The notes beneath the pieces are model-generated. The model saw only the letters and a list, made by a program, of their open reading frames with translations. It had not been told where the DNA came from and ran no database searches. This document shows, one piece after another, positions 1-64,000 of a stretch of DNA of 64,000 nt. Location: the IMG/VR virus record IMGVR_UViG_3300029448_004877, positions 1 through 64,000 of that record, one strand, 5' to 3'. The translations under genes and the position numbers were made by a program. Origin of the DNA: a virus. How positions within the stretch are numbered: the stretch's first letter is position 1; every line of letters begins with the position of its first letter.

Positions 1-132
1 GCCCTGTTCGCCATTAACAAGCATCTTAGGATCAGCAATCTTCAGTCGGCTTGTGTCTTCAGAGACAAACTTGCCTACATATTCACCTGCAACTGTGATA
101 ACAGTGATCACATCATTTTTATTATAATTCAT
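1..132 (-). CDS. Conserved phage protein, N-terminal part only
   Basis: The gene runs off the left edge, so only its first 44 codons are seen. It starts MNYNKNDVITVITVAGEYVG, with a perfect AGGAG ribosome site inside the last codons of the cytochrome gene, so the two are probably translated together. The opening resembles small conserved proteins of marine T4-like phages (a D-V-x-T-x-V-T-x-A-G-E-x-V-G-K pattern). I recall no function for them. Confidence 0.75.
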   Translation of the reverse strand, partial: MNYNKNDVITVITVAGEYVGKFVSEDTSRLKIADPKMLVNGEQG

Positions 133-134
133 AT

Positions 135-452
135 TTACTCCTTTGGAAATCCTTCTTGAACATAAACGCCAACCAATCCTATTTGACCCTCAGTCAACAT
201 TTGTGCTTGACCATACATCAATGCAGACATTGGTCCACGCTGTTCTTTGTTTTTATACTGCAACAGAGCAGTAATGATATAATCAGCGTCTTTGCCTGCC
301 AAAGCTGGAAAAGTAGCAAGTCCCTCTCCCTGCTGTCCATGACAGCCAGCGCAAGTAGGCCAAACATCTCGAATACTTTCGAATCTATCTTCTGCTTGAA
401 CTTGCGATGCAGTCAAGAGTGAACATACTACTAGTAACGTTTTAAATTTCAT
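135..452 (-). CDS. Secreted single-heme cytochrome c (c4/c5-like)
   Basis: A 105-residue protein with an obvious Sec signal peptide (residues 1-20, basic start, hydrophobic core, V-Q-A cleavage site) followed by a class I cytochrome c domain. The heme-binding motif CAGCH is at residues 34-38. Met75 in R-G-P-M-S-A is the likely distal ligand, as in c4/c5-type domains. The mature protein of about 85 residues would be a periplasmic electron carrier, with heme attached by the host Ccm system. It is tightly coupled to the 40-residue gene upstream and the truncated gene downstream, so it is part of the phage operon rather than host contamination. A role in keeping host respiration running during infection is inference. 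Confidence 0.88.
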   Translation of the reverse strand: MKFKTLLVVCSLLTASQVQAEDRFESIRDVWPTCAGCHGQQGEGLATFPALAGKDADYIITALLQYKNKEQRGPMSALMYGQAQMLTEGQIGLVGVYVQEGFPKE

Positions 453-455
453 AAA

Positions 456-578
456 CTATTCCTCGGTTTGATTAAGATTTTCAATTCGCTCTTTAAGAAG
501 AATAAGAAGATCAACAAACTCTGATCCTATATCTTTATCTTCAATCGTGTCTAATTCAATTCTAACTTCAATTTTCAT
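456..578 (-). CDS. Small acidic protein, 40 residues
   Basis: A short gene starting MKIEVRIELDTIEDKDIG, with AGGAA ahead of the ATG and its stop 3 bases before the cytochrome start. It is rich in Glu, Asp, Ile and Leu, with a predicted C-terminal amphipathic helix (FVDLLILLKERIENL). Function unrecognised. Called because spacing and ribosome site fit the surrounding operon. Confidence 0.6.
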   Translation of the reverse strand: MKIEVRIELDTIEDKDIGSEFVDLLILLKERIENLNQTEE

Positions 579-597
579 ACTCTATTATTCCTGAGAA

Positions 598-735
598 CTA
601 ACCTTGTCCTCTATATTTTTTATAACTTGCCTTCTTTGATTTATTCATAGAAGACATCTTTGGGTTACGTCCAATCGAAGTCTTCTTCGGTGTTCGGACG
701 TGTACTGTGCTAAACGCTTTAGCTCTTGTTGCCAT
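598..735 (-). CDS. Small basic conserved phage protein, 45 residues
   Basis: A very basic protein with a central T-P-K-K-T-S-I-G-R-N motif and a Y-K-K-Y-R-G-Q-G C-terminus. I recognise this arrangement from small conserved proteins of many T4-like phages. Its function is unknown to me; the charge suggests nucleic-acid or ribosome contact. A GGAG ribosome site sits 6 bases before the ATG. The leader upstream can fold into a four-way junction (separate entry), so expression may be controlled by RNA structure. Confidence 0.75.
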   Translation of the reverse strand: MATRAKAFSTVHVRTPKKTSIGRNPKMSSMNKSKKASYKKYRGQG

Positions 736-755
736 ATTGCTCTCCAATTACGGTA

Positions 756-852
756 TGGGCTGTTGAACACGCATGGATTCTGTTTCAACTTTTCCCTCAC
801 ACTAATCACGTGAGGATGGCGAATTACTTCTCCTTACGGCAGAAGTAGCCCA
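756..852 (-). promoter_or_regulatory. Four-way-junction RNA leader (candidate cis-regulatory element)
   Basis: Read on the minus strand, closing stem TGGGC/GCCCA encloses three hairpins in order. The first is TACTTCT/AGAAGTA, extended by CC-GTAA-GG with a GNRA-type tetraloop. The second is CCTCAC/GTGAGG and the third is GTTGAA/TTCAAC. All stems are perfectly complementary. The element ends 13 bases before the GGAG site of the downstream 45-residue gene. I could not match it to a riboswitch class I know. Its arms are too long for a tRNA. Confidence 0.55.
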
Positions 853-857
853 AATCT

Positions 858-1292
858 TTATTTTAATTCCATGTGAAAAGGAAAGCATTTCACAAACAGT
901 TCTTCCTCCATCTTAAAAGCTTCTTTTTCCCAAGGCTGGTTTTCATATTTATATCCACCAGCATTTCTCTTTTTCCACTTAAATGCGCCACCGTAACCAT
1001 GTGACAACTCTTTACGAAAGTACTGCTTCACGTGAACTAACTCATGAGCGAGTGTTTGCATCTGTTCCAAGAACGTCAGCTTTCTACCAGCCCATGATTT
1101 AGAAATTGTCACTTCAGCTACTTTATCAGTCCCGATACAATATCCTTGAACATCATCTTCGACCTTAGACTTGAAATCAATGATTACAGTCTTAGTGGTC
1201 ATACGATGCAATTTAAGATGACGTAAACAGTTTATAATATACTGCTCAACAACATCTTTGTTTTTGCACTTTCCAGTGATATAAAAGATCAT
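858..1292 (-). CDS. Zinc metallopeptidase-like protein (SprT/DUF45-like)
   Basis: A 144-residue protein with HELVH at 83-87 giving two zinc-ligand histidines and the catalytic Glu84. The downstream Q-P-W-E-K-E-A-F segment (119-126) has the acidic residues expected to supply the third ligand in SprT-like proteases. No signal peptide or membrane segment, so it is cytoplasmic. Its start overlaps the end of the upstream membrane-protein gene by four bases (ATGA), indicating coupled translation. The substrate cannot be told from sequence. A small SprT-like protease might clear DNA-bound proteins, but that is inference. Confidence 0.8.
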   Translation of the reverse strand: MIFYITGKCKNKDVVEQYIINCLRHLKLHRMTTKTVIIDFKSKVEDDVQGYCIGTDKVAEVTISKSWAGRKLTFLEQMQTLAHELVHVKQYFRKELSHGYGGAFKWKKRNAGGYKYENQPWEKEAFKMEEELFVKCFPFHMELK

Positions 1293-1468
1293 TGATCGTC
1301 ATACATCTGAGACAGCTTAGGCAATGCCCATAACATCAAAGACAATCCTAAAAGAGAAAGTAACACAGTCTGCATTATAGGAGGTCCTTGAATGCCTGCT
1401 TCAATAGCATAATCATCAGCACCTACAGCACCGAACAGAATGAATAGTCCAAGAATAAATCGTATCAT
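1289..1468 (-). CDS. Small two-helix membrane protein, 59 residues
   Basis: Two hydrophobic segments (about residues 3-15 and 30-46) flank a polar linker containing D-D-Y-A-I-E-A-G-I-Q-G-P-P, ending in a charged tail. There is a good GGAG site upstream. It is the first gene after the promoter at 1.5 kb and overlaps the next gene by ATGA. Similar small membrane proteins occur in marine T4-like phages. Function unknown. Confidence 0.72.
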   Translation of the reverse strand: MIRFILGLFILFGAVGADDYAIEAGIQGPPIMQTVLLSLLGLSLMLWALPKLSQMYDDQ

Positions 1469-1496
1469 TAGCTTCTCCTCATCATCAATACTATGT

Positions 1497-1525
1497 ATTG
1501 TACTCTAGTTAGAACCCGTTGTCAA
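1497..1525 (-). promoter_or_regulatory. Sigma70-like early promoter
   Basis: TTGACA (1525-1520), a 17-base spacer and TACAAT (1502-1497). It lies directly upstream of the membrane-protein/metallopeptidase/cytochrome operon, in the gap after the preceding gene. Confidence 0.8.
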
Positions 1526-1533
1526 GCTTTTTT

Positions 1534-2037
1534 TCAATAATTTGTAGAAAAATCTTCAATACCGCTATCTTGACCTGGCCAAGTTTCTTCATCTTCATCT
1601 GAGGACATTTTTACAAATTCACCGTCCACAATCTTGTATATGCCAGATATGTTAGTACCCCTAACATATTGTCTACCACCATCAATCATACCTCCGTCAA
1701 TGAATAAACAGTCATGATGTGACTGAGAATACCACATCATCCCATCTCTATCTTTGATCATGCCAAACTCATATTTTTCCACAATATCAGCATTGGTTAT
1801 CATGATTTTAGCGTCTTCGGAATAACGATTTTTATAGAGACCGAAGTATCTATTACCAAACTCTGGATGCGGAGTATCACGATAAAAAATATCTACAGGC
1901 AAATCACTCGCCTGTAGATCAGTCGTACACACATATTTAACTGGAACTCCATCTTTTTTTTCGTAAATATCTACAATCTTTTCAGTATTGAAGACGGGTG
2001 CGTGTTTTACGATATATGGACTTAAGGAAATTTTCAC
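1534..2037 (-). CDS. Conserved phage protein of unknown function (GTG start preferred)
   Basis: The recognisable conserved part is F-Y-R-D-T-P-H-P-E-F-G-N-R-Y-F-G-L followed by I-T-N-A-D and a C-terminal D-G-G-R-Q-Y-V-R-G segment. I know this pattern from marine phage hypothetical proteins without an assigned role. The frame stays open to an ATG at 2106, but a GTG at 2037 (start MKISLSPYIVKHAPVF) has GAGGA nine bases upstream. It also reduces the overlap with the upstream gene from 125 to 56 bases. Cytoplasmic, acidic at the C-terminus. Confidence 0.75.
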   Translation of the reverse strand: MKISLSPYIVKHAPVFNTEKIVDIYEKKDGVPVKYVCTTDLQASDLPVDIFYRDTPHPEFGNRYFGLYKNRYSEDAKIMITNADIVEKYEFGMIKDRDGMMWYSQSHHDCLFIDGGMIDGGRQYVRGTNISGIYKIVDGEFVKMSSDEDEETWPGQDSGIEDFSTNY

Positions 2038-2191
2038 TTTTTCTATCCTCACGTTGCTTAATAAGGGCACGAATTCTTTTGGTACGCTTTCTTTGAAGTC
2101 GTGCATTAATTGATCTTTTCAGCCTATTACCTTTACTAGGTCGATTATAAGATGGCACATAATCATCATTTTCGTCTGATTGTGATTCCAT
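1982..2191 (-). CDS. Small highly basic protein, 69 residues
   Basis: An acidic opening (MESQSDENDDY) is followed by a long Arg/Lys-rich tract (R-L-Q-R-K-R-T-K-R-I-R) typical of nucleic-acid-binding peptides. AGGAG precedes the ATG. Its 3' part overlaps the next gene in another frame by 56 bases or more, which is unusual for this compact but mostly non-overlapping region. Function unknown. Confidence 0.58.
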   Translation of the reverse strand: MESQSDENDDYVPSYNRPSKGNRLKRSINARLQRKRTKRIRALIKQREDRKSENFLKSIYRKTRTRLQY

Positions 2192-2205
2192 GAGAATCTC
2201 CTAGT

Positions 2206-2418
2206 TTAGACTTTCATTTCCTTAAAATACTTATCGATCATTTCAACCTGATCGTTGTATCTCGCAATCTCATCTAACTCTTTTTCGATAGAATCGATTA
2301 TGTCTGGATGTTCGCCAACGCCGACGGCGTTTGCAAGAAATACTTCGACATTAGCTTTATGCTTTTGCACATGTCCCATAGCGTGGGCACGTACTGCCTG
2401 AATTAACATATCTCTCAT
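2206..2418 (-). CDS. Conserved phage protein, 70 residues
   Basis: Starts MRDMLIQAVRAHAMGHVQKH, then has V-G-E-H-P-D-I-I-D-S-I-E-K-E-L-D and ends in a helical tail. This matches a small helical family widely conserved in T4-like marine phages, whose role I do not know. A longer start would run into the adjacent tRNA gene, so the ATG at 2418 with AGGAG upstream was chosen. Confidence 0.8.
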   Translation of the reverse strand: MRDMLIQAVRAHAMGHVQKHKANVEVFLANAVGVGEHPDIIDSIEKELDEIARYNDQVEMIDKYFKEMKV

Positions 2419-2440
2419 ATTTTTTCTCCTATTACTACAT

Positions 2441-2516
2441 TGGTGCGCCTGAGATGATTCGAACATCTGACCTTCGGTTTCGTAGACCGACACTCTATCC
2501 GCTGAGTTACAGGCGC
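2441..2516 (-). tRNA. tRNA-Arg (anticodon ACG)
   Basis: A full cloverleaf with a 7-bp acceptor (GCGCCTG/CAGGCGC), an encoded CCA end and T-loop TTCGAAT. The anticodon stem is TCGGT/ACCGA around loop CTACGAA, giving ACG, which reads CGN (mainly CGU) arginine codons. Confidence 0.95.
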
Positions 2517-2520
2517 ATTT

Positions 2521-2712
2521 ACTTACTCAGCGAGTTCGAAAATGGGGTGCCCTATCCCAAACTAGTAATCGAGGGATTCATCTCTTACTACATCGACACC
2601 CAATGTAGTCGTAACCTGTTATCTCCTTTTAGTTGTTTATCTAGTATGATAACAGATAACTCATACTAGAACGGTCTTTTTGCTATATTGCATGGCGGGA
2701 CCGGTGCACCAT
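2521..2712 (-). ncRNA. Hairpin-rich non-coding stretch, candidate stable RNA
   Basis: About 190 bases between a tRNA and the next gene with no convincing reading frame. Paired segments include a 10-bp perfect hairpin (2640-2649 with 2661-2670, loop of 11) and a 7-bp hairpin (2587-2593 with 2603-2609). The loop TAACAG at 2650-2655 is complementary to CTGTTA at 2616-2621, giving a possible pseudoknot. T4 is known to encode two stable RNAs of unknown role (species 1 and 2) beside its tRNAs. That analogy is the main reason for the call. Confidence 0.4.
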
Positions 2713-2716
2713 CTAA

Positions 2717-2977
2717 CTAAACTTCTCTTATCAGTGTTGATCCTAACATAATAAGCATACTTGCATTAAGAATAATTAATGATCTATCTTTCCATCTTAT
2801 CGATACCCAAAGCCACATCAACGTTCCTATAACTCCACAAATAAGATCATATGTTCTAAATTCTGGTCCCGCACCTCTGAACATAACAGAGATTAAGATA
2901 AAGACTGTGGCTGCCCACTTAGCATACCAGTCAAGATTATCTGGATACCAGTTATCATCAATTTTCTTCTCGCTCAT
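2717..2977 (-). CDS. Small membrane protein, 86 residues
   Basis: After a polar N-terminus with N-W-Y-P-D-N-L-D-W-Y-A-K-W come three hydrophobic segments (about 21-34, 44-60 and 68-83). Similar NWYPDN-containing membrane proteins are found in marine phages. Function unknown. It is the first gene after the promoter at 3.0 kb. Confidence 0.75.
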   Translation of the reverse strand: MSEKKIDDNWYPDNLDWYAKWAATVFILISVMFRGAGPEFRTYDLICGVIGTLMWLWVSIRWKDRSLIILNASMLIMLGSTLIREV

Positions 2978-3007
2978 AAGTCCTTCTATTATTTTAGCTT
3001 AACATAC

Positions 3008-3036
3008 ACTATACTACATCGCATATCTTTTGTCAA
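3008..3036 (-). promoter_or_regulatory. Sigma70-like early promoter
   Basis: TTGACA (3036-3031), a 17-base spacer and TATAGT (3013-3008), upstream of the 86-residue membrane protein, the structured RNA stretch and tRNA-Arg(ACG). All three could be co-transcribed. Confidence 0.78.
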
Positions 3037-3042
3037 GCACTT

Positions 3043-3150
3043 TTACATTCGCATGTCTTCATACATATGAGAGTATAGACGATGCTTGGCAAGATCACCA
3101 CGCTCTTCTGCCTTAAAGAACTCTTTTATATATTTAAACAACCTTTTCAT
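3043..3150 (-). CDS. Small basic protein, 35 residues
   Basis: Starts MKRLFKYIKEFFKAEERGDL and ends H-M-Y-E-D-M-R-M. It begins 4 bases after the tRNA-Leu CCA end. The only ribosome-site-like bases (GGGAG) lie within the tRNA 3' acceptor, so it could be translated only from unprocessed precursor. Amphipathic N-terminal helix, function unknown. Confidence 0.5.
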   Translation of the reverse strand: MKRLFKYIKEFFKAEERGDLAKHRLYSHMYEDMRM

Positions 3151-3153
3151 TTT

Positions 3154-3238
3154 TGGTACTCCCACCCGGACTCGAACCGGGACGCTAAAAAGCCACAGAT
3201 TTTAAGTCTGTTATGTCTACCAATTCCATCATGGGAGC
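3154..3238 (-). tRNA. tRNA-Leu (anticodon TAA)
   Basis: A class II tRNA of 85 bases with a long variable arm, acceptor GCTCCCA/TGGGAGT (G-T first pair), encoded CCA and T-loop TTCGAGT. The anticodon loop CTTAAAA gives TAA, reading UUA/UUG leucine codons, which suits an AT-rich genome. Confidence 0.95.
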
Positions 3239-3405
3239 AGAATTTCATCATCACACTGACAAAGTTTTTCGTCTTGTTTAGCGATAAGTAAATCAAGCTT
3301 CTGCTCAATGGCATCACATTTTTCCATAATTTCAGACATAATCAGTCCAACTTCATCATTATTTAGAGAAGTTTTATGTAAGTTTGTGTTACGTGATTTG
3401 ATCAT
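3229..3405 (-). CDS. Small coiled-coil-like protein, 58 residues
   Basis: Starts MIKSRNTNLHKTSLNNDEV, followed by a helical heptad-like stretch (I-M-S-E-I-M-E-K-C-D-A-I-E-Q-K-L-D-L-L) and a C-Q-C pair. AAAGGA precedes the ATG. Its last codons overlap the 5' end of tRNA-Leu by 10 bases. Function unknown. Confidence 0.6.
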   Translation of the reverse strand: MIKSRNTNLHKTSLNNDEVGLIMSEIMEKCDAIEQKLDLLIAKQDEKLCQCDDEILLP

Positions 3406-3423
3406 TTTGATCCTTTCTTAAAT

Positions 3424-3500
3424 TGGCGTCCCCGACAGGATTCGAACCTGTGACCTACGGTTTAGAAGACCGTTGTTCTATCCAGCTGAACTACGGAGAC
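3424..3500 (-). tRNA. tRNA-Arg (anticodon TCT)
   Basis: A cloverleaf with acceptor GTCTCCG/CGGGGAC, encoded CCA and T-loop TTCGAAT. The anticodon stem ACGGT/ACCGT around loop CTTCTAA gives TCT, reading AGA/AGG arginine codons. It is the second arginine tRNA in the cluster. Confidence 0.95.
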
Positions 3501-3508
3501 ATAAAACA

Positions 3509-3733
3509 TTAGATAGACCAGTCTACCTTTTCATCAATTGCGTAGCGACAAGCTTGAATATAATCCCTATCTTCATTGGTCAGAACGTTAAAATACATTG
3601 AAAGCTTAGAGAGTAATTCCTCTAAGCGGTTATAGTCTTCACCTTCATCGAGGTGAGCATTAGATTCCATTAAACGCTGGACTTCATTCATTCGTTCAGT
3701 GTTTCTGGCACGTATGCCATTAGCGGCATTCAT
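3509..3733 (-). CDS. Conserved phage protein, 74 residues
   Basis: An all-helical acidic protein ending L-T-N-E-D-R-D-Y-I-Q-A-C-R-Y-A-I, a pattern I recognise from small hypothetical proteins of marine phages. No catalytic motif or membrane segment. It follows the next upstream gene by 14 bases in the same operon. Function unknown. Confidence 0.72.
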   Translation of the reverse strand: MNAANGIRARNTERMNEVQRLMESNAHLDEGEDYNRLEELLSKLSMYFNVLTNEDRDYIQACRYAIDEKVDWSI

Positions 3734-3747
3734 TGTTTACCTCACAT

Positions 3748-3969
3748 TCAACCGTAATCTTTACGGTCTTCTTCATTCTCGTATCCATATTTATACTCTT
3801 CAATTTCAGAGTCAGTCATATCAATACATTCAATTCTTTCACCCTTACCAGTGCCTGATGGATACCAATGTGGGCTGTAAGCACGACCATAATAAGCATC
3901 TGCGCTACCACGATCTTGTGGTCCGCCATGAACTGGCAATTGATTAGACTCAATAGGAACTATCGGCAT
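3748..3969 (-). CDS. Conserved phage protein with DRGSADAYYGR motif, 73 residues
   Basis: The D-R-G-S-A-D-A-Y-Y-G-R signature and C-terminal I-D-M-T-D-S-E-I-E-E-Y-K-Y-G-Y place it in a small family common in tailed phages. I know no function for it. The ATG at 3969 (MPIVPIESN) is preferred over an upstream start inside the preceding gene. It overlaps that gene by 20 bases, implying translational coupling. Confidence 0.75.
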   Translation of the reverse strand: MPIVPIESNQLPVHGGPQDRGSADAYYGRAYSPHWYPSGTGKGERIECIDMTDSEIEEYKYGYENEEDRKDYG

Positions 3970-4120
3970 GTTTTTCAAACTCCAATAATATTTCAACTTT
4001 GCGTAAAAGCATTCCTTCTAAAGCTTCCATAGCCATGCGCTTTTCATCACTTGCACCTTCGTTTAGTGCGATAAGTGCATTTTGAAGTATGGCTATTTCC
4101 TCTACAGTTTCGGCGCTCAT
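3950..4120 (-). CDS. Small helical protein, 56 residues
   Basis: Starts MSAETVEEIAILQNALIALN and is largely a Glu/Leu/Ala-rich helix. Its ATG overlaps the stop of the 40-residue gene upstream (ATGA), and its end overlaps the next gene. Function unknown; likely one of a set of coupled early genes. Confidence 0.62.
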   Translation of the reverse strand: MSAETVEEIAILQNALIALNEGASDEKRMAMEALEGMLLRKVEILLEFEKHADSSY

Positions 4121-4239
4121 GCGCTTAACTCCTCGAATTTAGCCCAAGCATAAGCTTCGGCTTCTTCATCACTTAGCCCCAACTCAAGACCCTCTTCAAA
4201 GAGGTTCTCAAGCAAGGCTTCATTACAATGATTAGACAT
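4117..4239 (-). CDS. Small acidic protein, 40 residues
   Basis: Starts MSNHCNEALLENLFEEGLE and ends F-E-E-L-S-A, strongly acidic and helical. AGGAG lies upstream of the ATG, and the stop overlaps the next start (ATGA). Function unknown. Confidence 0.62.
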   Translation of the reverse strand: MSNHCNEALLENLFEEGLELGLSDEEAEAYAWAKFEELSA

Positions 4240-4248
4240 CAAATCTCC

Positions 4249-4593
4249 TTACAAGTAAGCAGGGCCGGTCCAGTTGACCCAAGTTAAATCGTTAAACACG
4301 TTGCCTCTTGCTTTGTTTCTCGCAGGGGCAGCCCAACCGGCGGCTTTCAAGATGTCACCAGCTTTAAACTTAGTGTCATCTTCTTTCATTACAAAGCCCC
4401 AAACACTACCTTTGGTCATGACTTTGATATACTTTCTGCCTTCTTCGTAGTGAAGACCTTCGTTGAACTCAGCAATCATCTCGTGATTGATCTCAGTCAT
4501 GTCATCGTTGCCTCTGGCGTAAGCACATCTCTGCGTCCACTTAAGGTAGTCGAGCTTGATGGCTTCTAGTAATTCATTCATTTCATTTTTCAT
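4249..4593 (-). CDS. Conserved phage protein, 114 residues
   Basis: The C-terminal half carries the recognisable pattern F-K-A-G-D-I-L-K-A-A-G-W-A-A-P-A-R-N-K-A-R-G-N and ends W-T-G-P-A-Y-L. It is preceded by Y-I-K-V-M-T-K-G-S-V-W-G-F. This family is common in large marine phages and has no role I know of. The ATG at 4593 is preferred to an earlier one because it sits just after the promoter at 4.63 kb. Confidence 0.8.
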   Translation of the reverse strand: MKNEMNELLEAIKLDYLKWTQRCAYARGNDDMTEINHEMIAEFNEGLHYEEGRKYIKVMTKGSVWGFVMKEDDTKFKAGDILKAAGWAAPARNKARGNVFNDLTWVNWTGPAYL

Positions 4594-4625
4594 AATATAT
4601 CTCGCTTTCTTTAGTTTATACAAGT

Positions 4626-4653
4626 ATTATAGCAGGTTGGACCACAATGTCAA
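4626..4653 (-). promoter_or_regulatory. Sigma70 promoter with conserved spacer (copy 1)
   Basis: Perfect TTGACA (4653-4648) and TATAAT (4631-4626) with a 16-base spacer ending CCAACCTGC. Spacer sequence is shared with promoters at 5.16, 5.89 and 46.45 kb. Confidence 0.85.
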
Positions 4654-4659
4654 CCCCTT

Positions 4660-4884
4660 TTACATATAAACATGAAGATTTTCGTAAATACCGTTACCGC
4701 CGTCATACATTGTGGTACCATCGATAAGGTACGTCTCATCGTCTGAATCGACAACTGTGACCTGAAGGTCAGTGCCATACTTGGCACGAACATCAGTAAT
4801 GAATCCCTCAAAGGGCATACCGTGATAGACGCCGGTTACTTCCCGACCTGTGGCACTCCAAAGGGCTTCCATGAATAACTTCAT
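4660..4884 (-). CDS. Small protein of unknown function, 74 residues
   Basis: Starts MKLFMEALWSATGREVTGVY and has a beta-rich C-terminal half (V-V-D-S-D-D-E-T-Y-L-I-D-G-T-T-M-Y). No recognised domain or membrane segment. It follows the 79-residue gene by two bases, in the operon driven by the 5.16 kb promoter. Confidence 0.7.
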   Translation of the reverse strand: MKLFMEALWSATGREVTGVYHGMPFEGFITDVRAKYGTDLQVTVVDSDDETYLIDGTTMYDGGNGIYENLHVYM

Positions 4885-4886
4885 TT

Positions 4887-5126
4887 TTAAACCTCACTCA
4901 TTTCGAATTTTTTCAAACCAGCTTCCCACAACTCGATTGCGGCATCATCAGTTTCAAAGCCATACTCACTGGCAAAATCTACAGAAGACGAAGCAAAGAC
5001 ACTCTCAGCAAGACCGTATTCTTGGATAAAATAGCAAATAGACTTTGCAGTACTCGCTTCGGCAACCATGTTGTCGCCGTCAAACATCTGAATCATGGCG
5101 TTATCTGCTGAAATAAAATCGATCAT
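4887..5126 (-). CDS. Small acidic protein, 79 residues
   Basis: An acidic protein starting MIDFISADNAMIQMFDGDNM with several Asp/Glu-Ala helical segments. No motif recognised. First gene after the conserved-spacer promoter at 5.16 kb, so expressed early. A host-takeover role is possible but purely positional. Confidence 0.7.
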   Translation of the reverse strand: MIDFISADNAMIQMFDGDNMVAEASTAKSICYFIQEYGLAESVFASSSVDFASEYGFETDDAAIELWEAGLKKFEMSEV

Positions 5127-5156
5127 CTTTTCTCACTTTCTCTTGATTACACAGTT

Positions 5157-5185
5157 AATATAGCAGGTGGCTAAACCAATGTCAA
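5157..5185 (-). promoter_or_regulatory. Sigma70 promoter with conserved spacer (copy 2)
   Basis: TTGACA (5185-5180), a 17-base spacer ending CACCTGC and TATATT (5162-5157). Shares TTGACATT and the ACCTGC-TAT end with the other copies. Confidence 0.8.
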
Positions 5186-5204
5186 CCCCTAAAATGAACT
5201 TTTT

Positions 5205-5357
5205 TCACCTTTTTTGCTTATAAACGTTATAAGCTTCAGTAACGGTTAGGTTCTCATCAAAGCCATTGTCCATAGCATCAACAAGCCACTCAAAGGTTTT
5301 ACCGTAGAACTCAGTTGCTCTACGGGTTAAAACAGTTATTGCACGATTATACTTCAT
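5205..5357 (-). CDS. Small protein, 50 residues
   Basis: Starts MKYNRAITVLTRRATEFYGK and ends T-E-A-Y-N-V-Y-K-Q-K-R. It overlaps the 3' end of the (p)ppGpp-hydrolase-like gene by 11 bases, which suggests coupled translation and possibly partner proteins. Function unknown. Confidence 0.62.
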   Translation of the reverse strand: MKYNRAITVLTRRATEFYGKTFEWLVDAMDNGFDENLTVTEAYNVYKQKR

Positions 5358-5862
5358 CATTCTCCCTCATCTTTTCAAGTTCACCCATGACTTCAAGGGT
5401 ATCCATAGCGATCAAAAGGCTAACAGTCTCTTCTTTGAAGGTTTGCCAGAACTTAGGATCATGTTCTTCGATAGTCCAGCTGTTGTGAAACATATCAACA
5501 GTCTTAATAATTTGAACGATCTCTGGTGCCTCACGCAAACGTGCTTCACATAACTCTTTTCGAAACTTTCGGTTTCCAACATAGTTAGGAGTTTTAGTCA
5601 AGAACCAAACGCCTTTAGCCACTTCAGCACCGAACTTTTCTTCGATATCTTCCATAGTCGCTTCAGTGTCCTCAACAGTATCATGAAGAACAGCAACATC
5701 CATAGCCATACCGATTTCTTCTTCGCTATATCCTCCCTTCTTGTCAAGATAAATCTCAACGATGTCAGCAACAGCAACAGGGTGAGTTATGTATTCTTCA
5801 CCAGTATACTTTCGTACTTGTCCTTTGTGCATTCTAGTGGCAAACTCTAGTGCCTTAATCAA
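5347..5862 (-). CDS. HD-domain (p)ppGpp hydrolase-like protein (small alarmone hydrolase)
   Basis: A 171-residue stand-alone HD domain of the RelA/SpoT hydrolase (MESH1) type. The family's catalytic landmarks are all visible: R17-K18, T-H27-P, H60-D61, E64-D65, and D123...N127 in V-D-M-F-H-N. The length fits a single-domain alarmone hydrolase with no synthetase or regulatory part. The known reaction is Mn-dependent removal of the 3' pyrophosphate from (p)ppGpp. In a phage this would switch off the stringent response and keep host transcription and translation active. Another nucleotide substrate cannot be excluded. It is the first gene after the strong promoter at 5.9 kb, so probably early. 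Confidence 0.85.
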   Translation of the reverse strand: MIKALEFATRMHKGQVRKYTGEEYITHPVAVADIVEIYLDKKGGYSEEEIGMAMDVAVLHDTVEDTEATMEDIEEKFGAEVAKGVWFLTKTPNYVGNRKFRKELCEARLREAPEIVQIIKTVDMFHNSWTIEEHDPKFWQTFKEETVSLLIAMDTLEVMGELEKMRENDEV

Positions 5863-5892
5863 AATTTTCTCCTTCTCTCTGACTACTTGTAT

Positions 5893-5920
5893 ATAATAGC
5901 AGGTTGGTCCATAATGTCAA
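5893..5920 (-). promoter_or_regulatory. Sigma70 promoter with conserved spacer (copy 3)
   Basis: TTGACA (5920-5915), a 16-base spacer ending CCAACCTGC and TATTAT (5898-5893), ahead of the alarmone-hydrolase gene. Spacer nearly identical to copy 1. Confidence 0.82.
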
Positions 5921-5936
5921 CCATTATTTTCACTTT

Positions 5937-6143
5937 TTATTGAAATTCCCATCTTTTATTTCCTTTAGAAACGTACAAAGACTTCAAGTACCACTTATTT
6001 TTTGAGAAAAACTTCTTTGATGAATAATTGACATCTTTGCCTGTCCAATTGAACACCTCTTTCTTATGTTCTTGCCAAAGCACCTGACACCATACTCTGA
6101 AGTCAGAAGACTTATCGTTTAAAATAAAATTTTCATTTTCCAT
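5937..6143 (-). CDS. Conserved phage protein, 68 residues
   Basis: The pattern D-F-R-V-W-C-Q-V-L-W-Q-E-H-K...W-T-G-K and C-terminal K-W-Y-L-K-S-L-Y identify a small family often seen in marine phages. Aromatic and basic, no known function. It is the sole gene after the promoter at 6.18-6.20 kb and is divergent from the lipase gene. Confidence 0.72.
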   Translation of the reverse strand: MENENFILNDKSSDFRVWCQVLWQEHKKEVFNWTGKDVNYSSKKFFSKNKWYLKSLYVSKGNKRWEFQ

Positions 6144-6175
6144 AAGTTAATACGCTCAGTTTTGATTATGATTAT

Positions 6176-6204
6176 ATCATACACCAAATAGTCGCATTTG
6201 TCAA
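6176..6204 (-). promoter_or_regulatory. Sigma70-like early promoter
   Basis: TTGACA (6204-6199), a 17-base spacer and TATGAT (6181-6176), driving the 68-residue gene leftward. It lies back to back with the rightward late promoter at 6.21 kb. Confidence 0.78.
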
Positions 6205-6213
6205 CTCATTTCG

Positions 6214-6221
6214 TATAAATA
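6214..6221 (+). promoter_or_regulatory. T4-type late promoter for the lipase gene
   Basis: A perfect TATAAATA on the plus strand, 34 bases before the lipase ATG, with the expected start about 6 bases downstream and GAGG before the ATG. Together with gp55 and gp45 in this genome it indicates late expression. Confidence 0.8.
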
Positions 6222-6254
6222 CTCTCAATAACATTAAATTACATAGAGGTAATT

Positions 6255-7022
6255 ATGGCACCTATCACCGAACTATCATTCATTGAAAAATCAGCACTGT
6301 TTGCTAGGCTATCAGCAGTTGCATATTTAGAGCCAAGTGAGGCAAAGAAGTCTGCTAGATCATTAGGATTTACAACTACAGAGTTTTATAATCGTGATGG
6401 CGCTCAAGCATATAGATTTCAAAACAAACACGACTTAGTGATTGCGTGTCGAGGAACTCAGCCAGCAGAATTTGGAGACATTAAAGCAGACCTTCAGGCA
6501 ATGCCAGTTGTAGCAGAAACAATCTCACGTGTCCATCGTGGATTTAAGAAAGAAGTTGATGATATTTGGCCTATGATATGCGAAGATATAGACAGAAAGT
6601 CGAATCTTAATCGTAGACTTTGGTTCTGTGGACACTCTTTAGGTGCGGCAATGGCTACTATTATGGCAAGTCGATGCAAGCATGAAGAAAAGTTAAATGA
6701 TCCAGTAATGTTATTCACTTACGGATCCCCTAGAGTTGGCTGGAAAGGATATTGTAACAGCTTAGGCGTTGTTCATCATCGTTGGAGAAACAATAATGAT
6801 ATCGTAACAACAGTTCCTCTAATGTTAATGGGATACACTCATCATGGAGAACAACATTACATCAATGCATATGGACAAGTTAGAAATCTTACAGGATGGC
6901 AGAGAGTAAAAGATAAGTTACGTGGTATTTGGATGGGATTAAAGCGAGGCAATATTGACTCATTTTCAGATCATGATATTGGTGCTTACATTAAACATAT
7001 CGAAGATCACGTAGGATCATAA
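6255..7022 (+). CDS. Class 3 lipase-like alpha/beta hydrolase
   Basis: A 255-residue protein and the only plus-strand gene of the window. It has I-A-C-R-G-T-Q (64-69) forming the usual oxyanion strand of class 3 lipases. The nucleophile elbow G-H-S128-L-G-A-A is at 126-132. D182 in N-N-D-I-V-T-T-V-P and H197 in Y-T-H-H-G complete a plausible catalytic triad. There is no signal peptide. The perfect late promoter upstream suggests a role late in infection, such as membrane breakdown at lysis or a virion-associated esterase. The substrate is unknown. Its end overlaps the convergent SET gene by 16 bases. Confidence 0.86.
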   Translation: MAPITELSFIEKSALFARLSAVAYLEPSEAKKSARSLGFTTTEFYNRDGAQAYRFQNKHDLVIACRGTQPAEFGDIKADLQAMPVVAETISRVHRGFKKEVDDIWPMICEDIDRKSNLNRRLWFCGHSLGAAMATIMASRCKHEEKLNDPVMLFTYGSPRVGWKGYCNSLGVVHHRWRNNNDIVTTVPLMLMGYTHHGEQHYINAYGQVRNLTGWQRVKDKLRGIWMGLKRGNIDSFSDHDIGAYIKHIEDHVGS

Positions 7023-7294
7023 AAAGTATAGTTACATAGAAGTTCTTCACCGGGCCAGATGACTCTTTTTGCTACCATAAAAAATCTACTATCTCTACGT
7101 ACCTTCTCGATATTGTCATCAGTTGTACTGTGATTATAGAAAGCACCTAGAGGAGTACGCATAATCTTTTCTCCCCAGTAGAAGTGAGATATGCCAATCT
7201 CTTCTCCCATTTCAATCTTCTCTACACACCATAATCCTAGTCCGTGAATGTTAGACTTCTTTATCGTTACAGATGGAGGTAATGGGTTATACAT
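7007..7294 (-). CDS. SET-domain protein (possible lysine methyltransferase)
   Basis: At 95 residues this is a minimal SET fold. I-H-G-L-G-L-W (17-23) matches the N-terminal SAM-binding G-x-G motif. F-Y-N-H-S (52-56) is the N-H-S core motif, and G-E-E-L-L-C-N-Y (83-90) gives the C-terminal catalytic tyrosine region. Known SET proteins methylate protein lysines. A phage version could modify a host or phage protein, but the target is unknown. The post-SET cysteines are absent. The gene overlaps the nuclease gene upstream by 8 bases. Confidence 0.8.
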   Translation of the reverse strand: MYNPLPPSVTIKKSNIHGLGLWCVEKIEMGEEIGISHFYWGEKIMRTPLGAFYNHSTTDDNIEKVRRDSRFFMVAKRVIWPGEELLCNYTFYDPT

Positions 7295-7703
7295 TTTTTA
7301 ATCCTTTCACGTGACTTTTGTGTATTTTACAATTAATAATACCGTTGTAATATTCGTCAGAAAGTAGCACTTCACGATCAAACTGCTCTTTTGCTTCTAA
7401 GTATGACATCTCTCCTTTTGAGTCACATAGATGTATAATCTCTCTGTGAAACGAATCTATGCCATTCTCTTCAACTAAAAGTTTGACCTCATCGCTAGAC
7501 CCGAAGTAGTCTTTCCAGTCCGATTCTTTGACTACCCTTCTCTTGCGAGTTTTGCCTTTGAGAGGCGCTAATCTACGAGTAGAGTTAAAGAGTTTCTTTC
7601 CGACATACTTCTTTTTATTTGTGAGATCAGTGATAACATAAACAAAGCCTATATAATCTTGTATCATTTCACTAGTAAACTCAGCGTCACCGTAATGCCA
7701 CAT
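7287..7703 (-). CDS. GIY-YIG-type nuclease-like protein
   Basis: At residues about 17-37 the sequence has G-F-V-Y-V-I-T then K-K-Y-V-G-K-K, the two-part GIY-YIG signature with normal spacing. Basic residues follow (R-R-L-A-P-L-K-G-K-T-R-K-R-R), and a possible metal-binding Glu lies in the helical C-terminal half. The ATG at 7703 was chosen over an upstream TTG. It could be a free-standing homing endonuclease or a repair or degradation nuclease. It sits between SET and zinc-ribbon genes rather than inside a split gene. Confidence 0.7.
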   Translation of the reverse strand: MWHYGDAEFTSEMIQDYIGFVYVITDLTNKKKYVGKKLFNSTRRLAPLKGKTRKRRVVKESDWKDYFGSSDEVKLLVEENGIDSFHREIIHLCDSKGEMSYLEAKEQFDREVLLSDEYYNGIINCKIHKSHVKGLKNV

Positions 7704-7705
7704 TA

Positions 7706-7870
7706 TTAGTCCCAAACCTCATCCTCTTCATCCCAATCATCATAATCATCCTGATCATGATCTATTTCACTACCGCATATGGGACAAAATACAATAGGGT
7801 CTTCCATGTTTAGGGTTTCTACTGTACACTCGTTTTCACAGTAGGTGCAAAATATTTCTTGTCTTTTCAT
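7706..7870 (-). CDS. Small acidic zinc-ribbon protein, 54 residues
   Basis: Two CxxC pairs (C8-x-x-C11 in F-C-T-Y-C and C-P-I-C at about 29-32) form a zinc ribbon, followed by a very acidic tail (D-D-Y-D-D-W-D-E-E-D-E). Its ATG overlaps the stop of the dCMP deaminase gene (ATGA). Similar small zinc ribbons occur in marine phages. Function unknown. Confidence 0.75.
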   Translation of the reverse strand: MKRQEIFCTYCENECTVETLNMEDPIVFCPICGSEIDHDQDDYDDWDEEDEVWD

Positions 7871-8340
7871 ATCTTCTCTACCTCTATTCTACATTTGCTT
7901 AAAAAATGAACTCCTTCTTCATTCCTATACTTATGTTTATAATAAACAGTATCTATTCCACTGCTATATATTAACTTAGCACATTCCATGCAAGGAGCGT
8001 GAGTGATGTACATTGTCGCATTCTCACCGCTTTCGTTTGATCTAGCTAATTTAGCTATCGCATTTGCCTCAGCGTGAATAACTTCTGGCTTAGTTGTTAA
8101 CTCTGCATATATTCCTATGTCATCTGGATGAACTCCAGTAATTTTAGCCCAAGTGGGCAACTCGACATGCTCACACTCATTTGTCCATCCAGAAGGCATG
8201 CCATTATATCCAATTGAGATGATTCGATTATCTTTTACGACAATCGAACCAACTTTCAACCGTTTGGCAGTTGACAGAGAAGCGAACCTCTCTGCCGTGT
8301 CCATATAAGCACTCTGCCATTTGTCCATTAGGCTGGACAT
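7867..8340 (-). CDS. Deoxycytidylate deaminase
   Basis: A 157-residue zinc deaminase that converts dCMP to dUMP, feeding thymidylate synthase. The motif H89-A-E91 (zinc ligand and proton shuttle) and P-C117-M-E-C120 (zinc ligands) are intact. The N-terminal K-V-G-S-I-V-V-K and N-G-M-P-S-G segments are typical of phage dCMP deaminases. It overlaps the end of nrdB by 13 bases, so it is part of the nucleotide-metabolism operon with thyA, DHFR and the reductase. Confidence 0.93.
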   Translation of the reverse strand: MSSLMDKWQSAYMDTAERFASLSTAKRLKVGSIVVKDNRIISIGYNGMPSGWTNECEHVELPTWAKITGVHPDDIGIYAELTTKPEVIHAEANAIAKLARSNESGENATMYITHAPCMECAKLIYSSGIDTVYYKHKYRNEEGVHFLSKCRIEVEKI

Positions 8341-9335
8341 CCTTTTCCATCAAGACCGCAAACTTCACCCTCCGATGTGTTCTCGTCCCAACCCCAATCG
8401 CCTTCCATACCGTTAACTGAATACTCAGTAACTCGCTTCTCAAAGAAGTTGTCATGTGAAGCACCGTTCAGTACCCAGTCAAGCCATGGTAGTGGATTGT
8501 CTTTGACTTTGAATTTAGGCTTCATACCTAATTGAAGTAATCTACGGTCAGCGATGTGACGGATGTACTGCTTCACTTCTTCTTCTGAAAGACCTTCGAT
8601 TACGCCAGCATTTTTGTATGCAAGTTTGATGAACTTATCTTCTAGTTTCACTGAGTTGGTTGCCATCTCGTATATTTTAGACTTCAGTTCGTCATTTACG
8701 ATACGTGGATGCTCATCTGTGAACTCACGAAACAACTTTGCGTTACCTTGTACATGCATCGTTTCATCACGTATAGACCACTCTACAATTGTTCCCATGC
8801 CTTTCATCTTACCGAAACGCTGAAAGTTCAGTAGCATTACGAATGAGGCAAACAATGACATACCTTCATTAAACACTGACTGAGCAAGAACAAGTGCTAG
8901 TCCTGTATGTGTATTGATATTGCCTTGAGCCATGAAGTCTAGCTTATCTGCCATTTCACTATACTCTAAGAATGTGTGAAACTCTTCATCTGGTAGACCA
9001 AGCGTATCATTCAACAGAGCGTATGCACGTTGATGCACACCTTCACGTGTCGCAAATGAAGACAACATATTACGAATCTCATTATTCTTAAACTTAGGAA
9101 TCATAAGTTCGTGATAGTTCTCTCCGACTTGTACGTCTGACTGTGTGAACAGTCTTAAAATCTGTACAATAAAATCTTTTTCTTCTTCACTCAGCTTTGT
9201 CTTCCAGTCTTGTACGTCCTCAGACAACTCAGCCTCATCTTCGACCCAGTGAATTTCTTCATGTTTCTTTGTTAACTCAACCGCCCATGGATATAAAAAC
9301 GGGCGATAGCTTTTTGAAAATTCTAGTAGTGACAT
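8328..9335 (-). CDS. nrdB: Ribonucleotide reductase class Ia, small (radical) subunit
   Basis: 335 residues. The di-iron ligands are visible: D67, E98, H101, E157, E191 and H194 (in R-D-E-T-M-H). The radical tyrosine is Y105 in E-G-V-H-Q-R-A-Y, so this is a classical tyrosyl-radical subunit. It generates the radical used by NrdA to reduce ribonucleotides. The C-terminus ends with two cysteines (V-C-G-L-D-G-K-G-C-P-A), an unusual tail for NrdB. It is separated from nrdA by two unrelated genes. Confidence 0.96.
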   Translation of the reverse strand: MSLLEFSKSYRPFLYPWAVELTKKHEEIHWVEDEAELSEDVQDWKTKLSEEEKDFIVQILRLFTQSDVQVGENYHELMIPKFKNNEIRNMLSSFATREGVHQRAYALLNDTLGLPDEEFHTFLEYSEMADKLDFMAQGNINTHTGLALVLAQSVFNEGMSLFASFVMLLNFQRFGKMKGMGTIVEWSIRDETMHVQGNAKLFREFTDEHPRIVNDELKSKIYEMATNSVKLEDKFIKLAYKNAGVIEGLSEEEVKQYIRHIADRRLLQLGMKPKFKVKDNPLPWLDWVLNGASHDNFFEKRVTEYSVNGMEGDWGWDENTSEGEVCGLDGKGCPA

Positions 9336-9365
9336 ATTTTTCCTTCCTTTGTGTTATATTTTGTT

Positions 9366-10079
9366 TTAGTCCCAATAATTAGAGTAGTCTCTATCTTTCC
9401 AAAACTTCTCATTGTTACGATTCCAAAAATTCTTAATCAAGTACCAAGCCATACCAAAATATCCCATCTTCTTAAAGCGTCTGCTATCTTGACCAAAATA
9501 ATGGTTTCCTATTCTAAATTTACTTGGGCTGTACATTTTGCTCAGAAAAAAATCTTCGCTAGTTTCATATTTGTTTGGAAATCCACCTAGCTCCCGAAAC
9601 TTTTCGGTCTTGGTGAAGAAATATGCTCCTACAGCAAATGGTATAAATCTAGACATTATGCGGTTTATGACGTTGAAGCACATGAAGCCTATGTAAGCCA
9701 CATGATCGTTATCATAACACTTTGCATTAAGTCCAAGTAAATCTAAGTCTTGCTTGATCATTTGATCAAGTGTATCTTTGATTACGGTATTAGAGAAAAA
9801 TCGTACATCTGCATCTATGAACAACGTGTACGGTGTATTAACTAATTTAGCTCCATTATTTTTTGCTAAAGATACAGGTCCACCCTTTATGATGTCATAG
9901 TTCAGTTTATACAAATTTCCATATTTAGTGATCACTTCACGTGTCGAATCTGTAGAAGCATCCGCTATAATAATTCTCAAGTTTTCAATATCTTCTTGCG
10001 TTGATAGTGAATATAGTAGGTGTTGTATATAGTCTTCCTCGTTTTTGCAAGGTACTACAATCGTAACCAAATCTTTCAT
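9366..10079 (-). CDS. Family 2 glycosyltransferase
   Basis: A 237-residue GT-A fold protein. The N-terminal T-I-V-V-P-C-K-N-E-E strand and D-A-S-T-D-S-T-R nucleotide-binding segment are typical. D89-A-D91 is the DxD metal site and E-T-S-E-D-F-F-L a likely acceptor-side acidic motif. No membrane anchor. It uses a nucleotide-sugar donor; the acceptor (DNA, surface polysaccharide or protein) is unknown. It overlaps the phosphoesterase gene by four bases, so the two probably act together. Confidence 0.85.
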   Translation of the reverse strand: MKDLVTIVVPCKNEEDYIQHLLYSLSTQEDIENLRIIIADASTDSTREVITKYGNLYKLNYDIIKGGPVSLAKNNGAKLVNTPYTLFIDADVRFFSNTVIKDTLDQMIKQDLDLLGLNAKCYDNDHVAYIGFMCFNVINRIMSRFIPFAVGAYFFTKTEKFRELGGFPNKYETSEDFFLSKMYSPSKFRIGNHYFGQDSRRFKKMGYFGMAWYLIKNFWNRNNEKFWKDRDYSNYWD

Positions 10080-10774
10080 GTTACTGCTTCCTTTAATTCT
10101 AGTTTACCGTCTTCTTCGATCACGTATGTTGCTATCTCAACAAATGTACCAGTATTTACCAGAGTTACATTACCAGGCTTGATGTATGGCATATGGGTAT
10201 GTCCGTATACGACCACATCAACATTTTGAATACTTAACAGCTTCTCTTCAATTGAAAACGCTGAGTTTATTAAGTTCTTCACTTTGTCTTTACACCATTT
10301 ACTGAAAGACCATCTTTTGTATCCAAACTTCGATCTAACATAGTGAATGACTCCGTTTAGTCGTAAGACTGCGTTGTAAAGATAATCACCAATGAGCATC
10401 ATTCTCTTACTTACAGAATCAAACTGGTCACCGTGTAAACAACGAATAGTCTTTTCACCGCTCTTATATTCATACTCACGACAAATTTTTATACTCGCAA
10501 ATCTATCTGTGCTTTCTAATAAATGCATTAAAGCATAGTCATGATTGCCAATAACATATATGACTTCTTTTTTCTTAGCAAGTTTTAGAATTTTTTTTAT
10601 AACCGCTGTATGATACTGATCCCAGTAAGGCCTTTTCATAAGTTGAGATATGTCAACTATGTCTCCTACCATTATAAGTCTATCAAAGGTTTCATTGTTT
10701 AATACATTAAGGACATCCTCTGCCCTTGAGTACTTGAATCCTATATGTAGATCACTAATGAGTAAGGTTCTCAC
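10076..10774 (-). CDS. Calcineurin-like metallophosphoesterase (LpxH-like)
   Basis: The full set of metallophosphoesterase motifs is present: D8-x-H10, G-D38, G-N-H-D79, H114 and G-H-T-H (191-194). The 232-residue size and layout resemble UDP-diacylglucosamine hydrolase-like enzymes rather than gp47. The substrate is uncertain; a sugar-nucleotide or phosphate ester linked to the adjacent glycosyltransferase is plausible. It lies 2 bases from nrdA and overlaps the glycosyltransferase. Confidence 0.85.
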   Translation of the reverse strand: MRTLLISDLHIGFKYSRAEDVLNVLNNETFDRLIMVGDIVDISQLMKRPYWDQYHTAVIKKILKLAKKKEVIYVIGNHDYALMHLLESTDRFASIKICREYEYKSGEKTIRCLHGDQFDSVSKRMMLIGDYLYNAVLRLNGVIHYVRSKFGYKRWSFSKWCKDKVKNLINSAFSIEEKLLSIQNVDVVVYGHTHMPYIKPGNVTLVNTGTFVEIATYVIEEDGKLELKEAVT

Positions 10775-10776
10775 AT

Positions 10777-12765
10777 CTAACCCTCACACGCACGGCATTC
10801 ATCGCCTTCATTTAATTCAACGGGCTTGTTCAATAATTCCAATAACTCTTTATAGCCTCCAACATATTCACCAGCAATATATACTTGTGGTACAGATTTA
10901 ACATCCTTTCTGCCTGTCACTTCTGCGGCAGACTTACCGATCTCTGCGAGATCAATATCATCGAAAGGAATACCTCTTAATCGCAACTCTTCTTTTGCCA
11001 TTGAACAAAATGGACAATCTTTCTTTGAATATATGACATTTCTCATGTCACCTTGTAAGGCAACTCTTTCTACTTTTTCACTTACGTTCTCTGCTCTTTG
11101 CTTTGATTCAGTACGCAAGTAATATAGTCCTTTAAGACCCTCTTTCCAAGCACGTAGATGTACTTGATTCACATATGATTTAGGCGCTCCTGATGGGAAG
11201 AATAAGTTAACTGATTGTCCTTGACAGATATACTTTTGCCTGTCTGCGGCATGCTGTACAACCCAGTTTTGATCTAACTCATCGGCAGTTTTAAAGATAG
11301 CCTTTTCGCCTTCAGTTAAAAACGGCAAATGCTGAACAGATCCTTTCTTTGTAATAATAGATGTCCATGTTGCATCATTACTCTGTCCTTTTTGCTTGAG
11401 TAATTCCTCAAGATATTTGTTCTTGACCAAAAACGATCCAGCACGTGTACGATGAGTGTATGCGTTAGCCTTTAGTGGTTCAATTGAAGGACTTGTAGAT
11501 AAGATTACGCCACTTGAGGCATTAGGAGCAATCGCAAGAAGGTGGGAATTTCTTCTTCCTGTTCCTTCTCCATCTGGATATTCTCCTCTTTCTTTCGCAA
11601 GCAATTCGGTTTCTGCAACTGCTTCTGTTTTGATGTGGTTAAATACCACAGTATTAATCTCTTTTGCGAGTTCGGATTCCCAAGCGACTCCATGTTTCTG
11701 TAACAAAGAATGAAATCCCATTGCTCCGAGACCAATGCTTCTTTCTCGGGATGCAGAGTACTTTGCTCTAGTGATAGTGTCTGGTGCGTTTTCAATAAAG
11801 TATTGCAAGACGTTATCAAGCATACGAACAAGATCACGGATAATATTTGTGTCTTTCCAATCATCATAGTACTCTAAGTTTAGTGAAGATAAGCAACAGA
11901 CAGCAGTTCTGTCTGCACTCGTAGGTAAATGAATTTCATTACATAAATTTGAACCATTGATCTTTAAACCCAAGTCTTTCAATGCTTGAGGCAAATTACG
12001 ATTAGCAGTGTCAATGAAGTTTAGATATGGCTCTCCAGTTCTGAAACGTGTTTCTATAATACGTTCCCATAATTTACGAGCATCAATAGATTCTTTTACT
12101 TTACCATCTTTAGGATCTTTGAGATCCCACATATCTCCGTTCGAAGCGGCATTCATAAACTTGTCAGAAATATTAACAGCATTGTGTAAGTTTAATGCTT
12201 TACGCTGTACGTCACCTGTAGGAATACGCATATTCAAGAATTCGATAACGTCTGGATGAGATACATCCATATAAGCGGCATAAGAACCCTTGCGTGTTTT
12301 GCCTTGACGATAAGCAATCATATCTGCATCGACTGTATGCAAGAAAGGCATAGGACCAGGAGCGATATCACTTACTGTACGCACATCAGACCAATGACCA
12401 CCAACTCCACCACCGTATACAGATAACCATCTCAACTCAGCAGTATGATCAATCAAACCCTCAAGAGTATCGGGAACGTAAGTTAGAAAACAAGAGATGG
12501 GCATTCCTTTGCCCTGCTTCGATCCGTTCGGAGCGTTAGACAAGACAGGAGATGCAAACATGAACCATTTGTTGGATACATAATTATACAATCGCTGTGC
12601 CAAGTCCTCGTCCATTTCGTCCTTGTATTTTGACCACGCAGTAGCCGCACGTTTATATGCTTCTTGTGGTGATGATTCGTATTCTGTTAAATAAAAGTCC
12701 TTTAGCATGCCTACGGCATAGTTTGCTAAAAGTTCGTCTTTTGATTTATCGATCTTTATAGTCAT
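10777..12765 (-). CDS. nrdA: Ribonucleotide reductase large subunit with inserted glutaredoxin
   Basis: 662 residues from the ATG at 12765; an earlier start lies inside thyA. The catalytic core is intact: C92 (first redox Cys), N273-x-C275-x-E277 (N-L-C-N-E) for radical chemistry, C290/C291 for the second redox Cys, and Y548-Y549 for radical transfer. No N-terminal ATP-cone is present. After the core, about residues 575-646 form a glutaredoxin domain with C-P-F-C at 584-587. The protein then ends in a C-R-A-C tail like the normal NrdA redox shuttle. The fusion would supply its own electron donor. Confidence 0.95.
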   Translation of the reverse strand: MTIKIDKSKDELLANYAVGMLKDFYLTEYESSPQEAYKRAATAWSKYKDEMDEDLAQRLYNYVSNKWFMFASPVLSNAPNGSKQGKGMPISCFLTYVPDTLEGLIDHTAELRWLSVYGGGVGGHWSDVRTVSDIAPGPMPFLHTVDADMIAYRQGKTRKGSYAAYMDVSHPDVIEFLNMRIPTGDVQRKALNLHNAVNISDKFMNAASNGDMWDLKDPKDGKVKESIDARKLWERIIETRFRTGEPYLNFIDTANRNLPQALKDLGLKINGSNLCNEIHLPTSADRTAVCCLSSLNLEYYDDWKDTNIIRDLVRMLDNVLQYFIENAPDTITRAKYSASRERSIGLGAMGFHSLLQKHGVAWESELAKEINTVVFNHIKTEAVAETELLAKERGEYPDGEGTGRRNSHLLAIAPNASSGVILSTSPSIEPLKANAYTHRTRAGSFLVKNKYLEELLKQKGQSNDATWTSIITKKGSVQHLPFLTEGEKAIFKTADELDQNWVVQHAADRQKYICQGQSVNLFFPSGAPKSYVNQVHLRAWKEGLKGLYYLRTESKQRAENVSEKVERVALQGDMRNVIYSKKDCPFCSMAKEELRLRGIPFDDIDLAEIGKSAAEVTGRKDVKSVPQVYIAGEYVGGYKELLELLNKPVELNEGDECRACEG

Positions 12766-12778
12766 TATTGATTCCGTT

Positions 12779-13657
12779 CTAAATGGCCATCTCTGCTTTG
12801 ATGGCACTTAATGGGTTATAGTTATCAAGCTGAAAGTCAGAGACGCCCAAGCTTAATACTTCCTCTAGAGAAGAAAACTCTTTATTAATTTTCAGTGTTG
12901 GTAACTCTTGCGGGGTTCGCTTTAGTTGTTCTTTCACTGCATCATAGTGTGTATTATATATATGTGCATCACCAACCGTAAGTACAAAATCCTGTACGCT
13001 TAAGTCGGTTATTTTGGCTATAATATGAGTCAATAAAGAATAGCTTGCAATGTTAAAAGGTACTCCTAAGAACAAGTCTGCGCTTCTTTGATACATCTGA
13101 CAACTCAACTTTCCATTAATAACATAAAACTGTGCCAATGTATGACAAGGCGGTAAAGCCATCTTGTCGATCTGATTAGGATTCCATGCACTTAGAATCA
13201 ATCTACGACTGTCTGGGTTTGTCTTTATCTCATCGATAAGCCACTCAATTTGATCGGTGCCCTTGAGATGGGTAGAACTATTGTACATTTCTCCATTGAA
13301 GTTTCTCCACTGAAAGCCATATACTGGACCTAATATTCCATGAGAATAACCAAGTGCTTTGCCTTGATTCTCAGCATTGTCTGTCCATATAGTTCTTTTA
13401 TCTTCTAACTCTGATCGATCTTTATCATAGGTAATTTCTGCTAACCTTCTTTCATCCATAGAGCCTTCAAGAAACCATAGCAGTTCGCCGACAACAGATT
13501 TCCAGGCTAGTCTTTTAGTTGTAACAGCTGGAAAGCCTTTTGTCAAGTCAAATCGCATCTGATAACCAAAAATACTTCTGGTACCTACTCCAGTACGATC
13601 ACTCTTTTCTTCGCCCGACTCCAAAACGTCGGCTAACGCATTTAGATATGTTTTCAT
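12779..13657 (-). CDS. td: Thymidylate synthase (ThyA type)
   Basis: 292 residues. Converts dUMP to dTMP with methylene-tetrahydrofolate. Catalytic C171 sits in L-P-P-C-H. N202 in P-F-N-I-A-S-Y is the residue that selects dUMP; the related dCMP hydroxymethylases carry Asp there, so this enzyme is a true thymidylate synthase. No intron is seen, unlike T4 td. It overlaps DHFR by four bases, consistent with shared folate cycling. Confidence 0.96.
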   Translation of the reverse strand: MKTYLNALADVLESGEEKSDRTGVGTRSIFGYQMRFDLTKGFPAVTTKRLAWKSVVGELLWFLEGSMDERRLAEITYDKDRSELEDKRTIWTDNAENQGKALGYSHGILGPVYGFQWRNFNGEMYNSSTHLKGTDQIEWLIDEIKTNPDSRRLILSAWNPNQIDKMALPPCHTLAQFYVINGKLSCQMYQRSADLFLGVPFNIASYSLLTHIIAKITDLSVQDFVLTVGDAHIYNTHYDAVKEQLKRTPQELPTLKINKEFSSLEEVLSLGVSDFQLDNYNPLSAIKAEMAI

Positions 13658-14127
13658 ATTGACCTTCTGTACTTCTCAATTCGTAGGTTTTTATCTACAT
13701 CATAAGACTTAAAGTACAGTTCGAAGTCAACTAAGTCCCTTATATGTGTATTGCAGTCATATATTCCGTTAATACGGCTAATCCATACTTCTTCACATAT
13801 GTCTATAAGTTGATCAAATGTGTGTTTGCCTCCAATTACCCAAACGTCTTGAGCGAATGACTTAACATGCTTAATAGCAGTGTCTACGTCTTTAAAAACT
13901 ACATTAGGTCCAGTTGCTATATCTTGAGATGTGAGAACAATATTATATCTGTTAGGTAAAGGCTTCGGCATACTAGGATCGTTCCAAGTTCTTCGACCCA
14001 TAATAACCACATTACCATCAGTACATTCTTTAAACCATTTCAAATCTTCAGAGTTGTGAGACCATGGCAATGTTCCATTCTTGCCAATACCACCCTCTCT
14101 ATCACATGCAAAAATCGCTCTTATCAA
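13654..14127 (-). CDS. frd: Dihydrofolate reductase
   Basis: 157 residues. Regenerates tetrahydrofolate for thymidylate synthase. It opens with A-I-F-A-C-D and has G-I-G-K-N-G-T-L-P-W, followed by S-E-D-L-K-W-F-K with an acidic active-site residue near 28. V-V-I-M-G-R-R-T-W and W-V-I-G-G are the cofactor-binding motifs. Directly coupled to thyA, as in T4. Confidence 0.95.
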   Translation of the reverse strand: MIRAIFACDREGGIGKNGTLPWSHNSEDLKWFKECTDGNVVIMGRRTWNDPSMPKPLPNRYNIVLTSQDIATGPNVVFKDVDTAIKHVKSFAQDVWVIGGKHTFDQLIDICEEVWISRINGIYDCNTHIRDLVDFELYFKSYDVDKNLRIEKYRRSI

Positions 14128-14143
14128 TTCACTTCTCCATTCA

Positions 14144-15190
14144 TTAGCATTTTCTCCAATAAGTTAGTTGCAACTTGCCTTCTAGACCAGAAAACGTATT
14201 ATTATCTATAATTAACTCAAGCGAAGCTTGTGTAACTCCACTTAGTATAACATCATTGATGTCTTTCTGCAATACATTTTTAGGCCAAATACAAACTTTA
14301 TAGCCTTTATCCAAACATTTTTCCATACGAGCAACGATCTCTTTGTTTCGAGGCTCATTATCAAATATGAACACCGCATTCTCAGTGTTCTCAAGTCCAC
14401 TTGCATTTCCGTCCGCACCAGCCATAGCAACTGCATTGCTTAGAAATAAGCTATCTATAGGACCTTCTGCGACATAATATGTCTTTGTAAAATCAACATC
14501 ATCTAGACCAAACACTTTCGGCATGTTCTCATCTATCATGATAGTGATATATCTCAACTCATCATCACGAAACGACCTAGCATTAAAGCCAAACAAATTG
14601 CCTTGCTTGTCAATAAATGGCATAATTAGTCGGGCTCTATCGTTCTCTCGTACAGGAAGCTTTTCTGGTATGATAGAGTTTACCCACTCATTAAACTTTG
14701 GTGCGTAGTATAATTTATATTGTTTCGATGCTGGGATCTGTCGATTTTGAACATAAATCTTACCTTTATGCGAAAAATCTAGTTGGGATATCTTTTTTAT
14801 TTTAAGTAGTGGAGAACCCTTCTTTCGAAAGTTGGGCGCCTTCATCTGAAGCTTGTCTAAAGGCTTTATAGGTTCTTCTTTCTTCTTATCAAAGATTGCT
14901 CTACGTTCACCCTTCTCTAATGCACTGTCGATAATGTATTCGTTATAGAGACTATGATCAACAGTACGTAAGAAGTTACGCATGCCATGAGAAGCACCGC
15001 AGTTATGGCAATAGTAGATGGCATTATTTTCTTTTTCTAGAATCCAACCACGTGCTTTAATCTTAGATTTTTGGGAATCACCACATATAGGACAACGCAT
15101 GTTAGCCCTATAAGGCGAGTACGATTTGATTGAGAAGCGGTCGAGGCGTGTCGATAATATGCCGGCGTACTTCAGGTCCGTAATATTCAT
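14144..15190 (-). CDS. 61: T4 gp61-like DNA primase
   Basis: 348 residues from the ATG at 15190, which has GGAG six bases upstream. An N-terminal zinc finger (C33-x-x-C36 and C61-x-x-C64) is followed by a TOPRIM region (Y-V-A-E-G-P-I-D-S-L then V-F-I-F-D-N-E). It makes RNA primers for lagging-strand synthesis with the gp41 helicase, which is encoded 17 kb away. Own promoter at 15.23-15.25 kb. Confidence 0.92.
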   Translation of the reverse strand: MNITDLKYAGILSTRLDRFSIKSYSPYRANMRCPICGDSQKSKIKARGWILEKENNAIYYCHNCGASHGMRNFLRTVDHSLYNEYIIDSALEKGERRAIFDKKKEEPIKPLDKLQMKAPNFRKKGSPLLKIKKISQLDFSHKGKIYVQNRQIPASKQYKLYYAPKFNEWVNSIIPEKLPVRENDRARLIMPFIDKQGNLFGFNARSFRDDELRYITIMIDENMPKVFGLDDVDFTKTYYVAEGPIDSLFLSNAVAMAGADGNASGLENTENAVFIFDNEPRNKEIVARMEKCLDKGYKVCIWPKNVLQKDINDVILSGVTQASLELIIDNNTFSGLEGKLQLTYWRKC

Positions 15191-15225
15191 ATGAATCTCC
15201 AATGTTGTATTAGACTATAGATGTC

Positions 15226-15253
15226 ATTATACACTATTGGTGTCTGGTGTCAA
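15226..15253 (-). promoter_or_regulatory. Sigma70 promoter ahead of primase operon
   Basis: TTGACA (15253-15248), a 16-base spacer and perfect TATAAT (15231-15226), 36 bases before the primase start. It can drive primase, DHFR, thyA, nrdA and genes beyond. Confidence 0.83.
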
Positions 15254-15260
15254 GACATAT

Positions 15261-15722
15261 TTACTTTAGTATCTCAATCATACCGCCAACTTGTAAAAGC
15301 GTGGCAATCACGAAACCTATAACCCAGCTACCGCCCATAATCCACCATTTCCAACGTTCAAGTATTGTAACACGTTCAGACATGGATTTCAACTCGCCAG
15401 ACACTTCTTTTCCCATATTATCAAGTTTATCGATGATTTCGTTATGATTTCTTCTGTCACTTTCGACACTCTCTTCTTTCATATCAGATATGCGTCTATG
15501 TAGAAGTTCGACTTCTTTTTCTGCTAGCCTCTTACGTTCAACGAGAGAAGCATCAGTTTCTTTAATTTGAGTTTCATGTACTGCTAGAATTTTGGATATG
15601 CCATTAGATGCATCAGCAATCTTATCGATTGCTGTATCTAGTCGAGACAATAGTCCTTGTATGTTAGACACATCCTTCTTCAGGATTTCAACATCTGTCC
15701 TGACATTATTTAAATCAGTCAT
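15261..15722 (-). CDS. Coiled-coil protein with C-terminal membrane anchor
   Basis: 153 residues. A long heptad-rich region (about 1-125, with K-K-D-V-S-N-I-Q-G-L-L-S-R-L) ends in one transmembrane helix (W-I-M-G-G-S-W-V-I-G-F-V-I-A) and a short tail. This topology recurs in marine phage proteins next to structural genes. A role in lysis or membrane attachment is possible but unproven. Last gene of the late operon reading from 16.7 kb. Confidence 0.75.
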   Translation of the reverse strand: MTDLNNVRTDVEILKKDVSNIQGLLSRLDTAIDKIADASNGISKILAVHETQIKETDASLVERKRLAEKEVELLHRRISDMKEESVESDRRNHNEIIDKLDNMGKEVSGELKSMSERVTILERWKWWIMGGSWVIGFVIATLLQVGGMIEILK

Positions 15723-15725
15723 TTT

Positions 15726-16295
15726 TTAACCCTTATCATTTGATCCGAGCAGTGTCACTCGGTCTTTAAACCTCTTCACAACAGGAGAGTTTTTCTTTTT
15801 ATATTTCTTCTGTTGTGATACTGATAAACCTGGTTCTCCGTCTGAACCAACACCTATGCCTGCGATGTTACCGCCACCTGCCGAATTTGCTGGTGCGTCT
15901 TCCTCGAAAGCCTTTTCAAATAATTCGTCAACGCCAAGTTGACTATCTTCAACGAGTGTCATATACTCGTTTAGCTTCAATTCGAGGTGCTCTTCCGTGA
16001 GCATTTCCCCATTCTCCATAATATCGTTATGTTCTTTGATGAGATATAAAGCGGCTGCATATGAACCCAGTCTTGTTTTACCACCAGGTACCTTTTCAAT
16101 TAGCCTCTTAAGTTTTGTAATCATGATATCAAAGATGCCATACGCATCCTTTTCTTCACGGGTAGTAAATTCTCTACGCTTTTTTAGTTGAACGCCTTTG
16201 TCATCGATAATTCCTAACTCATACGCCTTCCACTCTTTGAAGGGCGTAGCCAGTCTTCGTATAAACTGATAAACTAAAAAAAGATCGACTATCAT
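15726..16295 (-). CDS. Conserved late protein of unknown function, 189 residues
   Basis: An N-terminal hydrophobic start (MIVDLFLVYQFIRRL) precedes a helical region, then a Gly-rich linker (N-S-A-G-G-G-N-I-A-G-I-G-V-G) and a basic C-terminus with K-Y-K-K-K-N-S-P-V-V. The Gly-rich linker plus KKNSPVV end is familiar from late proteins of marine T4-like phages. Overlaps its upstream neighbour by four bases. Possibly virion-associated. Confidence 0.75.
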   Translation of the reverse strand: MIVDLFLVYQFIRRLATPFKEWKAYELGIIDDKGVQLKKRREFTTREEKDAYGIFDIMITKLKRLIEKVPGGKTRLGSYAAALYLIKEHNDIMENGEMLTEEHLELKLNEYMTLVEDSQLGVDELFEKAFEEDAPANSAGGGNIAGIGVGSDGEPGLSVSQQKKYKKKNSPVVKRFKDRVTLLGSNDKG

Positions 16296-16666
16296 AATTC
16301 TCTTAACTCTTTTATAATTCTGATATCCAGTGGAATCTCAGATGAAATTATCTTCTTATCACTGTATTCAACTACTTCTGGCATAAAAGCCAAAAAGACT
16401 ACAAAAGGTTTTAGATACTGATGATAGTCTTCTAGCTTATAGAATAACATAGTAGTTGCCGCTTGACCAAAACAGTTATATAACACAGTAAGATGATTTA
16501 AGATCAAACGTACTTTTAGATCATCATCGTCTTCGTATCTTTTAAACAATCTCTTTAGATGTTGAAATCGTTTTAAATCGTCATAAAATTCTTCTGCTGA
16601 GGCGGCCATCCTAATATCATAGTATTTGGCAGCATACAACAAAAAGCTGTCTTCGTCAAGTTTCAT
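16292..16666 (-). CDS. Conserved late protein, 124 residues
   Basis: An all-helical protein starting MKLDEDSFLLYAAKYYDIRM with a central V-R-L-I-L-N-H-L-T-V-L-Y-N-C-F-G segment. I recognise the family from marine T4-like phages, but not a function. The perfect late promoter 50 bases upstream indicates late expression. Confidence 0.78.
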   Translation of the reverse strand: MKLDEDSFLLYAAKYYDIRMAASAEEFYDDLKRFQHLKRLFKRYEDDDDLKVRLILNHLTVLYNCFGQAATTMLFYKLEDYHQYLKPFVVFLAFMPEVVEYSDKKIISSEIPLDIRIIKELREL

Positions 16667-16717
16667 AGTTTATTCACCTTTAGTTATTATACTGAAGAGC
16701 TTCATTGCTCTCCAGTA

Positions 16718-16725
16718 TATTTATA
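16718..16725 (-). promoter_or_regulatory. T4-type late promoter
   Basis: Perfect TATAAATA on the minus strand, 52 bases before the 124-residue gene, in the gap after the repeat-containing virion protein gene. Confidence 0.8.
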
Positions 16726-16737
16726 ACTATTGATGGA

Positions 16738-17604
16738 TTAACTATCAGCTACTACAGCGTCATCAGTTCCGTCAACACCAACGTCACCAGCAGTACCTGC
16801 GGCTACTTTCATTGGACAGATGTTTTCGACAACATTGCGAGTTACTGCTCCAGCGGCTGCGGTAAGAGTGTGTGCTGTGCCCACACCAACAGCAGTCAAG
16901 TTAACCAGACCTGTTGCGCCTTTTGCTTTTGCGTTTGCCGCAGAAGAATAAAGCTTAATCATGCCTGGTCCAACATTACTTACAAAGTAATTTTGTCCAT
17001 CAGTTAATCCAGTGATTTGAGTACCGCCGTTATCAGCATAAGTTACTTCTTCACCAGTTGCAAATGAATGCTCACTTCCACCTGCGAGATGAATAATATC
17101 AGTAGTAATGTCAACCACGCTTGCTTGTGTTGCATCAAATGTTACAACAGTAGCAGGTACAGTTTTAGTATTGTACTCAACCCAACCAGGTGTTTGAAGA
17201 CCCTTTGCTCTGTTAGCGGCGATGCCGGCTTCTGTAGTGTCTACAAAGTAGATATCAGAAGGTGTACGCTGAACAGAATGTGCAGTACCTACACCAACAC
17301 CAGTGATATCTAATCTGCCAGTATTTCCGCCTGCGACGGAGTTCGTCATAGTATCGTATAGTTTAATTGTATTCGCATCTACGTGATTGACGTAGTATAC
17401 AGTAGCATCAGTCAGACCTGCAACAGCAGTGCCGCCGCCATCTGAATAAGTTACTGCGTCACCGGTTGCTAAACCATGCTCTGACAATACGATAGTATCA
17501 GATGCGGCCACAACAACGCTAGTAGACGTAGAATCGAAAGTTACAGTAGTTGTTTCCCACTTCGGCGCTGCCGCTAAAGTATCAACTGTTCCCCATAGTG
17601 CCAT
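16738..17604 (-). CDS. Repeat-containing virion structural protein
   Basis: 288 residues, low in Lys and Cys, rich in Thr/Gly/Val. Two tandem copies of a beta-rich module of about 90 residues are visible (roughly 18-110 and 150-245). Each has T-F-D, then a T-G-D/E-x-V-T-Y core, G-L-T-D, I-K-L-Y and G-V-G-T-A-H. Such modules are typical of phage decoration or fibre-like proteins, so a head or tail surface role is likely. Likely late promoter just upstream at 17.64 kb. Confidence 0.8.
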   Translation of the reverse strand: MALWGTVDTLAAAPKWETTTVTFDSTSTSVVVAASDTIVLSEHGLATGDAVTYSDGGGTAVAGLTDATVYYVNHVDANTIKLYDTMTNSVAGGNTGRLDITGVGVGTAHSVQRTPSDIYFVDTTEAGIAANRAKGLQTPGWVEYNTKTVPATVVTFDATQASVVDITTDIIHLAGGSEHSFATGEEVTYADNGGTQITGLTDGQNYFVSNVGPGMIKLYSSAANAKAKGATGLVNLTAVGVGTAHTLTAAAGAVTRNVVENICPMKVAAGTAGDVGVDGTDDAVVADS

Positions 17605-17637
17605 TTTATTTCTCCTTTATTAATGGTTCTTTAATCT

Positions 17638-17645
17638 TATTTATT
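17638..17645 (-). promoter_or_regulatory. Probable late promoter (7/8 match)
   Basis: AATAAATA on the minus strand, 34 bases before the repeat-protein gene and overlapping the stop of the upstream gene. One mismatch from the consensus. Confidence 0.5.
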
Positions 17646-18636
17646 GTACGTAAGTATTCAATTCGTACTTTGCGCCCATGTTGTATACTTGAATCTGAAG
17701 CATTTGACGAACGGGCTTGCCATTTTTCATCAACTTAATTGAGTATGAATTGGTCTTATCTTTGCTAGGCTTTCTGGGGCCAGTAGCAACTTTATCATGC
17801 CAATCATCTTCATTAATATCAAATCCTTTTTTCTTAGCAACTGCGATTGCTTCTTGCACTGCACCGCTAAAAGTGTTATGGTATAGTTTGTAATTAGGCG
17901 CTTCTTGAAGGTCTTGTTGAACTTCTTCGTTAACGGCCTCATCGTTGATTTCAGGCTCAAATAAGTGCAGTTGCTTCTGCAAGAGCAACGACCTCTCTTC
18001 AGCTTCATTGAGTTGCTTTTTCAGCTTATCAATTTTTCTCTGAATAGCAACTTTTTTCATCTTAACAGAAGATGTGTTGCCAAAGAAAGTCTTAAGATAT
18101 TTCTCAGCTTGATCAATCTGCTTTTGAATCTTAGCTTTGTCTACGCCCTCATCAAGTTCAACTTCTTCACGCATAGTCTTCAGAGCATGTACCATATCTT
18201 TATATGATTTGCCCATTGCAGTTTGAAGCTTCTCTTTAGCATCTGGCTTACGAAAAGAAGCAAACTTCTTCAACGCAAGTTCAATAACCTTTGGAGGCAA
18301 CTTAGCTTTCTTACCGTCAGCAAATTGAATAGGCATATTGCCTTTAACGTCAGACGCTTTACGCAACTGCATGATGATATTCATCTTCGCACCAGCTTTA
18401 TCTTTGTCGGTAGCGACAAGATCAAAATCAGCAGGATCAAACTTCTCATTCACATCCTCGTTTTGACGCTTAAGTACCGCCCTAACTTGTGGATGATCTG
18501 ATAGACCTCTTGCTAATTTTTCGATAGTCTTTGTTGCACCGGTCATATTACCGCCAGCATAGCGTTTATCAGACGCAATACCAATCGCTTGCTTGATCTG
18601 CTTAGGACTAAATTTTTCGTTTAGTTCTTCAGTCAT
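17641..18636 (-). CDS. Predicted prohead-processed structural polyprotein, 331 residues
   Basis: Three T4 gp21-type cleavage motifs (L-x-E followed by A or G) are visible: L-D-E163/G, L-N-E211/A and L-Q-E245/A. Cutting would release a basic helical N-terminal part, a coiled-coil middle piece (K-I-D-K-L-K-K-Q-L) and an 86-residue C-terminal domain starting A-P-N-Y-K-L-Y. Gene order, one base after the 282-residue protein, puts it in the late cargo region. No enzymatic domain recognised. Confidence 0.75.
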   Translation of the reverse strand: MTEELNEKFSPKQIKQAIGIASDKRYAGGNMTGATKTIEKLARGLSDHPQVRAVLKRQNEDVNEKFDPADFDLVATDKDKAGAKMNIIMQLRKASDVKGNMPIQFADGKKAKLPPKVIELALKKFASFRKPDAKEKLQTAMGKSYKDMVHALKTMREEVELDEGVDKAKIQKQIDQAEKYLKTFFGNTSSVKMKKVAIQRKIDKLKKQLNEAEERSLLLQKQLHLFEPEINDEAVNEEVQQDLQEAPNYKLYHNTFSGAVQEAIAVAKKKGFDINEDDWHDKVATGPRKPSKDKTNSYSIKLMKNGKPVRQMLQIQVYNMGAKYELNTYVQ

Positions 18637-19485
18637 TTAGTCCTCCAAAGCTTTAGAGATTGCTTTACGGCGTCTGTGTAGATATTCATCTGATTCATCC
18701 TCATCGCCATCGTTATCGATATCTTTGTCTTTACGATCATCGAACTTTTTCTTGACTGCTTTAGGTTGAACTTTGTCCATGCCTTCACCGTCGTCTGACT
18801 TGTCGTTAGAGTTGTCTTCTTTCATATGATAGCCTTTGCCATCACAATGATCACATCCTTTGCCTTCACACTTAGGACATTCGACCTTGCCTTCTTCTAT
18901 ATCTACTACTTCTACAGTGCCACCGTCCTGAACAATTTCAAATTCTTCTCTGCGAGTACCGCAAGAACTTTCGTACATTGCGTTAATCATTTTTTCGGAC
19001 ATAGATTTCATTTCGCCGTACATAGCATGAAGTTGCTCTTTTTTGTCTCCACGAGATCCACACTTCATCTTGTGTTTCTCTGCCATACCACAAAGTCCTT
19101 CGTAAGACATCTTCTTCATTTCGGCATAAGTAGCATTGATCATCTGCTCTTTAGACATGTAGCCTTCTTTCATGCTAGGCTGTGAAGCGGCTTTTACAGC
19201 AGTTTCTACAGACTTGGCTGCCTTATCTTTCGATGAAATCATACCAATATTTGGAGTTACGTCTGCAACCTTAGGCGTCTTAGTATCGCCATCACCTGGA
19301 CCAGTCTTATCTGCTCCACGTGAAGCTTTTGCTTCTGTCACTTCTTCTGGTTGCGCTTCAACTTCTACTGCTGGCTCTTCGGCAACAGTTTCAGCCATTT
19401 TATATCCCTGGGAAGATATTTTTGCTGTGAACGCATCGACCATACCAGATGGTAATGGTTTAATGTCTTTAGCTTTTTTAAACAT
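18637..19485 (-). CDS. Predicted prohead-processed protein with zinc-finger motif
   Basis: 282 residues. Possible gp21 cleavage at V-T-E51/A and a good site at I-E-E198/G. Just after the second site lies a DnaJ-like zinc motif, C203-P-K-C206 and C211-D-H-C214. The C-terminus D-I-D-N-D-G-D-E-D then D-E-Y-L-H-R-R-R-K-A-I is a motif I recall from late proteins of marine T4-like phages. Low-complexity acidic and Met-rich stretches lie between. Probably a head-interior protein. Confidence 0.75.
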   Translation of the reverse strand: MFKKAKDIKPLPSGMVDAFTAKISSQGYKMAETVAEEPAVEVEAQPEEVTEAKASRGADKTGPGDGDTKTPKVADVTPNIGMISSKDKAAKSVETAVKAASQPSMKEGYMSKEQMINATYAEMKKMSYEGLCGMAEKHKMKCGSRGDKKEQLHAMYGEMKSMSEKMINAMYESSCGTRREEFEIVQDGGTVEVVDIEEGKVECPKCEGKGCDHCDGKGYHMKEDNSNDKSDDGEGMDKVQPKAVKKKFDDRKDKDIDNDGDEDESDEYLHRRRKAISKALED

Positions 19486-19513
19486 GGTGTTCTCCTTAAT
19501 TTGTTTATGTTAC

Positions 19514-19521
19514 TATTTATC
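19514..19521 (-). promoter_or_regulatory. Probable late promoter (7/8 match)
   Basis: GATAAATA on the minus strand, 29 bases before the 282-residue gene. One mismatch from consensus. Confidence 0.5.
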
Positions 19522-19879
19522 AGTTATCGACTCTTGAGCCTGCTCGCCATTGATAGCAAGACCAGTACTTTGCTTTCCATTTCGGGCCCGGATTATCACA
19601 TCCATGTCTTGCCCTAAAACTCTTTCTTCTCGCAGGATCGTCACGTTTGATTTCCATGTTAGGATCACCAAATTGAACTTTCACTACATTACCCTTTTCA
19701 TTTTTAACGTACACACCAAACTTTCTTTTAGAGTCTGTAGGCAGTCTAAAAGGATCGTTTAATGTAACCTTTCTTCCGTCATACTCAGCGGCTTCCAGTA
19801 CAAGATCAGAGTAAATATCACACTTCTCGCATACTGCGTCAATTGAGTCTTCGTTAAATCTCTTAAACTTTTTAATCAC
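19520..19879 (-). CDS. Conserved phage protein with capsid-targeting-like N-terminus
   Basis: From the preferred GTG start at 19879 it reads MIKKFKRFNEDSIDAV, like the N-terminal capsid-targeting peptides of T4 internal proteins. The C-terminal region with D-P-A-R-R-K-S-F-R-A-R-H-G-C-D-N-P-G-P and Y-W-S-C is strongly conserved in marine phages and may bind metal through Cys/His residues. An earlier ATG at 19891 is possible. Function unknown; head-packaged cargo is inferred. Confidence 0.72.
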   Translation of the reverse strand: MIKKFKRFNEDSIDAVCEKCDIYSDLVLEAAEYDGRKVTLNDPFRLPTDSKRKFGVYVKNEKGNVVKVQFGDPNMEIKRDDPARRKSFRARHGCDNPGPKWKAKYWSCYQWRAGSRVDN

Positions 19880-20094
19880 TGTGCGTCCCAATACGTCTTG
19901 TCTAATTCGCCTGTTGCTGGTGGGCTACTAGTTTTTCTACACTTAATATAAGTCTGTCTAGCATTGCCTCCAGGCAGGGTAAACGTTCTAACTCCATTGC
20001 TAATCGTACCAGGAGTATTTGAGTATGTGTCAGATGCAGTAGCGGCATTGTCGTATTCCCACTGAGTGTTATTTGTAACTGTAACCCAAGCCAT
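19876..20094 (-). CDS. Small beta-rich late protein, 72 residues
   Basis: Starts MAWVTVTNNTQWEYDNAATA with a Thr/Asn-rich beta pattern and R-Q-T-Y-I-K-C-R-K. Similar short proteins are encoded in structural regions of marine T4-like phages. It touches its neighbours on both sides, so it is translated with them. Possibly a small virion component. Confidence 0.68.
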   Translation of the reverse strand: MAWVTVTNNTQWEYDNAATASDTYSNTPGTISNGVRTFTLPGGNARQTYIKCRKTSSPPATGELDKTYWDAQ

Positions 20095-20327
20095 TACTCT
20101 TCTCCGTCTTTATTCATCATATATCGATGAGCGGAGTTTAAGTAATCAGCAGCCTTAGTAATCTTGTTCTGCACCCACTCTGGAAGATTATCTTCATCAT
20201 CGAACATTTTAATCATATGCTCGGCATCTGCAAGAACGCCTCTGAGTTGCGTTTTAGCCATATTACCTTCATTATCATACTCGCCGGAATGTTTGTCTTC
20301 ATTAAATGTTTTAAAACTTTTTATCAT
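20094..20327 (-). CDS. Small late protein with capsid-targeting-like N-terminus
   Basis: 77 residues. Starts MIKSFKTFNEDKHSGEYDNE, with the M-x-K-S-F-K-x-F-x-E pattern shared by several proteins of this cluster. The rest is helical (Q-L-R-G-V-L-A-D-A-E-H-M-I-K-M). No enzymatic motif. Confidence 0.7.
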   Translation of the reverse strand: MIKSFKTFNEDKHSGEYDNEGNMAKTQLRGVLADAEHMIKMFDDEDNLPEWVQNKITKAADYLNSAHRYMMNKDGEE

Positions 20328-20331
20328 CTTA

Positions 20332-20775
20332 CTACGTTCCTTTTACGGTTCTTACTACTTTACTAATAATCATTTTGATTGCTGTAATATAAGCCCATCC
20401 ATATCCATTAATTACATGAAAGGTATGATTCTTTTCGATTGCAGATTTAGGTCCAAACTTCTTAGTCCAATTATCTACGTACTCGCCCTTATATCTTAAA
20501 ATCGCATGAGACACTTTCCATTTATTTGGTCCCACTAAACAGATACCAGCTTGATGCGTGATAAGCAACCACCACATCTTCAAGTGACTCTCACCAGAAA
20601 GTCTCCATAAAATCGAAAGGGCATAATCTTCACAGTCGCCTACAAATTTACCTTCATCGTTTTCAGAGTAGATAATTTTCCAAGCATCTGCCATGCCATA
20701 TTGATCTTTATCGTATCGGTATTTCCATTTTTTATTAAATGAAGATACAATCTTATCTCTTTCTTTCATATTCAT
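20332..20775 (-). CDS. Transglutaminase-like cysteine peptidase
   Basis: 147 residues. G-D-C48-E-D-Y gives the nucleophilic cysteine in the bacterial transglutaminase-like peptidase style. H90 in V-S-H-A-I-L and D101 or N102 in Y-V-D-N-W would complete the triad. No signal peptide. In a late operon next to the endolysin it could act on cell wall or on virion proteins. The reaction (hydrolysis or cross-linking) cannot be decided. Confidence 0.75.
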   Translation of the reverse strand: MNMKERDKIVSSFNKKWKYRYDKDQYGMADAWKIIYSENDEGKFVGDCEDYALSILWRLSGESHLKMWWLLITHQAGICLVGPNKWKVSHAILRYKGEYVDNWTKKFGPKSAIEKNHTFHVINGYGWAYITAIKMIISKVVRTVKGT

Positions 20776-20823
20776 TTCATTAGTCCTCGTATTATGTTTA
20801 ATGCTTTCCTACCATCTGGATGA

Positions 20824-21678
20824 TCATCCAAACATCTTTTTCAGAGTAGCTGGTCCAGCAACTCCGTCTGCTACTAATCCGTTTGACGCTTGCCACGCAC
20901 GTAATGCACGTTTTGTTCCTGGTCCAAATATGCCGTCTGCCCCGATATTAAGTGCCTTTTGTAATGCAACAACAGTATCTCCTCTATCTCCAGTTGTCAC
21001 TGTTACGTACTCAACTTTAGATTTCTTAGGAGTAGGAATCTTTCCACCCATAATTTCAATAGCGGCTTTATAACGTTTTGTTCTGTCCGCAAGTCCAATA
21101 TCACCACCATTAATCTTTTTAGTCATCTTAACAATGTCGCCTTTGTCTGCGATTGCGTTCAGTTTAAATGTCTTCCAGAACCAACAAGCACTTTCGATAG
21201 CACCTCTTTCTGTTGCCACATATTCTGCCGCTTCTTCTGCTGTCATTCCAACAGTCTTACCAAATTTAGTATAGTTTTCACGACCAGTAAGTTGCTTCAG
21301 GCCACGACCCCTAAAGAGCCATCCATCTCCTTCTTTGACATTGCCCATCTTATATTTACGAAACTCGTCCATATATACGTAGTTAGCAATCATCTCTGGA
21401 TTACGTGCATACTCTTTTGCGCTACGCTTCGGTGACTTACCAAAGTACCGTCCAAATACTCTAATCAATGCGCTTTCACTGTAATTCAAGTTCTCTTCAA
21501 GTGACTTGAAGTTATTACTTTCGTGGGCACATTGTGCAATAAATCCAGCCATTCTTTCAGGCGTGTTGATGTCGTACTTAGGAAAGATTTCTACAATCGC
21601 ATCGTACCACATATCGACTTTTGTGTTGCCAGGAATCATTGCGCCTAGCATCTCTTTTGTTAGTTGAAATTTACTCAT
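20824..21678 (-). CDS. Endolysin: GH19 lysozyme/chitinase plus peptidoglycan-binding domain
   Basis: 284 residues from the ATG at 21678, which overlaps the preceding stop (ATGA). The first about 210 residues are a GH19-type catalytic domain. A-H-E53-S carries the likely general acid, with a second acidic residue near 61, and F-R-G-R-G-L-K-Q-L-T-G-R-E-N-Y is the family's substrate-cleft motif. The last about 60 residues form a PG_binding_1 domain (V-V-A-L-Q-K-A-L then D-G-I-F-G-P-G-T). No signal peptide, so release through a holin or other route is needed; no holin was identified. Confidence 0.9.
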   Translation of the reverse strand: MSKFQLTKEMLGAMIPGNTKVDMWYDAIVEIFPKYDINTPERMAGFIAQCAHESNNFKSLEENLNYSESALIRVFGRYFGKSPKRSAKEYARNPEMIANYVYMDEFRKYKMGNVKEGDGWLFRGRGLKQLTGRENYTKFGKTVGMTAEEAAEYVATERGAIESACWFWKTFKLNAIADKGDIVKMTKKINGGDIGLADRTKRYKAAIEIMGGKIPTPKKSKVEYVTVTTGDRGDTVVALQKALNIGADGIFGPGTKRALRAWQASNGLVADGVAGPATLKKMFG

Positions 21679-22451
21679 TTTCCTTGCCTCTTTAACATTG
21701 TTACCTTTTTCTTCCAAGCTGGTTTGTCCATTTCTTTCTCTACATCTTGAACAGCATCCATAAATAAATGGAGCATTTTCATCTCATACTCTATACTTCC
21801 CCAATTCTCTCTTTTTGCCTGTTTGACCATCTTTTCTAAATATTCTACGACTTTTTCTTTTACTTGGTCATGTCTTAGTCTACCATAACCACGCAAAAGT
21901 ACTTCTGGATTGGTTGCATCATCAGAAGATTGTGGTTTGGTATCGTATATTTGTCCAGTAACAGCCTCTGTTAATTGTTTAAAACTTTTCATTTTTTTGA
22001 TCTCCCAAACATTTTCATTCCCTTCGTGTATCTTTTTTGTGAAAGTTTTTGGGTAAGTGTACACGTGTTTTAATAATTCTCTAACTTTCACATCCGCTTT
22101 CATGATGTCAATATCTAATCCAACGTTTTTAGCGGCTAACCATCTATGATGTCCATCTATGATATAGTTATCTTTACTCACAATTAGAGGTTTTGCTTGA
22201 CCAAGAGTTTTGATCTTAGCGATTGCGCCTACAACCTTATCTTTGTTAAACTCTTTCTGAATAGGCTTCAAACTCTTTGCAGGCACTTTTATTTTTTTAA
22301 TGCCCACATTATTTTTCTTCAAATGCTTAATCAGTCCATCGTAATCCTGCGATCTAACTTGCGGCATTTTATCTCTTGTAAATCCAAGAGTGTCGACCGA
22401 CTTAGGCTCATATACCTTAAACTCTGCGACAAAAGTTTTAAACTTCTTCAT
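21675..22451 (-). CDS. Two-module protein: capsid-targeting N-terminus, ParB-like domain, second targeting module
   Basis: 258 residues. Residues 1-12 (MKKFKTFVAEFK) resemble the T4 internal-protein targeting peptide. Residues about 64-112 form a ParB/sulfiredoxin-like domain with I-I-D-G-H-H-R-W-L-A (97-106). At residue 154 an internal ATG (21992) is preceded by GGGAG and starts MKSFKQLTEAVTG, another targeting peptide with an L-T-E/A cleavage site. The C-terminal 105 residues are helical. So a shorter second product from 21992 is likely, or this is a fusion of two cargo genes. Confidence 0.75.
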   Translation of the reverse strand: MKKFKTFVAEFKVYEPKSVDTLGFTRDKMPQVRSQDYDGLIKHLKKNNVGIKKIKVPAKSLKPIQKEFNKDKVVGAIAKIKTLGQAKPLIVSKDNYIIDGHHRWLAAKNVGLDIDIMKADVKVRELLKHVYTYPKTFTKKIHEGNENVWEIKKMKSFKQLTEAVTGQIYDTKPQSSDDATNPEVLLRGYGRLRHDQVKEKVVEYLEKMVKQAKRENWGSIEYEMKMLHLFMDAVQDVEKEMDKPAWKKKVTMLKRQGK

Positions 22452-25450
22452 ACCTTAATCACTTTGCTTGATGTACCGAAGTTCTTCTTACGCATGATAG
22501 TCTTGTTAACTACTTCGTACTCATCTTTTTCGCTGTCGTAGTTAATGACAATAGGCAAGTTCAAGTCTGCCTGAATGTCCTTAAGTACTGCTTCGATGTC
22601 AGGATTTTGACGAATATTCTTTGCTTTATTCTTCGCAATCTTTTTAAACACTCTCTGAAGTTCAGCAATTGTGATAGCAGGCTTGTTACGATCATCGTTC
22701 ATGCGATCAGCAAAGTGCTTAGTGAACTCTACATCGATGCCAAACTTGTCAAGCAATCTATCTGCAAATCTCTCAAGATCATTCAACTGCTTTTGTGTAA
22801 CTTCTTCGCTGAATTGCGCTTCGAATAGATCGTTTACTGACTCACTTACAGTTTCACCAGGAGTATCTTTCTTATAACGCTTAGTAACTTTTTCAGTGCC
22901 TCTGTCTCCTGCACCTCCAACTTCAATAACATACTTTTCGCCTAACATATTGTGTAGTACTTTATGGTCTACGTTATTGTAACTCTTGGCAATCTGTTGA
23001 GCATAGTAACCAGAGCCATGCCTCATGCCTCTACCGCCAGCTTCTTTCTTCTTACGAGTAATCAAATCTTTTAATGTTTTCAGTGCGTGTTGATATGCCT
23101 TTTTATTAACTGTAACAGACTTAACTTTGTTTACTACATATCCTTCTGATGCTTCTTTACTCTCTACGAACTCTTCGAACATATTATCGATGTCAACTTC
23201 TTCGTTTTTAGGCACACAGTTAGGGACTAGCCTACCGTTCTTCTTTTTCATGCCTCTTTGCTCATGAGAGTCCCAACAAGGATCATCATCTTTTTCTTTC
23301 AAAGATTTACCCTCGCTGTCGTATCCAGGCTTTCCAGCTTTTGCTTTCTTAGATATAGCGATTGCGGCACGTTGTGCGGCTGAACCTGCGCCTTCAGTCA
23401 TTCCCAAAATTCCACGAGTGAATTCATTCAGTTGACCACCAGCATCTACGAATGCGGCTATAGCCATTTGCTGTTTTTTCTTATCTGACTTACCTGCAAA
23501 CTGAGGAGCATCTGACTTCTTAAAGTCATCGATCCAAGCACCGAGTCCGTCAGATACTTTTAACTTCTCTTCTAATTCAACTTCTTCTTTTTTAGCACTG
23601 CCACGCACTTTAGCGGCTAAATCTGCGTCTGCCTTACCCCATGTGCCGGACGACTTAGTAATGAAAGAGTTAACACGTGCAAAGCCCCATTGTTGTGGAG
23701 TAGTTCCTGGTCTGTGACCAGTTCTCCAAGCGGCAATACCTCTATTATAGACTTGACGTAAAATGCCTAGTGGCATTCCAGACTTCTCTGCTTTCTTCTT
23801 GAGGCCCTCATTACCCTTTGCTTCATCAAGAGTTACTTGCTCGTAGATGTCGTTTGTAGTTTCTTCGATGAAATCGATAAGTGCTTTGTCTGTATCAAAC
23901 TCTTCTTTGTTGATACTTGTAATCTTCTTGCGTAATTCTCTGGTAAGTAGAGCGTCCATTTCACGCTCATGCTCTTTAGACAAATTCTGTCTTTCGTCTT
24001 TGTGTTGGCGCTTCAATCTTTTTTCGGCATCAGTGTTGATAGAGATTTCGTTTAATGCCTCTTCTTTGCGGACACGAAATGCACGAAAGCGGCGATCTAA
24101 TTTAATTTGACCTTCTTTATTAAACATTTGATGATAACGCTTAGTGTGCTTTGATGGCTTGGTCTCTGCTTCTGCATCACCCGGCGCTGGCTTGTACGCA
24201 TCTGGATTATCGTCATCCATTTTAGCGCCCTTTTTAAAGTGTGCATCACGCTTTGTTTTTGTAGACTTGGCTAGACCTTTATGATATACAGCTGGCTGTG
24301 TGCCTTTTCTATCCTTAATATCTGGATCTTGACCCACAGTAGGCTCTTCAAAAAGAGTAGAAAACTCATCATTAACTAAGAACGATTCAAACTCTTCGTT
24401 CACACTCTTTTTACCAGATAGTTTTGCTAAATCTGCTTTTCTAACTTTAGGCAATAACTTCTTTGCTATTCGGTCGATTGCGCCCTTCTTAGTAGAAACA
24501 CGTTTGTCGATAAGCATTTTTTCAGAAGGAGATAAGTTGTTATAGTTTTCGCCTTTCTTGCCTGCGACTTTCTTGCGAATAATTTTGATGGCAGCTTTTC
24601 TAGCACGTAACTTTAACTTATCCATAGTAGCGGCTTTTTTAGCCATACGTCTACGACCTTGAGCAATCTTTGACTTATACTTACGCATTGTGATTGATCT
24701 TTGGCGCCTTTGTTGCATCGTCAATGCTTCTTCAAGCTGTTCCATCATTTCGGCAATCTTCATGCCGCCACGTACCATGTCATACACATCTTGAGCATCA
24801 TTTTGAAGTCTTCGAGGCAAACCAGTTTTGAATTTTTTGAAGTCACCTTGAGAGGCTGCGGCTCTCATTTTAGAAGCAGACATGCCTTCTACTCCCTCTG
24901 AATCTGGGTCACGATCACCAGCAGATACAATAGAGATTTTATCAAAGTTATAGTCTTTACCGTTGTACTTGTTTAACAGATCATCGAACTGTTTAATTCT
25001 ATCCTGACCAACAACAAGAATTACCTTAGAGAATTTCTTCTGCAACTCTTGCATGATTTGGATGATAGTGCGGGCATTGGATTTTACGATGATATTACCG
25101 AATGCTTTCTTTGCAAGCATAATTTTATCATCGTAATCTAGAGGATTTTTCTTAGCGTCTTGACTGTGAGAAACGTAGATCAGCGGTGTTGCCGCTTCTG
25201 ATCTTGCAACAGATTTGATTTTGTTGACTAGCTTTTCGTGTCCAACAGTAATTGGATTCATTCTGCCCCAACCCAAAACTACTGTCTTATTTGGAGCTTC
25301 TTCAAGTTTGGGGTTGACCTCAATAGCGTTTTTCACTAAGAGTTCATCCTTTACTTTCTTCGAAGTCTTCTTTGACTTCTCTGTCTTCTTTTTAGAAGTC
25401 GTTTCTTCACCAGAGTTTGCCTCTGGATTTTCCATAGAATCGTCTTGCAT
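22448..25450 (-). CDS. 1000-residue late polyprotein with N-terminal nucleotidylyltransferase domain
   Basis: Residues about 55-225 are a cytidylyltransferase-fold domain: V-L-G-W-G-R-M-N-P then T-V-G-H (68-71), and M-S-A-S-K-M-R near 190-196. Next come a very basic stretch (about 245-345), a DUF5824-like region (M-P-L-G-I-L-R-Q-V-Y-N-R-G near 559-571, then P-Q-Q-W-G-F-A-R-V-N), a D-P-C-W...P-N-C-V-P-K motif near 723-748, and acidic linkers. Possible gp21 sites follow E51, E241, E543, E686 and E877. Preceded by a perfect late promoter. Most likely a head-interior polyprotein cut during maturation. Confidence 0.82.
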   Translation of the reverse strand: MQDDSMENPEANSGEETTSKKKTEKSKKTSKKVKDELLVKNAIEVNPKLEEAPNKTVVLGWGRMNPITVGHEKLVNKIKSVARSEAATPLIYVSHSQDAKKNPLDYDDKIMLAKKAFGNIIVKSNARTIIQIMQELQKKFSKVILVVGQDRIKQFDDLLNKYNGKDYNFDKISIVSAGDRDPDSEGVEGMSASKMRAAASQGDFKKFKTGLPRRLQNDAQDVYDMVRGGMKIAEMMEQLEEALTMQQRRQRSITMRKYKSKIAQGRRRMAKKAATMDKLKLRARKAAIKIIRKKVAGKKGENYNNLSPSEKMLIDKRVSTKKGAIDRIAKKLLPKVRKADLAKLSGKKSVNEEFESFLVNDEFSTLFEEPTVGQDPDIKDRKGTQPAVYHKGLAKSTKTKRDAHFKKGAKMDDDNPDAYKPAPGDAEAETKPSKHTKRYHQMFNKEGQIKLDRRFRAFRVRKEEALNEISINTDAEKRLKRQHKDERQNLSKEHEREMDALLTRELRKKITSINKEEFDTDKALIDFIEETTNDIYEQVTLDEAKGNEGLKKKAEKSGMPLGILRQVYNRGIAAWRTGHRPGTTPQQWGFARVNSFITKSSGTWGKADADLAAKVRGSAKKEEVELEEKLKVSDGLGAWIDDFKKSDAPQFAGKSDKKKQQMAIAAFVDAGGQLNEFTRGILGMTEGAGSAAQRAAIAISKKAKAGKPGYDSEGKSLKEKDDDPCWDSHEQRGMKKKNGRLVPNCVPKNEEVDIDNMFEEFVESKEASEGYVVNKVKSVTVNKKAYQHALKTLKDLITRKKKEAGGRGMRHGSGYYAQQIAKSYNNVDHKVLHNMLGEKYVIEVGGAGDRGTEKVTKRYKKDTPGETVSESVNDLFEAQFSEEVTQKQLNDLERFADRLLDKFGIDVEFTKHFADRMNDDRNKPAITIAELQRVFKKIAKNKAKNIRQNPDIEAVLKDIQADLNLPIVINYDSEKDEYEVVNKTIMRKKNFGTSSKVIKV

Positions 25451-25506
25451 TTTTCTTCCTCTATCGTAGGTTTACCGTAGTCTTACTACAATGATGTGTT
25501 ATATAC

Positions 25507-25514
25507 TATTTATA
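25507..25514 (-). promoter_or_regulatory. T4-type late promoter for the polyprotein operon
   Basis: Perfect TATAAATA on the minus strand, 57 bases before the polyprotein start and immediately after the preceding gene's stop. It probably drives the polyprotein, ParB-like, endolysin and downstream genes. Confidence 0.82.
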
Positions 25515-25516
25515 AA

Positions 25517-25996
25517 TTACAGTAGTTCCTTAGAACTGTTCCAAGTCTCTTCTGCTTTCACTAATGCTTCTTTAATTGATTCGAGTTGACTGAAGCTTTC
25601 GTTCTCTATGACTTCCATATCGATTCGTCTCTGTTTTGCTAATGTGTATTTTTCTTCTGCTTGACGGTGCTGTTCAGTTAAATTATGAAAACTACGTCTA
25701 GCTTCTCTTTCTTCCATAATAGCAATCATAGGATCCACTGGCTCTTCAGGAACAACTTGCACTTCAGGCGGCATTAATGGATGATCTTCGCCAGTTACAG
25801 GAAAGTCCTCTTCTTCGATTTCTGCATCTGTATATACTGGATCGCTTAATTCGTCTGAAAGTTCGATCTCAGCATTTTCAATGTGGTCATTAAGCTGATC
25901 AATTAGTACAGATTTGGTAAGCCTACGATCTAGTTCAATACCAACTGTGCGTCCATAAGCTTCTAGCTCATCTTTTGTCATATCAGTAAAATCCAT
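25517..25996 (-). CDS. SAP/HeH-like domain protein, 159 residues
   Basis: The N-terminal 40 residues (M-T-K-D-E-L-E-A-Y-G-R then L-D-R-R-L-T-K-S-V-L-I-D-Q-L) form a small helix-extended-helix (SAP/HeH-like) motif seen in phage structural proteins. An acidic Pro-rich linker and a long C-terminal coiled coil (about 85-155) follow. It is encoded in a late block. It may bind DNA or act as an assembly factor; no direct evidence. Confidence 0.75.
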   Translation of the reverse strand: MDFTDMTKDELEAYGRTVGIELDRRLTKSVLIDQLNDHIENAEIELSDELSDPVYTDAEIEEEDFPVTGEDHPLMPPEVQVVPEEPVDPMIAIMEEREARRSFHNLTEQHRQAEEKYTLAKQRRIDMEVIENESFSQLESIKEALVKAEETWNSSKELL

Positions 25997-25998
25997 AA

Positions 25999-26160
25999 TT
26001 AATCCTCCGACTTAACTAGCGTGAATATACCGTAAGCAATAGCACCGTAAGCAGCCCAGCCAATCAAACCTTGAAACATAAGTGCAATCACACCAACTGC
26101 AATAAGAGCACCGCCATCCCAAGATGTACGCTCTTTTAATCTACTCTTTAACCAATTCAT
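25999..26160 (-). CDS. Small membrane protein, 53 residues
   Basis: Starts MNWLKSRLKERTSWDGGALI and then has two hydrophobic segments around G-L-I-G-W-A-A-Y-G-A-I-A-Y-G. This is a small membrane protein I recognise as widely conserved in marine phages. Function unknown; a holin-like role is conceivable given the late endolysin but unsupported. AAAGGAG precedes the start. Confidence 0.75.
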   Translation of the reverse strand: MNWLKSRLKERTSWDGGALIAVGVIALMFQGLIGWAAYGAIAYGIFTLVKSED

Positions 26161-26177
26161 AATTTTCTCCTTTATTT

Positions 26178-26207
26178 AAAATGCAAAAGCAGGCACAAAG
26201 CCTGCTT
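26178..26207 (-). terminator. Intrinsic terminator
   Basis: Minus-strand hairpin AAGCAGGC/GCCTGCTT with loop TTTGT followed by TTTGCATTTT. It lies after the DUF1127 gene pair. Confidence 0.75.
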
Positions 26208-26245
26208 CTTAGACTTCTATAGTCTATTTAGCATTTTAAATTACC

Positions 26246-26425
26246 TTAGTCATTTTTGGCAATATCTCTGAGAAGCATCATACACTGCTTCGACTCCTCG
26301 TGTAAACCCATTCTTGCGAGTGCCGCCGCTGCCCGTGAATATCCCACTATCTGCGAATACCGATCTAGTGAAGACCACAACCCCGATAAGGGTAAAAATA
26401 CATAGTTGTTTACTAAGGCTGTCAT
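26246..26425 (-). CDS. Small protein coupled to the DUF1127 protein, 59 residues
   Basis: Starts MTALVNNYVFLPLSGLW, then has R-Y-S-Q-I-V-G-Y-S-R-A-A-A-A-L-A-R-M-G and ends R-D-I-A-K-N-D. The ATG overlaps the DUF1127 stop (TAATG). The Arg/Ala-rich central part looks like small bacterial proteins that accompany DUF1127 proteins. The alternative frame over the same DNA lacks such a pattern. Function unknown. Confidence 0.68.
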   Translation of the reverse strand: MTALVNNYVFLPLSGLWSSLDRYSQIVGYSRAAAALARMGLHEESKQCMMLLRDIAKND

Positions 26426-26649
26426 TAGACCCACCCCCGTAAATTTTCATTTGTCCCGTAGGCAATAGAATAAATTTCTCCACGACTGATACCCAAATCT
26501 TTTAGATCACGATCAGTAAGTTTACTTAGTTCTTTGATTGTTCTTTTGGCTTCTCTACGGTCAGACCATCGTTTCATTACGCTCATGTAAATATCTACGA
26601 TGAATGACAAGTTGAGAAAACCAGCGGCAGTAAGTACCATCTGTGTCAT
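26425..26649 (-). CDS. DUF1127-domain protein
   Basis: 74 residues. After a hydrophobic N-terminus (L-T-A-A-G-F-L-N-L-S-F) comes the DUF1127 core: R-R-E-A-K-R-T-I-K-E-L then L-T-D-R-D-L-K-D-L-G-I-S-R-G-E-I. In alphaproteobacteria, DUF1127 proteins are small Arg-rich factors, some linked to RNA or phosphate/carbon regulation. Finding one under a perfect late promoter suggests capture from such a host. What it does in the phage is unknown. Confidence 0.8.
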   Translation of the reverse strand: MTQMVLTAAGFLNLSFIVDIYMSVMKRWSDRREAKRTIKELSKLTDRDLKDLGISRGEIYSIAYGTNENLRGWV

Positions 26650-26699
26650 TCATTTTCTCCTGTATATAATGTGTGAAGTTAGCGGTTTGCTAACACATA

Positions 26700-26707
26700 T
26701 ATTTATA
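26700..26707 (-). promoter_or_regulatory. T4-type late promoter with 5' hairpin leader
   Basis: Perfect TATAAATA on the minus strand, 51 bases before the DUF1127 gene. The leader begins with hairpin GTTAGC/GCTAAC, which may protect the mRNA 5' end. Confidence 0.8.
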
Positions 26708-26764
26708 CGAGAAAGGTCAATATTACTGATGCATAATTCATATACCCGTGATGCGGTAAATGAC

Positions 26765-27994
26765 TTACTTCTGCCAGCCTTTAATAAATTCGTCTGAGAA
26801 GTTTGCTTTTGAGAAGCCTAGTCTATCTACTAGCTTGACAGCATTCTTACCCATTCTATCGATTGCGACAAAGCCTTCTTGCTCTGTAACTTTATAACCA
26901 TCTCTTGTTTTTAAGAAAGTGCCTATAGACTTTGCTTTATCTAGCTTACTGATGATACGTAATTTTATTTCAACGATCATGTTATACAGTTCAAATAATG
27001 CGACAATCTGAGACTTGTCGATGTTTGAAAAATATGCCATCACTTCTTTTCGTCTTTCTGTTCTACCGGCTTTGCCCTTTTCAGATTTCAGCTTATCAAT
27101 TTCTTTTTGGTAGTACTCGTAAATCCAGTCTACCATATCAGTGACGAATTTAGACGGATCTGCAATCTTTTCACCTGCCCGTACTTTTACGTTCAGATAT
27201 GTTTTGACTCTTGTGAGTAGTTCTTCGTTTTCTGTTATACCATCAAATGTTGCTTTGTTTACTTTGTTGAATTGTTTACCGGCGGCTGACAATAACAGAG
27301 TAACTGCATCTGTTTCTGTTTGCGTCATTGTAGCATTACCAGTTACATCTTTATATACAGCATCTACTGACCAGACCGATCTTGAGTCTTTGAGATTGCT
27401 TGCAATCTTCTCTCCAAAAGACGCTGACATTGATTCAAAAGATTTTCCTCTGTAGTTAGTGTGCCAAACCACACCGATCTCGGATCTGAGGATTTTAGAA
27501 GCAAGCGGGCTTTTCGCTGGTATAGCGTAAACAATCGTATTAGGATGAAAAGTAATATACGATTCACCATCAATCTGTGCCTTCTTAATATCTTTCTTCG
27601 CATAGAGAAAATCACCTTGTATCACTCCTTTAATATTCATAGATGGCAAATGTTTCAATGCCAAATTCATTTTTATATTCAAATCACCTTTAGTATCAGC
27701 ATCAACGTCCGCCTTAGTCTTGTAGACCTTTGGGTTCTTGTTGAAGATACCTTTCTTCGCAACGAAAAACTTACCGTCTGAGGGATCAATGCCTGCAAAT
27801 ACTGCTGGTGCACCGTCCCACTTGACAGTTACATTGACTGCTGACTTAGATTTACCAGCTAACATGTCACGTAAAGAACGTAAATAGTTGATTGATTCTC
27901 TTGCACCGTCAACGCCTGCATTCAGGATATTGTCTTCTAGGTGTTCCATGTGTGTGTTTTTGTCTTCAGTCAAAAATGATGAAAGGCGTTGCAT
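26765..27994 (-). CDS. DUF6267-like protein with ligase/nucleotidyltransferase-like motifs, likely head cargo
   Basis: 409 residues from the ATG at 27994 (GGAG six bases upstream). N-terminus MQRLSSFLTEDK resembles a capsid-targeting peptide with a T-E cleavage point. K58-W-D60-G61 matches the K-x-D-G nucleotide-attachment motif of ATP-dependent ligases. G-V-I-Q-G-D-F-L-Y could be motif III, E373-G-F-V-A motif IV and K387-L-V motif V. The distance between motifs I and IV (about 315) is larger than in known ligases and includes a helical insertion. So the fold assignment is an inference; the gene itself is certain. I recall this family as DUF6267 in marine phages. Confidence 0.75.
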   Translation of the reverse strand: MQRLSSFLTEDKNTHMEHLEDNILNAGVDGARESINYLRSLRDMLAGKSKSAVNVTVKWDGAPAVFAGIDPSDGKFFVAKKGIFNKNPKVYKTKADVDADTKGDLNIKMNLALKHLPSMNIKGVIQGDFLYAKKDIKKAQIDGESYITFHPNTIVYAIPAKSPLASKILRSEIGVVWHTNYRGKSFESMSASFGEKIASNLKDSRSVWSVDAVYKDVTGNATMTQTETDAVTLLLSAAGKQFNKVNKATFDGITENEELLTRVKTYLNVKVRAGEKIADPSKFVTDMVDWIYEYYQKEIDKLKSEKGKAGRTERRKEVMAYFSNIDKSQIVALFELYNMIVEIKLRIISKLDKAKSIGTFLKTRDGYKVTEQEGFVAIDRMGKNAVKLVDRLGFSKANFSDEFIKGWQK

Positions 27995-27995
27995 C

Positions 27996-28799
27996 TTATG
28001 CTCCAAATAATTTCTTTACATCTTCAGGATTATCAAGGCTGTACTTAGACTTAACGTCAGTCTTCAATCTACCTTGACAACGATATCCAGCACCGACAAC
28101 ACGATAGTCTTCGCCATTAATTTTTCTTGCTTTACTTCCAGATGGTCCTAATCTAAATTCGATATTAACAGATCCTTTATATTCTGGAACATCTAGCTTT
28201 AATGGATTACTTCCCAGATAAAAGAGACCTGCTTTACCTATCTGAATGTAATACACATTCTTTCGGTTATATGCTTTGGCAATTGTTCTTGCCGAGTCGA
28301 AAGATTGAATTGCGTTCATCTTACCAAGATAGCCAGCTTTCTGTGCCGCTGACCACGCTTCTTTAGTGACTGAACCGAAAGGAATTGTGTATGGTGTTTT
28401 TTTGTGGAATGCTACTGGCTCTTGCTTACGAATAAAGTTGACCCATTCTTTAAGTGCTTTATCTTGCTTTTTTGCCGCTTCTATAAAAAATGGAATGGCG
28501 TCATCGTCTACCGCATCCGGTTTGACTAAAGTGTGGGTCTTATTTAATGTGTCTATTCGTATAGACGTACCGCCCATTTGAGCATTCTTGTCTAGTTTGA
28601 TTTCGATATTGAATTCTTTACCGTTGTATAATGCTTCAATATCCCCTGCGCCTTGATTGCTGTATCCTGCACCTGGTTTACTGCCGACATCTAATCCTTG
28701 CACACCAGCAGATTTCATTGCATCGAAAACTTTCTTTTCGTATGCTAGTCCTTTTGCACCGACTGATTCGGTAATGAAACTTTTAAATCTGACTGTCAT
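27996..28799 (-). CDS. PD-(D/E)XK nuclease-like protein, likely head cargo
   Basis: 267 residues. N-terminus M-T-V-R-F-K-S-F-I-T-E-S resembles the T4 internal-protein targeting peptide, with cleavage after Glu11. Then Y-E21-K-K-V-F-D-A-M, G-D53-I-E and E66-I-K68 appear in the order and spacing of the PD-(D/E)XK core (acidic helix, D, E-x-K), with supporting G-A-G and K-N-A-Q-M-G-G. A C-terminal beta-rich part follows. If packaged, it could cut host DNA on entry or help initial genome processing. It is adjacent to the ligase-like gene and overlaps the next gene by four bases. Confidence 0.75.
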   Translation of the reverse strand: MTVRFKSFITESVGAKGLAYEKKVFDAMKSAGVQGLDVGSKPGAGYSNQGAGDIEALYNGKEFNIEIKLDKNAQMGGTSIRIDTLNKTHTLVKPDAVDDDAIPFFIEAAKKQDKALKEWVNFIRKQEPVAFHKKTPYTIPFGSVTKEAWSAAQKAGYLGKMNAIQSFDSARTIAKAYNRKNVYYIQIGKAGLFYLGSNPLKLDVPEYKGSVNIEFRLGPSGSKARKINGEDYRVVGAGYRCQGRLKTDVKSKYSLDNPEDVKKLFGA

Positions 28800-29851
28800 T
28801 TTTTAACCTTAAATTTCGTATCGTTTGGATATTCACCAGCTTTAGAATTTCTTAACTCAATTACATAATCTTCAACAGTGTTACTGCATAATATCGTAAT
28901 CTGCTTAGATTTTGAAGATGGATATCTTATATCATCAATTTTTATATTTTGAGATAACTTATCCAACTTTGTCTTACCTAACCAGAAGACCTTCCACCCA
29001 GTTCGCATTCGCCTTACATAAAAGTAGTTCATACCCCATGCCCTATTGAAAATCTTTTCGATTTCTCTTGCGTTGGCTCTCGGTACTGCGAGTTTCGGTC
29101 TAACTTTATTTATATTACCTCGTTCATCAAAGCCAGCTTGCACCTTGTTTAGATCAACTCCGAACGTTTTTAAGAAGGTTGCACCGGCTGAATTGGGCTG
29201 TAAGTTGCCTTCTCTATCAAACAAAGAAGCGGCACCTGAGTATGAACTGAAAGTATTACCGTTGATATCTTTAAGTGATATGTACCATTCACCACCTTGA
29301 TTATCTGTTAAGATAATATCTCCGATAATAGCACCTAATTTATCAATTGGCACTCCCTCTTTCTTTGTGCTACCAGTACGTTGAACTGCACCGACAATCT
29401 CTGCGTTAGCGAAGGGAGCATATGACTCGCTCATCATATTTACAACTTCAGAAGTTTCATTGTCTGTGCGAGTTTTGAAATACGTATCAAGCGTTTTGAC
29501 TGTTCTTACCTCAAACTTCTCGCCAGCATTCGCACCTCTTGCGATGATGATATCGAACTTAAGACCGCTAAATGTAAAACTGTAACTAGGAAACTTAGAA
29601 CTATTTGGAGAAATAGAGTTGAAGGTCACGCTTTCTAAACTAGTGTCCTTACGCAACTGCATTTTGAGATGATCTATTACAGCTTGGCTTGTATCGTCAT
29701 TTTTGTTGATAAGTTGTAGCCTAAACTCACGAACAGACTTATCGTTTGTTCCTGGCTTACCTTTTGGATACAAAGGAGCGACCCGATAATTCTTTATCTT
29801 TACGATAGAGTTCAGGTTTTCTCCGATCTTCTCATATACTTCCATACTCAT
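28796..29851 (-). CDS. Late protein of unknown function with possible nuclease-like motif, 351 residues
   Basis: No family recognised with certainty. Around 177-205 the pattern G-D-I-I-L-T-D then E-W-Y-I-S-L-K-D and S-S-Y-S-G resembles the D...x-L-K core of some restriction-type nucleases. The rest is mixed alpha/beta. It has no targeting-like N-terminus (starts MSMEVYEKIGENLNSIV). It overlaps the PD-(D/E)XK-like gene and has a probable late promoter, so the two are likely co-expressed. Confidence 0.7.
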   Translation of the reverse strand: MSMEVYEKIGENLNSIVKIKNYRVAPLYPKGKPGTNDKSVREFRLQLINKNDDTSQAVIDHLKMQLRKDTSLESVTFNSISPNSSKFPSYSFTFSGLKFDIIIARGANAGEKFEVRTVKTLDTYFKTRTDNETSEVVNMMSESYAPFANAEIVGAVQRTGSTKKEGVPIDKLGAIIGDIILTDNQGGEWYISLKDINGNTFSSYSGAASLFDREGNLQPNSAGATFLKTFGVDLNKVQAGFDERGNINKVRPKLAVPRANAREIEKIFNRAWGMNYFYVRRMRTGWKVFWLGKTKLDKLSQNIKIDDIRYPSSKSKQITILCSNTVEDYVIELRNSKAGEYPNDTKFKVKK

Positions 29852-29876
29852 GCGATAGTAGTCCTCTCGTTTCTAC

Positions 29877-29884
29877 TATTTATG
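29877..29884 (-). promoter_or_regulatory. Probable late promoter (7/8 match)
   Basis: CATAAATA on the minus strand, 26 bases before the 351-residue gene of the nuclease/ligase-like cluster. Confidence 0.5.
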
Positions 29885-29889
29885 AGCAG

Positions 29890-30321
29890 TCAATTTCTCC
29901 TCATTGTCGCATATTCTACGGGGTCTTGATTTCTTGTGACCGGAACGAGATTGGACTTATGCATTGTGGCGATACCGACGATGTAGTCTCCAGTGTAGAC
30001 CTGTCTTTCTTTTTTTCTTCCTCCGTCAGGGATTCCAATTCCATCAACTGAGCCCGACGGCGGGACTGATTTATAATTCTGTTTTGAAACTGTTGGCGGC
30101 GGTTCATATGGTACAAACTCCTTCTTTTTGGGCTTTGATCTACCTTGTATATATGCAACGTAATCTTCTAACACATCGAATTGGCACGAATGCATATTAT
30201 TGCGTCTCATGTCCTTATTATATTGTCGCCATTGAACCTCAACTTTTTTCATGTCGAGTTTTTTAGGTTTGCGCCTTTTGGATCTAGGAGCGTAAACTCC
30301 TTTAATCATATGCATACTCAT
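29890..30321 (-). CDS. Conserved phage protein, 143 residues
   Basis: A basic N-terminal third (R-S-K-R-R-K-P-K-K-L-D) is followed by M-R-R-N-N-M-H-S-C-Q-F-D-V-L-E-D-Y. A Pro-rich linker and a C-terminal Y-T-G-D-Y-I-V-G-I-A-T-M-H-K-S-N-L-V-P-V complete it. This whole pattern is familiar from marine T4-like phages as a conserved protein without assigned role. It has its own sigma70-type promoter. Confidence 0.8.
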   Translation of the reverse strand: MSMHMIKGVYAPRSKRRKPKKLDMKKVEVQWRQYNKDMRRNNMHSCQFDVLEDYVAYIQGRSKPKKKEFVPYEPPPTVSKQNYKSVPPSGSVDGIGIPDGGRKKERQVYTGDYIVGIATMHKSNLVPVTRNQDPVEYATMRRN

Positions 30322-30359
30322 TGTTTCATTCCTATAATTTACCTCACTATATTTTTAAT

Positions 30360-30388
30360 ATTATGCACTAATTTTACTTAATTGTCAA
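30360..30388 (-). promoter_or_regulatory. Sigma70-like promoter
   Basis: TTGACA (30388-30383), a 17-base spacer and CATAAT (30365-30360), ahead of the 143-residue gene. Confidence 0.72.
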
Positions 30389-30427
30389 GTACTTTTTCAA
30401 ATAATTCTTAGTAGAGTTTATTAAATG

Positions 30428-30435
30428 TATAAATA
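30428..30435 (+). promoter_or_regulatory. Plus-strand T4-type late promoter
   Basis: Perfect TATAAATA on the plus strand, opposite to all neighbouring genes. The expected start is about 30441; an intrinsic terminator follows about 150 bases later. Confidence 0.72.
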
Positions 30436-30440
30436 AGCGT

Positions 30441-30600
30441 ATGGGTGCGTGTGAATGTGTAACAACACAAGAGGCAAGTGTGATCGTTTTTAATAGACTC
30501 ACAGAAGGAATAACTGGGGTAGCATTTCGAATGCAGGTGGGGTTCCTCCCAGTCACGCAAACTATTTAGAGAAGGCAACTTTTTGGTTGCCTTTTCTTTT
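30441..30600 (+). ncRNA. Candidate late small RNA
   Basis: A free-standing transcription unit of about 160 bases between a perfect late promoter and an intrinsic terminator, on the strand opposite to all nearby genes. The RNA can form hairpin TGTGT/ACACA (30456-30469). It also has a three-way junction closed by ACTGGG/CCCAGT (30513-30518 with 30548-30553) around GCATT-TCG-AATGC (30522-30534). The only open frame (42 codons from 30441) has no ribosome site and starts at the predicted 5' end, so a non-coding RNA is favoured. Its 3' end is antisense to the end of iscU. Confidence 0.6.
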
Positions 30601-30988
30601 GGGCAGATTCCTTACGAACTTTCATTTGATAATCTTTTACGGCAGTCTTTATGGCATCCTCTGCAAGGACTGAACAGTGTATCTTTACTGGTGGGAGAGC
30701 AAGTTCTTCGGCTAGTTGTGTATTCTTAATTTGACTCGCATCATCTAGGTTCATGCCTTTGACCCACTCAGTCAGAAGACTAGAAGACGCAATAGCACTA
30801 CCACATCCGTAAGTCTTAAACTTAGCATCAGTGATGATATTATCTTCCACCTTAATCTGAAGTCGCATGACATCTCCACATGCAGGTGCTCCAACCATAC
30901 CAGTGCCTACATTAGGATCGTTCTCGTCCATCTTGCCGACATTTCTGGGATTCTCATAATGATCTAACACTTGCTTACTGTATGCCAT
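30566..30988 (-). CDS. iscU: IscU-type Fe-S scaffold protein (copy 1)
   Basis: 140 residues. All scaffold ligands are present: C37-x-D39 in A-P-A-C-G-D-V, C62 in Y-G-C-G-S-A-I-A-S and H104-C105 in K-I-H-C-S-V-L-A-E. The IscS/HscA contact area around L-P-P-V-K is conserved. The scaffold assembles Fe-S clusters on host IscS-derived sulfur. It lies 12 bases downstream of an A-type carrier, forming a small Fe-S module. Its last 10 codons are encoded by the plus-strand terminator hairpin. It differs clearly from the second IscU at 40 kb. Confidence 0.92.
   Translation of the reverse strand: MAYSKQVLDHYENPRNVGKMDENDPNVGTGMVGAPACGDVMRLQIKVEDNIITDAKFKTYGCGSAIASSSLLTEWVKGMNLDDASQIKNTQLAEELALPPVKIHCSVLAEDAIKTAVKDYQMKVRKESAQKKRQPKSCLL
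30571..30600 (+). terminator. Plus-strand intrinsic terminator
   Basis: Hairpin AAGGCAAC/GTTGCCTT with a 6-base loop followed by TTCTTTT on the plus strand. On the minus strand no U-run follows, so it points rightward. Confidence 0.78.
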
Positions 30989-31000
30989 AAGGCACCTCTA

Positions 31001-31321
31001 TTAAACGTAGAAAGACTCTCCACAGCCGCATTCGCCTGTAACGTTAGGGTTGAGAAATTTAAACCCAGAGTTCAGACCCTCTTTTACCCAGACCAACTCT
31101 GATCCAGCTAAATATGTTTTACTCTTTTCATCTATTATTAACGTTACACCTTGATCATGTATAACGGTATCATGTCGATCCATGTTGTATGAATATTCTA
31201 GTACGTAAGCCAACCCGCTACAACCAACTGTACGAATTCCAATTCGAATGCCTTCACAGTCAGGTTTGGCTGCCAGTCGATCTCGCAATGGTTCGTATGC
31301 AGATTCGTCTATGGTTATCAT
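31001..31321 (-). CDS. A-type Fe-S carrier (IscA/ErpA-like)
   Basis: 106 residues from the ATG at 31321. The three cluster-binding cysteines are C34 (T-V-G-C-S-G) and C98/C100 (G-E-C-G-C-G-E), as in IscA/ErpA/HesB proteins. N-P-N-V-T precedes the last pair as usual. It receives Fe-S clusters from IscU and delivers them to target proteins. Next to iscU, it suggests the phage supports maturation of Fe-S enzymes during infection. Confidence 0.93.
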   Translation of the reverse strand: MITIDESAYEPLRDRLAAKPDCEGIRIGIRTVGCSGLAYVLEYSYNMDRHDTVIHDQGVTLIIDEKSKTYLAGSELVWVKEGLNSGFKFLNPNVTGECGCGESFYV

Positions 31322-31322
31322 G

Positions 31323-31502
31323 CTACTTATTATATTCCTTAACAAAAAAGTTTGGCGTATATCCATCAAACCCGCTACCAGCATTAAGCGCATTTACCAT
31401 GCGGTGTGCCTCTTCTTCATTACTAGTTATGTATAGATTTAGTCCAGTGGAGTTTTCTAAGACATGAAATTCTTTATCAACCTTCTTCAAAAGGTAAAGC
31501 AT
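31323..31502 (-). CDS. Small protein, 59 residues
   Basis: Starts MLYLLKKVDKEFHVLENSTG, then has I-T-S-N-E-E-E-A-H-R-M-V-N-A-L and ends F-F-V-K-E-Y-N-K. The start overlaps the preceding stop (TAATG). Compact alpha/beta pattern, function unknown. Confidence 0.68.
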   Translation of the reverse strand: MLYLLKKVDKEFHVLENSTGLNLYITSNEEEAHRMVNALNAGSGFDGYTPNFFVKEYNK

Positions 31503-31828
31503 TACTTTTCCTCTAGCTTTTTGATTCTTGCATCCAACTCCGGCCACACATCAAACTCATGCAATTCTTTACATGGATGACTATTTGCTTCTAGTTCAGA
31601 AATTTTTGCTTCTAGTTCATCGATCTTCTTTGAGACATTTGGATACTTGGTTTTCCAAGCAATACTCTCTTTGTCGAGAATATCGATGCCGTATCTTTTA
31701 GTTGCCCAGTCTGCGATATCATCAAAGCGATTATAGCACCAGACTCCAGCTCTTGTATCTTTGAACCACTTAGTTGATGCGGCACCCAAAAGTGACCCCG
31801 CAATACTACTTACTATCCACAACCACAT
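31502..31828 (-). CDS. Membrane-anchored coiled-coil protein, 108 residues
   Basis: An N-terminal membrane helix with Gly/Ser pattern (I-V-S-S-I-A-G-S-L-L-G-A-A-S) is followed by K-R-Y-G-I-D-I-L-D-K-E and a coiled coil (I-D-E-L-E-A-K-I-S-E-L-E). A family conserved in marine T4-like phages, function unknown to me. AGGAG lies upstream. Confidence 0.75.
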   Translation of the reverse strand: MWLWIVSSIAGSLLGAASTKWFKDTRAGVWCYNRFDDIADWATKRYGIDILDKESIAWKTKYPNVSKKIDELEAKISELEANSHPCKELHEFDVWPELDARIKKLEEK

Positions 31829-31837
31829 AAGATTCTC

Positions 31838-31915
31838 CTAGCTAACAAGTTTTATTACACGATGAATTCTTCCAGATTTCATCAGCTTATCAAATTTTTT
31901 CCAATATCTTATCAT
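31838..31915 (-). CDS. Tiny basic peptide, 25 residues
   Basis: MIRYWKKFDKLMKSGRIHRV plus five residues, with AAAGGAA upstream of the ATG. It fills the gap between gp41 and the membrane protein. Positively charged amphipathic helix. Supported only by spacing and ribosome site. Confidence 0.42.
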   Translation of the reverse strand: MIRYWKKFDKLMKSGRIHRVIKLVS

Positions 31916-31922
31916 AATTCCT

Positions 31923-33356
31923 TTATTTAAATCCACCGAAGTTTGGTTTTTTGTCTCCGGTTCTTTTTCTGTACGATACAACACTATCGTTATTACCCTC
32001 TTGTTTTTCTTCTCCCATACGACTAGCAAAGTTACCCTTGTCTGCAACAGGTGTATCATCAACTAAGTCTTGTGCTGACTCTTCAGCGTCAAATAATTTC
32101 ATCTTAGATCGATCAATTCCAATTACAAAACGTTTCAGATAGTTTGTATCACCCCATCTGTTTTTCAATTGCTTTACCATAAGTTGGCCTAAACCTTCTA
32201 ACTCTTCAGTTGAGATTAACCCAAACATAAAGTCAGCGGTAGCAGGCAGACCAAATGACTCAGAGGTATCCTCTAAGTTTAAATCTGAACTACTATAACC
32301 AGTACGTGTAGTCTGTGTCGCACTTAAGATTGGCACATTAAACTCTACTGCTAAACCACGTAGTTCTTCAGCAATTGCTTTTATCATAGTATAAGAGTTA
32401 ACGTTAGCACTCGCCCTCAATCTAGAACTTGTACATATATTTAGATAATCTATATATACAATGTCTGGTTGAAAGTTCTTTTTTAGTTTCAATTCATTTA
32501 AAAGATGTCTAAAATGTGCAGAACCAGCACTTGCAGTTGGATACTCTTTGACTATCAGCTTGCCGGTTGTCTTACCTTTGACACGATCAACCCGCTTCAT
32601 ATATACATCTTTAGGTATCTCTTGCAAGGCATCGATAGTGGTATTGAGCAAGTTAGCGTCAATACGTTCAGCAATCTTTTCTTCTGCCATTTCCATAGTG
32701 ATGTATAGAACATTCTTACCGTTCATAAGATTTGCAGATGCACAATGAGTCATGAACAAAGTTTTACCGACACCAGTACCAGCTAGAGCAATACTCAGAG
32801 ACTTGCGAGATAAACCACCTTTAGTAATCTTATTGAATAAATCTAAGTCAAACTCTACCTTGTCTTCTTTCGTGTGGTAGAATTCGTATCGATCTTCAGG
32901 CTGTTCAAGAAAGTCGTGACCGATGTTTTGATCAAACGACACGCCGAGTGCCTTAGTTAATAGATCAGGAATAGATCCCTTATCTAAGTTGTCGTGATTA
33001 CCATCTAACACAAGAATGGACTCACGCACAGCATTAAAGACTGCCTTATCTTGACAGAACTTCTCAGTTTTATCAACAATCCATTCTAAATCAGTTTTAG
33101 GATCATATTCTAAAGATTCAATCGTCTCAACTATAGTAGTGTATTGGTCGTCTGATATGTTGCTTTTTTCATCAATGGCAATCTTTAAGGCGCTTTTTGT
33201 AGGCACACTATTATAGTCTGCGATATATTGTGTTATAGTTTTGAACACCGTTTTCTCAGTAAAGTCACCGAAGTACTCCTCACTGAGAAAAGGTATAACT
33301 CTTCGCATATAATCTTCATTATGTAAGAGTCCCGCAAGAACGGTATTTTCAATCAT
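31923..33356 (-). CDS. 41: Replicative DNA helicase (T4 gp41/DnaB family)
   Basis: 477 residues. The RecA-like C-terminal domain has Walker A (G-T-G-V-G-K-T-L) near residue 195, D-I-V-Y-I-D-Y-L as Walker B and a late R-W-G-D motif. The N-terminal domain is the usual helical primase-interaction region. It unwinds DNA ahead of gp43 and works with gp61 primase. It overlaps uvsX by 8 bases. Confidence 0.94.
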   Translation of the reverse strand: MIENTVLAGLLHNEDYMRRVIPFLSEEYFGDFTEKTVFKTITQYIADYNSVPTKSALKIAIDEKSNISDDQYTTIVETIESLEYDPKTDLEWIVDKTEKFCQDKAVFNAVRESILVLDGNHDNLDKGSIPDLLTKALGVSFDQNIGHDFLEQPEDRYEFYHTKEDKVEFDLDLFNKITKGGLSRKSLSIALAGTGVGKTLFMTHCASANLMNGKNVLYITMEMAEEKIAERIDANLLNTTIDALQEIPKDVYMKRVDRVKGKTTGKLIVKEYPTASAGSAHFRHLLNELKLKKNFQPDIVYIDYLNICTSSRLRASANVNSYTMIKAIAEELRGLAVEFNVPILSATQTTRTGYSSSDLNLEDTSESFGLPATADFMFGLISTEELEGLGQLMVKQLKNRWGDTNYLKRFVIGIDRSKMKLFDAEESAQDLVDDTPVADKGNFASRMGEEKQEGNNDSVVSYRKRTGDKKPNFGGFK

Positions 33357-34434
33357 TCGCTACTGTCTCCTCGTCAGCGATTTCAACTTGGGTGTCATCA
33401 TTGATGAGACCCTCACTAGAGGCAATAGTATACACGTTTTCGATGTGTTTGGCAAGACTTGTTTTTTCAAACATCATAAGCCAGAACTCTTTATTATCAA
33501 CAATATCTTTTGCCCTCATTAACTTTTCAGTTAACACTTCACCAGTATCAGGATTGACTGCTTCATACCAGCCTACTTTAGGCTTATGTACAAAACCAGC
33601 TTTTTCTGCTACTTCAAGCAGTCCAGACCACTTCATAATACCGCCATCAAACGTGACAGTAATTGGAATCTGAGACTTTTCACGCACATGACGAGACTTC
33701 TCAATGTTGATGACAAAGTGGTAACCCTTAATCTCAGTGCCTTCTTTATCTTGACGGCGACCGATAATCCAAATCGCATCGGCAGAGTAGTATGCACCAG
33801 TACCACCAGATACGATATCTTTAGGAAACATGCCAATCTCTTTGTACGTGTGATTAACACAAATCAAAGGAATATCTTTAAGATTAAGATGCGGAGTTAT
33901 GATACGAAACAAAGATTTCATCTGCTTTGCACGTGACATATCTGCTACAGACTTACCATCCATAGCATCATCTACTTCTTTCTTAGATGCTAAGTTACCA
34001 ATTGAGTCGATAACAATACAAACGTTGTCATCTTTATTCAAATCATTCAACTGATTTGTAATATCAAACTTCAACTGCTCAACGTCAGTGATCGGAGTAT
34101 GAATGACACGATCCATATCGATACCGAATGACTTGAAATACTCTGGCGGTGTACCAAACTCTGAATCATAAAACAGAATTACACTATCTTTATATTTCTT
34201 TTGGTGTGAGGCAGCCATCAGCAAAGCAAATGCTGACTTAAAGTGCTTAGATGGACCTGCTAACATCAGCAAGCCTGGACTTAGTCCACCATCTAATCGA
34301 CCAGACAATGCAACATTTACCATAGGCACAGAAGTTTGTGCCATATCTTTCTTACCAAAGACTTTCGAGTCCATGATAGGCGCAGTTGCTTTAATAGTCG
34401 AGTTCTTAGCCAATTTTTCCATTAACGATGTCAT
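33349..34434 (-). CDS. uvsX: UvsX recombinase (RecA-like)
   Basis: 361 residues. Walker A is A-G-P-S-K-H-F-K-S near 59-67, the T4 UvsX form, with V-C-I-V-I-D-S-I as Walker B and a C-terminal acidic tail. It forms the strand-exchange filament for recombination-dependent replication with UvsY (55 kb), gp41 and gp46/47. Confidence 0.95.
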   Translation of the reverse strand: MTSLMEKLAKNSTIKATAPIMDSKVFGKKDMAQTSVPMVNVALSGRLDGGLSPGLLMLAGPSKHFKSAFALLMAASHQKKYKDSVILFYDSEFGTPPEYFKSFGIDMDRVIHTPITDVEQLKFDITNQLNDLNKDDNVCIVIDSIGNLASKKEVDDAMDGKSVADMSRAKQMKSLFRIITPHLNLKDIPLICVNHTYKEIGMFPKDIVSGGTGAYYSADAIWIIGRRQDKEGTEIKGYHFVINIEKSRHVREKSQIPITVTFDGGIMKWSGLLEVAEKAGFVHKPKVGWYEAVNPDTGEVLTEKLMRAKDIVDNKEFWLMMFEKTSLAKHIENVYTIASSEGLINDDTQVEIADEETVAND

Positions 34435-34437
34435 ATT

Positions 34438-34704
34438 CTATTCTCCATTCATAATTTTATAAAGCTTATCAGCAAACGCATCAATTTTCTCATATCGATT
34501 CGGCCAATAAATATAGTCTTTCTCTGGATTCGCTTTCAAGTTATCCAGTAGCGGTATGATGTTATCATACAGGGTTTTTGCACGTGTGTCAACACTTTTA
34601 ATCTTTTCTACAAGAACTTCATGTTCCTCGTTTGCTTTTCGAACTGATTCAAGTTCGTGTTCATCTACGGCTGTAAAGCCAAAATCAAATATATCATCTG
34701 TCAT
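34438..34704 (-). CDS. Conserved protein between uvsX and DNA polymerase, 88 residues
   Basis: Opens with an acidic F-D-F-G-F segment and has a helical core. The C-terminal D-Y-I-Y-W-P-N-R-Y-E-K-I motif is conserved at this same locus in T4-like marine phages. Overlaps the polymerase gene by four bases, so replication-linked. Function unknown. Confidence 0.78.
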   Translation of the reverse strand: MTDDIFDFGFTAVDEHELESVRKANEEHEVLVEKIKSVDTRAKTLYDNIIPLLDNLKANPEKDYIYWPNRYEKIDAFADKLYKIMNGE

Positions 34705-37205
34705 GAGAAAAATCCCTCCAATGAGTTTATATGTTCAAGTTCCCAGTCGATTGCATCAGACACCATCTTCAAAGGTTCTTTGAACGTTTTGTTAAATTGA
34801 GTTTCATAGTCAACATCACTGTCTAGACCAAACTCTTTAGGCAGAAACTGAGGAAAAGATATTACGTTTTCCATCAGAGGATTAGGCATCTTCATATAAC
34901 AGAATTTTACTTTACTACCATTCTTAACTTCTTCTACGGACAGACCATGTTTCTTGATCTGCTGATTAAAGAGAAGTGCGCCTCTAACGTGAATAGGAGT
35001 ACCTTTCTTATAGATAGTATTTCTATCTTGCCACTTCTCAATGTCACTCACACCACGAGGAAATGATACGTCTTCTGGTGGTAAAGATTTGAACTCTTCA
35101 TAGAAATTCTTAACGAATGCTTGCAGTTCTTTCTCATCAGAGTTCAGCATAATTCTATATGCTTTAACGAACTTGTCACGAACTACTTGTGGTGTAGAAG
35201 ACTTTACTGCTTCAATGCCCATGATCTTGAGTTTGGGTTCAGCGTATTGCACTCCTTCGTTGTTATGTACGTTAAGTATATATCGTTTCTTTGCCATCCA
35301 TATGCCTTTGTCAGCAATAGCTTCACGTGCCATTACCATTCTATTGTCATATGCATTCATATTTATGAACAAATTGTTATACGCTTTCTCTAAGATAGGT
35401 ACTAGTTTTTGCTCACAGGCTTGATCGATGAACTTAACTGGATCTTTTGGCTTTACTGCCTCTACGAGAGGTCCCATATTCACGTACAAAGAATCAGTGT
35501 CCATTGCGATAACATAGTCTTCATCTTCACTCTTCAATATGTTGTTCATCGCATTGTTCATGGCTTGCTCTGCCCACTTGATCGATAACTGACCAGACAA
35601 TGTAATACCTTCTGCAATGAGCATTTCAAAGTATCTGAAATACTGATTACCAAGAGCGCCATAAAGAGAGTTCAACAAAATCTTAATAGCTTGCTGAGTA
35701 TTCTCAAGTCTATTTATTTCTCGCTTTAAATCTGGCGAATTCGCATTCTCGTTTTCTTGCTTGAGCCTCAACATCTCTTTTTTGATATCGGCTCGCTCAT
35801 CATATAGACCAATGATGATTGTCGGGAATACACCCCGCTCATCTTTACGATACATCGAACCATTTGCGGCAACAGACAAATTGCGTTCACGTGGTTCTTC
35901 AGACACTGGATTCTTTAGATAATGCTCAACACCACTTGCAGTAAAATCATCACCTTTTATCAATGTTTCTGGAGACATGTTATACTGTACAATTAAGTTA
36001 GGATACAGAGAGTTCAAGTCAAACGATGTTACCCATTCAGTCATACCAACTTTAGGCTCTTTTACATAGCCACCAGGATAAGGATCTTTGTGCTTACGAG
36101 TTGCGGGCGGCACTGCAATTTTGCGATCACTCAAATACCGATATATGATTGAATCCCATATACCTGTAGTGCCGAAAGCATCATTGTAGTTTACGCCGCC
36201 CTTGTACGCCACAATCAAAGCCAAATCCATCAAACCAGTTTGTTTATCAATTTTATCTACAACCTGAACATCACGTATGTTATAGTCGATAAACTTCTGG
36301 TGATTATGCTTATAGAGTCCGTGGAGAGAACCATATTCAGAGTAAGAAAGTTTCTTCTCACCAAGAACCACAGACGCTATATGATCTAGTGCATAAGAGG
36401 CTTGATTGCCGTACGTGTAACCAAATTTTTGAAACAGATCAAAGTAATCGACTTGCTGAACACCATAAATCTCATAAGCGTCCATCTCTTTACCTTTAAT
36501 ACCAATCTTTCTATACTTCGTAATACCAAAAGGAGAAAACTGCTTTGCAACCTTCTCACCAAGTATACGTATAGTTCGATTGATCATGTAAGGAATATCA
36601 AAGAGTCGAATGTTCCAACCAGTGATGATATCAGGACAGTTAGCATGCCAGAAAGTAAGAAACTTCAGCATCAGGTCTTCTTCATCTTTACAATGTCTGT
36701 ACTGAATCAAATTACCAGGTATGTCAAGTTCACAATCTTCTAGTCGCCATTCGCCAAGACCCCAAACGTGATACACGCCAGAGGCACTACTTTTATATGC
36801 GATTGATATAATTGGATGAGCCGCTTCATCTGGCTCTGGAAACCCTGCATCAGATGCAACTTCGATATCGATGTTACCAACTTCGATACGTTTGAGGTCA
36901 TAATTAATTACACCGGAAAATCTCTCTTGTATGAACTGTGCAACAAAATTATTGTTGCCATAGATTTTAAAATTATCTACATGCTCATACTTCTTAATAA
37001 ACTCTGTAGCTTCAGACATCGAATCGAGTTGGATTGGGTCAACAGAAACACCGTCAAACGACTTCCAACCACTTTCATTTTTCTGAGATTTAAGATACAT
37101 CGTTGGCTTAAACGGCATCTTCGTTTGAATGCGTTTACCCTCATCCGTGTAACCACGAAAAAGAATATTACTGCCATAGCGATTTACGCAAGTGTAAAAA
37201 CTCAT
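34701..37205 (-). CDS. 43: Family B DNA polymerase (T4 gp43)
   Basis: 834 residues, slightly shorter than T4 gp43 (898). The 3'-5' exonuclease starts with I-D113-I-E115. The polymerase motifs are F-D-L-N-S-L-Y-P (A), K-I-L-L-N-S-L-Y-G (B) and D-T-D-S-L-Y (C). The C-terminal tail is likely the clamp-binding end. No intein or intron. It has a single promoter with a palindrome in its spacer. Confidence 0.96.
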   Translation of the reverse strand: MSFYTCVNRYGSNILFRGYTDEGKRIQTKMPFKPTMYLKSQKNESGWKSFDGVSVDPIQLDSMSEATEFIKKYEHVDNFKIYGNNNFVAQFIQERFSGVINYDLKRIEVGNIDIEVASDAGFPEPDEAAHPIISIAYKSSASGVYHVWGLGEWRLEDCELDIPGNLIQYRHCKDEEDLMLKFLTFWHANCPDIITGWNIRLFDIPYMINRTIRILGEKVAKQFSPFGITKYRKIGIKGKEMDAYEIYGVQQVDYFDLFQKFGYTYGNQASYALDHIASVVLGEKKLSYSEYGSLHGLYKHNHQKFIDYNIRDVQVVDKIDKQTGLMDLALIVAYKGGVNYNDAFGTTGIWDSIIYRYLSDRKIAVPPATRKHKDPYPGGYVKEPKVGMTEWVTSFDLNSLYPNLIVQYNMSPETLIKGDDFTASGVEHYLKNPVSEEPRERNLSVAANGSMYRKDERGVFPTIIIGLYDERADIKKEMLRLKQENENANSPDLKREINRLENTQQAIKILLNSLYGALGNQYFRYFEMLIAEGITLSGQLSIKWAEQAMNNAMNNILKSEDEDYVIAMDTDSLYVNMGPLVEAVKPKDPVKFIDQACEQKLVPILEKAYNNLFINMNAYDNRMVMAREAIADKGIWMAKKRYILNVHNNEGVQYAEPKLKIMGIEAVKSSTPQVVRDKFVKAYRIMLNSDEKELQAFVKNFYEEFKSLPPEDVSFPRGVSDIEKWQDRNTIYKKGTPIHVRGALLFNQQIKKHGLSVEEVKNGSKVKFCYMKMPNPLMENVISFPQFLPKEFGLDSDVDYETQFNKTFKEPLKMVSDAIDWELEHINSLEGFFS

Positions 37206-37234
37206 AAGACCTCAATCTGTTTCATATAATATAC

Positions 37235-37263
37235 AATGTATCACTAATGATACACTTTGTCAA
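37235..37263 (-). promoter_or_regulatory. Sigma70-like promoter of DNA polymerase with palindromic spacer
   Basis: TTGACA (37263-37258), a 17-base spacer and TACATT (37240-37235). The perfect inverted repeat TGTATCA-N4-TGATACA (37237-37254) covers most of the spacer and the -10 start, as an operator would. Confidence 0.68.
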
Positions 37264-37268
37264 GTATT

Positions 37269-38378
37269 TTAGTCGCTTCTTTCACCGAAACCATAGTCGA
37301 TGACTACTGGGAATCTTGGCACACCATCAGGCGTAAGGCCAAAGTATCTAAGAGTAGCCCAGTCAGGAGTGGCACCTTTTTCCCAAAGGTCTTTTAACAC
37401 TTCTTGTTTACCTCTAACTCCAGCACCACAAGTCTCGCCGCTTGGCAAAAGAAGAGCAAAGTGTTTCACGTGACCCGCCCAATTGCCTTGACCTTCAAGC
37501 ATTGTCACCACTTTGAATTCTTCAGTAATAAACTCTTTTCTTTTCAGAAGATCATTACTTCTCTTGTTTTGCTGATAAAGTGCATTGTTTCTTACCATCT
37601 GACCTTCATATCCATCTTCTGTATATGAGGCATAGAGTTCATCTAACTGCTCTTGATCACTAGCAAAGTCAGTCTTAACGATCTTAACAACATCACTCTT
37701 TGCTTTGTACGCAAGTTTAATTCTGTCGATGAAAAGCATATTCTCAACGTTACAGTCGTAAACGTGATACTGCACCAGAGATGCTGACTCTGCAATGTCC
37801 TCTGGAGTTGACTTAAGTTTTCTCACAAGACTAGTAATCTTATTGAAGTCTTCTTTCAACTCATGGTTATATAGTTCACCGTCTAAAGTGACACCAGGAT
37901 TAGCATCGAGAAAAGGCTTAACTGATTCCCAGATATGTGGGCAACTAGTAATTTCTTTGCCTGCTCTAGTCCAGAGTCCTGATTGATTTGCGATACATCT
38001 AATGCCGTCTAGTTTTGGTTGAGACCAACCCTGCGCTTGTGGACGCTTAGTGTAGTCGCCCGCAAGCATAGGCTTAAACTTCTCGTATGTATCAATTAGG
38101 TTGATGTCTGCAAAGTACTCTTTCTCAACTTTTTTATCCCAACTTGCTTGGGCTTCTGCGAATGCTTGAGTAACGCAAGTAGTTGCGTTGACTTTGCCGA
38201 CGTTCTTTGGTTCGGTAATATTCCAGCCAGAGGTAACTAGCTTACCATCTTGAATGCCTGCTATCGACCTAGTGCCAGCAGTATCCTCATTATCAAATCC
38301 ATATTCAATGGTTAGTACTCTAACCTTGCCCTTTGTGTCTCTCTTATACAACGTGGGCAGTGCAATCACATTTTCCAT
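37269..38378 (-). CDS. ATP-dependent DNA ligase
   Basis: 369 residues. K122-L-D-G is the adenylation motif I, followed by L-D-G-E-L-Y (motif III) and E-G-Q-M-V-R (motif IV). An N-terminal extension of about 100 residues (starting MENVIALPTLYKR) precedes the catalytic core. It seals Okazaki fragments and recombination nicks. Smaller than T4 gp30, so I leave the symbol empty. It has its own promoter at 38.4 kb. Confidence 0.92.
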   Translation of the reverse strand: MENVIALPTLYKRDTKGKVRVLTIEYGFDNEDTAGTRSIAGIQDGKLVTSGWNITEPKNVGKVNATTCVTQAFAEAQASWDKKVEKEYFADINLIDTYEKFKPMLAGDYTKRPQAQGWSQPKLDGIRCIANQSGLWTRAGKEITSCPHIWESVKPFLDANPGVTLDGELYNHELKEDFNKITSLVRKLKSTPEDIAESASLVQYHVYDCNVENMLFIDRIKLAYKAKSDVVKIVKTDFASDQEQLDELYASYTEDGYEGQMVRNNALYQQNKRSNDLLKRKEFITEEFKVVTMLEGQGNWAGHVKHFALLLPSGETCGAGVRGKQEVLKDLWEKGATPDWATLRYFGLTPDGVPRFPVVIDYGFGERSD

Positions 38379-38409
38379 ATTCTACTCTCATTATTTAATT
38401 TAGATGTAC

Positions 38410-38438
38410 AGTATAACACTGACTTAAGCCAATGTCAA
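38410..38438 (-). promoter_or_regulatory. Sigma70-like promoter of the ligase gene
   Basis: TTGACA (38438-38433), a 17-base spacer and TATACT (38415-38410), just downstream of the terminator at 38.45-38.48 kb. Confidence 0.78.
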
Positions 38439-38449
38439 GTACAAATTTG

Positions 38450-38481
38450 AAGAAAAAAGAATAGCAACATCACTGCTATTC
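38450..38481 (-). terminator. Strong intrinsic terminator
   Basis: Minus-strand hairpin GAATAGCA/TGCTATTC (7-base loop) followed by TTTTTTCTTC. It isolates the ligase promoter from upstream transcription. Confidence 0.85.
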
Positions 38482-38505
38482 CTAGATGTGTTCCTGTTAT
38501 TTTCA

Positions 38506-38616
38506 CTATTGCCAGATATTCATGGTAAGTAAAGGTACTCCTACAATTATGAAAGCAATGATAAGGAATGCGGGAAGCAGTCCTTTTGTGGTACAGTAAT
38601 TTTGGGGTTCTCTCAT
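38506..38616 (-). CDS. Small membrane peptide, 36 residues
   Basis: MREPQNYCTTKGLLPAFLII followed by A-F-I-I-V-G-V-P-L-L, with one membrane helix. AAAGG lies upstream of the ATG. It sits between two terminators, after the 77-residue gene. Function unknown. Confidence 0.55.
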   Translation of the reverse strand: MREPQNYCTTKGLLPAFLIIAFIIVGVPLLTMNIWQ

Positions 38617-38630
38617 TCTAAGCCTTTCTT

Positions 38631-38654
38631 TAAAAAGGGACACTTTCGTGTCCC
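38631..38654 (-). terminator. Intrinsic terminator
   Basis: Minus-strand hairpin GGGACAC/GTGTCCC with GAAA tetraloop then TTTTTAAAG, directly after the 77-residue gene. Confidence 0.82.
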
Positions 38655-38662
38655 TCATAAGT

Positions 38663-38896
38663 TTACTTCTTTTCGGAAACGAAAGAGTATAGTTCTTTGG
38701 CTTTGTTCATCAACTCATCCATAGAATACATTTTATATGCATCTGCGAGATTTGACTCAACGTCTTTACGAGCCTTTTCGCCTTCTGCGATCATGTTCTC
38801 ATAAAACTGAATGTTCATATGATACTGTTGATCCATGTAATCTTTTGCTAGTTTAAGCATTTCTGCTCGGATTTCGAAAGGGTTTTTATTAGACAT
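38663..38896 (-). CDS. Conserved helical phage protein, 77 residues
   Basis: Starts MSNKNPFEIRAEMLKLAKDY and ends E-L-Y-S-F-V-S-E-K-K, a helical protein of a family conserved in marine T4-like phages. The Y-S-M-D-E-L-M-N-K-A-K-E segment resembles phasin-like helices, but no role is known to me. It has a strong terminator immediately after it. Confidence 0.75.
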   Translation of the reverse strand: MSNKNPFEIRAEMLKLAKDYMDQQYHMNIQFYENMIAEGEKARKDVESNLADAYKMYSMDELMNKAKELYSFVSEKK

Positions 38897-38929
38897 ACTT
38901 TTCTCCTGTGTTGTGTGTTGTCTTCATTC

Positions 38930-39052
38930 TTAGGATATGCTACTCAGACATGTAGCAATTACAAAGACACATAGTGCGCCTAATGCAAGTTGTGCAACTG
39001 CATCGCAAAATGTGCCATCGCAACTCTTCAGAAAAGAGATTGCTCTATTCAT
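38930..39052 (-). CDS. Small membrane protein, 40 residues
   Basis: MNRAISFLKSCDGTFCDAVA followed by one membrane helix (Q-L-A-L-G-A-L-C-V-F-V-I-A). Upstream AGGAG is 12 bases from the ATG, a little far. Several Cys residues. Function unknown. Confidence 0.52.
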   Translation of the reverse strand: MNRAISFLKSCDGTFCDAVAQLALGALCVFVIATCLSSIS

Positions 39053-39085
39053 CAGCTTTTTGACTCCTATATTTAGCTGTGAGAT

Positions 39086-39111
39086 TAAAGGACGGAGCTT
39101 TCACTCCGTCC
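39086..39111 (-). terminator. Probable intrinsic terminator after hsp20
   Basis: Minus-strand hairpin GGACGGAG/CTCCGTCC followed by TTTAATCT. The U-run is short but the stem is strong and well placed. Confidence 0.68.
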
Positions 39112-39120
39112 CACCCTATA

Positions 39121-39576
39121 TTACTCAGTGAGTAATTCTTTGGTATCCTCAAGAGTTTTGCCGATAGAAATCTTCTTCGGTTTTTGTTCTTCAGGAATAA
39201 CATTTTCTAACAGAATACGCAACATTCCGTTCTCTAGGGAAGCATCTCTGACCACTACAGTCTCGGCTAAAGTGAACTTTCTACTGAAAGCACGGGCGGC
39301 AATGCCTCTATGAAGATACTCTTTTTCATCAGAAGCATCTGGAGCTTTACCTTCGATGGTAAGCTGTCCGTCTTTTACTTCGATGTCGAGTGATTCTTCT
39401 GTGAAGCCTGCTACGGCTAATTCCACAATATAAGTTGTATCACTTTCTTTAGTGATGTTATATGGTGGGTATGAGTTCGCTTTTACAGTGTTTTCTTGCA
39501 TTGCTGTAATGCGATCAAAGATCCTATCAAAACCTACAGTCGTAAAAGGATCGTATTTTGTTTGCAAATAAGTCAT
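39121..39576 (-). CDS. Small heat-shock protein (Hsp20/IbpA family)
   Basis: 151 residues with a central alpha-crystallin domain, ending in A-S-L-E-N-G-M-L-R-I-L-L and a C-terminal tail. The N-terminal Y-D-P-F-T-T-V-G-F-D-R-I-F-D is typical of IbpA-like proteins. It is an ATP-independent holdase chaperone, common in marine T4-like phages. Both a sigma70-like and a perfect late promoter precede it, so expression may span the infection. Confidence 0.94.
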   Translation of the reverse strand: MTYLQTKYDPFTTVGFDRIFDRITAMQENTVKANSYPPYNITKESDTTYIVELAVAGFTEESLDIEVKDGQLTIEGKAPDASDEKEYLHRGIAARAFSRKFTLAETVVVRDASLENGMLRILLENVIPEEQKPKKISIGKTLEDTKELLTE

Positions 39577-39639
39577 TATTGACCTCCTATATTTAGCAAG
39601 GGTTAATATACGTAAGTCCCGTTAGGCAACTTACATCTT

Positions 39640-39647
39640 TATTTATA
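39640..39647 (-). promoter_or_regulatory. T4-type late promoter of hsp20
   Basis: Perfect TATAAATA on the minus strand, 64 bases before the hsp20 start. Confidence 0.75.
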
Positions 39648-39699
39648 CATGCAATACGGTAATGTTTTGAAAAAAATACATGATTTTTTGTAATATATT

Positions 39700-39727
39700 A
39701 CTATACTGCCAAACTCTATATTGTCAA
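39700..39727 (-). promoter_or_regulatory. Sigma70-like promoter of hsp20
   Basis: TTGACA (39727-39722), a 16-base spacer and TATAGT (39705-39700). Its -35 box abuts the end of the second iscU gene. Confidence 0.76.
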
Positions 39728-39731
39728 GTCT

Positions 39732-40175
39732 TTAATATCCATACCCATTTGGGTCTTCCCATTTTTGGTTATGTTTTCTGTGTGCAGTTTTTTCTTCCCA
39801 GTTTTCTACTGCTTTCTTGATTCCTTCTTCTGCAAGGACAGAACAGTGTAGTTTGATAGGCGGTAATTCAAGAGCTTCTGCAATTTCTTTATCTTTAATT
39901 TGTTTTGCTTGTTCAATCGTTTTACCTTTAAGCATTTCAACAAACATTGTCGATGACGCAATTGCACTTCCACATCCATAGGTTTTGAATTTGACATCTT
40001 CTATCAAATCTCCATTCATCTTAAGGTCGAGTTTCATGACATCACCACATGCTGGAGCTCCAACTAGTCCAGTTGCAACATTAGGGTCTTTAGGGTCAAA
40101 CCTACCGACTGCATGTTTTTCTGGATTGTTTAGAACAGATTCGAATCTATCTACTACTTTTTTACTATATGCCAT
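39732..40175 (-). CDS. iscU: IscU-type Fe-S scaffold protein (copy 2)
   Basis: 147 residues with the complete ligand set: C43-x-D45, C68 and H110-C111. It differs from copy 1 by an N-terminal insertion (V-L-N-N-P-E-K-H-A-V-G) and a long C-terminal tail (H-R-K-H-N-Q-K-W). So the two are paralogues of different origin rather than a recent duplication. It sits between dUTPase and hsp20; chaperone and Fe-S scaffold side by side recalls host isc logic. Confidence 0.92.
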   Translation of the reverse strand: MAYSKKVVDRFESVLNNPEKHAVGRFDPKDPNVATGLVGAPACGDVMKLDLKMNGDLIEDVKFKTYGCGSAIASSTMFVEMLKGKTIEQAKQIKDKEIAEALELPPIKLHCSVLAEEGIKKAVENWEEKTAHRKHNQKWEDPNGYGY

Positions 40176-40199
40176 ATTTTTTAAAAATTGAGTTTATAA

Positions 40200-40862
40200 C
40201 TATACGCCAGTTGAACCAAATCCACCTGTTCGGCTAGTTTTAGTTTCTGGCTCGTCAAAGACTTCTTCAAATACAAATTTTGAATAAGACTCCAACACTT
40301 CAGCTTGAGCAATTCTGTCTCCATCTTCTACGATGAAAACTTTATCACTCATATTATACAGCATCACATAAGTCTGCTGTACATAATCAGAGTCAACAAC
40401 TCCTTCAGAGTTTGCTAACGTGATACCGTCCTTAAAGGCTAGTCCTGATCTGGGATGAATACGCATAGATTGATTTTCATCTAGATCAAAAACCAGTCCA
40501 GTAGGAATTAAAGCCCGCTCTCCCGAATAGATGAAAATTGAGCCATTCGCATATTTTCTTTTTGACTTGATGTTAGTAGCGTTAAAGACTGTAACCTCAT
40601 CTGAATCCCTTAAAGATGCTTTTAAATCGAAACAGGCAGCCCACTCTGTTCCAAGTTCTGGCATATGTGCTTCTGGAAAAAGTTTATATATTTTGACATC
40701 AACGTTATCAGTCAAGCTTACCGCTTGCACCATCTGATCGTCAATGCTATACGTAAGGGTATATGGAAGTGATCCGTTCGTATCTAATGTATACGTAGCG
40801 TTACCATAATCTACAGTATAATTGAGTTCTGGAAACAGGTCAAGTTGTTGCGGAGTGTTCAT
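40200..40862 (-). CDS. dUTPase (trimeric type)
   Basis: 220 residues from the ATG at 40862. The five dUTPase motifs are visible, including P-R-S-G-L-A (III centre), E-G-V-V-D-S-D-Y-V and the C-terminal R-T-G-G-F-G-S-T-G arm. An N-terminal region of about 65 residues precedes the core and is longer than in standard enzymes. It hydrolyses dUTP to dUMP, keeping uracil out of DNA and supplying thymidylate synthase. Confidence 0.93.
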   Translation of the reverse strand: MNTPQQLDLFPELNYTVDYGNATYTLDTNGSLPYTLTYSIDDQMVQAVSLTDNVDVKIYKLFPEAHMPELGTEWAACFDLKASLRDSDEVTVFNATNIKSKRKYANGSIFIYSGERALIPTGLVFDLDENQSMRIHPRSGLAFKDGITLANSEGVVDSDYVQQTYVMLYNMSDKVFIVEDGDRIAQAEVLESYSKFVFEEVFDEPETKTSRTGGFGSTGV

Positions 40863-40863
40863 A

Positions 40864-41070
40864 TTAATATTCCTCAATTTTATAAAGTGGTTCAACATGG
40901 ATGGAGTCGTGATAGTCTCCATTTCTTAGGTTTCTGCGTACAGCCGTACGTTTGACAAAGTACCCATTATCTACATAATAAGTAATAAGTTCTTGACTAA
41001 CTACAGAATCATTATCAAGAAAGTTAAAATAATCGTGGGTGAATGGACCAGTCTTGTCTTTTACTTCCAT
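40864..41070 (-). CDS. Small protein next to dUTPase, 68 residues
   Basis: Starts MEVKDKTGPFTHDYFNFLDN and ends D-S-I-H-V-E-P-L-Y-K-I-E-E-Y. No family recognised. It is two bases from the dUTPase start and lies downstream of regA in the same operon. Confidence 0.68.
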   Translation of the reverse strand: MEVKDKTGPFTHDYFNFLDNDSVVSQELITYYVDNGYFVKRTAVRRNLRNGDYHDSIHVEPLYKIEEY

Positions 41071-41083
41071 AATATAATCTTCC

Positions 41084-41479
41084 TTAGCGTTTTTTGCCTA
41101 TGCTATACTTAGCAATTAATTCCCACTCACCCTTTTCTTTGTGAGGTAGAATTTTGATTTGTGATAAAGGAGACTTGGGCTCTTTGATCTTTTCAGTATC
41201 AACTGTCTTAACAAGATCCCATTCTTCTAACAGAGAGATGATAGTATTTCTACGTCCCTTATCTTCATCAGAAAAGTCATTAATCTTGCCATCTAACATA
41301 AACAATTCTTTAAAGTGTACAATATAGTACTTGCCTTGCTTATGCAAAATGTGACATGACTGATACAACTTCTGCTCTTTTTTTGAGGCAATACCTATGC
41401 GAGTTAAAGTTTCTTTCACTTTAAGAAAACTCTCTTCGTTAGGTAGAGTCACCTCTACTAACCTATCTAATAAATTCAT
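41084..41479 (-). CDS. regA: RegA translational repressor
   Basis: 131 residues, clearly aligned with T4 RegA: F-L-K-V-K-E-T-L-T-R-I-G-I-A, L-Y-Q-S-C-H-I-L and K-Y-Y-I-V-H-F-K-E. The C-terminal E-W-E-L-I-A-K-Y-S-I-G also matches. RegA binds the start regions of early phage mRNAs and represses their translation. The gene order regA-62-44-45 matches T4. Confidence 0.95.
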   Translation of the reverse strand: MNLLDRLVEVTLPNEESFLKVKETLTRIGIASKKEQKLYQSCHILHKQGKYYIVHFKELFMLDGKINDFSDEDKGRRNTIISLLEEWDLVKTVDTEKIKEPKSPLSQIKILPHKEKGEWELIAKYSIGKKR

Positions 41480-41871
41480 TTTTTCAAACCACCTGTTTCT
41501 TGTTGTTTTTTCATGATTTCCAGCTTTTCACTAGACAACAAGGACAGATATTCTTGACCAACTGTTCTATTACACTGATAGTATGCACACACAACATCAA
41601 GTTCCTCATTTCCAGCATTCTTAACCCACTTTGCCCATCGCTTTTTAGGTCTAATGCTATTTATAAGACACTCGTATTGGGGTCGTTTATCCAATTCGTG
41701 GTGTATATTCATTAGGTTCGCATGTAAAATTGTATCTGCATGATAAGAAAGTGCATTGTTTACCAGCCAAGGCTCATAACCCTTTTCTGCCAATACATCA
41801 TTCTCACTATCACGCATCATGTTCTTTTTAGTTTGCGTAATAGATGTTACGTAGTCAAATGGATTCGCCAT
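41476..41871 (-). CDS. 62: Clamp loader small subunit (gp62)
   Basis: 131 residues from the ATG at 41871. MANPFDYVTSITQTKKN, N-A-L-S-Y-H-A-D-T-I and K-K-R-W-A-K-W match the short gp62 form of marine T4-like phages. It lacks ATPase motifs, as expected. It pairs with gp44 to load the gp45 clamp. A TATAAATA inside the gene is probably chance. Confidence 0.88.
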   Translation of the reverse strand: MANPFDYVTSITQTKKNMMRDSENDVLAEKGYEPWLVNNALSYHADTILHANLMNIHHELDKRPQYECLINSIRPKKRWAKWVKNAGNEELDVVCAYYQCNRTVGQEYLSLLSSEKLEIMKKQQETGGLKK

Positions 41872-42055
41872 AATCAATATCCTCATCCATATTAGATTTA
41901 TCCATTTCGTCTGAACACTTCTTACAGACGTAAGCGGTGCCTTGACCACCTTTATAAGTATAGCGTACTTCGCTATAGTCTTTACCAATATTTTTGTTAC
42001 ACACTAAACAAGGATGACTGGATTTTTGTGTTTTGAATCTACCAAAAATGTTCAT
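41855..42055 (-). CDS. Small zinc-finger protein, 66 residues
   Basis: Two CxxC pairs (C-L-V-C and C-K-K-C) around Y-T-Y-K-G-G-Q-G form a zinc ribbon, followed by an acidic tail (M-D-E-D-I-D-Y-G-E-S-I). It overlaps the gp62 start by 17 bases. Seen in marine phages near replication genes. Function unknown. Confidence 0.75.
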   Translation of the reverse strand: MNIFGRFKTQKSSHPCLVCNKNIGKDYSEVRYTYKGGQGTAYVCKKCSDEMDKSNMDEDIDYGESI

Positions 42056-42522
42056 TTTTTACCCACCACATTAAGCAAGGGTTTCAATATACGGATCAAA
42101 GATTTCTCAATATCTTTAGACGGAATATCAGCCTGTTTCTTTATGTGGTATACGCATACCGTCATATTAGAAAAGTCTTGTCCCCACATCTCACGATACT
42201 TTCTTGCCGCTGGATGATTTTCGTTGCGTAGAGACTTACGCTGTATCTCTTTAATCCATCTACCGATTCGTGTACCCATGCTCTTATCAGACTTGCCAGT
42301 ATAAAGGCAATGATGATCTTTCCAAACAGCATACATTCCGGTTCTTTCGTGAATGGTGTCGGACTTTTTTTCTAAGATACCTTTATCTGCAAGCAATCTA
42401 AAACCCATCTTAGTATTGGAATCTACCTCAAGTCTATACTTAGTATCACATTTTTCAATAAGAGAATGTGCAATATCGTCTGACGTAACTATGTATTCTC
42501 CTGCTAGATTAATCATTTCCAT
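42052..42522 (-). CDS. GIY-YIG nuclease-like protein in the clamp-loader cluster
   Basis: 156 residues. G-M-Y-A-V-W then C-L-Y-T-G-K-S gives a GIY-YIG pair, followed by R-I-G-R-W-I-K-E-I. The N-terminal 55 residues are a separate helical part. It overlaps gp44 by 10 bases. It could be a homing-type nuclease between clamp-loader genes or an integrated replication nuclease. Confidence 0.72.
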   Translation of the reverse strand: MEMINLAGEYIVTSDDIAHSLIEKCDTKYRLEVDSNTKMGFRLLADKGILEKKSDTIHERTGMYAVWKDHHCLYTGKSDKSMGTRIGRWIKEIQRKSLRNENHPAARKYREMWGQDFSNMTVCVYHIKKQADIPSKDIEKSLIRILKPLLNVVGKK

Positions 42523-43457
42523 TCCACTTCAGCCATAAGAGTTGCAAGTGCGGCAACACGGTTGATTTCAGAGTTAGCAACGAATGCCTCTTTGTATTGA
42601 TACTCAGCCAATATAATAATCGAATCTGCTATACTTTGAGTGGATGCAACTTTAGAAGGAAGAATATCATACAACTGGCGATAAAGAACCGCAGAATCAA
42701 TATCTTGGTTTTCAGCAACCCACTTACGAGTACCAGTAAAGTTTTTCTCTTTCATCAAAGTAATCAAGGCACTGATATTGTCAGTAGACTTGTTTGCTAA
42801 GATGCCAGCGTCAATCCTACCAGTAGAAGAATAACGCTGTAGTTCATTAAGGACTCTGCGCCAATCAGGAAAATAAAGTTGAACAACCTCAGCAACAGAT
42901 TTTTTATCATATTGAATACCCTCATCATCTAGAATGCCACACACTCGTTTGAAAAAGTCTGCCGCAATCTGTGGTTTATCTTTGTTACTTATATTGAACT
43001 CGATCACGCTACACCGAGAGTGTAAAGGCTCAATAATTCTATTCTTGAAGTTACACGTTAGAATGAAGCCACAGTTCTTAGAGAACTCTTCCATAAAATT
43101 ACGAAGTGCAGGCTGTGTTGAGTTTGCGTTCAAATAATCAGCTTCATCTAGTATAACATATTTACGTCCACCAGTGAAGGACACACTTGAAGCAAAGTTT
43201 GAAATGTCAATACGCAAAGTATCAATGTTACCATTCATCGAACCATTAATGGTGATAAAGTCTGCGCCAATCTCATTTAACATAGCCTTAGCCACAGTTG
43301 TCTTACCGACACCTGCACGACCAGTTAGCAGTAGATTAGGAACATTGTTTTGATCAACGAATTGTTGGAATGTAGTCTTTAACTCTTCTGGAAGAATAGC
43401 ATCAGCCACGGTTTGTGGTCGATATTTCTCGACCCATAAAAAATCTTCTTGCATCAT
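42513..43457 (-). CDS. 44: Clamp loader large subunit (gp44, AAA+ ATPase)
   Basis: 314 residues from the preferred ATG at 43457. Walker A is G-R-A-G-V-G-K52-T, Walker B D-E-A-D, and the S-R-C box lies in H-S-R-C-S-V-I-E-F. The N-terminal W-V-E-K-Y-R-P-Q-T is typical of clamp loaders. It forms the gp44/gp62 complex that opens gp45. Confidence 0.94.
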   Translation of the reverse strand: MMQEDFLWVEKYRPQTVADAILPEELKTTFQQFVDQNNVPNLLLTGRAGVGKTTVAKAMLNEIGADFITINGSMNGNIDTLRIDISNFASSVSFTGGRKYVILDEADYLNANSTQPALRNFMEEFSKNCGFILTCNFKNRIIEPLHSRCSVIEFNISNKDKPQIAADFFKRVCGILDDEGIQYDKKSVAEVVQLYFPDWRRVLNELQRYSSTGRIDAGILANKSTDNISALITLMKEKNFTGTRKWVAENQDIDSAVLYRQLYDILPSKVASTQSIADSIIILAEYQYKEAFVANSEINRVAALATLMAEVEWK

Positions 43458-43467
43458 CAATCTCCAT

Positions 43468-43496
43468 AATATAATAAACCTTCACAGCATTGTAAA
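43468..43496 (-). promoter_or_regulatory. Sigma70-like promoter of gp44
   Basis: TTTACA (43496-43491), a 17-base spacer and TATATT (43473-43468). Weaker -35 than other promoters here. Confidence 0.58.
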
Positions 43497-43541
43497 GGGA
43501 TGAAAGGAGGATGTCAATGACACCCTCCTCTCGGCGTCCAA

Positions 43542-43829
43542 TTAAGAAGCGGGAACTTCTGCTTCAGACGGAACTGGTGCTTCTGCATCAGCAGGCGGAA
43601 CAGGTGCTTCGCCAGGTAGATTCACATCTTGACCTTGCTCTTTTGCATGTTCCAAAAATGCCATGAAACGTTGACGCACTGTGCCAACTGGCAGTAACTC
43701 TTCACCACGAAGGGCACCACGTGCAGTCGCAACGTCAATGATTTGAACTGCGGCTGAGATGTCATTCAGTGAGAGACCAGGAGCTTGTTCCTGCTCTTGG
43801 GTTTCGGGGGCTTGGTTTTCTTCTGTCAT
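43542..43829 (-). CDS. Conserved acidic phage protein, 95 residues
   Basis: The core L-N-D-I-S-A-A-V-Q-I-I-D-V-A-T-A-R-G-A-L-R-G-E is conserved in marine T4-like phages next to gp45. It is flanked by Gln/Glu- and Pro/Ala-rich tails. Co-transcribed with gp45, function unknown. Confidence 0.78.
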   Translation of the reverse strand: MTEENQAPETQEQEQAPGLSLNDISAAVQIIDVATARGALRGEELLPVGTVRQRFMAFLEHAKEQGQDVNLPGEAPVPPADAEAPVPSEAEVPAS

Positions 43830-43853
43830 AATAGTCTCCTATAACTAAGTTTA

Positions 43854-44504
43854 TTAACGAGTTTCGATTGCAACCCAATATTGAACCTTACTCGACTTAA
43901 AGTGTGCCATACCTTTAGAAGATAATGTAACTTCATAGTCAGCAGGTACCAATTTCAAGTTGTCAGTCTTAATGATCATATTAAATGGATCTGTACTGAC
44001 ACCTTCAGCAACAACGGTATTATAATTATCTGCCGTTGATGTTTTACTGTCGACCGCTGACATAGTAATGGTACTACCATCGCCAATGAAAGCAATCTCT
44101 GGCAATTGAAGAACGCCTGCCGCTTGGCGGACACTTTCAATATCTTGCCACTTAATATTGACAGATACTTCAGGATCGGGAACGACAATGTCCTTCTCGG
44201 GTGGAGTAACCATCAATGATTCTGATGTGTATGTATAGCGAAGTTCACTTCTACCGCCTTTAATGGTAAAACGATCTTCACCAAACACCACATCTGGATT
44301 TTCAAACAATGATAGAGTGCTGAGAAAACGAGACAGGTCATAAACACCTGCTTGAGTTTCAACAGTCTCATCGATTGTTGCCGCAGCCATTACAGTTTTT
44401 TGCGGGGATATTGTTCGAACTACTGAACCTGGCTTGAAAACAATGCTAGGGTTGATAGTCGAAAAGTTTTTTAGAACACTTAATGTTTCTGAACTAAATT
44501 TCAT
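43854..44504 (-). CDS. 45: Sliding clamp (gp45)
   Basis: 216 residues (T4 gp45 is 228). Starts MKFSSETLSVLKNFSTINPS and shows the two-domain clamp pattern with G-S-V-V-R-T-I-S-P-Q-K-T and a C-terminal Y-W-V-A-I-E-T-R. In T4 the clamp is also the moving activator of late transcription with gp55 and gp33. A perfect late promoter precedes the gene. Confidence 0.92.
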   Translation of the reverse strand: MKFSSETLSVLKNFSTINPSIVFKPGSVVRTISPQKTVMAAATIDETVETQAGVYDLSRFLSTLSLFENPDVVFGEDRFTIKGGRSELRYTYTSESLMVTPPEKDIVVPDPEVSVNIKWQDIESVRQAAGVLQLPEIAFIGDGSTITMSAVDSKTSTADNYNTVVAEGVSTDPFNMIIKTDNLKLVPADYEVTLSSKGMAHFKSSKVQYWVAIETR

Positions 44505-44550
44505 ATTTTATTCACCTTTCTTAATAGTTTAATAATCACGTTCTGCTTTT

Positions 44551-44558
44551 TATTTATA
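44551..44558 (-). promoter_or_regulatory. T4-type late promoter of gp45
   Basis: Perfect TATAAATA on the minus strand, 47 bases before the clamp gene. Confidence 0.74.
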
Positions 44559-44583
44559 TCAGAACAGCCAAGAGTTTTCATAT

Positions 44584-45030
44584 TTAATCCATATTTCTCC
44601 TATATTTTGCTAAATCTTCAGACCGTTCCATTTGAACTCTGATCCACTTTGCACAATCTTTTGCACTAAAGGCTTCTTCATCTGGTGCAGGCATTCTATC
44701 GTCTTCACCAATACCACGAATAAAAGAACTCGACAGCATCAATGCGCCAGCCATGATCATACAAACGTGCGGTAAACCAGAGCCTGTAGGACCATCATCA
44801 TAATCTTTCCTGCGCTCAAAATCATCAATATGTCGTTTAAGACTATCAATCATTTGTTGCCAGGGAAGTCCCTTTTCCCAGTTTCTATCTGCATACTTTG
44901 TTGCCCCATACTCAAGGGCAGCCGCACCGGCGGCAAGTCCTTCAAGAGGGAGTTGTCTGAAGTATGGCACACCAATACATTCACGTAAAGCGCCGCTTTC
45001 GGCTGCGGCAAATTCCTGTTTTTCACTCAT
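44584..45030 (-). CDS. dATP/dGTP diphosphohydrolase-like protein (DUF5664)
   Basis: 148 residues. The motif E-Y-G-A-T-K-Y-A-D-R-N-W-E-K-G-L-P-W is the hallmark of the dATP/dGTP diphosphohydrolase (DUF5664) N-terminal domain, followed by R-H-I-D-D-F-E-R-R. Related enzymes (MazZ-like) help phages that use 2-aminoadenine. No PurZ synthetase is in this window, so a general dNTP pool role is as likely. It overlaps dexA (ATGA). Confidence 0.8.
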   Translation of the reverse strand: MSEKQEFAAAESGALRECIGVPYFRQLPLEGLAAGAAALEYGATKYADRNWEKGLPWQQMIDSLKRHIDDFERRKDYDDGPTGSGLPHVCMIMAGALMLSSSFIRGIGEDDRMPAPDEEAFSAKDCAKWIRVQMERSEDLAKYRRNMD

Positions 45031-45662
45031 CGTCTAGTTTGCTCCAAGTCATTTTCGGCTCTGTATATAGCCTGTAATCTTAAAACGTCTGCGGCAACAT
45101 CATGTTTACTATCATGGGCTACAAACGCTTCTTCCCAATATTTTTCATCAGCAAGAGGTACGAAACCACTGCGTGTTGAAAAATCAAATTTAGCATCAAT
45201 AAAAGTTCTTACATCTCTTACTTTCCAGAACTTTAAATACTCATTCATCAATTTACTTTTACCTTGTGACTCTAAAAGTCTAAACAAAATCACTGGATCA
45301 AAAGAATTACCTCTAGACCACCAATAGCCTATGTCTGAATTGTTTCTTAAGTATTCTAGTATAGTATCACAAAAATCTACCACTGTCAAGTCATTTGCAT
45401 TGGGCTTGATATTATCACGTGCTTCTTTAGGAAGACTTTCCCACCAATGTATATCTGCCTTAGTGAAACTACAATTATAATTATTCATTTGGTCGGTAAT
45501 CGACAATTTAACCGTTTGAACTTCACCAACTATCTCTTCGAAAGTGTATGGATCTTCTACAAACCTGCTCCAATCAAAACAAGCATATGCCATATCCACC
45601 ACAGGGCAAACAAGAACGTTTGCCCCAATAGTTTCCATGTCAAATATAAAATTTTTGCTCAT
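45027..45662 (-). CDS. dexA: DexA-like 3'-5' exonuclease
   Basis: 211 residues. D8-M-E10 (motif I), R-G-N-S-F-D-P (motif II) and H-D-S-K-H-D-V-A-A-D (motif III) form the DEDD core. S-F-T-K-A-D-I-H-W-W and K-F-W-K-V-R-D-V-R-T match T4 DexA. It degrades single-stranded DNA, possibly host DNA. Follows the DUF5664 gene's operon partner. Confidence 0.92.
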   Translation of the reverse strand: MSKNFIFDMETIGANVLVCPVVDMAYACFDWSRFVEDPYTFEEIVGEVQTVKLSITDQMNNYNCSFTKADIHWWESLPKEARDNIKPNANDLTVVDFCDTILEYLRNNSDIGYWWSRGNSFDPVILFRLLESQGKSKLMNEYLKFWKVRDVRTFIDAKFDFSTRSGFVPLADEKYWEEAFVAHDSKHDVAADVLRLQAIYRAENDLEQTRR

Positions 45663-45967
45663 TAAATTTCCTCAAATCCGAAAGCGGCAACTGTGTATTT
45701 TTTATTGCCAATCAGCATTTGGTCACCCATCGAAGTAGATCGAAGACCCATGCCACCTTTACCTAGAGAAGCCATCAAAGTTACGTTTGGATTGTAGTCA
45801 CCGTTATCTTCAATATCAGTTCGACTCCAAGAGCCCATCACGTTATTAGTCCAACGATAAGCATACTCTAGAGCATCATCAGTTGACTGAACGTCTTCAG
45901 GAATGTTTACAAAAGCAACTGTACGTGGACTTTCTTCGAAGGCTGTATGAATTACTGCAACTTGCAT
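45662..45967 (-). CDS. Conserved phage protein, 101 residues
   Basis: From the ATG at 45967 it reads MQVAVIHTAFEESPRTVAFV. N-V-M-G-S-W-S-R then D-Y-N-P-N-V-T-L and C-terminal Y-T-V-A-A-F-G-F-E are the family's hallmark, widely present in marine phages with no known role. Its promoter overlaps a palindrome. Confidence 0.8.
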   Translation of the reverse strand: MQVAVIHTAFEESPRTVAFVNIPEDVQSTDDALEYAYRWTNNVMGSWSRTDIEDNGDYNPNVTLMASLGKGGMGLRSTSMGDQMLIGNKKYTVAAFGFEEI

Positions 45968-45997
45968 AATATAATCTCTCTCATTGTTTACTTGAAC

Positions 45998-46026
45998 AGT
46001 ATACAAGGAGTTGACACGAATGTCAA
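45998..46026 (-). promoter_or_regulatory. Sigma70-like promoter overlapping a palindrome
   Basis: TTGACA (46026-46021), a 17-base spacer and TATACT (46003-45998). TTGACATTCGTGTCAA (46011-46026) is a perfect inverted repeat covering the -35 box. Confidence 0.75.
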
Positions 46027-46042
46027 CCCCTAATTTCACTTT

Positions 46043-46411
46043 TTACGAAATTAATTCGTAAGGCTGGTTCCACTTACCAACGTTGATGTCAGTGTAGTGT
46101 GATCTATGGAAATAGTCAGTCATTGCATCATCGTTGTTGAAGTAGTTAGGACCTTTCATTGCCGCTAACAGCTTGTTAAGGAACTCCTTAGCAACACCTT
46201 CGTAATGCTCATCAATCCAGTACTCATTGACTTGGATGTAACGATCACCGTGAGTGTAGTTTCCAGAGAAGTCGATCTCACCTGCTTTGATATTTACACA
46301 AAGAGTTGAGTGGTTATTGACAGAAATACTGCCCTTCATACCGAACTCTTTAAGGACTGCTTTGATAGCAGGAGCAAGTGATTTCTTCATTTCTTGTGAT
46401 ACGTAAGCCAT
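46043..46411 (-). CDS. LPD29-like small protein, 122 residues
   Basis: Starts MAYVSQEMKKSLAPAIKAVL, then has K-G-S-I-S-V-N-N-H-S-T-L-C-V-N-I-K-A-G and H-R-S-H-Y-T-D-I-N-V-G-K-W. I associate this with the large polyvalent-protein domain 29 family, but cannot verify it. Such domains occur in counter-defence proteins of mobile elements. Early conserved-spacer promoter upstream. Confidence 0.75.
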   Translation of the reverse strand: MAYVSQEMKKSLAPAIKAVLKEFGMKGSISVNNHSTLCVNIKAGEIDFSGNYTHGDRYIQVNEYWIDEHYEGVAKEFLNKLLAAMKGPNYFNNDDAMTDYFHRSHYTDINVGKWNQPYELIS

Positions 46412-46444
46412 GATGTTTTCTCCGTTTCTCTTGATTACAGTACT

Positions 46445-46472
46445 ATAATAACAGGTCTGACCATAATGTCAA
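46445..46472 (-). promoter_or_regulatory. Sigma70 promoter with conserved spacer (copy 4)
   Basis: TTGACA (46472-46467), a 16-base spacer and TATTAT (46450-46445). The spacer matches the 4.6-5.9 kb copies although it is 40 kb away. Confidence 0.8.
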
Positions 46473-46499
46473 CCATTTTTTTCAAGAAAAATGAATTTT

Positions 46500-48038
46500 T
46501 TATGCGTTTTTCCAATCAAAATCTTTAACTAGTTCCATGCCGTAGTTGTTGGTGCCAGTAGGCATATCAAATCCGTCTTTGAATCTAAGCTTGTTCACTT
46601 TGAATGGTCCATAGTCCACAAAGTGATGCCATCTGCCATATCTCCAGACAAGTCTTGCCACGTCTGGGTGCATGTCAACTAACATTTGTGACTTATTCAC
46701 AGTACCTTCAGTATTGTATCCAGTTTCTTTGAACTCTTCATTTTCGGTATTCTCTGCGTGATAAAATTCAGCAGTATTACCACCACTTACAGTTTGAGTA
46801 GCGGCTTTACCTTGCATAAACGCATTAAACTGAAGACACACATCACCATCCTTCATCACTCGTAGACAGATATCAGTATCTTCGTTATATCTACCACGCC
46901 ACCTATGCTTACAATCATTCCGAATAAGTAAAGTAGAATATATACGTGTGTTGGCAACGTAAGCAGGATATTTTTGATTCGGGTCAATAAAGAACCGATA
47001 TTGTGGACCAGCAATGTAAACATTATCATACCTTTCTACAAAATCTTCCATCACTTGAAAGCCTACACCACTCTCAAATCGAATGCGCTCATTATTATGA
47101 AGTCTGTAGAAATCCGAGATATTGTCATCCAATACCCAATGACTAGTAGCGCCAATACTGATCGAATGATCCCATGCCCAGTTTCTAGCACGACCAGGAC
47201 CATCACCGTGATTTGAGAATGGAGCAACTAGTAGTGTTACGTAATCTCGAATGTTAAAAGTATCAAGTGCCTTATCGTAACTGTCGAGGTCTTGAGGCTC
47301 AATCACAATGTAATGTGGTATTTGCATACGAGACAGCGATCTGGAAGTAAACATTGAATCAGCACGACCCTTAGATACAATGTACATAGGGTGTTCTGGC
47401 AAAGTTCTGCCTTCTGGCTGAATCCAGCGCAACAGCAAGTTCTTAGTAATATGCTGTTCTGGATGCCAAATGCTCTTGGTCTTTTCTGTCACCTCTTGAC
47501 CAATCTTTTGAGAAAACTCTTTATAGTCCGCTTCACTTCTGAAGTTTAATGTGATTGCTCTGAATTTAATCTTGTCTTCTTGAGCATATTCTGGCATACC
47601 AATCCAGTGCTTTTTCCAGTTCGATTCATATTCTGACTCAACTGTCTTTACTTTACTAAAACCAGGTCCATTATATTCAGGAACAAGTAGATTAGGATCG
47701 ACTGTGATAAGATCCTCTTCTATATCTTTGAATAAAGACATCGCACGATTTTCTAGAGGATAATATGTCTCTTTGACATATCCAGGTATCATCTGATTGA
47801 TCTTTGTGCAGAAGTCTACCATATCATCCTGAGTTCTGAAGTGAACATAGATAGATTTCCAGATATCGCTCTGTACAACCTTCTTTACTCTGGTGGCATC
47901 TACTAGCTTATCTTGCATAGGCTCGTCAAAGAATTTATCTAGACTTACGCTATAAGTGTCATTTTTACGTGCCTCATCATTCATGTAATTATCGTACTCG
48001 GCACTCTCTTCGATAATTGGTTTACTATTATTTGTCAT
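46500..48038 (-). CDS. TET-associated-type glycosyltransferase with duplicated N-terminal domain
   Basis: 512 residues. The C-terminal about 300 residues start M-Y-I-V-S-K-G-R-A-D and contain Y-I-V-I-E-P, G-P-G-R-A-R-N-W-A-W and W-V-L-D-D-N-I. Y-N-E-D-T-D-I-C also occurs. This is the glycosyltransferase type found with phage DNA-modification genes. The N-terminal part holds two copies of an about 80-residue module (each with an F-R-T/S-x-x-D/A-D core and a T-x-x-x-P end). It overlaps the GT-B gene by four bases. DNA or cell-surface acceptor is not determined. Confidence 0.78.
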   Translation of the reverse strand: MTNNSKPIIEESAEYDNYMNDEARKNDTYSVSLDKFFDEPMQDKLVDATRVKKVVQSDIWKSIYVHFRTQDDMVDFCTKINQMIPGYVKETYYPLENRAMSLFKDIEEDLITVDPNLLVPEYNGPGFSKVKTVESEYESNWKKHWIGMPEYAQEDKIKFRAITLNFRSEADYKEFSQKIGQEVTEKTKSIWHPEQHITKNLLLRWIQPEGRTLPEHPMYIVSKGRADSMFTSRSLSRMQIPHYIVIEPQDLDSYDKALDTFNIRDYVTLLVAPFSNHGDGPGRARNWAWDHSISIGATSHWVLDDNISDFYRLHNNERIRFESGVGFQVMEDFVERYDNVYIAGPQYRFFIDPNQKYPAYVANTRIYSTLLIRNDCKHRWRGRYNEDTDICLRVMKDGDVCLQFNAFMQGKAATQTVSGGNTAEFYHAENTENEEFKETGYNTEGTVNKSQMLVDMHPDVARLVWRYGRWHHFVDYGPFKVNKLRFKDGFDMPTGTNNYGMELVKDFDWKNA

Positions 48039-49117
48039 ACAAAAAACTCCGTTAAATCTGAACGAGACTTATTCTTATCACTATAACGCATATCGATCAG
48101 TTTGTCAATACAAGATTTCCAATTAGAAAGACTGTGCTTTTCTTTGGTCATCTCTGCAATCTCATCTCTACGGTCTTTCATCACATTAGCGAATTCTCGT
48201 ACACTTGTTTCAAACTCTACACTTGAACAAGTACGCTTTACTTTAAAGATGTGAGAGGAATCTGCCGCAACTCTTTCGCTTGCGTGATTACCTGTATCAT
48301 CTACAAATAGAATAGTTGGCACACCACAGCCTAATGCTTCCATTGCTGTTATGCCCCAAGATTCCTTTGGCCAAGTTGAGCAAAATACCTGAGACTTTGA
48401 TATATTCTCAATTACTTCTTTATGAGGTAATCCTCTCATCGTATGTCTAGGTGCTTTCCAATGCTGATTTGCTTGTACGTATTCGTTCACAGTGTCACTC
48501 TTGTAAATCCCATCATTAGTCATTACAAGACTATTTAGGACAGATTTTTCCAGCTTCTTATGAATTAGAAAAGGTGCTTTTTCGTTATCACATCTACCGA
48601 CTGTGGATACGTTATATTCGTGGGTAGTCGAAAACGGTACGTCTGAAGGTAAAAACGAAGAGTCAATATATCCCTTGATTGCACCAAAGTCAACTTGACG
48701 AATTCTCATAGCCATGTTTTTGTGGTAGTTGTACTGGTGAGGACTTACAAAGTAAATATGGCAACCATTTTCATTTAGCTCTTTCAGGATACTGCCCAGT
48801 TCTACCATGCGTATGTCACGTACAAGTGGCTCATGCATAATACAAACTAAAGGAATATTAAACGACATCATCATCTTTCCCCACCAGGGATTGTTGAATA
48901 AGATCATATCTGGATCGTGTTGTGCAATTGCATCCATTATGACTTTGCGTGTATGTCGATTGTCCTTGTCCTCTTTAGTAATACACACTGGAATAATACC
49001 ATCAATATTATCTTCTAAGTCTTTGCAGAACTTCTCAATGCCGCCGGTGATGACGGGGCCTTTGTTGCTGGCATCTAAGACTTGAAAGTGTGTAGAATAC
49101 GGAACAAGTATCTTCAT
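48035..49117 (-). CDS. GT-B-type glycosyltransferase (family 4-like)
   Basis: 360 residues. The N-terminal G-G-I-E-K-F-C-K-D-L and C-terminal P-K-E-S-W-G-I-T-A-M-E-A-L-G-C-G-V-P-T are typical of retaining GT4 enzymes with the E-x7-E donor-binding motif. No signal peptide. Overlaps both neighbours by four bases, forming a translationally coupled three-gene set. Confidence 0.85.
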   Translation of the reverse strand: MKILVPYSTHFQVLDASNKGPVITGGIEKFCKDLEDNIDGIIPVCITKEDKDNRHTRKVIMDAIAQHDPDMILFNNPWWGKMMMSFNIPLVCIMHEPLVRDIRMVELGSILKELNENGCHIYFVSPHQYNYHKNMAMRIRQVDFGAIKGYIDSSFLPSDVPFSTTHEYNVSTVGRCDNEKAPFLIHKKLEKSVLNSLVMTNDGIYKSDTVNEYVQANQHWKAPRHTMRGLPHKEVIENISKSQVFCSTWPKESWGITAMEALGCGVPTILFVDDTGNHASERVAADSSHIFKVKRTCSSVEFETSVREFANVMKDRRDEIAEMTKEKHSLSNWKSCIDKLIDMRYSDKNKSRSDLTEFFV

Positions 49118-49563
49118 TTATTTTTATTCACAAAATCTGATTCACCCCAAACAACGCTCTGGCGAAGATTACTAGATGAAAATCTGTGATCCCTATTGTT
49201 GAAATATAATTCGATATTAAGTCTATCACAAACATCCCTGCCTGTAAAGTCTTTATCTTTATATTCTTCACCTAAAATACGAACGTCTATATGATATAAC
49301 TCCAATATATCTTTCAGGTCTGATTCTGTAGAGTACACTAATATCTCATCCACATATTTAATTGCAGATAGTTGGGTGTAACGCTCAACAATAGATTGAA
49401 TAGGAGAGTTCTTTTCTGGTCTATCCACAGCAGGATCGATTTGCAGACCACATATCAAGTAATCACATTGCTCTTTTGCTTCACGCAACATCATCACATG
49501 TCCAGCATGTAACAGATCAAATGTACTGGCAGTAAATCCAACTCTTTTTACTTTCTTTATCAT
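49114..49563 (-). CDS. Cytidylyltransferase-like nucleotide-activating enzyme
   Basis: 149 residues from the ATG at 49563 (AAGGTG upstream). G-F-T-A-S-T-F-D-L-L-H-A-G-H gives the HxGH motif, and S-S-N-L-R-Q-S the C-terminal phosphate-binding motif, as in glycerol-3-phosphate cytidylyltransferases. Likely makes a CDP- or ADP-linked donor for the two transferases encoded next. Confidence 0.86.
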   Translation of the reverse strand: MIKKVKRVGFTASTFDLLHAGHVMMLREAKEQCDYLICGLQIDPAVDRPEKNSPIQSIVERYTQLSAIKYVDEILVYSTESDLKDILELYHIDVRILGEEYKDKDFTGRDVCDRLNIELYFNNRDHRFSSSNLRQSVVWGESDFVNKNK

Positions 49564-49577
49564 ATAATTCACCTTAT

Positions 49578-51290
49578 TTAAGTTGTTGCAATTCTACTAA
49601 AGTTCTTAACTTTTTCAAATTTGATTACGCTATCGAACTTGTCGAATAGTTGATCACCTTTGTGACTGATAATAAAGATATTAGAATCAGCACTTAACTC
49701 TTCAATGATCTTAAGAAACTCCTCTGTTCCTGCACTGTCTAATGAAGAATCCATAATCTCATCCATAATCAATAAGTTAGTGGACACAGAGTTACGTAGC
49801 TTAGATACGGCTCTCCATGTGAATAGAAGTGCGAGGTCAATTCTTAACTTCTCACCCTCTGAGAAAGAAGAATATGAAAATTCGTCTCGAAAACGAGACT
49901 TGATAGTTTCGTTAAAGTTTTCGTCTAATTCAAACTGAACAAAGAAGTCCATCGCTGATAGATACTTGTTGATCAATTTGTTCATCACAGGCACATACTG
50001 TTTAATAATCCGAGTCTTAATGCCGCCATCTTTCAACATAGATGCAACCACTGATAGTATTTCTTTATGATCAAAGAGTTCACTCTGACTTGCATGATAA
50101 TCAACGAGTTCGGATTCTAGCTTCTTGATATCAGAGGTATCAATCTCTTCTACTTCTTGCTGTGCTCCATCGAGTTCTTTTTTGATAGACTTACAAGTGT
50201 TCATACCAATCTTATAGTTTGCTCTATGCTCACTTATAGAAATGTTCTTTTCTGATATTTGATCTTCAACTAGGTCGATAGCGTATAAACGTTCATCGAC
50301 AACTACACTCTTATGTCCAATCTCTTTTTTTGCTGTTTCGATTTCTGTTGCTGTTGATCTTGAGGACTTGATTGTTTCTTCTTTAAATTCGTGGTCGATC
50401 CCTTGCTTACAGGTTGGACAGTTGTCGTGGTTTTGGTAGAAGTCAACGTCTTTACGTAACTTGTTAAGCCTGGATGTAAGATCATGATTCAACTCCTGAA
50501 ACTCTGCTAACTTCTTTTTCTGCTCGGCTTTGTCGCCGATACTGTTATTTAATACTTCGATCTCATCTAATAGAACGTCCATCTTTGCCTGCTCATCTTC
50601 AACAAACGCAACTTGCTCTTTTAGTTTATCTTTTAGTTTACCTACTTCAGTCTCTTTAATTTTTCGAATGGACTCATTATGTGACTTAGCACTATCGATT
50701 TTGTTCTCAAGTAGATCAATCTGATATTTAATATCAGTTATCTCACTCTTGTTATCTGCCAGTCTTTCTTTTAGAAGAGTATTCATCGTAGTAAAGATTT
50801 GAATATCCAAAAGGTCTTCAATAATGTCTCTGCGTTCACCAGTCTTCAACTGCATAAATGGCACAAAAGTAGAACTGCCTAGAACAACGACTTGACCAAA
50901 AGACTTGTAGTTGAGTTTTAAAATAGTCTCTTCTAGATAAGTCTGGTAGTCACGGGCAGCCGCATCTTGGTTTAATAGTTCGCCATTCTTCCACACTTCG
51001 AATATGCCTGGCTTGATGCCACGCTTAATAACGTAACTGTTACCACTTATGCTGAAGTATGCTTCTACTAATAACTCTTTATTATTAACGCTATTAAGTA
51101 GTTGGTACTTATTAATTTTTCTAAACGGCTTGCCATACAAAGCAAAGGTCAATGCATCAAGCATAGTTGACTTACCAGCTCCGTTGTCACCAACTATAAG
51201 CGTAGACTTGCTTTGGTTTAAAAAAACTTCTGTAAAAGTATTACCAGTACTTAAGATGTTTTTATAACGAACCTTTTCAAATAGTATCAT
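49578..51290 (-). CDS. 46: Recombination nuclease ATPase subunit (gp46, Rad50-like)
   Basis: 570 residues. Walker A is G-D-N-G-A-G-K-S-T (34-42). Long coiled coils surround a zinc hook (C-P-T-C). The ABC signature is S-F-S-E-G-E-K-L-R and Walker B L-L-I-M-D-E. With gp47 it resects DNA ends for UvsX. Overlaps gp47 by four bases. Confidence 0.95.
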   Translation of the reverse strand: MILFEKVRYKNILSTGNTFTEVFLNQSKSTLIVGDNGAGKSTMLDALTFALYGKPFRKINKYQLLNSVNNKELLVEAYFSISGNSYVIKRGIKPGIFEVWKNGELLNQDAAARDYQTYLEETILKLNYKSFGQVVVLGSSTFVPFMQLKTGERRDIIEDLLDIQIFTTMNTLLKERLADNKSEITDIKYQIDLLENKIDSAKSHNESIRKIKETEVGKLKDKLKEQVAFVEDEQAKMDVLLDEIEVLNNSIGDKAEQKKKLAEFQELNHDLTSRLNKLRKDVDFYQNHDNCPTCKQGIDHEFKEETIKSSRSTATEIETAKKEIGHKSVVVDERLYAIDLVEDQISEKNISISEHRANYKIGMNTCKSIKKELDGAQQEVEEIDTSDIKKLESELVDYHASQSELFDHKEILSVVASMLKDGGIKTRIIKQYVPVMNKLINKYLSAMDFFVQFELDENFNETIKSRFRDEFSYSSFSEGEKLRIDLALLFTWRAVSKLRNSVSTNLLIMDEIMDSSLDSAGTEEFLKIIEELSADSNIFIISHKGDQLFDKFDSVIKFEKVKNFSRIATT

Positions 51291-52354
51291 AGATTAATAG
51301 CCTCATTGTGCAACTCTTGCAGAACTTTTTCGATCTTAGTCTTGTCAGTAGAAATCTCTAAATTCTGAACATATTGTTTCAGAATAGTCAATGTATCCTG
51401 TGCTTCGTCAACAAGTTCACTCTCATCAATTACATCTAAGTTCATATGATCTTCGACAACCTTGATATCACAAGGTAAGGCTGCCTGTAGTCTATCTAAG
51501 AACAAGTCAAAGATATACGGGTTAGTCTTGTTTCTGACAATAACCTTTATAAAAGTATCCTTTAGTTGGGTAGTGTCTAGGTTTGCAATGTCTTCGATTG
51601 TCATATCAGCATCATCGTACATAATCTTATGAAACAGACTATATGGATTACGGATATATTCCATGCTACGTGAATCAGTATCAAACACACTAAAGCCACG
51701 CTTTTGATCATGATCAGACCAAGTCATCTCATACTGAGCGCCCAAATAAGATATATTGCCAATAGAAGATGGCTGATGAAAGTGACCAGAGTAGACTGAA
51801 TCAAACTTAGCAAACGTACTACGATCCATACCATCAGAGCATAAATGACCTTTGTCCATCTCGTAACCAGTAATCTCAAAGTGACCCATGAGTACTTGTG
51901 CTTTGGTATCAGCCATGGCTTTCATGGACTCTTCCCAATTCTCAGCACACATCCAAGGAGCAAGCATGATGTTACATCCATCCATGTTTAATTCTACAGG
52001 TCTTTCCCAATACAAATGCAAGTTACCATGACTAGTATTGCCGTACAACTGTTTAAGACTGTTCACTTCATTAGTATTTTTAAAGTAAGTATCATGGTTA
52101 CCGGCAATCATATAAAGTTCGATACCTTCATCTGCACACACCCTCATGAAATGATCTTCAAGATTCTTAGCAGTCACGAAATTGATATACTTGCGCCGGT
52201 CTGTAACATCGCCTAAGTGAAAAATAGTTTTGATGTTATTTTCACGTAGATGTGGAAAGAAAACTTCCCTATAGAATTTTATTTGATGTTCAGCAATGGC
52301 ACTATTATCATTTCTTGCACCCCAGTGTGTATCGTTTAGGATAGCAATCTTCAT
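51287..52354 (-). CDS. 47: Recombination nuclease subunit (gp47, Mre11-like)
   Basis: 355 residues. Phosphoesterase motifs D8-x-H10, L-G-D-V-T-D-R-R, A-G-N-H-D-T, M-G-H-F and S-G-H-F-H are all present. It is the nuclease partner of gp46. Overlaps both gp46 and gp55 by four bases, as part of one operon. Confidence 0.95.
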   Translation of the reverse strand: MKIAILNDTHWGARNDNSAIAEHQIKFYREVFFPHLRENNIKTIFHLGDVTDRRKYINFVTAKNLEDHFMRVCADEGIELYMIAGNHDTYFKNTNEVNSLKQLYGNTSHGNLHLYWERPVELNMDGCNIMLAPWMCAENWEESMKAMADTKAQVLMGHFEITGYEMDKGHLCSDGMDRSTFAKFDSVYSGHFHQPSSIGNISYLGAQYEMTWSDHDQKRGFSVFDTDSRSMEYIRNPYSLFHKIMYDDADMTIEDIANLDTTQLKDTFIKVIVRNKTNPYIFDLFLDRLQAALPCDIKVVEDHMNLDVIDESELVDEAQDTLTILKQYVQNLEISTDKTKIEKVLQELHNEAINL

Positions 52355-52917
52355 TCTTTCTCCTTCTCATTATCAATAAACTTCTCTAAGCCCTTCTTAG
52401 ACTTGATCTGTGCCTTTTTCTTATCGTCTATTTTCTTTTCATATCCACGAACAAAATCACTCATGTACTCATTATTCAAATCAATGTAAGCTGGTTCACC
52501 ACTAGTGTCAACAGTACCTTCTGCACGATCAACAGCAGTTCCTGTCATAACTGAGTTTTCTGTTACCTTGTGTTTGATATATAGTTGCTTCTTCTCTTTT
52601 TCAATTCTCCGAAGAAATGCGTACCATATAATCTGAGTAAAGTAAGCAAACGGATTATGAGACTTGTTAGGATCAAAGTTACCCAGTGCTTGAATAGCGT
52701 TCTCAAGTCCATCGCTTATCATCTCATCTTTATAAGAGTAGCCAGAAAAGTTTGGTTTAGATGCAAGCCTAGTTGATATCTGATAGATACATTGGCCTAT
52801 ATAGTTAGGTATCTGTGGTCTCTTATCTCCCGAATCTTCTGCTTCATTGCATAGCTTTTTATATGCTATGATAGCTTCCAGAAACTCTGGATTGTTAACG
52901 TAATTTCTTTTTGCCAT
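52351..52917 (-). CDS. 55: Late sigma factor (gp55)
   Basis: 188 residues. The sigma-2-like region contains D-G-L-E-N-A-I-Q-A-L-G-N-F-D-P and F-A-Y-F-T-Q-I-I-W-Y-A-F-L-R-R-I, the gp55 signature. It redirects host RNA polymerase to TATAAATA late promoters, with gp45 as activator. Many matching promoters are seen in this window. Own sigma70-type promoter upstream. Confidence 0.94.
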   Translation of the reverse strand: MAKRNYVNNPEFLEAIIAYKKLCNEAEDSGDKRPQIPNYIGQCIYQISTRLASKPNFSGYSYKDEMISDGLENAIQALGNFDPNKSHNPFAYFTQIIWYAFLRRIEKEKKQLYIKHKVTENSVMTGTAVDRAEGTVDTSGEPAYIDLNNEYMSDFVRGYEKKIDDKKKAQIKSKKGLEKFIDNEKEKE

Positions 52918-52942
52918 GCATTTTCACTCCTTATTGTGTACA

Positions 52943-52971
52943 AGTATAACCTATCACTCACTGTTTGTCAA
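52943..52971 (-). promoter_or_regulatory. Sigma70-like promoter of the gp55-gp47-gp46 operon
   Basis: TTGACA (52971-52966), a 17-base spacer and TATACT (52948-52943), 26 bases before gp55. Confidence 0.78.
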
Positions 52972-53005
52972 GTAAAATTTTATTTAAAAATAACTTAAAA
53001 AAGAC

Positions 53006-53033
53006 TTGACATGGCTAGAAAATCGTGTATAAT
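53006..53033 (+). promoter_or_regulatory. Plus-strand sigma70 promoter pointing into antisense
   Basis: Perfect TTGACA (53006-53011), a 16-base spacer and perfect TATAAT (53028-53033) on the plus strand. It is divergent from the gp55 promoter. Downstream lie only minus-strand genes, so it would make RNA antisense to the 117-residue gene and uvsW. Confidence 0.68.
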
Positions 53034-53056
53034 AGAGTTATACGATTATTAAAACA

Positions 53057-53410
53057 CTAATGTTTTGTTGATTCTCTTGATTCCATGTAAGCAACAAGCA
53101 CATCTTCAATCTCATTAGCTTGGTCGTCATCTTCTTGATACTGCACATTCTTAAGCTTGGTGAGTCTGCTTGCAAACGTGTCATAGTATTCGATTGCCTT
53201 GCTGTTTGCTTCTCCCCAAAATACAATATCTTTATGAGTGAGGCTCACGTGATTTGCCTCTGAAAGAAGCATCCAACTCTTAGCAAAGAATCCGTGTACA
53301 GGGTGTATTTTGACTTGAATAGGATTTTCAATAGTCAATTCGTTTTCATCACTCGATAACAAATCTGCGATAAGGTCATCGCCTGATTTCATTTTGATGT
53401 GAATTAGCAT
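53057..53410 (-). CDS. Sm-like fold protein of unknown role, 117 residues
   Basis: The pattern K-M-K-S-G-D-D-L-I-A-D-L-L then L-T-I-E-N-P-I-Q-V and D-I-V-F-W-G-E-A-N-S-K-A resembles small Sm-like beta-barrel proteins of T4-like phages. Assignment is tentative. It lies one base after uvsW and opposite the plus-strand promoter at 53.0 kb. Confidence 0.72.
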   Translation of the reverse strand: MLIHIKMKSGDDLIADLLSSDENELTIENPIQVKIHPVHGFFAKSWMLLSEANHVSLTHKDIVFWGEANSKAIEYYDTFASRLTKLKNVQYQEDDDQANEIEDVLVAYMESRESTKH

Positions 53411-54871
53411 CTAGTTCCCCTTTATGTTAACATTATATATGCGAAATTCAAAACCTTCTTCATTATATACTTTGACTCTTTCCATAAAATGCTTAGTAGC
53501 AAAATTCTTACTACTTTTCCACTGTAAGTCATCAACTATATCATATAAAGTTGCCTTGCTATTGTCAGAACTTTTACGTAGTACTCGACCTATTGACTGT
53601 AAGTTTCGTATTTTTGATTTACTCGGGCTTGCAAAGACGATATTATCCAAACGCTTAATATTAACCCCAGTGCTAAAAGTACCATAACTAGCGAGAATAA
53701 TGTTATCACTGCTTGACTCAACCAAATGCCTAACTGTCTCACGATCTTCAGCACTAACAGCTCCGTGGATAAAGTGTACGGTCTTGTCGCCTTCCTCAAG
53801 CATTGGATGTAATATCTTACCATGTTTTTCAACGAACTGAAAAAGGATAAGAGTGTTCCCTTTGAGGCTATGTGCGAGATTTTTAATGTATTTGTTTCTT
53901 GATTCATTGCCGACAATCCAGTCTATTTCTTCTTGATACGTCTTATTCTTATTTAGCTTTCTAATTTCATCTGGATATTGTAGAACGATAGCAGTGATGC
54001 CGAAGTCAGCAAGAGTATTATCTTCGATAAGTTTCTTAGTCTTCGTTACTTCGTAAACAGATCCGAAAAGACCTTCTAGTACTAGTTTATGCGTTTGAGT
54101 GCCATCTAGCGTACCAGTAAACCCATATCTATATTGACAACTAGGCATTTTCTCTAATACTTTTGTCAGCGACTTGGCTTTAAATAGGTGTGCTTCATCT
54201 CCCACTACAACATCAAACTTCTCAAACCAATCCTTTCTTAGCTTGTACACTGATTGCCATGTTGTAACGGTTATATCAGCGTCTACGTTCTTATCAATAC
54301 CTCCTCTAATTTTGTGTATTGACAATTCATTACCATTGTTGTACTCAACAAAGTCAGATGCCATTTGCTCAACTAACGAGGTTGTAGGCACAACGATGAG
54401 AACTTTTCTGTTAGCAGATTCTACGTGAAAGCGAGTTAACAAGTATATGATGAATGACTTACCAGAAGCAGTAGGTGATAGTAGTAAGGCTCTTTCGCTT
54501 CTTAATGCATGAACAACCGCTTCGTTTTGATAGTCTCTCGGAACAAACGTAGAGTTAAACTCCTCTGCAAGTTGCATTCCAGCGTCATCGTTAACAACAT
54601 TATTAGGCACAAGACCTTTATCGATTGCAACGTGATATTCTCTAGTATTACAAAACTTGAGTATGTACGGAATCAGACCAGCGTAGATCATGCCAGTCAT
54701 CGTATTTAATAGACGAATTTTGCCATCCCAAACTTTGTTACGAACAGCAGGCATGAACTTAGCGCCAGGCACTTCAAATGTGAAGTACTCGCTCATTTCC
54801 ATCTTGATTCCGGGGTCTGCGTTTACTCTCACGTAAACGTCATCGACCTTTTCGATACTCACGTTATCCAT
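53411..54871 (-). CDS. uvsW: UvsW helicase
   Basis: 486 residues. Walker A T-A-S-G-K138-S, D-E-A-H (224-227), G-F-T-G-T-L (motif III) and S-I-G-R-V-L-R-K (motif VI) mark a superfamily 2 helicase of the UvsW type. It unwinds R-loops and branched DNA, shifting replication from origin-driven to recombination-driven. Its N-terminal domain with V-P-G-A-K-F-M matches T4 UvsW. Directly adjacent to uvsY. Confidence 0.94.
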   Translation of the reverse strand: MDNVSIEKVDDVYVRVNADPGIKMEMSEYFTFEVPGAKFMPAVRNKVWDGKIRLLNTMTGMIYAGLIPYILKFCNTREYHVAIDKGLVPNNVVNDDAGMQLAEEFNSTFVPRDYQNEAVVHALRSERALLLSPTASGKSFIIYLLTRFHVESANRKVLIVVPTTSLVEQMASDFVEYNNGNELSIHKIRGGIDKNVDADITVTTWQSVYKLRKDWFEKFDVVVGDEAHLFKAKSLTKVLEKMPSCQYRYGFTGTLDGTQTHKLVLEGLFGSVYEVTKTKKLIEDNTLADFGITAIVLQYPDEIRKLNKNKTYQEEIDWIVGNESRNKYIKNLAHSLKGNTLILFQFVEKHGKILHPMLEEGDKTVHFIHGAVSAEDRETVRHLVESSSDNIILASYGTFSTGVNIKRLDNIVFASPSKSKIRNLQSIGRVLRKSSDNSKATLYDIVDDLQWKSSKNFATKHFMERVKVYNEEGFEFRIYNVNIKGN

Positions 54872-55305
54872 TAGGCACCTGTTCTAAATCGCTCCCAGTC
54901 TATGATTGATTTTATTTGAAATCCACGATTGTTGATCTGTTTGATAATGGATTCAAGATACTCTACCTTTTGCTCTTGTGCGCCAATCTTAAGAGACGCA
55001 TCGATAATATCGTCATCCGCTTCAAGGTAAGAAGGAATGTCTTGTCTCAAGATTTTAAGTGGTTGTGGTTCCCAGCCATACTGCTTGAGTTCAGTGATAT
55101 CAAGTTCGCCTTTGTAATATTCTGTCTTTAATTTATGTAGCTTCTTGTATTCAGCCTTCATCTTCTTCAGAAGATAGCCTTCTCCCATATAGAACTTGAA
55201 GTATTTGTTGTGTAATTTTGGTATCTCAGAGGATTCTCTGGATATATTGATGACGTCCACTGGTCCATCTTTTTCCCATTCTTTAATGATTTCATCTATC
55301 TTCAT
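54871..55305 (-). CDS. uvsY: UvsY recombination mediator
   Basis: 144 residues from the ATG at 55305 (GGAG upstream). M-K-I-D-E-I-I-K-E-W-E-K-D, then L-H-K-L-K-T-E-Y-Y-K-G-E-L and the C-terminal N-N-R-G-F-Q-I-K-S-I-I-D-W-E-R-F-R-T-G match UvsY. It loads UvsX onto gp32-coated DNA. Shares a base with uvsW. Confidence 0.94.
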   Translation of the reverse strand: MKIDEIIKEWEKDGPVDVINISRESSEIPKLHNKYFKFYMGEGYLLKKMKAEYKKLHKLKTEYYKGELDITELKQYGWEPQPLKILRQDIPSYLEADDDIIDASLKIGAQEQKVEYLESIIKQINNRGFQIKSIIDWERFRTGA

Positions 55306-55341
55306 AATATCTCCATAATTAAGTACATGTACAACTATACT

Positions 55342-55370
55342 AGTGTACACGAAATTCTCTAAAAAGTCAA
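55342..55370 (-). promoter_or_regulatory. Sigma70-like promoter of uvsY-uvsW
   Basis: TTGACT (55370-55365), a 17-base spacer and TACACT (55347-55342), just past the end of the gp19-like gene. Confidence 0.62.
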
Positions 55371-55372
55371 GT

Positions 55373-55891
55373 TTATAGTGTTATAGTATAGCTACTGTAT
55401 TTAAAAGTCACATCAAATGTGGGTGGCACTACATCTGAATCACTAGTATTTAGCTGTATTGGACCAATGCTAATTGGAAATATGTCCTTGAATGATATCT
55501 GAATATTAGCGTTTTTATTGCTATCTAGTATGATCAACGATGCATCTGACATGCTACCTTTGCCATCTGAACTCAGAGTTGTAGCTCCTCCTACAGTAGG
55601 AGAATTCAGCCCTGCGTATCCTTCAAATCCTTCTGCCCTAGCAATAGCAGTAAGCCAGTCTGAACACTCTCTAAACGATGCTAAATTTTCATCTGCAACA
55701 AGAGTGATATTCAAATCATCAAAGATAAGTTTATCACCTGGTGTATAGATGTTCTTAAATGGAGTTGGTCTTTCTGCATATCCAGAGTTAAGCCCAGGAA
55801 CGTTGGCTTGTTGTACATAGAACTCTGTGTTAGGTAATCTATTGATCACTAACTTAAACTCTACTGGCGATAAGAAATTTGATGTTGACAT
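55373..55891 (-). CDS. gp19-like tail tube paralogue next to gp23
   Basis: 172 residues from the ATG at 55891. F-L-S-P-V-E-F-K-L-V-I-N-R-L-P-N, V-P-G-L-N-S-G-Y-A-E-R-P-T-P and P-G-D-K-L-I-F-D-D-L place it in the gp19/tube-like superfamily. The C-terminal F-D-V-T-F-K-Y-S-S-Y resembles the true gp19 end. Located outside the tail cluster; perhaps a baseplate-tube adaptor. Late promoter upstream. Confidence 0.8.
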   Translation of the reverse strand: MSTSNFLSPVEFKLVINRLPNTEFYVQQANVPGLNSGYAERPTPFKNIYTPGDKLIFDDLNITLVADENLASFRECSDWLTAIARAEGFEGYAGLNSPTVGGATTLSSDGKGSMSDASLIILDSNKNANIQISFKDIFPISIGPIQLNTSDSDVVPPTFDVTFKYSSYTITL

Positions 55892-55919
55892 GATATCCTC
55901 TATCAAAGTTATATAGTAC

Positions 55920-55927
55920 TATTTATA
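55920..55927 (-). promoter_or_regulatory. T4-type late promoter of the gp19-like gene
   Basis: Perfect TATAAATA on the minus strand, 29 bases before the gene and right after the gp23 terminator. Confidence 0.8.
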
Positions 55928-55932
55928 CAGAC

Positions 55933-55960
55933 AAAAAAAAGAGGCTCCGAAGAGCCTCTT
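55933..55960 (-). terminator. Strong terminator after gp23
   Basis: Minus-strand 9-bp stem AAGAGGCTC/GAGCCTCTT with TTCG tetraloop followed by eight U residues. It ends major capsid transcripts. Confidence 0.9.
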
Positions 55961-55992
55961 TGAAGTAAGTTGGGTTATCCCCAATCTTATTT

Positions 55993-57258
55993 TTATAGCA
56001 AGTTAGTAACTGCGGTACGTCTGTAGTACACGTTGGTGTTGGCAGAAAGTGCGCCATTTCCAACAGTTGTACCTTGAGCGAATGGGTTAGAAACCATTCC
56101 GTAACGAGTCTTGAAGCCCAACTTCGACTGGAAGCTGTTCTCACCAACTGCACGAACCATCTGTAATGGCACATATGGGCAATAGAAAAGTCCGGCATCA
56201 AATGCGCTTGAACCTTTATAACCTACTACCATGTAGTTTGCACCAGCATATGGATCGATGTATACTCTGAAGCGACCGTTCAGAACACCAGCAAAGGTAT
56301 TGCCTGTGTCATCTGGGTTCAGATTGTTAGAGTTAAGAGCAGGTGCGTAATCAAGAACACCAGCCATTTGAAGTGCAGATGCAACATCAGATGAACAAAT
56401 GATCATGTTACCTTTTCCTCTACGAGTGTCTTTAGCGATTTGATTCGCTTCTTTCTCGATTTGGAACATCAAGCCTTTGAACTTCTCTACTGACCAACGG
56501 CCATTTGCGTCAACGTCTAGGTTGAATGTACCGTTAGAAGCAACTCCACCTTGAGAACCAGCAACAGCGTTTGAGTACACTGTACGGATTACTTCACGGT
56601 TGATTTCAGCAAGCAACTCAGCAGACAACATGTTTGCCAACTCAGTCTCAGCATCCAAACCATGGATAGCTTTAAGGTCTTGAGCAAGCTCAGTTGTGTA
56701 CTCTGCTTTCAATGCACGTGACTTTGCAGTTACAGATACTTTTTCGATTGAGAAAGACATCTGAGCAAACTCAGCCCCGGCACCATCGCCAAGTGCTTCT
56801 GCGTCAGCAGTAGCAAGGCCAGTACCAGTTGTTTCTGATCCTGCACCCAATGCGTTAGCATGAGTACCAGTACCAGAGTAATCGGTATCTGCTTCGCCGT
56901 AGAAGGCTTCTGGCTTACCAGACGTGTCTTCGTACTTAGAACGCATAGCGAAGATCAAGCCAGTTGGGCCAGTCATCGGCTGTACGCCTGCGATATCATA
57001 TGCAACCAAGTTAGGCATTGCACGGCGTACTAGAGAGATCAGTACGGGATCATAGTTCGCCACATCACCAGTTGCGTTAGCAGGTGCGGCTTCGTTCAGT
57101 AAAGATCCATTGCCAAGACTTTCGCCTTCACGCATGGAAGTTTCAGTGTTCTCCAAAAGAGTAGCTGTTACGGCCGCTCTGTGAGAATCTTGGATGCCGG
57201 GCAGAGCGCCATGCTCTAGAATCGGCTTCCACTTTTGCATTAGTTCTTCATTTCTCAT
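55993..57258 (-). CDS. 23: Major capsid protein (gp23)
   Basis: 421 residues. The N-terminal delta domain ends with a gp21 site L-L-N-E56/A57, so the mature form is about 365 residues. V-S-V-T-A-K-S-R-A-L-K-A-E-Y-T-T-E-L, N-M-L-S-A-E-L-L-A-E-I-N-R-E-V and C-terminal K-L-G-F-K-T-R-Y-G are the gp23 fingerprint. Forms the head lattice. Own late promoter and strong terminator. Confidence 0.97.
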   Translation of the reverse strand: MRNEELMQKWKPILEHGALPGIQDSHRAAVTATLLENTETSMREGESLGNGSLLNEAAPANATGDVANYDPVLISLVRRAMPNLVAYDIAGVQPMTGPTGLIFAMRSKYEDTSGKPEAFYGEADTDYSGTGTHANALGAGSETTGTGLATADAEALGDGAGAEFAQMSFSIEKVSVTAKSRALKAEYTTELAQDLKAIHGLDAETELANMLSAELLAEINREVIRTVYSNAVAGSQGGVASNGTFNLDVDANGRWSVEKFKGLMFQIEKEANQIAKDTRRGKGNMIICSSDVASALQMAGVLDYAPALNSNNLNPDDTGNTFAGVLNGRFRVYIDPYAGANYMVVGYKGSSAFDAGLFYCPYVPLQMVRAVGENSFQSKLGFKTRYGMVSNPFAQGTTVGNGALSANTNVYYRRTAVTNLL

Positions 57259-57292
57259 TGTGGTTCTCCTTTTTTGAGATTTTACTTAGTAT

Positions 57293-57300
57293 TATTTATA
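57293..57300 (-). promoter_or_regulatory. T4-type late promoter of gp23
   Basis: Perfect TATAAATA on the minus strand, 35 bases before gp23. Confidence 0.85.
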
Positions 57301-57305
57301 AAAAT

Positions 57306-58238
57306 TTATTTTGCGGCAAAGCGGCCAAGCGATTCCGCATAACGAGCAACAGACGGATCAACGTATGTTACCTGCTCTGCTTCTTCCGCAGTCTCTTCTT
57401 GTAGAAGATCGGTTTCATCTTCTTGCACAGCAACAGGAGCTTGTTCGGCGAAGTAAGAAGTTTTAATGGCTTCTACTTTAGTCGTAAACTCTTCTACTGA
57501 TTCATAAGATACGCCTTCTGAGAGAACACGCAATTTTTCGACTTGAGTGTCTGTTAAGTCCTCAGAAATAGTTTTGAATGCGATGTCAAGGTCAGCCTTT
57601 TCTTTCGCTTCACGAACTTCAATCATTTGCTCAACGATGTCGTTGTACTTAGAAGTAGACTCTTCGAGTCTGCTTTCCAACTCAGCAACTACATCGACTT
57701 GCTCATCATCGATTTCCATGTTATGCTCAATAACAAGACCTTTGATACTTGTCAGTAGTGATTCAGCGACCTCAACTTTGATGTTGCTTTCGACTTCAAC
57801 CTTGTTGTCTTCCATCCAGCTTTCTACAACGTAGTCTAGATATTGGTCAACTTTTTCTACCAACTCCTCCACAGTAACATTAACTTGTTCCTGCAGATCA
57901 CTTTCAAACTTTTCTTCTAGTGAAGCTTTCTCAGCAATCACTTTTTCTTGTACAGCGGCTTCGAAGATTGCTACTGTTTGTGTTTTAAAATCTTCAGACA
58001 ATTCGGTGCCTTCAAATAGACGCTCGACTGCTTCTTTCAGTCCTTCGTCATTTGAGCCCTGTGGTGTTTTTACATCGTCTTCGATGTTATCTGCTTTCGG
58101 GTCGGCTGCCTTTTTAACATCGCCTTTGCGCTTTTTGACAGCGCCGCCAGCAGGTGTTACAGGATCAGCCGCAACAGAATCTTCACCAGTTGCTTTGGCT
58201 TCGTCCAAGTCTAGATTCTTTTCTAGTTCTTCACTCAT
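57306..58238 (-). CDS. 22: Prohead scaffold protein (gp22)
   Basis: 310 residues, highly acidic and helical (long coiled-coil stretches such as V-E-S-N-I-K-V-E-V-A-E-S-L-L). gp21-type cleavage sites L-D-E13/A and L-S-E/G are visible. It forms the core that shapes the prohead and is degraded on maturation. Position between gp21 and gp23 is as in T4. Confidence 0.9.
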   Translation of the reverse strand: MSEELEKNLDLDEAKATGEDSVAADPVTPAGGAVKKRKGDVKKAADPKADNIEDDVKTPQGSNDEGLKEAVERLFEGTELSEDFKTQTVAIFEAAVQEKVIAEKASLEEKFESDLQEQVNVTVEELVEKVDQYLDYVVESWMEDNKVEVESNIKVEVAESLLTSIKGLVIEHNMEIDDEQVDVVAELESRLEESTSKYNDIVEQMIEVREAKEKADLDIAFKTISEDLTDTQVEKLRVLSEGVSYESVEEFTTKVEAIKTSYFAEQAPVAVQEDETDLLQEETAEEAEQVTYVDPSVARYAESLGRFAAK

Positions 58239-58274
58239 TTGGTTTCTCCTTTAATAGTAGGTGTTTATCTATTA

Positions 58275-58282
58275 TATTTATA
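58275..58282 (-). promoter_or_regulatory. T4-type late promoter of gp22
   Basis: Perfect TATAAATA on the minus strand, 37 bases before gp22. Confidence 0.82.
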
Positions 58283-58286
58283 AAAA

Positions 58287-58982
58287 TCATGTTTTTGACA
58301 ATGAACTTACAAATTTTTCGAAAAGAGCGGCAGCTTTGATCTCAAGTTCTCTTGTAGATACTCTTGCTGTCTCTTTAATCTCCTCTTCAATTTGATCAAA
58401 TGCATTTGCCATTGTCCACGAAGAAGATGCTACATCGTAAACCCAGTCTACGCCTTCCATTACACCCTTTACGAATGCGTCTGGCGCTGATGGGTCTGCA
58501 ACGATATCTCCGGCAGTAGCTAACATAAAGTCGCTCTGCACTTCCATAACGCCATCTTTATTCTGCTTAATTGAACCCATCCCACGTGAAGAAATCCCAA
58601 CAAGACCGCCTTCATCGATAAGATTTTTAACAATCTTACCCATAGGTGTTTCCATTATCTTGGCTCTACCGACAATGTTAGAACCTTCTTTTCTTAAATC
58701 TGTGAACATGTGAGACACACGATCAAGATTGATAGTAGGACCAGCAGGATGACCCAGTTCTCCGTATGCTCTATTTTTAGAAACATAAGATTCGTTATAA
58801 CGCTTAGTCTCAGCTTCTAAAATAGATGCTGGATATAAACGTCCATTTCTGTTTTTGATATCACCCTGCATGATGATACCTTCGATGAAATAGTTCTTTC
58901 CTGTTTTTTCGCCTTCTTCGTTTAGAATATCTTCTTGTAGATATTTTACGTCTTCAACGATTTCTTTAATTAGTAATGTCAT
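58287..58982 (-). CDS. 21: Prohead protease (gp21)
   Basis: 231 residues. H78 in G-E-L-G-H-P and S131 in V-G-I-S-S-R-G are the catalytic residues of this herpes-protease-like fold. G-R-L-Y-P is the conserved start of the family. It cleaves head proteins after L/I-x-E during maturation, a specificity matching sites seen in gp22, gp23, gp68 and the 17.6-25.5 kb proteins. Confidence 0.93.
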   Translation of the reverse strand: MTLLIKEIVEDVKYLQEDILNEEGEKTGKNYFIEGIIMQGDIKNRNGRLYPASILEAETKRYNESYVSKNRAYGELGHPAGPTINLDRVSHMFTDLRKEGSNIVGRAKIMETPMGKIVKNLIDEGGLVGISSRGMGSIKQNKDGVMEVQSDFMLATAGDIVADPSAPDAFVKGVMEGVDWVYDVASSSWTMANAFDQIEEEIKETARVSTRELEIKAAALFEKFVSSLSKT

Positions 58983-58983
58983 G

Positions 58984-59442
58984 TTACTTGCCTGCCGTCA
59001 TTGCAAATTGAACGATCTGCATAAACTTTCTACTATCGTCTAGCATGCCTTCAACTTTCTTTTTGTTAGATCCATTCAATTGCTTATGCATCGAAAGAAT
59101 CATAGATGCTGTGGTCAAGTCAACCTTTTGCTTCTTGCCGTCTTTAAACTTGACGTGTCCGATTGATTTGGTCTTAACAATTTTAGCCAAATCTTCAAGA
59201 ACACCCTCAACAATGATCTCTTCTTCAGCTTCAATCTCTTCATAGACTTCTTTATCTTGACCTTCTTCACGATCCGCTTCACGCTTCTTTTTCTTCTTGC
59301 CTTTAATTTCGCCTGAAAATTGGTCATCAGGTGCGACAGGATGATCACGTTTGTCAACGATATGTTTGTCTAAAAAATTCTGCTCATCAGGAGACTTAGG
59401 TTTATCTACAGTCTCAGCAAGCATTTCCTTAAAGCTTTTCAT
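58984..59442 (-). CDS. 68: Prohead core protein (gp68-like)
   Basis: 152 residues. Starts M-K-S-F-K-E-M-L-A-E/T, a capsid-targeting peptide like those of T4 internal proteins, and has a second gp21 site I-V-E79/G. A Lys-rich middle (K-G-K-K-K-K-K-R) is followed by an acidic part and a helical end. Position next to gp21 is as in T4. Confidence 0.82.
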   Translation of the reverse strand: MKSFKEMLAETVDKPKSPDEQNFLDKHIVDKRDHPVAPDDQFSGEIKGKKKKKREADREEGQDKEVYEEIEAEEEIIVEGVLEDLAKIVKTKSIGHVKFKDGKKQKVDLTTASMILSMHKQLNGSNKKKVEGMLDDSRKFMQIVQFAMTAGK

Positions 59443-59451
59443 TGTTGCCCC

Positions 59452-59637
59452 TTACTCTTCGTCTGTTACTGCTTCTGCGTCTGGTTCTAATTCTGGCACT
59501 TCGCCAGCTCCAAACATATCAGCATATTTTGTTTCGATAGCAGATGTCATTTTGTCTGCCATAATGCTCTGAAAAGAAGACTCGAATCCTGTTGCGTCTT
59601 TATCCATCGCATGTTTAATTAGTTCTTTCACACTCAT
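59452..59637 (-). CDS. 67: Prohead core protein (gp67-like)
   Basis: 61 residues. Starts MSVKELIKHAMDKDATGFES, with a helical core and very acidic C-terminus (E-L-E-P-D-A-E-A-V-T-D-E-E). Size, charge and place between gp20 and gp68 match T4 gp67. Confidence 0.82.
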   Translation of the reverse strand: MSVKELIKHAMDKDATGFESSFQSIMADKMTSAIETKYADMFGAGEVPELEPDAEAVTDEE

Positions 59638-59661
59638 AACTATCTCCTCTTTTATATAACT

Positions 59662-59669
59662 TATTTATA
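59662..59669 (-). promoter_or_regulatory. T4-type late promoter of the gp67-gp68-gp21 operon
   Basis: Perfect TATAAATA on the minus strand, 25 bases before gp67. Confidence 0.82.
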
Positions 59670-59685
59670 TTTTATTACAACTAGT

Positions 59686-61254
59686 CTATACGATCTTATG
59701 TTCTGTTCCGAAATCGATGCCTGAATCTGAATCATTGTCATCATCAGTTGATTCTTCTTCATCTTTGATGTCCTGATTCATCTTTTCGATTTCATCTTCT
59801 GTCATATACAATACGTTTTTACGTACCCAATCTGTCGAATAGTACTTGCCGGTGTACTCATCGATATCTCTAAGTAAACCTAGTCGCTCTCTCAAAATCT
59901 CACTTGTTTTCAATTCTTCAAAGTGATTATCACTCATGAAGTCATATCGGAGATTAGATTGAATTACAGCCCAATCTTCTGGAGCAATAACTCCTTTTAA
60001 TATCAACTGCTTCTCTAAAATTTTGTCAAATAGAGTAGCAAATCTTGCTCTTAGTCTGTTAATAAACTTACTAAACTTAATCTCATCTCTTGAGATTTCT
60101 GATGCTCTACCCAAAGAAAATCCTGCGTCAGATTCCATTCTTGAGATAGGAACATTTAATGCTTTCATTAAACGCTTCTGAAAATATAAAACATCATCAA
60201 GTTCGCCTAAGTTCTGACCACCAGGTAGAGTTGTAATCTCAGTTCCTCTACCGCCTTCACGTCTAGGTAACCAAAAATCGTCGGTCATTGACATATGCCT
60301 ACGATCATCTTTTACATCACCTGTTGCCATATCATAGACTAAGCGATTTTTATGCTTAGTCATCATATCACGTAAATATTGCTCTGCTTTCATTTTAGGC
60401 AGATTACCTACGTCAATATAAAAGATACGTCTCTCTGGCGCTCTTGAAATTCTGTAAATAACAACTGCGTCTTCCATCATACGCAATTGATTTAAAGGCT
60501 TATAAGCCTTATGTAAATGTGATAGTACTAGTGTACTATTCTCGTTAAGTAGTCCTGAGTTGGCATTTACGATTGAATCTTTTGCAATCTTAAGCCCTGC
60601 CATCCCGCCTTGTGTACTACCATCTGCAAAACTTTGTGGCCTACTACCACTGATATTATTGAATCCCTTTTCACTGTAAACGTAATATTCGTTCTTAACC
60701 TTCTTCGTTACAGCTTGATTGTCTTTATCGCCAATCTTATCGTTTTTATATTCACGTACTTTTCTAAGTTTTCGTGGATCAATATATCTTAATTCTTGAA
60801 TGCCCTTTTTAGGAGCTTTAACGTCAATCATAACATGATAGTTGATTCTTCCATCAACATACCACTTCTGAAATGTTTCGTATCCAGTGTTTGAGAAGTC
60901 TAATAACTTAAGAACTCCATCAAACTCTTCTCTAATCTTCTTCTTAATGTTATCAGGCTGATCTAAATCATCTGTAACACACTCTACAACTTTCTGATCA
61001 TTTGATATAGAGATTGCTTCATTAACAACATCGTCAACTGCTTGAGAAACTTCAGGCTGTTGTAACATAGTTCTATATTTCTGAACAAGTTCTGCTTCTG
61101 ACTTTGCAGTACCGTCCATATCCAAAAAAGTACTAATTCCAGTACCAGTTGCGGCGATATTTACTGCGCCGTCGTCAGATTGAGGAGTGACAAAAGACGG
61201 AATGTTATCATTCTCGTCCTTCTTCCTCTTTATTTCAAAGCCAAATAAATCCAT
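59686..61254 (-). CDS. 20: Portal protein (gp20)
   Basis: 522 residues. V-V-N-E-A-I-S, Y-H-V-M-I-D, R-Y-I-D-P-R-K-L-R and V-I-Y-R-I-S-R-A-P-E-R-R-I-F-Y-I-D-V-G-N-L-P mark the gp20 portal. D-D-F-W-L-P-R-R-E-G also matches. The last 35 residues are acidic. It forms the DNA-entry vertex and initiates prohead assembly. Confidence 0.96.
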   Translation of the reverse strand: MDLFGFEIKRKKDENDNIPSFVTPQSDDGAVNIAATGTGISTFLDMDGTAKSEAELVQKYRTMLQQPEVSQAVDDVVNEAISISNDQKVVECVTDDLDQPDNIKKKIREEFDGVLKLLDFSNTGYETFQKWYVDGRINYHVMIDVKAPKKGIQELRYIDPRKLRKVREYKNDKIGDKDNQAVTKKVKNEYYVYSEKGFNNISGSRPQSFADGSTQGGMAGLKIAKDSIVNANSGLLNENSTLVLSHLHKAYKPLNQLRMMEDAVVIYRISRAPERRIFYIDVGNLPKMKAEQYLRDMMTKHKNRLVYDMATGDVKDDRRHMSMTDDFWLPRREGGRGTEITTLPGGQNLGELDDVLYFQKRLMKALNVPISRMESDAGFSLGRASEISRDEIKFSKFINRLRARFATLFDKILEKQLILKGVIAPEDWAVIQSNLRYDFMSDNHFEELKTSEILRERLGLLRDIDEYTGKYYSTDWVRKNVLYMTEDEIEKMNQDIKDEEESTDDDNDSDSGIDFGTEHKIV

Positions 61255-61265
61255 AGTTAATCCTC

Positions 61266-61291
61266 TAATAAAGAGGGAGAACCATTCTCCC
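61266..61291 (-). terminator. Possible terminator between gp19 and gp20
   Basis: Minus-strand hairpin GGGAGAA/TTCTCCC with a 3-base loop followed by TCTTTATT. Moderate U-run, so partial read-through into gp20 is likely. Confidence 0.52.
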
Positions 61292-61308
61292 CCCTAATTA
61301 TCGCCCAA

Positions 61309-61863
61309 TTAAGCGTTAGTGCCGCCGTTGCCAGTGATTCCACCGTCAACGTTCCACCAATCGTATTGGAATGTCACATCAAATCTTTCGATATCGTCTG
61401 TAGTGTTCCAGTCCATAGCAATTGAAGCAACTGCTGTGGGAAACAGACCATTAAAGTTATACGTTCTTAAAGGTACACCGGTTTTCGAATACTGAGTGAT
61501 CTGTGCTTGTGACTTGTACTCAGAACTTGCCGCTGTTGCCAACTGTCTTGTATTACCTTCGTGTGCATTGATTGAAGCCATCCAGTTTTCCATCGCATTG
61601 CGAATTAGGAAGTCTTCATCGTTCATGATAGTGACCGTCCATTCAGCGAATGTTCTGTCACCTGCGATTTTTACTTTACGACCGAAATACGGAATTTCGA
61701 TTGTGCCCAGAGTACTCTCTGGAATTGCTGCCGCCTGTACCATGAAAGGTGTCTTTAGATCCGCTATTGCATTTACAGGATTTGTAATCTGTACTTGAAA
61801 CAGCGATGCTTTAGCACCCCCGAAGGTCAGTTGGCTTTTAATTTCATTAATGTTGAAAGCCAT
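61309..61863 (-). CDS. 19: Tail tube protein (gp19)
   Basis: 184 residues. I-P-Y-F-G-R-K-V-K-I-A-G-D-R-T-F-A-E-W-T-V-T and N-E..E-R-F-D-V-T-F-Q-Y-D-W-W are tube-protein hallmarks. It polymerises into the inner tail tube beneath the gp18 sheath. Between gp18 and gp20, as in T4. Confidence 0.95.
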   Translation of the reverse strand: MAFNINEIKSQLTFGGAKASLFQVQITNPVNAIADLKTPFMVQAAAIPESTLGTIEIPYFGRKVKIAGDRTFAEWTVTIMNDEDFLIRNAMENWMASINAHEGNTRQLATAASSEYKSQAQITQYSKTGVPLRTYNFNGLFPTAVASIAMDWNTTDDIERFDVTFQYDWWNVDGGITGNGGTNA

Positions 61864-61885
61864 TATTCATATCTCCTTTGATTAA

Positions 61886-61893
61886 TATTTATT
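61886..61893 (-). promoter_or_regulatory. Probable late promoter of gp19 (7/8 match)
   Basis: AATAAATA on the minus strand, 23 bases before gp19. Overlaps the stop of gp18. Confidence 0.5.
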
Positions 61894-63715
61894 AAAACTG
61901 ACCTACTACTTCAGAAAACTCTACACCCGATCTAACGGCTACAAAGTTAAGCTGGATGAAGTTGATAGAACGTGCCGGCTTGATGAAGATATCTCCAACA
62001 AACTGATTACTATCAATGACATTCGAGGTATTGTTAGTTTCATCACAAACAACTCTGAAGTCATAGATACCACGTCTACCTTGAACATCTCGCAAGAAAG
62101 GCTCAACTAGGTTCTTAAACTGGGCTCTCGTAAAGTCATCGTTGAATTCAAACAATGTAGACTTAGCGGCTACACCAATTGCTTTCTCAAGAACAATAAA
62201 CAGTCTACGCACGTTAATTCGATCAAATGCTGAAGTTGTCGGTGCAAATGTTTTGTCGCCGAATAACACTGTGCCTTGACCTGGCTGTGTAATGACTGGA
62301 TTAATTTTTGCCTTGTAAAGCACATCTCTTTCAGCTTTAGCCGGATTCAACTGTAACTTAACAACATTCTTGATGTTTCCTCTACTGTAACCAGCAGGTG
62401 AGAACCAAGGATCTCTCACATCGTCTGTTCTCGCACAAAGACCAGCTATATCAGCGTTCAATGGGATCCAACGATAAACATCTGCGTATTTGTCATACTG
62501 ATATTTATATCCGCTGTCAACGACTGCAAATGTAGAAGCAGTGAGTCCTGCGGCAAAAGCTGTCATATTAGCAACAGTTAAATCAGATAATTCTGGTGAA
62601 ATAAATGCTACGCAATCTTTACGAACTTCACACACATTGTTGATAATGTGGTTTGCAAGAGTTGATCCTTTTGCTTTGCCTTGAATGATGAGTGATACAT
62701 CTACGTCTGCTGGATCTGTGTATAAGTTGTATCCAGCAATAACATCGCCTACAGTGATGTTAACTTCGTCTAGGCCATCAGATCCAGATGCAAGAGTTGC
62801 TTGACCGAAAGTCAATGATGCTTGAAGAACCGCTTGAGCAGGAGTACATGAGATCCAATCAGAACGATTTGTGAAAACGTCTGGTGAGAAATTAGTAGAT
62901 CCGTCTGGATTCACTGCCGCAGATGCTGTATCAATATCTTCAAAAATTTCTAAAATTGTGCCAGCGGTGCCACTGATTTCCCCATCATTATCACGTACAA
63001 CAACGTGCATTCTTGTTGCAGTTGAAGGAGTACTGTCAAATAAGTCTGCGTCTCCCCACTGAGTGCTGAATGTTGAGGCGTATTGCGCTCCATCAGCAGG
63101 ATTATATCGTCTGTCGAAAGTGATTGTTCTTTGAAACTTACTAGCATCTCCAGCGTCTGTGGTTGCGGCTGAAATTGCAGAAACTACAAGTTCAATTCCA
63201 GTAGATAATACAATTCTATCGCCTACAGAAAGATAAGTTGGATCAGTGTTAGCTACCAGTCCTGAAATGATACCAGTAGTAGCATAAGGTTCAATAGTTA
63301 GAGTATCTGATCGAGCAGTAACTCCCATATTCGCACCCACACAGTGCGAAACTTGAATAGAGTTACCTAATTTGCCTTTATATTTTGCATTAAAGTTTGT
63401 TCCAGTGGCAGCGGCTGCTGTCGCATCTGTTACACGTGTTACGTATAGTGCATCACTATAAGCTAAAAAGTTTGCGGCAGAAAACCATGTTTCATAGTTA
63501 TTCCACAGAGTAGTTAGACCTGCATCAGTATAGTAAGAAGCAGGCTTGCCAAAGCGATTCGCTAAGTCCTGTTCTGATGTTACTAAAATGCGTTGATCTT
63601 CTGGACCCCAACGAAAAACGCCTGCGATAGCGCCTTCAGTTGTTGCTACAGCGGGGACGACATTCGTTAGGTCAATTTCGCTGATATTAACGCCTGGACT
63701 TGTTTGAAAAGCCAT
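61892..63715 (-). CDS. 18: Tail sheath protein (gp18)
   Basis: 607 residues. The opening S-P-G-V-N-I-S-E-I-D-L and C-terminal R-R-L-F-I-V-L-E-K-A-I then F-V-G-D-I-F-I-K-P-A-R-S-I-N-F-I-Q-L-N-F-V match contractile sheath proteins. It forms the contractile outer tail. Internal variable domains are beta-rich. Confidence 0.96.
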   Translation of the reverse strand: MAFQTSPGVNISEIDLTNVVPAVATTEGAIAGVFRWGPEDQRILVTSEQDLANRFGKPASYYTDAGLTTLWNNYETWFSAANFLAYSDALYVTRVTDATAAAATGTNFNAKYKGKLGNSIQVSHCVGANMGVTARSDTLTIEPYATTGIISGLVANTDPTYLSVGDRIVLSTGIELVVSAISAATTDAGDASKFQRTITFDRRYNPADGAQYASTFSTQWGDADLFDSTPSTATRMHVVVRDNDGEISGTAGTILEIFEDIDTASAAVNPDGSTNFSPDVFTNRSDWISCTPAQAVLQASLTFGQATLASGSDGLDEVNITVGDVIAGYNLYTDPADVDVSLIIQGKAKGSTLANHIINNVCEVRKDCVAFISPELSDLTVANMTAFAAGLTASTFAVVDSGYKYQYDKYADVYRWIPLNADIAGLCARTDDVRDPWFSPAGYSRGNIKNVVKLQLNPAKAERDVLYKAKINPVITQPGQGTVLFGDKTFAPTTSAFDRINVRRLFIVLEKAIGVAAKSTLFEFNDDFTRAQFKNLVEPFLRDVQGRRGIYDFRVVCDETNNTSNVIDSNQFVGDIFIKPARSINFIQLNFVAVRSGVEFSEVVGQF

Positions 63716-63765
63716 TTCTCATTTCTCCTTGTTTATTTTGTAAGTTATAAACTTCTTTATTTCTA

Positions 63766-63773
63766 TATTTATA
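63766..63773 (-). promoter_or_regulatory. T4-type late promoter of gp18
   Basis: Perfect TATAAATA on the minus strand, 51 bases before gp18, immediately after gp17. Confidence 0.83.
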
Positions 63774-63784
63774 AAAACAGCAAT

Positions 63785-64000
63785 TTAGTAATTCAACCAT
63801 TGGGCTGTTCCCATCTGTTCCTCTTCAAGGATATCCTCGTCATAAGTGTTAAAACCAATTGGTAGAAGGCTTTCCATAAGTTCTTCTTCGTTCCTTGATC
63901 TGAGTTTATCGATAGTATTTATGTCTGTGACTTCTTTGAAAAACGTTTGATCGGTCATCCATCCGAATAACACTAGACACATAACCAAATCATCGTGTGT
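63785..64000 (-). CDS. 17: Terminase large subunit (gp17), C-terminal fragment
   Basis: Only the last 71 codons are in the window; the gene continues to the right. The visible piece starts T-H-D-D-L-V-M-C-L-V-L-F-G-W, the final acidic motif of the gp17 nuclease domain. F-F-K-E-V-T-D-I-N-T follows, and the end is G-T-A-Q-W-L-N-Y. Gene order gp17-gp18 matches T4. Packages DNA into the prohead. Confidence 0.88.
   Translation of the reverse strand, partial: THDDLVMCLVLFGWMTDQTFFKEVTDINTIDKLRSRNEEELMESLLPIGFNTYDEDILEEEQMGTAQWLNY

Follow-up and report, generated by a model that had tools for sequence, protein, structure and literature searches.

A conserved four-way-junction RNA preceding a small basic protein gene in a lineage of uncultured marine T4-like phages

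The locus and the anatomy of the RNA

The window (the whole stretch of DNA analysed, 64 kb) comes from an IMG/VR virus record of 71,861 bases. Its ORFs, whose translations were read by eye, include RNR, thymidylate synthase, DNA polymerase, gp46/47-like proteins, major capsid, portal and tail sheath, and the capsid shares 68% identity with that of Sinorhizobium phage phiM12 and 67% with that of Methylophilales phage Melnitz (tblastn), which identifies the virus as a T4-like myovirus. On the minus strand, a four-way-junction RNA (852-756) lies between an SprT-like ORF and bp45, which codes for a small basic protein, and tRNA genes are found on the same strand 1.6-2.7 kb upstream. The features around the RNA are the following:

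858-1292, minus strand: SprT-like ORF of 144 aa, upstream of the RNA (PHROG 10499, 3e-16)
946-953, minus strand: TATAAATA, a late promoter of T4 type within the SprT-like ORF, present in 9 of 9 contigs
741-745, minus strand: Shine-Dalgarno sequence GGAGA of bp45, read from the sequence
598-735, minus strand: bp45 coding sequence including the stop, for a 45-aa basic protein (phrog_17967, function not assigned)

The SprT-like ORF matches the Pfam SprT-like family with an E-value of 0.004, short of the cut-off, and the RNA begins a few nucleotides past its stop codon (858-860); the bp45 AUG is located at 735-733. Two other genes of the window deserve mention. Two genes past bp45, positions 135-452 (minus strand) code for a 105-aa protein with a signal-like N-terminus and a CAGCH haem motif, which scores 25.6 bits against Pfam Cytochrom_C, exceeding the cut-off; this phage-borne cytochrome c is possibly an auxiliary metabolic gene. 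At 6255-7022 (plus strand), an ORF with a GHSLG lipase-like motif runs on the strand opposite to that of its neighbours and has its own TATAAATA at 6214.

The RNA itself is composed, in 5' to 3' order, of these elements:

752-854, minus strand: full extent of the covariance model R1 (103 nt), 119.5 bits in cmsearch
847-852, minus strand: 5' strand of P1, TGGGCT, pairing with 756-761 and invariant in 8 of 8 sequences
827-845, minus strand: P2 hairpin, CTTCT-G-CC-GTAA-GG-AGAAG, with its GNRA loop at 837-834 and a bulged G at 840
818-821, minus strand: conserved CGCC within the joining strand between P2 and P3, of which CGC is invariant in 8 of 8
795-815, minus strand: P3 hairpin, CCTCAC...GTGAGG, with a variable loop and one compensatory change (C-G to U-A, in L107)
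790-794, minus strand: joining strand between P3 and P4, GAAAA, invariant
762-789, minus strand: P4 hairpin, GTTGAA...TTCAAC, of 6 bp with one A-U to G-U change, and conserved ACA and GCGTG on either side of a variable loop
756-761, minus strand: 3' strand of P1, AGCCCA, pairing with 847-852

P1 (852-847/761-756) and P3 (815-810/800-795) are helices of 6 bp, and so is P4 (789-784/767-762), which RNAalifold extends by CA/UG past a bulged A to 8 bp; P2 has 7 bp interrupted by the single bulged G, and no unpaired base separates P1 from P4. A pseudoknot of CGC (821-819) with GCG (772-770) is possible in all eight sequences, neither side of which ever varies. In sequence and stems this is, on the minus strand, the four-way-junction leader that a sequence-only reading of the DNA had described, although the closing stem, given there as TGGGC/GCCCA, is actually one pair longer (6 bp), and among the three hairpins of 6-7 bp, all present and one with the GTAA loop, P2 is not strictly perfect owing to its bulge. 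The same reading placed the RNA just before the ribosome site of a basic phage protein with 45 residues; the end of P1 is indeed 18-20 nt from the bp45 AUG in 8 of 8 copies, with a variable intervening sequence.

Conservation, covariation and distribution

The fold had been judged unlikely to form by chance, which holds for the 97-nt element alone (z -2.9; 5 of 1000 shuffles fold equally well, and 2 of 1000 form a four-way junction with every stem of at least 5 bp) but much less for the 117-nt interval 741-857, whose z is just -1.9 (9 of 200 shuffles as good), a value that would suit a chance fold or a coding sequence with no functional RNA. Across the eight homologues z ranges from -2.8 to -4.7, and 6 of 8000 shuffles give a four-way junction with stems of at least 5 bp. 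The minimum-energy fold is the same junction for each of the eight sequences taken singly, and RNAalifold of the alignment agrees. The decisive evidence for a structured RNA, above the folding z, is comparative.

Homologues were searched in viral contigs (IMG/VR) with bp45, the SprT-like protein and DNA patterns as queries, and seven further distinct ones were found, each in the same SprT/bp45 slot and one per record (cmsearch also finds one R1 copy in the 71,861-base record). The comparative base is formed by these eight sequences in two clades, clade 1 (the window, L081, L082, L083 and L084) and clade 2 (L107, L108 and L109). In their alignment 192 of 192 pair cells hold standard pairs (95% in shuffles), five pairs are changed on both sides (a number reached by 2 of 500 shuffles), and the covariation score is 0.186 versus 0.087 in shuffled alignments (0 of 500). 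Compensatory changes, whose absence from homologous leaders the sequence-only reading had named as grounds for giving up its claim, are present in P2, where the alignment shows 4 such pairs and alignment by hand adds to them, and in P3 (1 pair). The P2 stem is CTTCT-CC/GG-AGAAG in clade 1, TTTCATC/GATGAGA in L107, and TTTAACA with TGTTAGA or TGTTAAA in L108 and L109; it is therefore almost wholly replaced across clades, and its 7 bp and GUAA/GCAA cap are retained in 8 of 8. That height and a GNRA cap are kept through replacement of the stem argues strongly for a hairpin of RNA in which both matter, and they probably serve docking of the GNRA loop within the RNA. P1 is invariant and P4 almost so, with compensatory changes in neither; because of this near-invariance, both rest on folding and conservation, not on covariation.

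Wobble pairs (U-G or G-U) in P2 of L107 and L108 and in P4 of L082, the plus-strand equivalent of which would be A-C, establish the minus strand as the functional one. The unpaired CGC, GAAAA, ACA, GCGUG and AUAC are invariant, and the P3 and P4 loops differ in both sequence and length, with four-base indels that rule out a reading frame through the element. A chance fold or coding sequence is contradicted by the covariation and, given also the common fold in 8 of 8 and these frame-breaking indels, is extremely improbable. Between clades the RNA is 75% identical, versus 63-69% for the flanking genes. Such conservation above the flanks, together with the tRNA genes upstream on the same strand, could be expected of a small RNA that is excised from the late message and acts in trans on its own, such as one that titrates a host protein, but the constant slot and the fixed distance to the bp45 start point to a function in cis, no promoter or terminator of its own was seen for the element, and we consider a trans-acting RNA improbable.

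R1 found no further convincing copy on the homologue records and the other searched loci, where the best other hits had E-values of at least 0.1. Since each pattern used to scan the viral contigs held some of the conserved core, divergent copies may have escaped these scans; those by protein do not depend on the RNA sequence, and all the RNA-bearing loci of this SprT clade that they recovered have identical invariant P1 and P4. In the search for a host or wider origin, an exact pattern gave 83 matches over genome contigs, about the chance number and none with the RNA, R1 gave no match over 385 genomes of one class (with stricter filters that may lose weak ones), and the RNA was found in neither plasmids nor phage records. 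In one more contig of this SprT clade, the ninth (L085/L335), just 10 nt separate the SprT stop from the bp45 start and the RNA is cleanly missing, so the element is dispensable and has been gained or lost as a unit; since this contig keeps the SprT-like gene, the late promoter and bp45, expression of bp45 does not require the RNA. In L108 (=L337) an in-frame TAG, possibly a sequencing error, lies within the SprT-like gene, and promoter, RNA and bp45 are kept.

The predicted late message and the control of bp45

The nine SprT-like genes contain 54 degenerate codons with an invariant amino acid, of which 8 are also invariant in nucleotide sequence, and five of these 8 are the consecutive GGT GGA TAT AAA TAT at the TATAAATA site. 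We read this frozen site (953-946) as a conserved late promoter, which would place the RNA within a leader of about 200 nt. The minus strand has 15 copies of TATAAATA versus 3 expected, several of them standing directly 5' of late genes (e.g., capsid and tail sheath). Other T4-like relatives of bp45 carry TATAAATA or AATAAATA 24-77 nt 5' of the start, which gives bp45 the look of a late gene. Probably, then, the RNA serves as the 5' leader of a late message for bp45, a transcript predicted from the DNA. Beside the RNA, the SprT-like gene (861-1292) codes for F-P-F near its C-terminus, with two Phe TTT codons invariant in 9 of 9; weak pairing with the Shine-Dalgarno sequence is a possible explanation for these frozen codons.

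No intrinsic terminator (GC-rich stem plus T run) is found between the late promoter and bp45. An intercistronic site of this kind, occupied by a rigid fold (z about -3 to -4.7), might contribute to mRNA stability or processing, the fold either shielding the late message in its 5' part or splitting the SprT and bp45 messages. We regard this as unlikely, as a mere stabiliser would need neither invariant joining strands nor a GNRA loop at fixed height nor a fixed spacing of 18-20 nt.

The bp45 protein is strongly basic, and AlphaFold predicts with confidence a helix, itself basic, at residues 32-41 alone (pLDDT about 88; remainder low). A basic protein encoded directly after the RNA in all eight copies could bind its own leader and repress its own translation as T4 gp32 does, autogenous leaders being known in T4 (PMC3014915). 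However, the bp45 family is widespread, being common in Pelagibacter phages, present in the Methylophilales phage Melnitz (adjoining PhoH) and found more weakly in cyanophages, and in most relatives the gene overlaps the one upstream and is without a leader, so that the family overall, like L085/L335, does not need the RNA. Moreover, the two clades diverge in the N-terminal half of bp45, whereas the RNA core is constant, and L335 combines a clade-2-like bp45 with no RNA. Autoregulation is therefore a doubtful, if conceivable, explanation. A leader general to the bp45 family was rejected, given the overlap with the upstream gene in most relatives. In an unrelated phage (L045 2828-2946, plus strand; also L046 and L048) a bp45 relative follows a 119-nt leader with a predicted multi-branched fold (z about -3), unlike the window's RNA in sequence and without an Rfam match; its copies are near-identical. 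Permuted tmRNA genes lie near bp45 relatives in other phages (L052 2083-2420, L054 2043-2381 and L063 2400-2752), as is also reported for phage Melnitz.

Helices that covary or are invariant, invariant joining strands and freely varying hairpin loops give the RNA the appearance of an aptamer. It could be an orphan riboswitch that gates bp45 translation when its junction is occupied by a small molecule from the infected cell, in keeping with the glutamine riboswitches of marine T4-like phages (PMC9004378), but bp45 has no evident metabolic role, our searches found no copy outside the lineage whereas riboswitch classes are usually spread over cellular genomes, and no conserved alternative fold or switching partner was found, all of which makes this reading unlikely. 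Neither type of riboswitch expression platform, terminator or Shine-Dalgarno sequestration, was found at the locus. The consensus fold had suggested that the Shine-Dalgarno sequence pairs with a pyrimidine tract in the 3' end of the SprT-like gene; this was rejected, because the duplex energies do not surpass those of synonymous recoding (Fisher p 0.2) and clade 2 has none of this pairing. The more specific proposal of a new-class, riboswitch-like aptamer, confined to one T4-like lineage, sensing some molecule present during infection in the cell and gating a late basic protein from a family common across marine phages, is rather unlikely.

Control of bp45, by way of a switch or a binding site not described before, is the probable role of the RNA. 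Given the 30S footprint, the spacing of 18-20 nt from the end of P1 to the AUG would put the junction at the upstream edge of the initiating ribosome. With this spacing, no terminator and no sequestration of the Shine-Dalgarno sequence, a leader acting through its bound state is preferred. Transcription would start at the late promoter within the SprT-like gene, about 200 nt 5' of the bp45 AUG, and the leader would fold with P1 abutting P4 and P2 offering its GNRA loop for docking. The joining strands CGCC and GAAAA may form, with the bulge and loop of P4 (ACA, GCGUG), a pocket or surface for a candidate ligand, a phage or host protein more likely than a metabolite. The bound state would help or hinder 30S access to the Shine-Dalgarno sequence just 3' of P1, tuning bp45 synthesis late in infection. 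To this cis-acting leader, in which putative ligand or protein binding changes 30S access, we give about even weight.

Structured regulatory RNAs known from the late genes of phages are, to our knowledge, few. The present RNA is clear and testable in its anatomy, is missing from Rfam and precedes a gene whose relatives turn up in Pelagibacter phages, Methylophilales phages and cyanophages; its binder, once found, would provide a first handle on bp45 and on late translation control in T4-like phages of uncultured bacteria.

Relation to known RNAs

No Rfam 15 family matched the whole window at the gathering threshold, which bears out the earlier statement that no known class is recognised, and permissive mode on the window and the divergent homologue L109 gave chance-level E-values (3.8-7.4). 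A search of open papers found no description of the four-way-junction element. It shares with structured cis-regulatory leaders a structure backed by compensatory changes and a constant place before one gene family, bp45, on the same strand, in 8 of 8 copies. The element is a new RNA family of a kind already known, the structured phage leaders, with a mechanism that can be proposed as above.

The gene 32 leader of T4 is an autogenous translational operator restricted to some T4-like phages, RB49 being without it (PMC3014915). It is, as the window's RNA probably is too, a structured 5' leader in a subset of T4-like phages, and the product of gene 32 is a nucleic-acid-binding protein, but the T4 operator consists of a pseudoknot and an A/U-rich unstructured tract, whereas the window's RNA is a four-way junction before a different gene; gp32 binding is proven for the former, and any binder of the latter is putative. 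Glutamine riboswitches of the glnA type occur in marine T4-like phages (Melnitz, Mosig; PMC9004378) and are likewise structured cis-RNAs, although they precede a different gene and the window's RNA has no Rfam glnA match. No feature that defines the gene 32 operator or the glutamine riboswitch is demonstrable in the window's RNA. The Rfam RNAs wcaG, manA and PhotoRC-II of T4-like cyanophages (PMC9964418) are, like it, candidate leaders from comparative genomics in related phages, but it matches none of them by sequence or model. A tRNA or tmRNA is ruled out, as ARAGORN and Rfam find none. Although the element is without a T-arm consensus and differs from the tRNA cloverleaf in the strand of about 10-12 nt between arms 2 and 3 and in its variable third loop, it resembles the cloverleaf in its four-way junction, in the stacking of the first arm on the last without a base in between, and in the 5-nt strand that links arms 3 and 4.

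Follow-up and report, generated by a model that had tools for sequence, protein, structure and literature searches.

Positions 17,638-29,851 of the window very probably form a block of genes for head-packaged cargo, whose products are docked by an N-terminal tag and cut by gp21, are encoded in some cases as chains, and most likely enter the host. The window is the whole stretch of DNA analyzed, 64,000 nucleotides on one strand (IMG/VR record IMGVR_UViG_3300029448_004877, positions 1 to 64,000), from a marine T4-like phage. That the start peptide shared by unrelated proteins represents T4-type capsid targeting and gp21 processing is strongly supported. Packaging into the head appears well supported by detections in virions, both for homologues and for further tagged proteins. 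The cargo is modular and shuffled between stand-alone tagged genes and chains, a modularity missed by an earlier sequence-only reading of this DNA.

In the proposed route, a ten-residue M-x-x-[F/Y]-x-x-[F/Y]-[I/L]-x-E peptide would, like the capsid-targeting sequence of T4, anchor each protein to the core of the prohead, and gp21 would cut after [I/L]-x-E to free the cargo. The freed cargo would remain in the head during DNA packaging and most likely enter the host with the DNA. In the chains, a single N-terminal propeptide would carry several modules, with gp21 cutting L-x-E|A/G/S at their borders (the bar marks the cut). Removal of the peptide by gp21 is predicted from sequence; we infer that individual modules are released from the chains and that the cargo is ejected into the host and acts there as effectors.

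Head genes and tag peptides of the window

The genome that carries the tags also encodes an S77 protease of the gp21 type, the predicted cutter of tags and linkers, and gp22, the expected docking partner of the tags.

58984..59442, minus strand: gp68-like core protein starting MKSFKEMLAE (by position; without a Pfam match)
58287..58982, minus strand: gp21 prohead core protease, Peptidase_S77 (Pfam PF03420, E=5.4e-36)
57306..58238, minus strand: gp22 scaffold (Pfam T4_CASP, E=1e-60)
55993..57258, minus strand: gp23 major capsid protein (Pfam PF07068, E=3e-144)

In gp23 itself, maturation is predicted to occur after residue 56 (LLNE|A), which provides an internal reference for gp21 specificity. 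Apart from gp68, the window holds five tagged N-termini and one internal copy.

28767..28799, minus strand: targeting peptide MTVRFKSFITE|S, exact match with a canonical gp21 end
27965..27994, minus strand: targeting peptide MQRLSSFLTE, with L for the first F (position 4)
22422..22451, minus strand: targeting peptide MKKFKTFVAE, exact match
21966..21992, minus strand: internal tag copy MKSFKQLTE|A at a fusion joint, with L for the second F
20298..20327, minus strand: tag variant MIKSFKTFNE(D), without a canonical gp21 site
19850..19879, minus strand: tag variant MIKKFKRFNE(D), with a GTG start

Five starts of the form M-(x)-K/R-F-K-x-F-x-x-E had been proposed by the sequence-only reading. The peptides are real, but the exact pattern occurs only at 22451 and 28799; those at 19879, 20327 and 21992 are variants of it, and 21992 does not begin a gene of its own, being an in-frame internal copy within ORF 21675-22451. 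The aromatics at positions 4 and 7 are exact at 22451 and 28799 and variant at 27994, 21992, 19879 and 20327. Position 8 is L at 27994, I at 28799 and V at 22451, while I/L is absent at 19879 and 20327. The latter two retain F-x-x-F, with the acid shifted, and do not end in L/I-x-E; the homologue of the 20327 protein in the relative L164 has a canonical end (MKSFVEHIAE|A). Homologues of the 27994 protein begin, for example, MKNFNNYLAE, MLRFKQYLSE or MRSFKTYLSE. No tag was found on block proteins 28796 and 20332 or on the lysozyme at 20824.

The suggested likeness to the T4 targeting peptide was borne out, since conservation falls on positions 4, 7, 8 and 10, the ones whose importance was revealed by mutation of IPIII (PMC9026906). 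In that protein, positions 4 and 7 are required for targeting and 8 and 10 for processing, and gp21 cleaves after L/I-x-E (PMC9026906).

The motif across related phages

The sample comprised 231 sequences (the window and loci of related phages), in which the motif M.{0,3}[FY]K.[FY]..E begins 159 of 3070 ORFs (5.2%) and follows an internal ATG-encoded Met in 6 of 14582 cases (0.04%), a 126-fold difference. It was found on 35 families clustered by their bodies. The expression imposes the aromatics at positions 4 and 7 and leaves the residue before x-E free; at this free position (P3, position 8), I/L is present in 138 of 163 peptides (85%, background 13%) and in 29 of the 35 families. When the DNA pattern MxxFKxFIxEA, which did not require an ORF start, was searched on viral contigs, 77 of the 81 matches were preceded by an in-frame stop at most 30 codons away. 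A related pattern gave 19 matches forward and 0 reversed in 11 genomes. Long contigs chosen solely by the tag DNA pattern encoded gp23 in 9 of 11 cases and gp21 in 7 of 11; neither was identified by Pfam in one tagged 142-kb contig (G005). Over T4, the combined expression matches only IPII, IPIII and gp61.1.

Tagged proteins in cyanophage virions

Cyanophages S-SM1, S-SZBM1, S-SCSM1 and S-CREM2 have a homologous cytidylyltransferase and other tagged enzymes in purified virions. The cytidylyltransferase was detected in virions of all four and bears the tag in each case (MKKFSAFLNE|A, MRFRQFIIE|A, MKSFLQFLKE|A and MKNFSSFLTE|A, respectively). In the published virion list of S-CREM2, all four motif ORFs were detected (4/50 detected versus 0/166 undetected ORFs, p=0.003), as counted with a relaxed form of the motif that was adopted after K at position 5 proved variable; the form with this K, as first proposed, has no match in S-CREM2. 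The four are a SAM hydrolase, an APH/ChoK-like kinase, the cytidylyltransferase and ORF136, and the tagged virion proteins of this phage include enzymes that its authors could not place.

Two small tagged proteins, SSZBM1_191 and SSCSM1_30, are absent from the published virion detections. The DUF6267 protein of S-SZBM1 is untagged and was not detected in virions; therefore, not every homologue of a block protein is cargo in each phage. The available portions of the cyanophage virion papers describe no targeting signal and leave contamination open. A search mostly outside subscription journals found no literature linking a capsid-targeting sequence to cyanophages save a T4 review.

Multi-module chains

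One product of the block is a chain composed of a propeptide, a CTP_transf/NMNAT-like module and the R/K-rich, QDPDI, DUF5824, KKQQ, PCWD and phrog_14518 modules.

22448..25450, minus strand: 1000-aa multi-module cargo chain of at least seven modules
25298..25450, minus strand: long propeptide that takes the place of the short tag and whose end, NPKLEE|A, immediately precedes the CTP_transf core
24731..25297, minus strand: CTP_transf/NMNAT-like module, GRMNPITVGH (Pfam E=2.9e-5, over the cut-off; phrog_3041 E=5e-100)
24416..24727, minus strand: R/K-rich helical module after QLEE|A (stand-alone gene in contig C48C1)
23531..23821, minus strand: DUF5824 module after TLDE|A (Pfam E=5e-16; stand-alone gene in C48C1)
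22451..22819, minus strand: phrog_14518 module after LFE|A (PHROG match)

The propeptide pattern I.[LIVN].P.[LIY].[ED] is kept in 12 sequences. Module combinations amount to 64 architectures across the sequences, and the same modules also occur as separate tagged genes; in C48C1, the stand-alone R/K-rich gene at 15254 begins MLSFKQFVSE and the DUF5824 gene at 17028 begins MITFKKYLEE. An AlphaFold model of the 1000-aa chain was poor (pLDDT = 63, pTM = 0.29), and the placement of sites in its loops carries no information, as 55% of residues would count as such.

Internal L-x-E|A/G sites had also been proposed, and the block indeed contains 20 L-x-E|A/G/S sites. Their density is raised only moderately, to 5.6 per 1000 aa compared with 3.6 for the remaining proteins (p=0.013 when tested against shuffles); gp22/67/68 have 19 per 1000 aa. 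Since raw site density is weak evidence, the position of the sites was examined. Placement at module starts is sharply non-random. LxE|[AGS] lies at -15..-1 of the phrog_7595 core in 98 of 109 contexts (0.90, background 0.014), before LYHNT in 20 of 30 (0.67, background 0.15) and before the R/K module at a frequency of 0.35 (background 0.03). When only internal positions are counted, sites precede P7595 in 12/14, R/K in 17/36, MTGATK in 13/17 and LYHNT in 17/26 cases, with border sites also found for DUF5824 and P14518. The internal starts of PCWD, DKDIDND, KKQQ and YDNEG gave no significant LxE signal.

That these chains are polyprotein cargo, in which one peptide loads up to seven or more modules, gp21 separates them, the products are ejected as a set along with the DNA and modules swap freely between tagged genes and chains, is a serious possibility that we place slightly short of probable. 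As modules swap between tagged genes and chains, the tag would, if this is true, be a search key by which many nameless genes of ocean viruses could be predicted to encode injected proteins.

Identities of the predicted cargo proteins

The remaining products of the block are listed below.

27996..28799, minus strand: 267-aa cargo protein (PD-(D/E)XK look by eye only; PHROG of unknown function)
26765..27994, minus strand: DUF6267 protein (Pfam E=1.4e-112; motifs KWDG, QGD, EGFVA and AVKL)
21675..22451, minus strand: in-frame fusion of a ParB-like protein with a second tagged module (phrog_8071 E=6.6e-10)
20094..20327, minus strand: 77-aa YDNEG module protein, fused in other contigs too
19520..19879, minus strand: phrog_7595 module protein with a predicted VLE|A cut near 19793, directly before the module
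18637..19485, minus strand: cargo-like protein with a DKDIDND module and VTE|A and IEE|G sites (from sequence)
17641..18636, minus strand: cargo-like chain MTGATK - LYHNT with sites LDE|G, LNE|A and LQE|A (LxE|[AGS] before LYHNT)

The enzyme names given by the sequence-only reading are less firmly based. The 28799 protein, called nuclease-like, resembles PD-(D/E)XK enzymes by eye but has no Pfam match. The ligase-like label of the DUF6267 protein comes only from its KxDG-type motifs, and KWDG, QGD, EG and K are invariant among 27 homologues; however, a fold search of the PDB gave nothing at E<=0.001, with ligases among the weak matches only. PDB sequence searches with DUF6267 and the CTP_transf module yielded nothing useful. 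Residues 1-15 of the DUF6267 structure model are disordered. The ParB-like assignment of 21675-22451 draws on its phrog_8071 match, but the Pfam match to ParB_N (E=0.0024) is below the cut-off. In L164, the fused second part is a separate gene (9221-9541) with its own N-terminal peptide, MKSFVEHMSE, and in the relatives L159/L160 a stop ends the ParB-like gene just before the fusion joint.

Among the first 20 tagged bodies scanned, 16 had no Pfam match. Tagged bodies elsewhere include adenylate kinase, RimK ATP-grasp, Zeta-toxin-type kinase, HD hydrolase, NT5C, glucosaminidase and SAM hydrolase.

Alternative explanations

The tagged proteins might be packaged and yet serve within the head, as parts of the core or inner body or in DNA condensation, not as host effectors. 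The R/K-rich module, very basic and common to many chains, would suit such a role, as would the retention of the chain in phiM12, where the cytidyltransferase homologue lost HxGH (LNPATVEH), and the status of the cytidylyltransferase as a cyanophage core gene (PMC3037559). The high diversity of the enzyme-looking bodies is at odds with a structural role shared by all of them, however, and the T4 IPs and Alt, which bear the same tag, are ejected (PMC9026906), making an in-head function rather unlikely. Less likely still is that the peptide brings proteins to the prohead while many copies escape gp21, leaving propeptides and chains intact in the virion. At P1', the residue after the cut, E, K, D or Q is frequent, the peptides at 19879 and 20327 end without L/I-x-E, and D at position 10 in T4 allows targeting and blocks processing (PMC9026906); yet 85% I/L at P3 and sharply placed LxE sites at several module starts would be difficult to account for if cleavage were not under selection.

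It is very improbable that the cyanophage virion enzymes are co-purified abundant late proteins and that the peptide has another role, such as an intracellular docking helix. Co-purification was not excluded by the authors of the S-CREM2 and S-SCSM1 studies, but in S-CREM2 the tag occurs on four ORFs, each of them detected, and on none of the undetected ones, and at the positions that matter for function the peptide is the same as the signal defined by experiment in T4. The short stretch with which many of these genes open could also be a footprint of recombination or translation initiation, or chance. This origin is scarcely credible and was rejected, as both synonymous codons occur at F, K and E of the motif, conservation follows spaced amino-acid positions, starts are enriched 126-fold over internal Met and the reversed pattern gave no match against 19.

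Comparison with other phages

The cytidylyltransferase/NMNAT protein recurs in virions of marine cyanomyoviruses, with authors unsure that it belongs there, and the tag supplies a mechanism and a test. The tag also predicts from sequence the virion location of many unknown genes, including those of ADK-, RimK-, HD- and kinase-like proteins. The ocean is rich in T4-like phages, and any cargo that they inject at the onset of infection becomes directly checkable.

In phiKZ and SPN3US, many head proteins are cut by a gp21-like prohead protease after short E-ending motifs, and there is a large internal cargo of ejection and inner-body proteins (PMC9026906); these phages are distant from the T4-like gp23/gp21 lineage. 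DarA/Hdf of P1, as described in the accessible part of PMC12810830, are head-associated anti-restriction proteins delivered to protect phage DNA; they belong to another head lineage and showed no homology by anything tested.

T4 offers the closest parallel. IPI, IPII, IPIII and Alt likewise have an N-terminal tag on unrelated bodies that is cut by gp21; the shared features are the aromatics at 4/7, I/L at 8, E at 10 and protease family S77, and IPI starts MKTFKEF. The arsenal "far richer than in T4" that had been envisaged may hold, although tag counts (five N-termini and one internal copy versus IPI, IPII, IPIII and Alt) contribute less to it than the multi-module chains, which were overlooked and from which the richness mainly stems. 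Compared to T4, the marine phages spread the tag over many more families of bodies, most of which are enzymes or domains without known function, and fuse several modules per chain with internal gp21-like sites. The marine block also differs in location, between gp41 and gp61, and contains virion-detected cyanophage core genes.

Probable capsid-targeting peptides at the starts of late proteins

The best-supported reading, and one held with good confidence, is that a T4-type start peptide (tag) targets a set of proteins to the capsid, where they are packaged with predicted cleavage. Ejection and effector action would follow by analogy with T4. No earlier description linking the tag to T4 capsid targeting was found within an incomplete coverage of the literature. 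Beyond the sequence-only reading, the analysis chiefly adds an outside virion test, a free-position test of gp21 specificity, modular chains and the gene fusion at 21992.

The source record is a T4-like virus (71.9 kb), and its gp23 shares 68% identity with its counterparts in Sinorhizobium phage phiM12 and Methylophilales phage Melnitz. Helicase gp41 lies on one side of the block at 17641-29851 and primase gp61 on the other; the block and both flanking genes are on the minus strand. Related blocks with shared modules occur in Pelagibacter phage HTVC008M, after UvsX and primase-helicase, and in Phage C48C1. The window encodes gp21 (the prohead protease), gp22 and gp23, the last with a predicted site, LLNE|A (the bar marks the predicted gp21 cut), of the same kind as the tag sites. 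The six peptides first listed, five under the pattern M-(x)-K/R-F-K-x-F-x-x-E and 27994 as a looser form, all exist, but only two fit it exactly:

19879, minus strand: both aromatic residues, end without L/I-x-E
20327, minus strand: both aromatic residues, end without L/I-x-E
21992, minus strand: internal to an ORF, at the fusion joint of two genes that are unfused in relatives
22451, minus strand: exact fit
27994, minus strand: L replaces F
28799, minus strand: exact fit

The 19879 gene (GTG start) and TTG-started ORF extensions were read from the tagged start codon.

The sample comprised 231 sequences (the window and related loci) with 3070 distinct ORFs having a complete 5' end. With FK fixed, the motif stands at 159 of these 3070 starts versus 6 of 14582 internal ATG methionines. 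When protein bodies were clustered without their first residues, 35 families carried the tag in strict form and 60 in loose form. Both codons are in use at every fixed residue, thus selection acts on the peptide. Over all viral contigs, the DNA pattern for MxxFKxFIxEA has at least 81 sites; among the 81 matches listed, 77 have an in-frame stop no more than 30 codons upstream, a feature that was not part of the pattern. In 11 long contigs selected by the DNA pattern alone, Pfam identified gp23 in 9 and gp21 in 7, these records being fragments; one 142-kb contig had neither by Pfam.

Agreement with T4 processing

Experiments on the T4 IPIII peptide assign residues 4 and 7 to targeting and residues 8 and 10 to processing, with gp21 cleaving after L/I-x-E (summarised in PMC9026906). 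Tag positions 4, 7 and 10 were set by the search design; position 8 is I or L in 138 of 163 despite being left free. Over the T4 genome, the combined expression matches IPII, IPIII and gp61.1 only, and IPI (MKTFKEF..ITE|A) demonstrates that the true signal is broader. The hypothetical 54-aa gp61.1 (AF158101, 18966-19130) begins MKTFKEFIKE and adjoins gp61, the same place as the window block; it may be an unrecognised capsid-targeted protein of T4.

Comparison with published virion proteomes

The S-CREM2 virion list contains 52 proteins (PMC10665884, Table 3). A scan of the genome with M.{1,3}[FY]..[FY]..E returned a SAM hydrolase, an APH/ChoK-like kinase, ORF136 and a cytidylyltransferase. The list includes all four, and 0 of the 166 ORFs undetected in virions match the expression (Fisher p=0.003), a result that is supportive rather than proof since the K position was relaxed after the loci were viewed and the sample is four ORFs. 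It also includes the neighbours ORF13 (MKDLHSFLTE) and Cas9-annotated ORF12 (LRFASFMAE|A near its start), whose sequences look like tag variants. A minus-strand cluster at 7704-13331 of S-CREM2 groups the Cas9-annotated nuclease and the kinase with two small proteins; every member has a tag-like start and was detected in virions.

The cytidylyltransferase is also found in virions of S-SM1, S-SZBM1 and S-SCSM1, each copy tagged and then followed by A, and the neighbouring S-SCSM1 genes 89-93 are all five labelled virion protein. As a counter-example, a conserved tagged protein of ~106 aa (SSZBM1_191, L263 812-1129; SSCSM1_30, L268 1216-1536) is absent from the virion lists of both phages. SSCSM1_30 sits near terL.

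Modular chains and predicted cuts

The 1000-aa ORF at 22448-25450 is composed of a CTP_transf/NMNAT-like core, an R/K-rich helical module, QDPDI, DUF5824, KKQQ, PCWD and phrog_14518. In C48C1, the R/K and DUF5824 modules each form a gene of their own, with the starts MLSFKQFVSE and MITFKKYLEE, respectively. Among complete ORFs, 64 module orders were counted.

A gp21-like site, L-x-E|A/G/S, directly precedes the phrog_7595 core in 98 of 109 contexts versus a background of 1.4%, and is clearly enriched before R/K, CTP_transf, DUF6267, DUF5824 and LYHNT. At internal, non-N-terminal positions the signal persists for most of the enriched modules tested (phrog_7595, R/K, CTP_transf with two such cases, DUF5824 and LYHNT); it does not hold there for PCWD, DKDIDND, KKQQ and YDNEG. 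Cuts in the window chain are predicted at residues 51, 241, 543 and 877, all module starts. Before the CTP_transf core, a 51-residue propeptide ending NPKLEE|A (25298-25450) replaces the short tag; its form, I-x-[LIVN]-x-P-x-[LI]-x-E|A, is common to 12 sequences at this position and represents a propeptide of a second type.

The phiM12 homologue of the chain, SmphiM12_458 (L266 1751-3559), has a degenerate HxGH motif (LNPATVEH), a sequence change which suggests that catalysis was lost and the chain retained. The change also cautions that some modules may have a structural role.

Identity of the cargo

For most tagged bodies Pfam gave no match; the matched ones include Zeta-toxin/AAA kinase, HD hydrolase, NT5C, HAD phosphatase, adenylate kinase, DPBB lytic transglycosylase, glucosaminidase and RimK ATP-grasp. 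DUF6267 retains ligase-like motifs and matched no solved fold. HD_4 proteins are found at window 5347-5862 without the tag and at 15203-15763 of a related phage locus (L015) with it, so one enzyme class occurs in both states. A tagged 138-aa protein from another related locus (L285 3736-4152) has YHGTPESSADKIKKSGFK and resembles ADP-ribosyltransferase folds by eye, with no Pfam match.

Other genes in the window include a DUF1127 protein at 26425-26649 (Pfam E=9e-14), found here in a phage genome. Iron-sulphur assembly parts carried by the phage comprise two NifU/IscU-like scaffold genes and an IscA-like Fe-S_biosyn gene (30566-30988, 31001-31393 and 39732-40175). A class 3 lipase is encoded on the opposite strand at 6255-7022 (Pfam E=5e-19).
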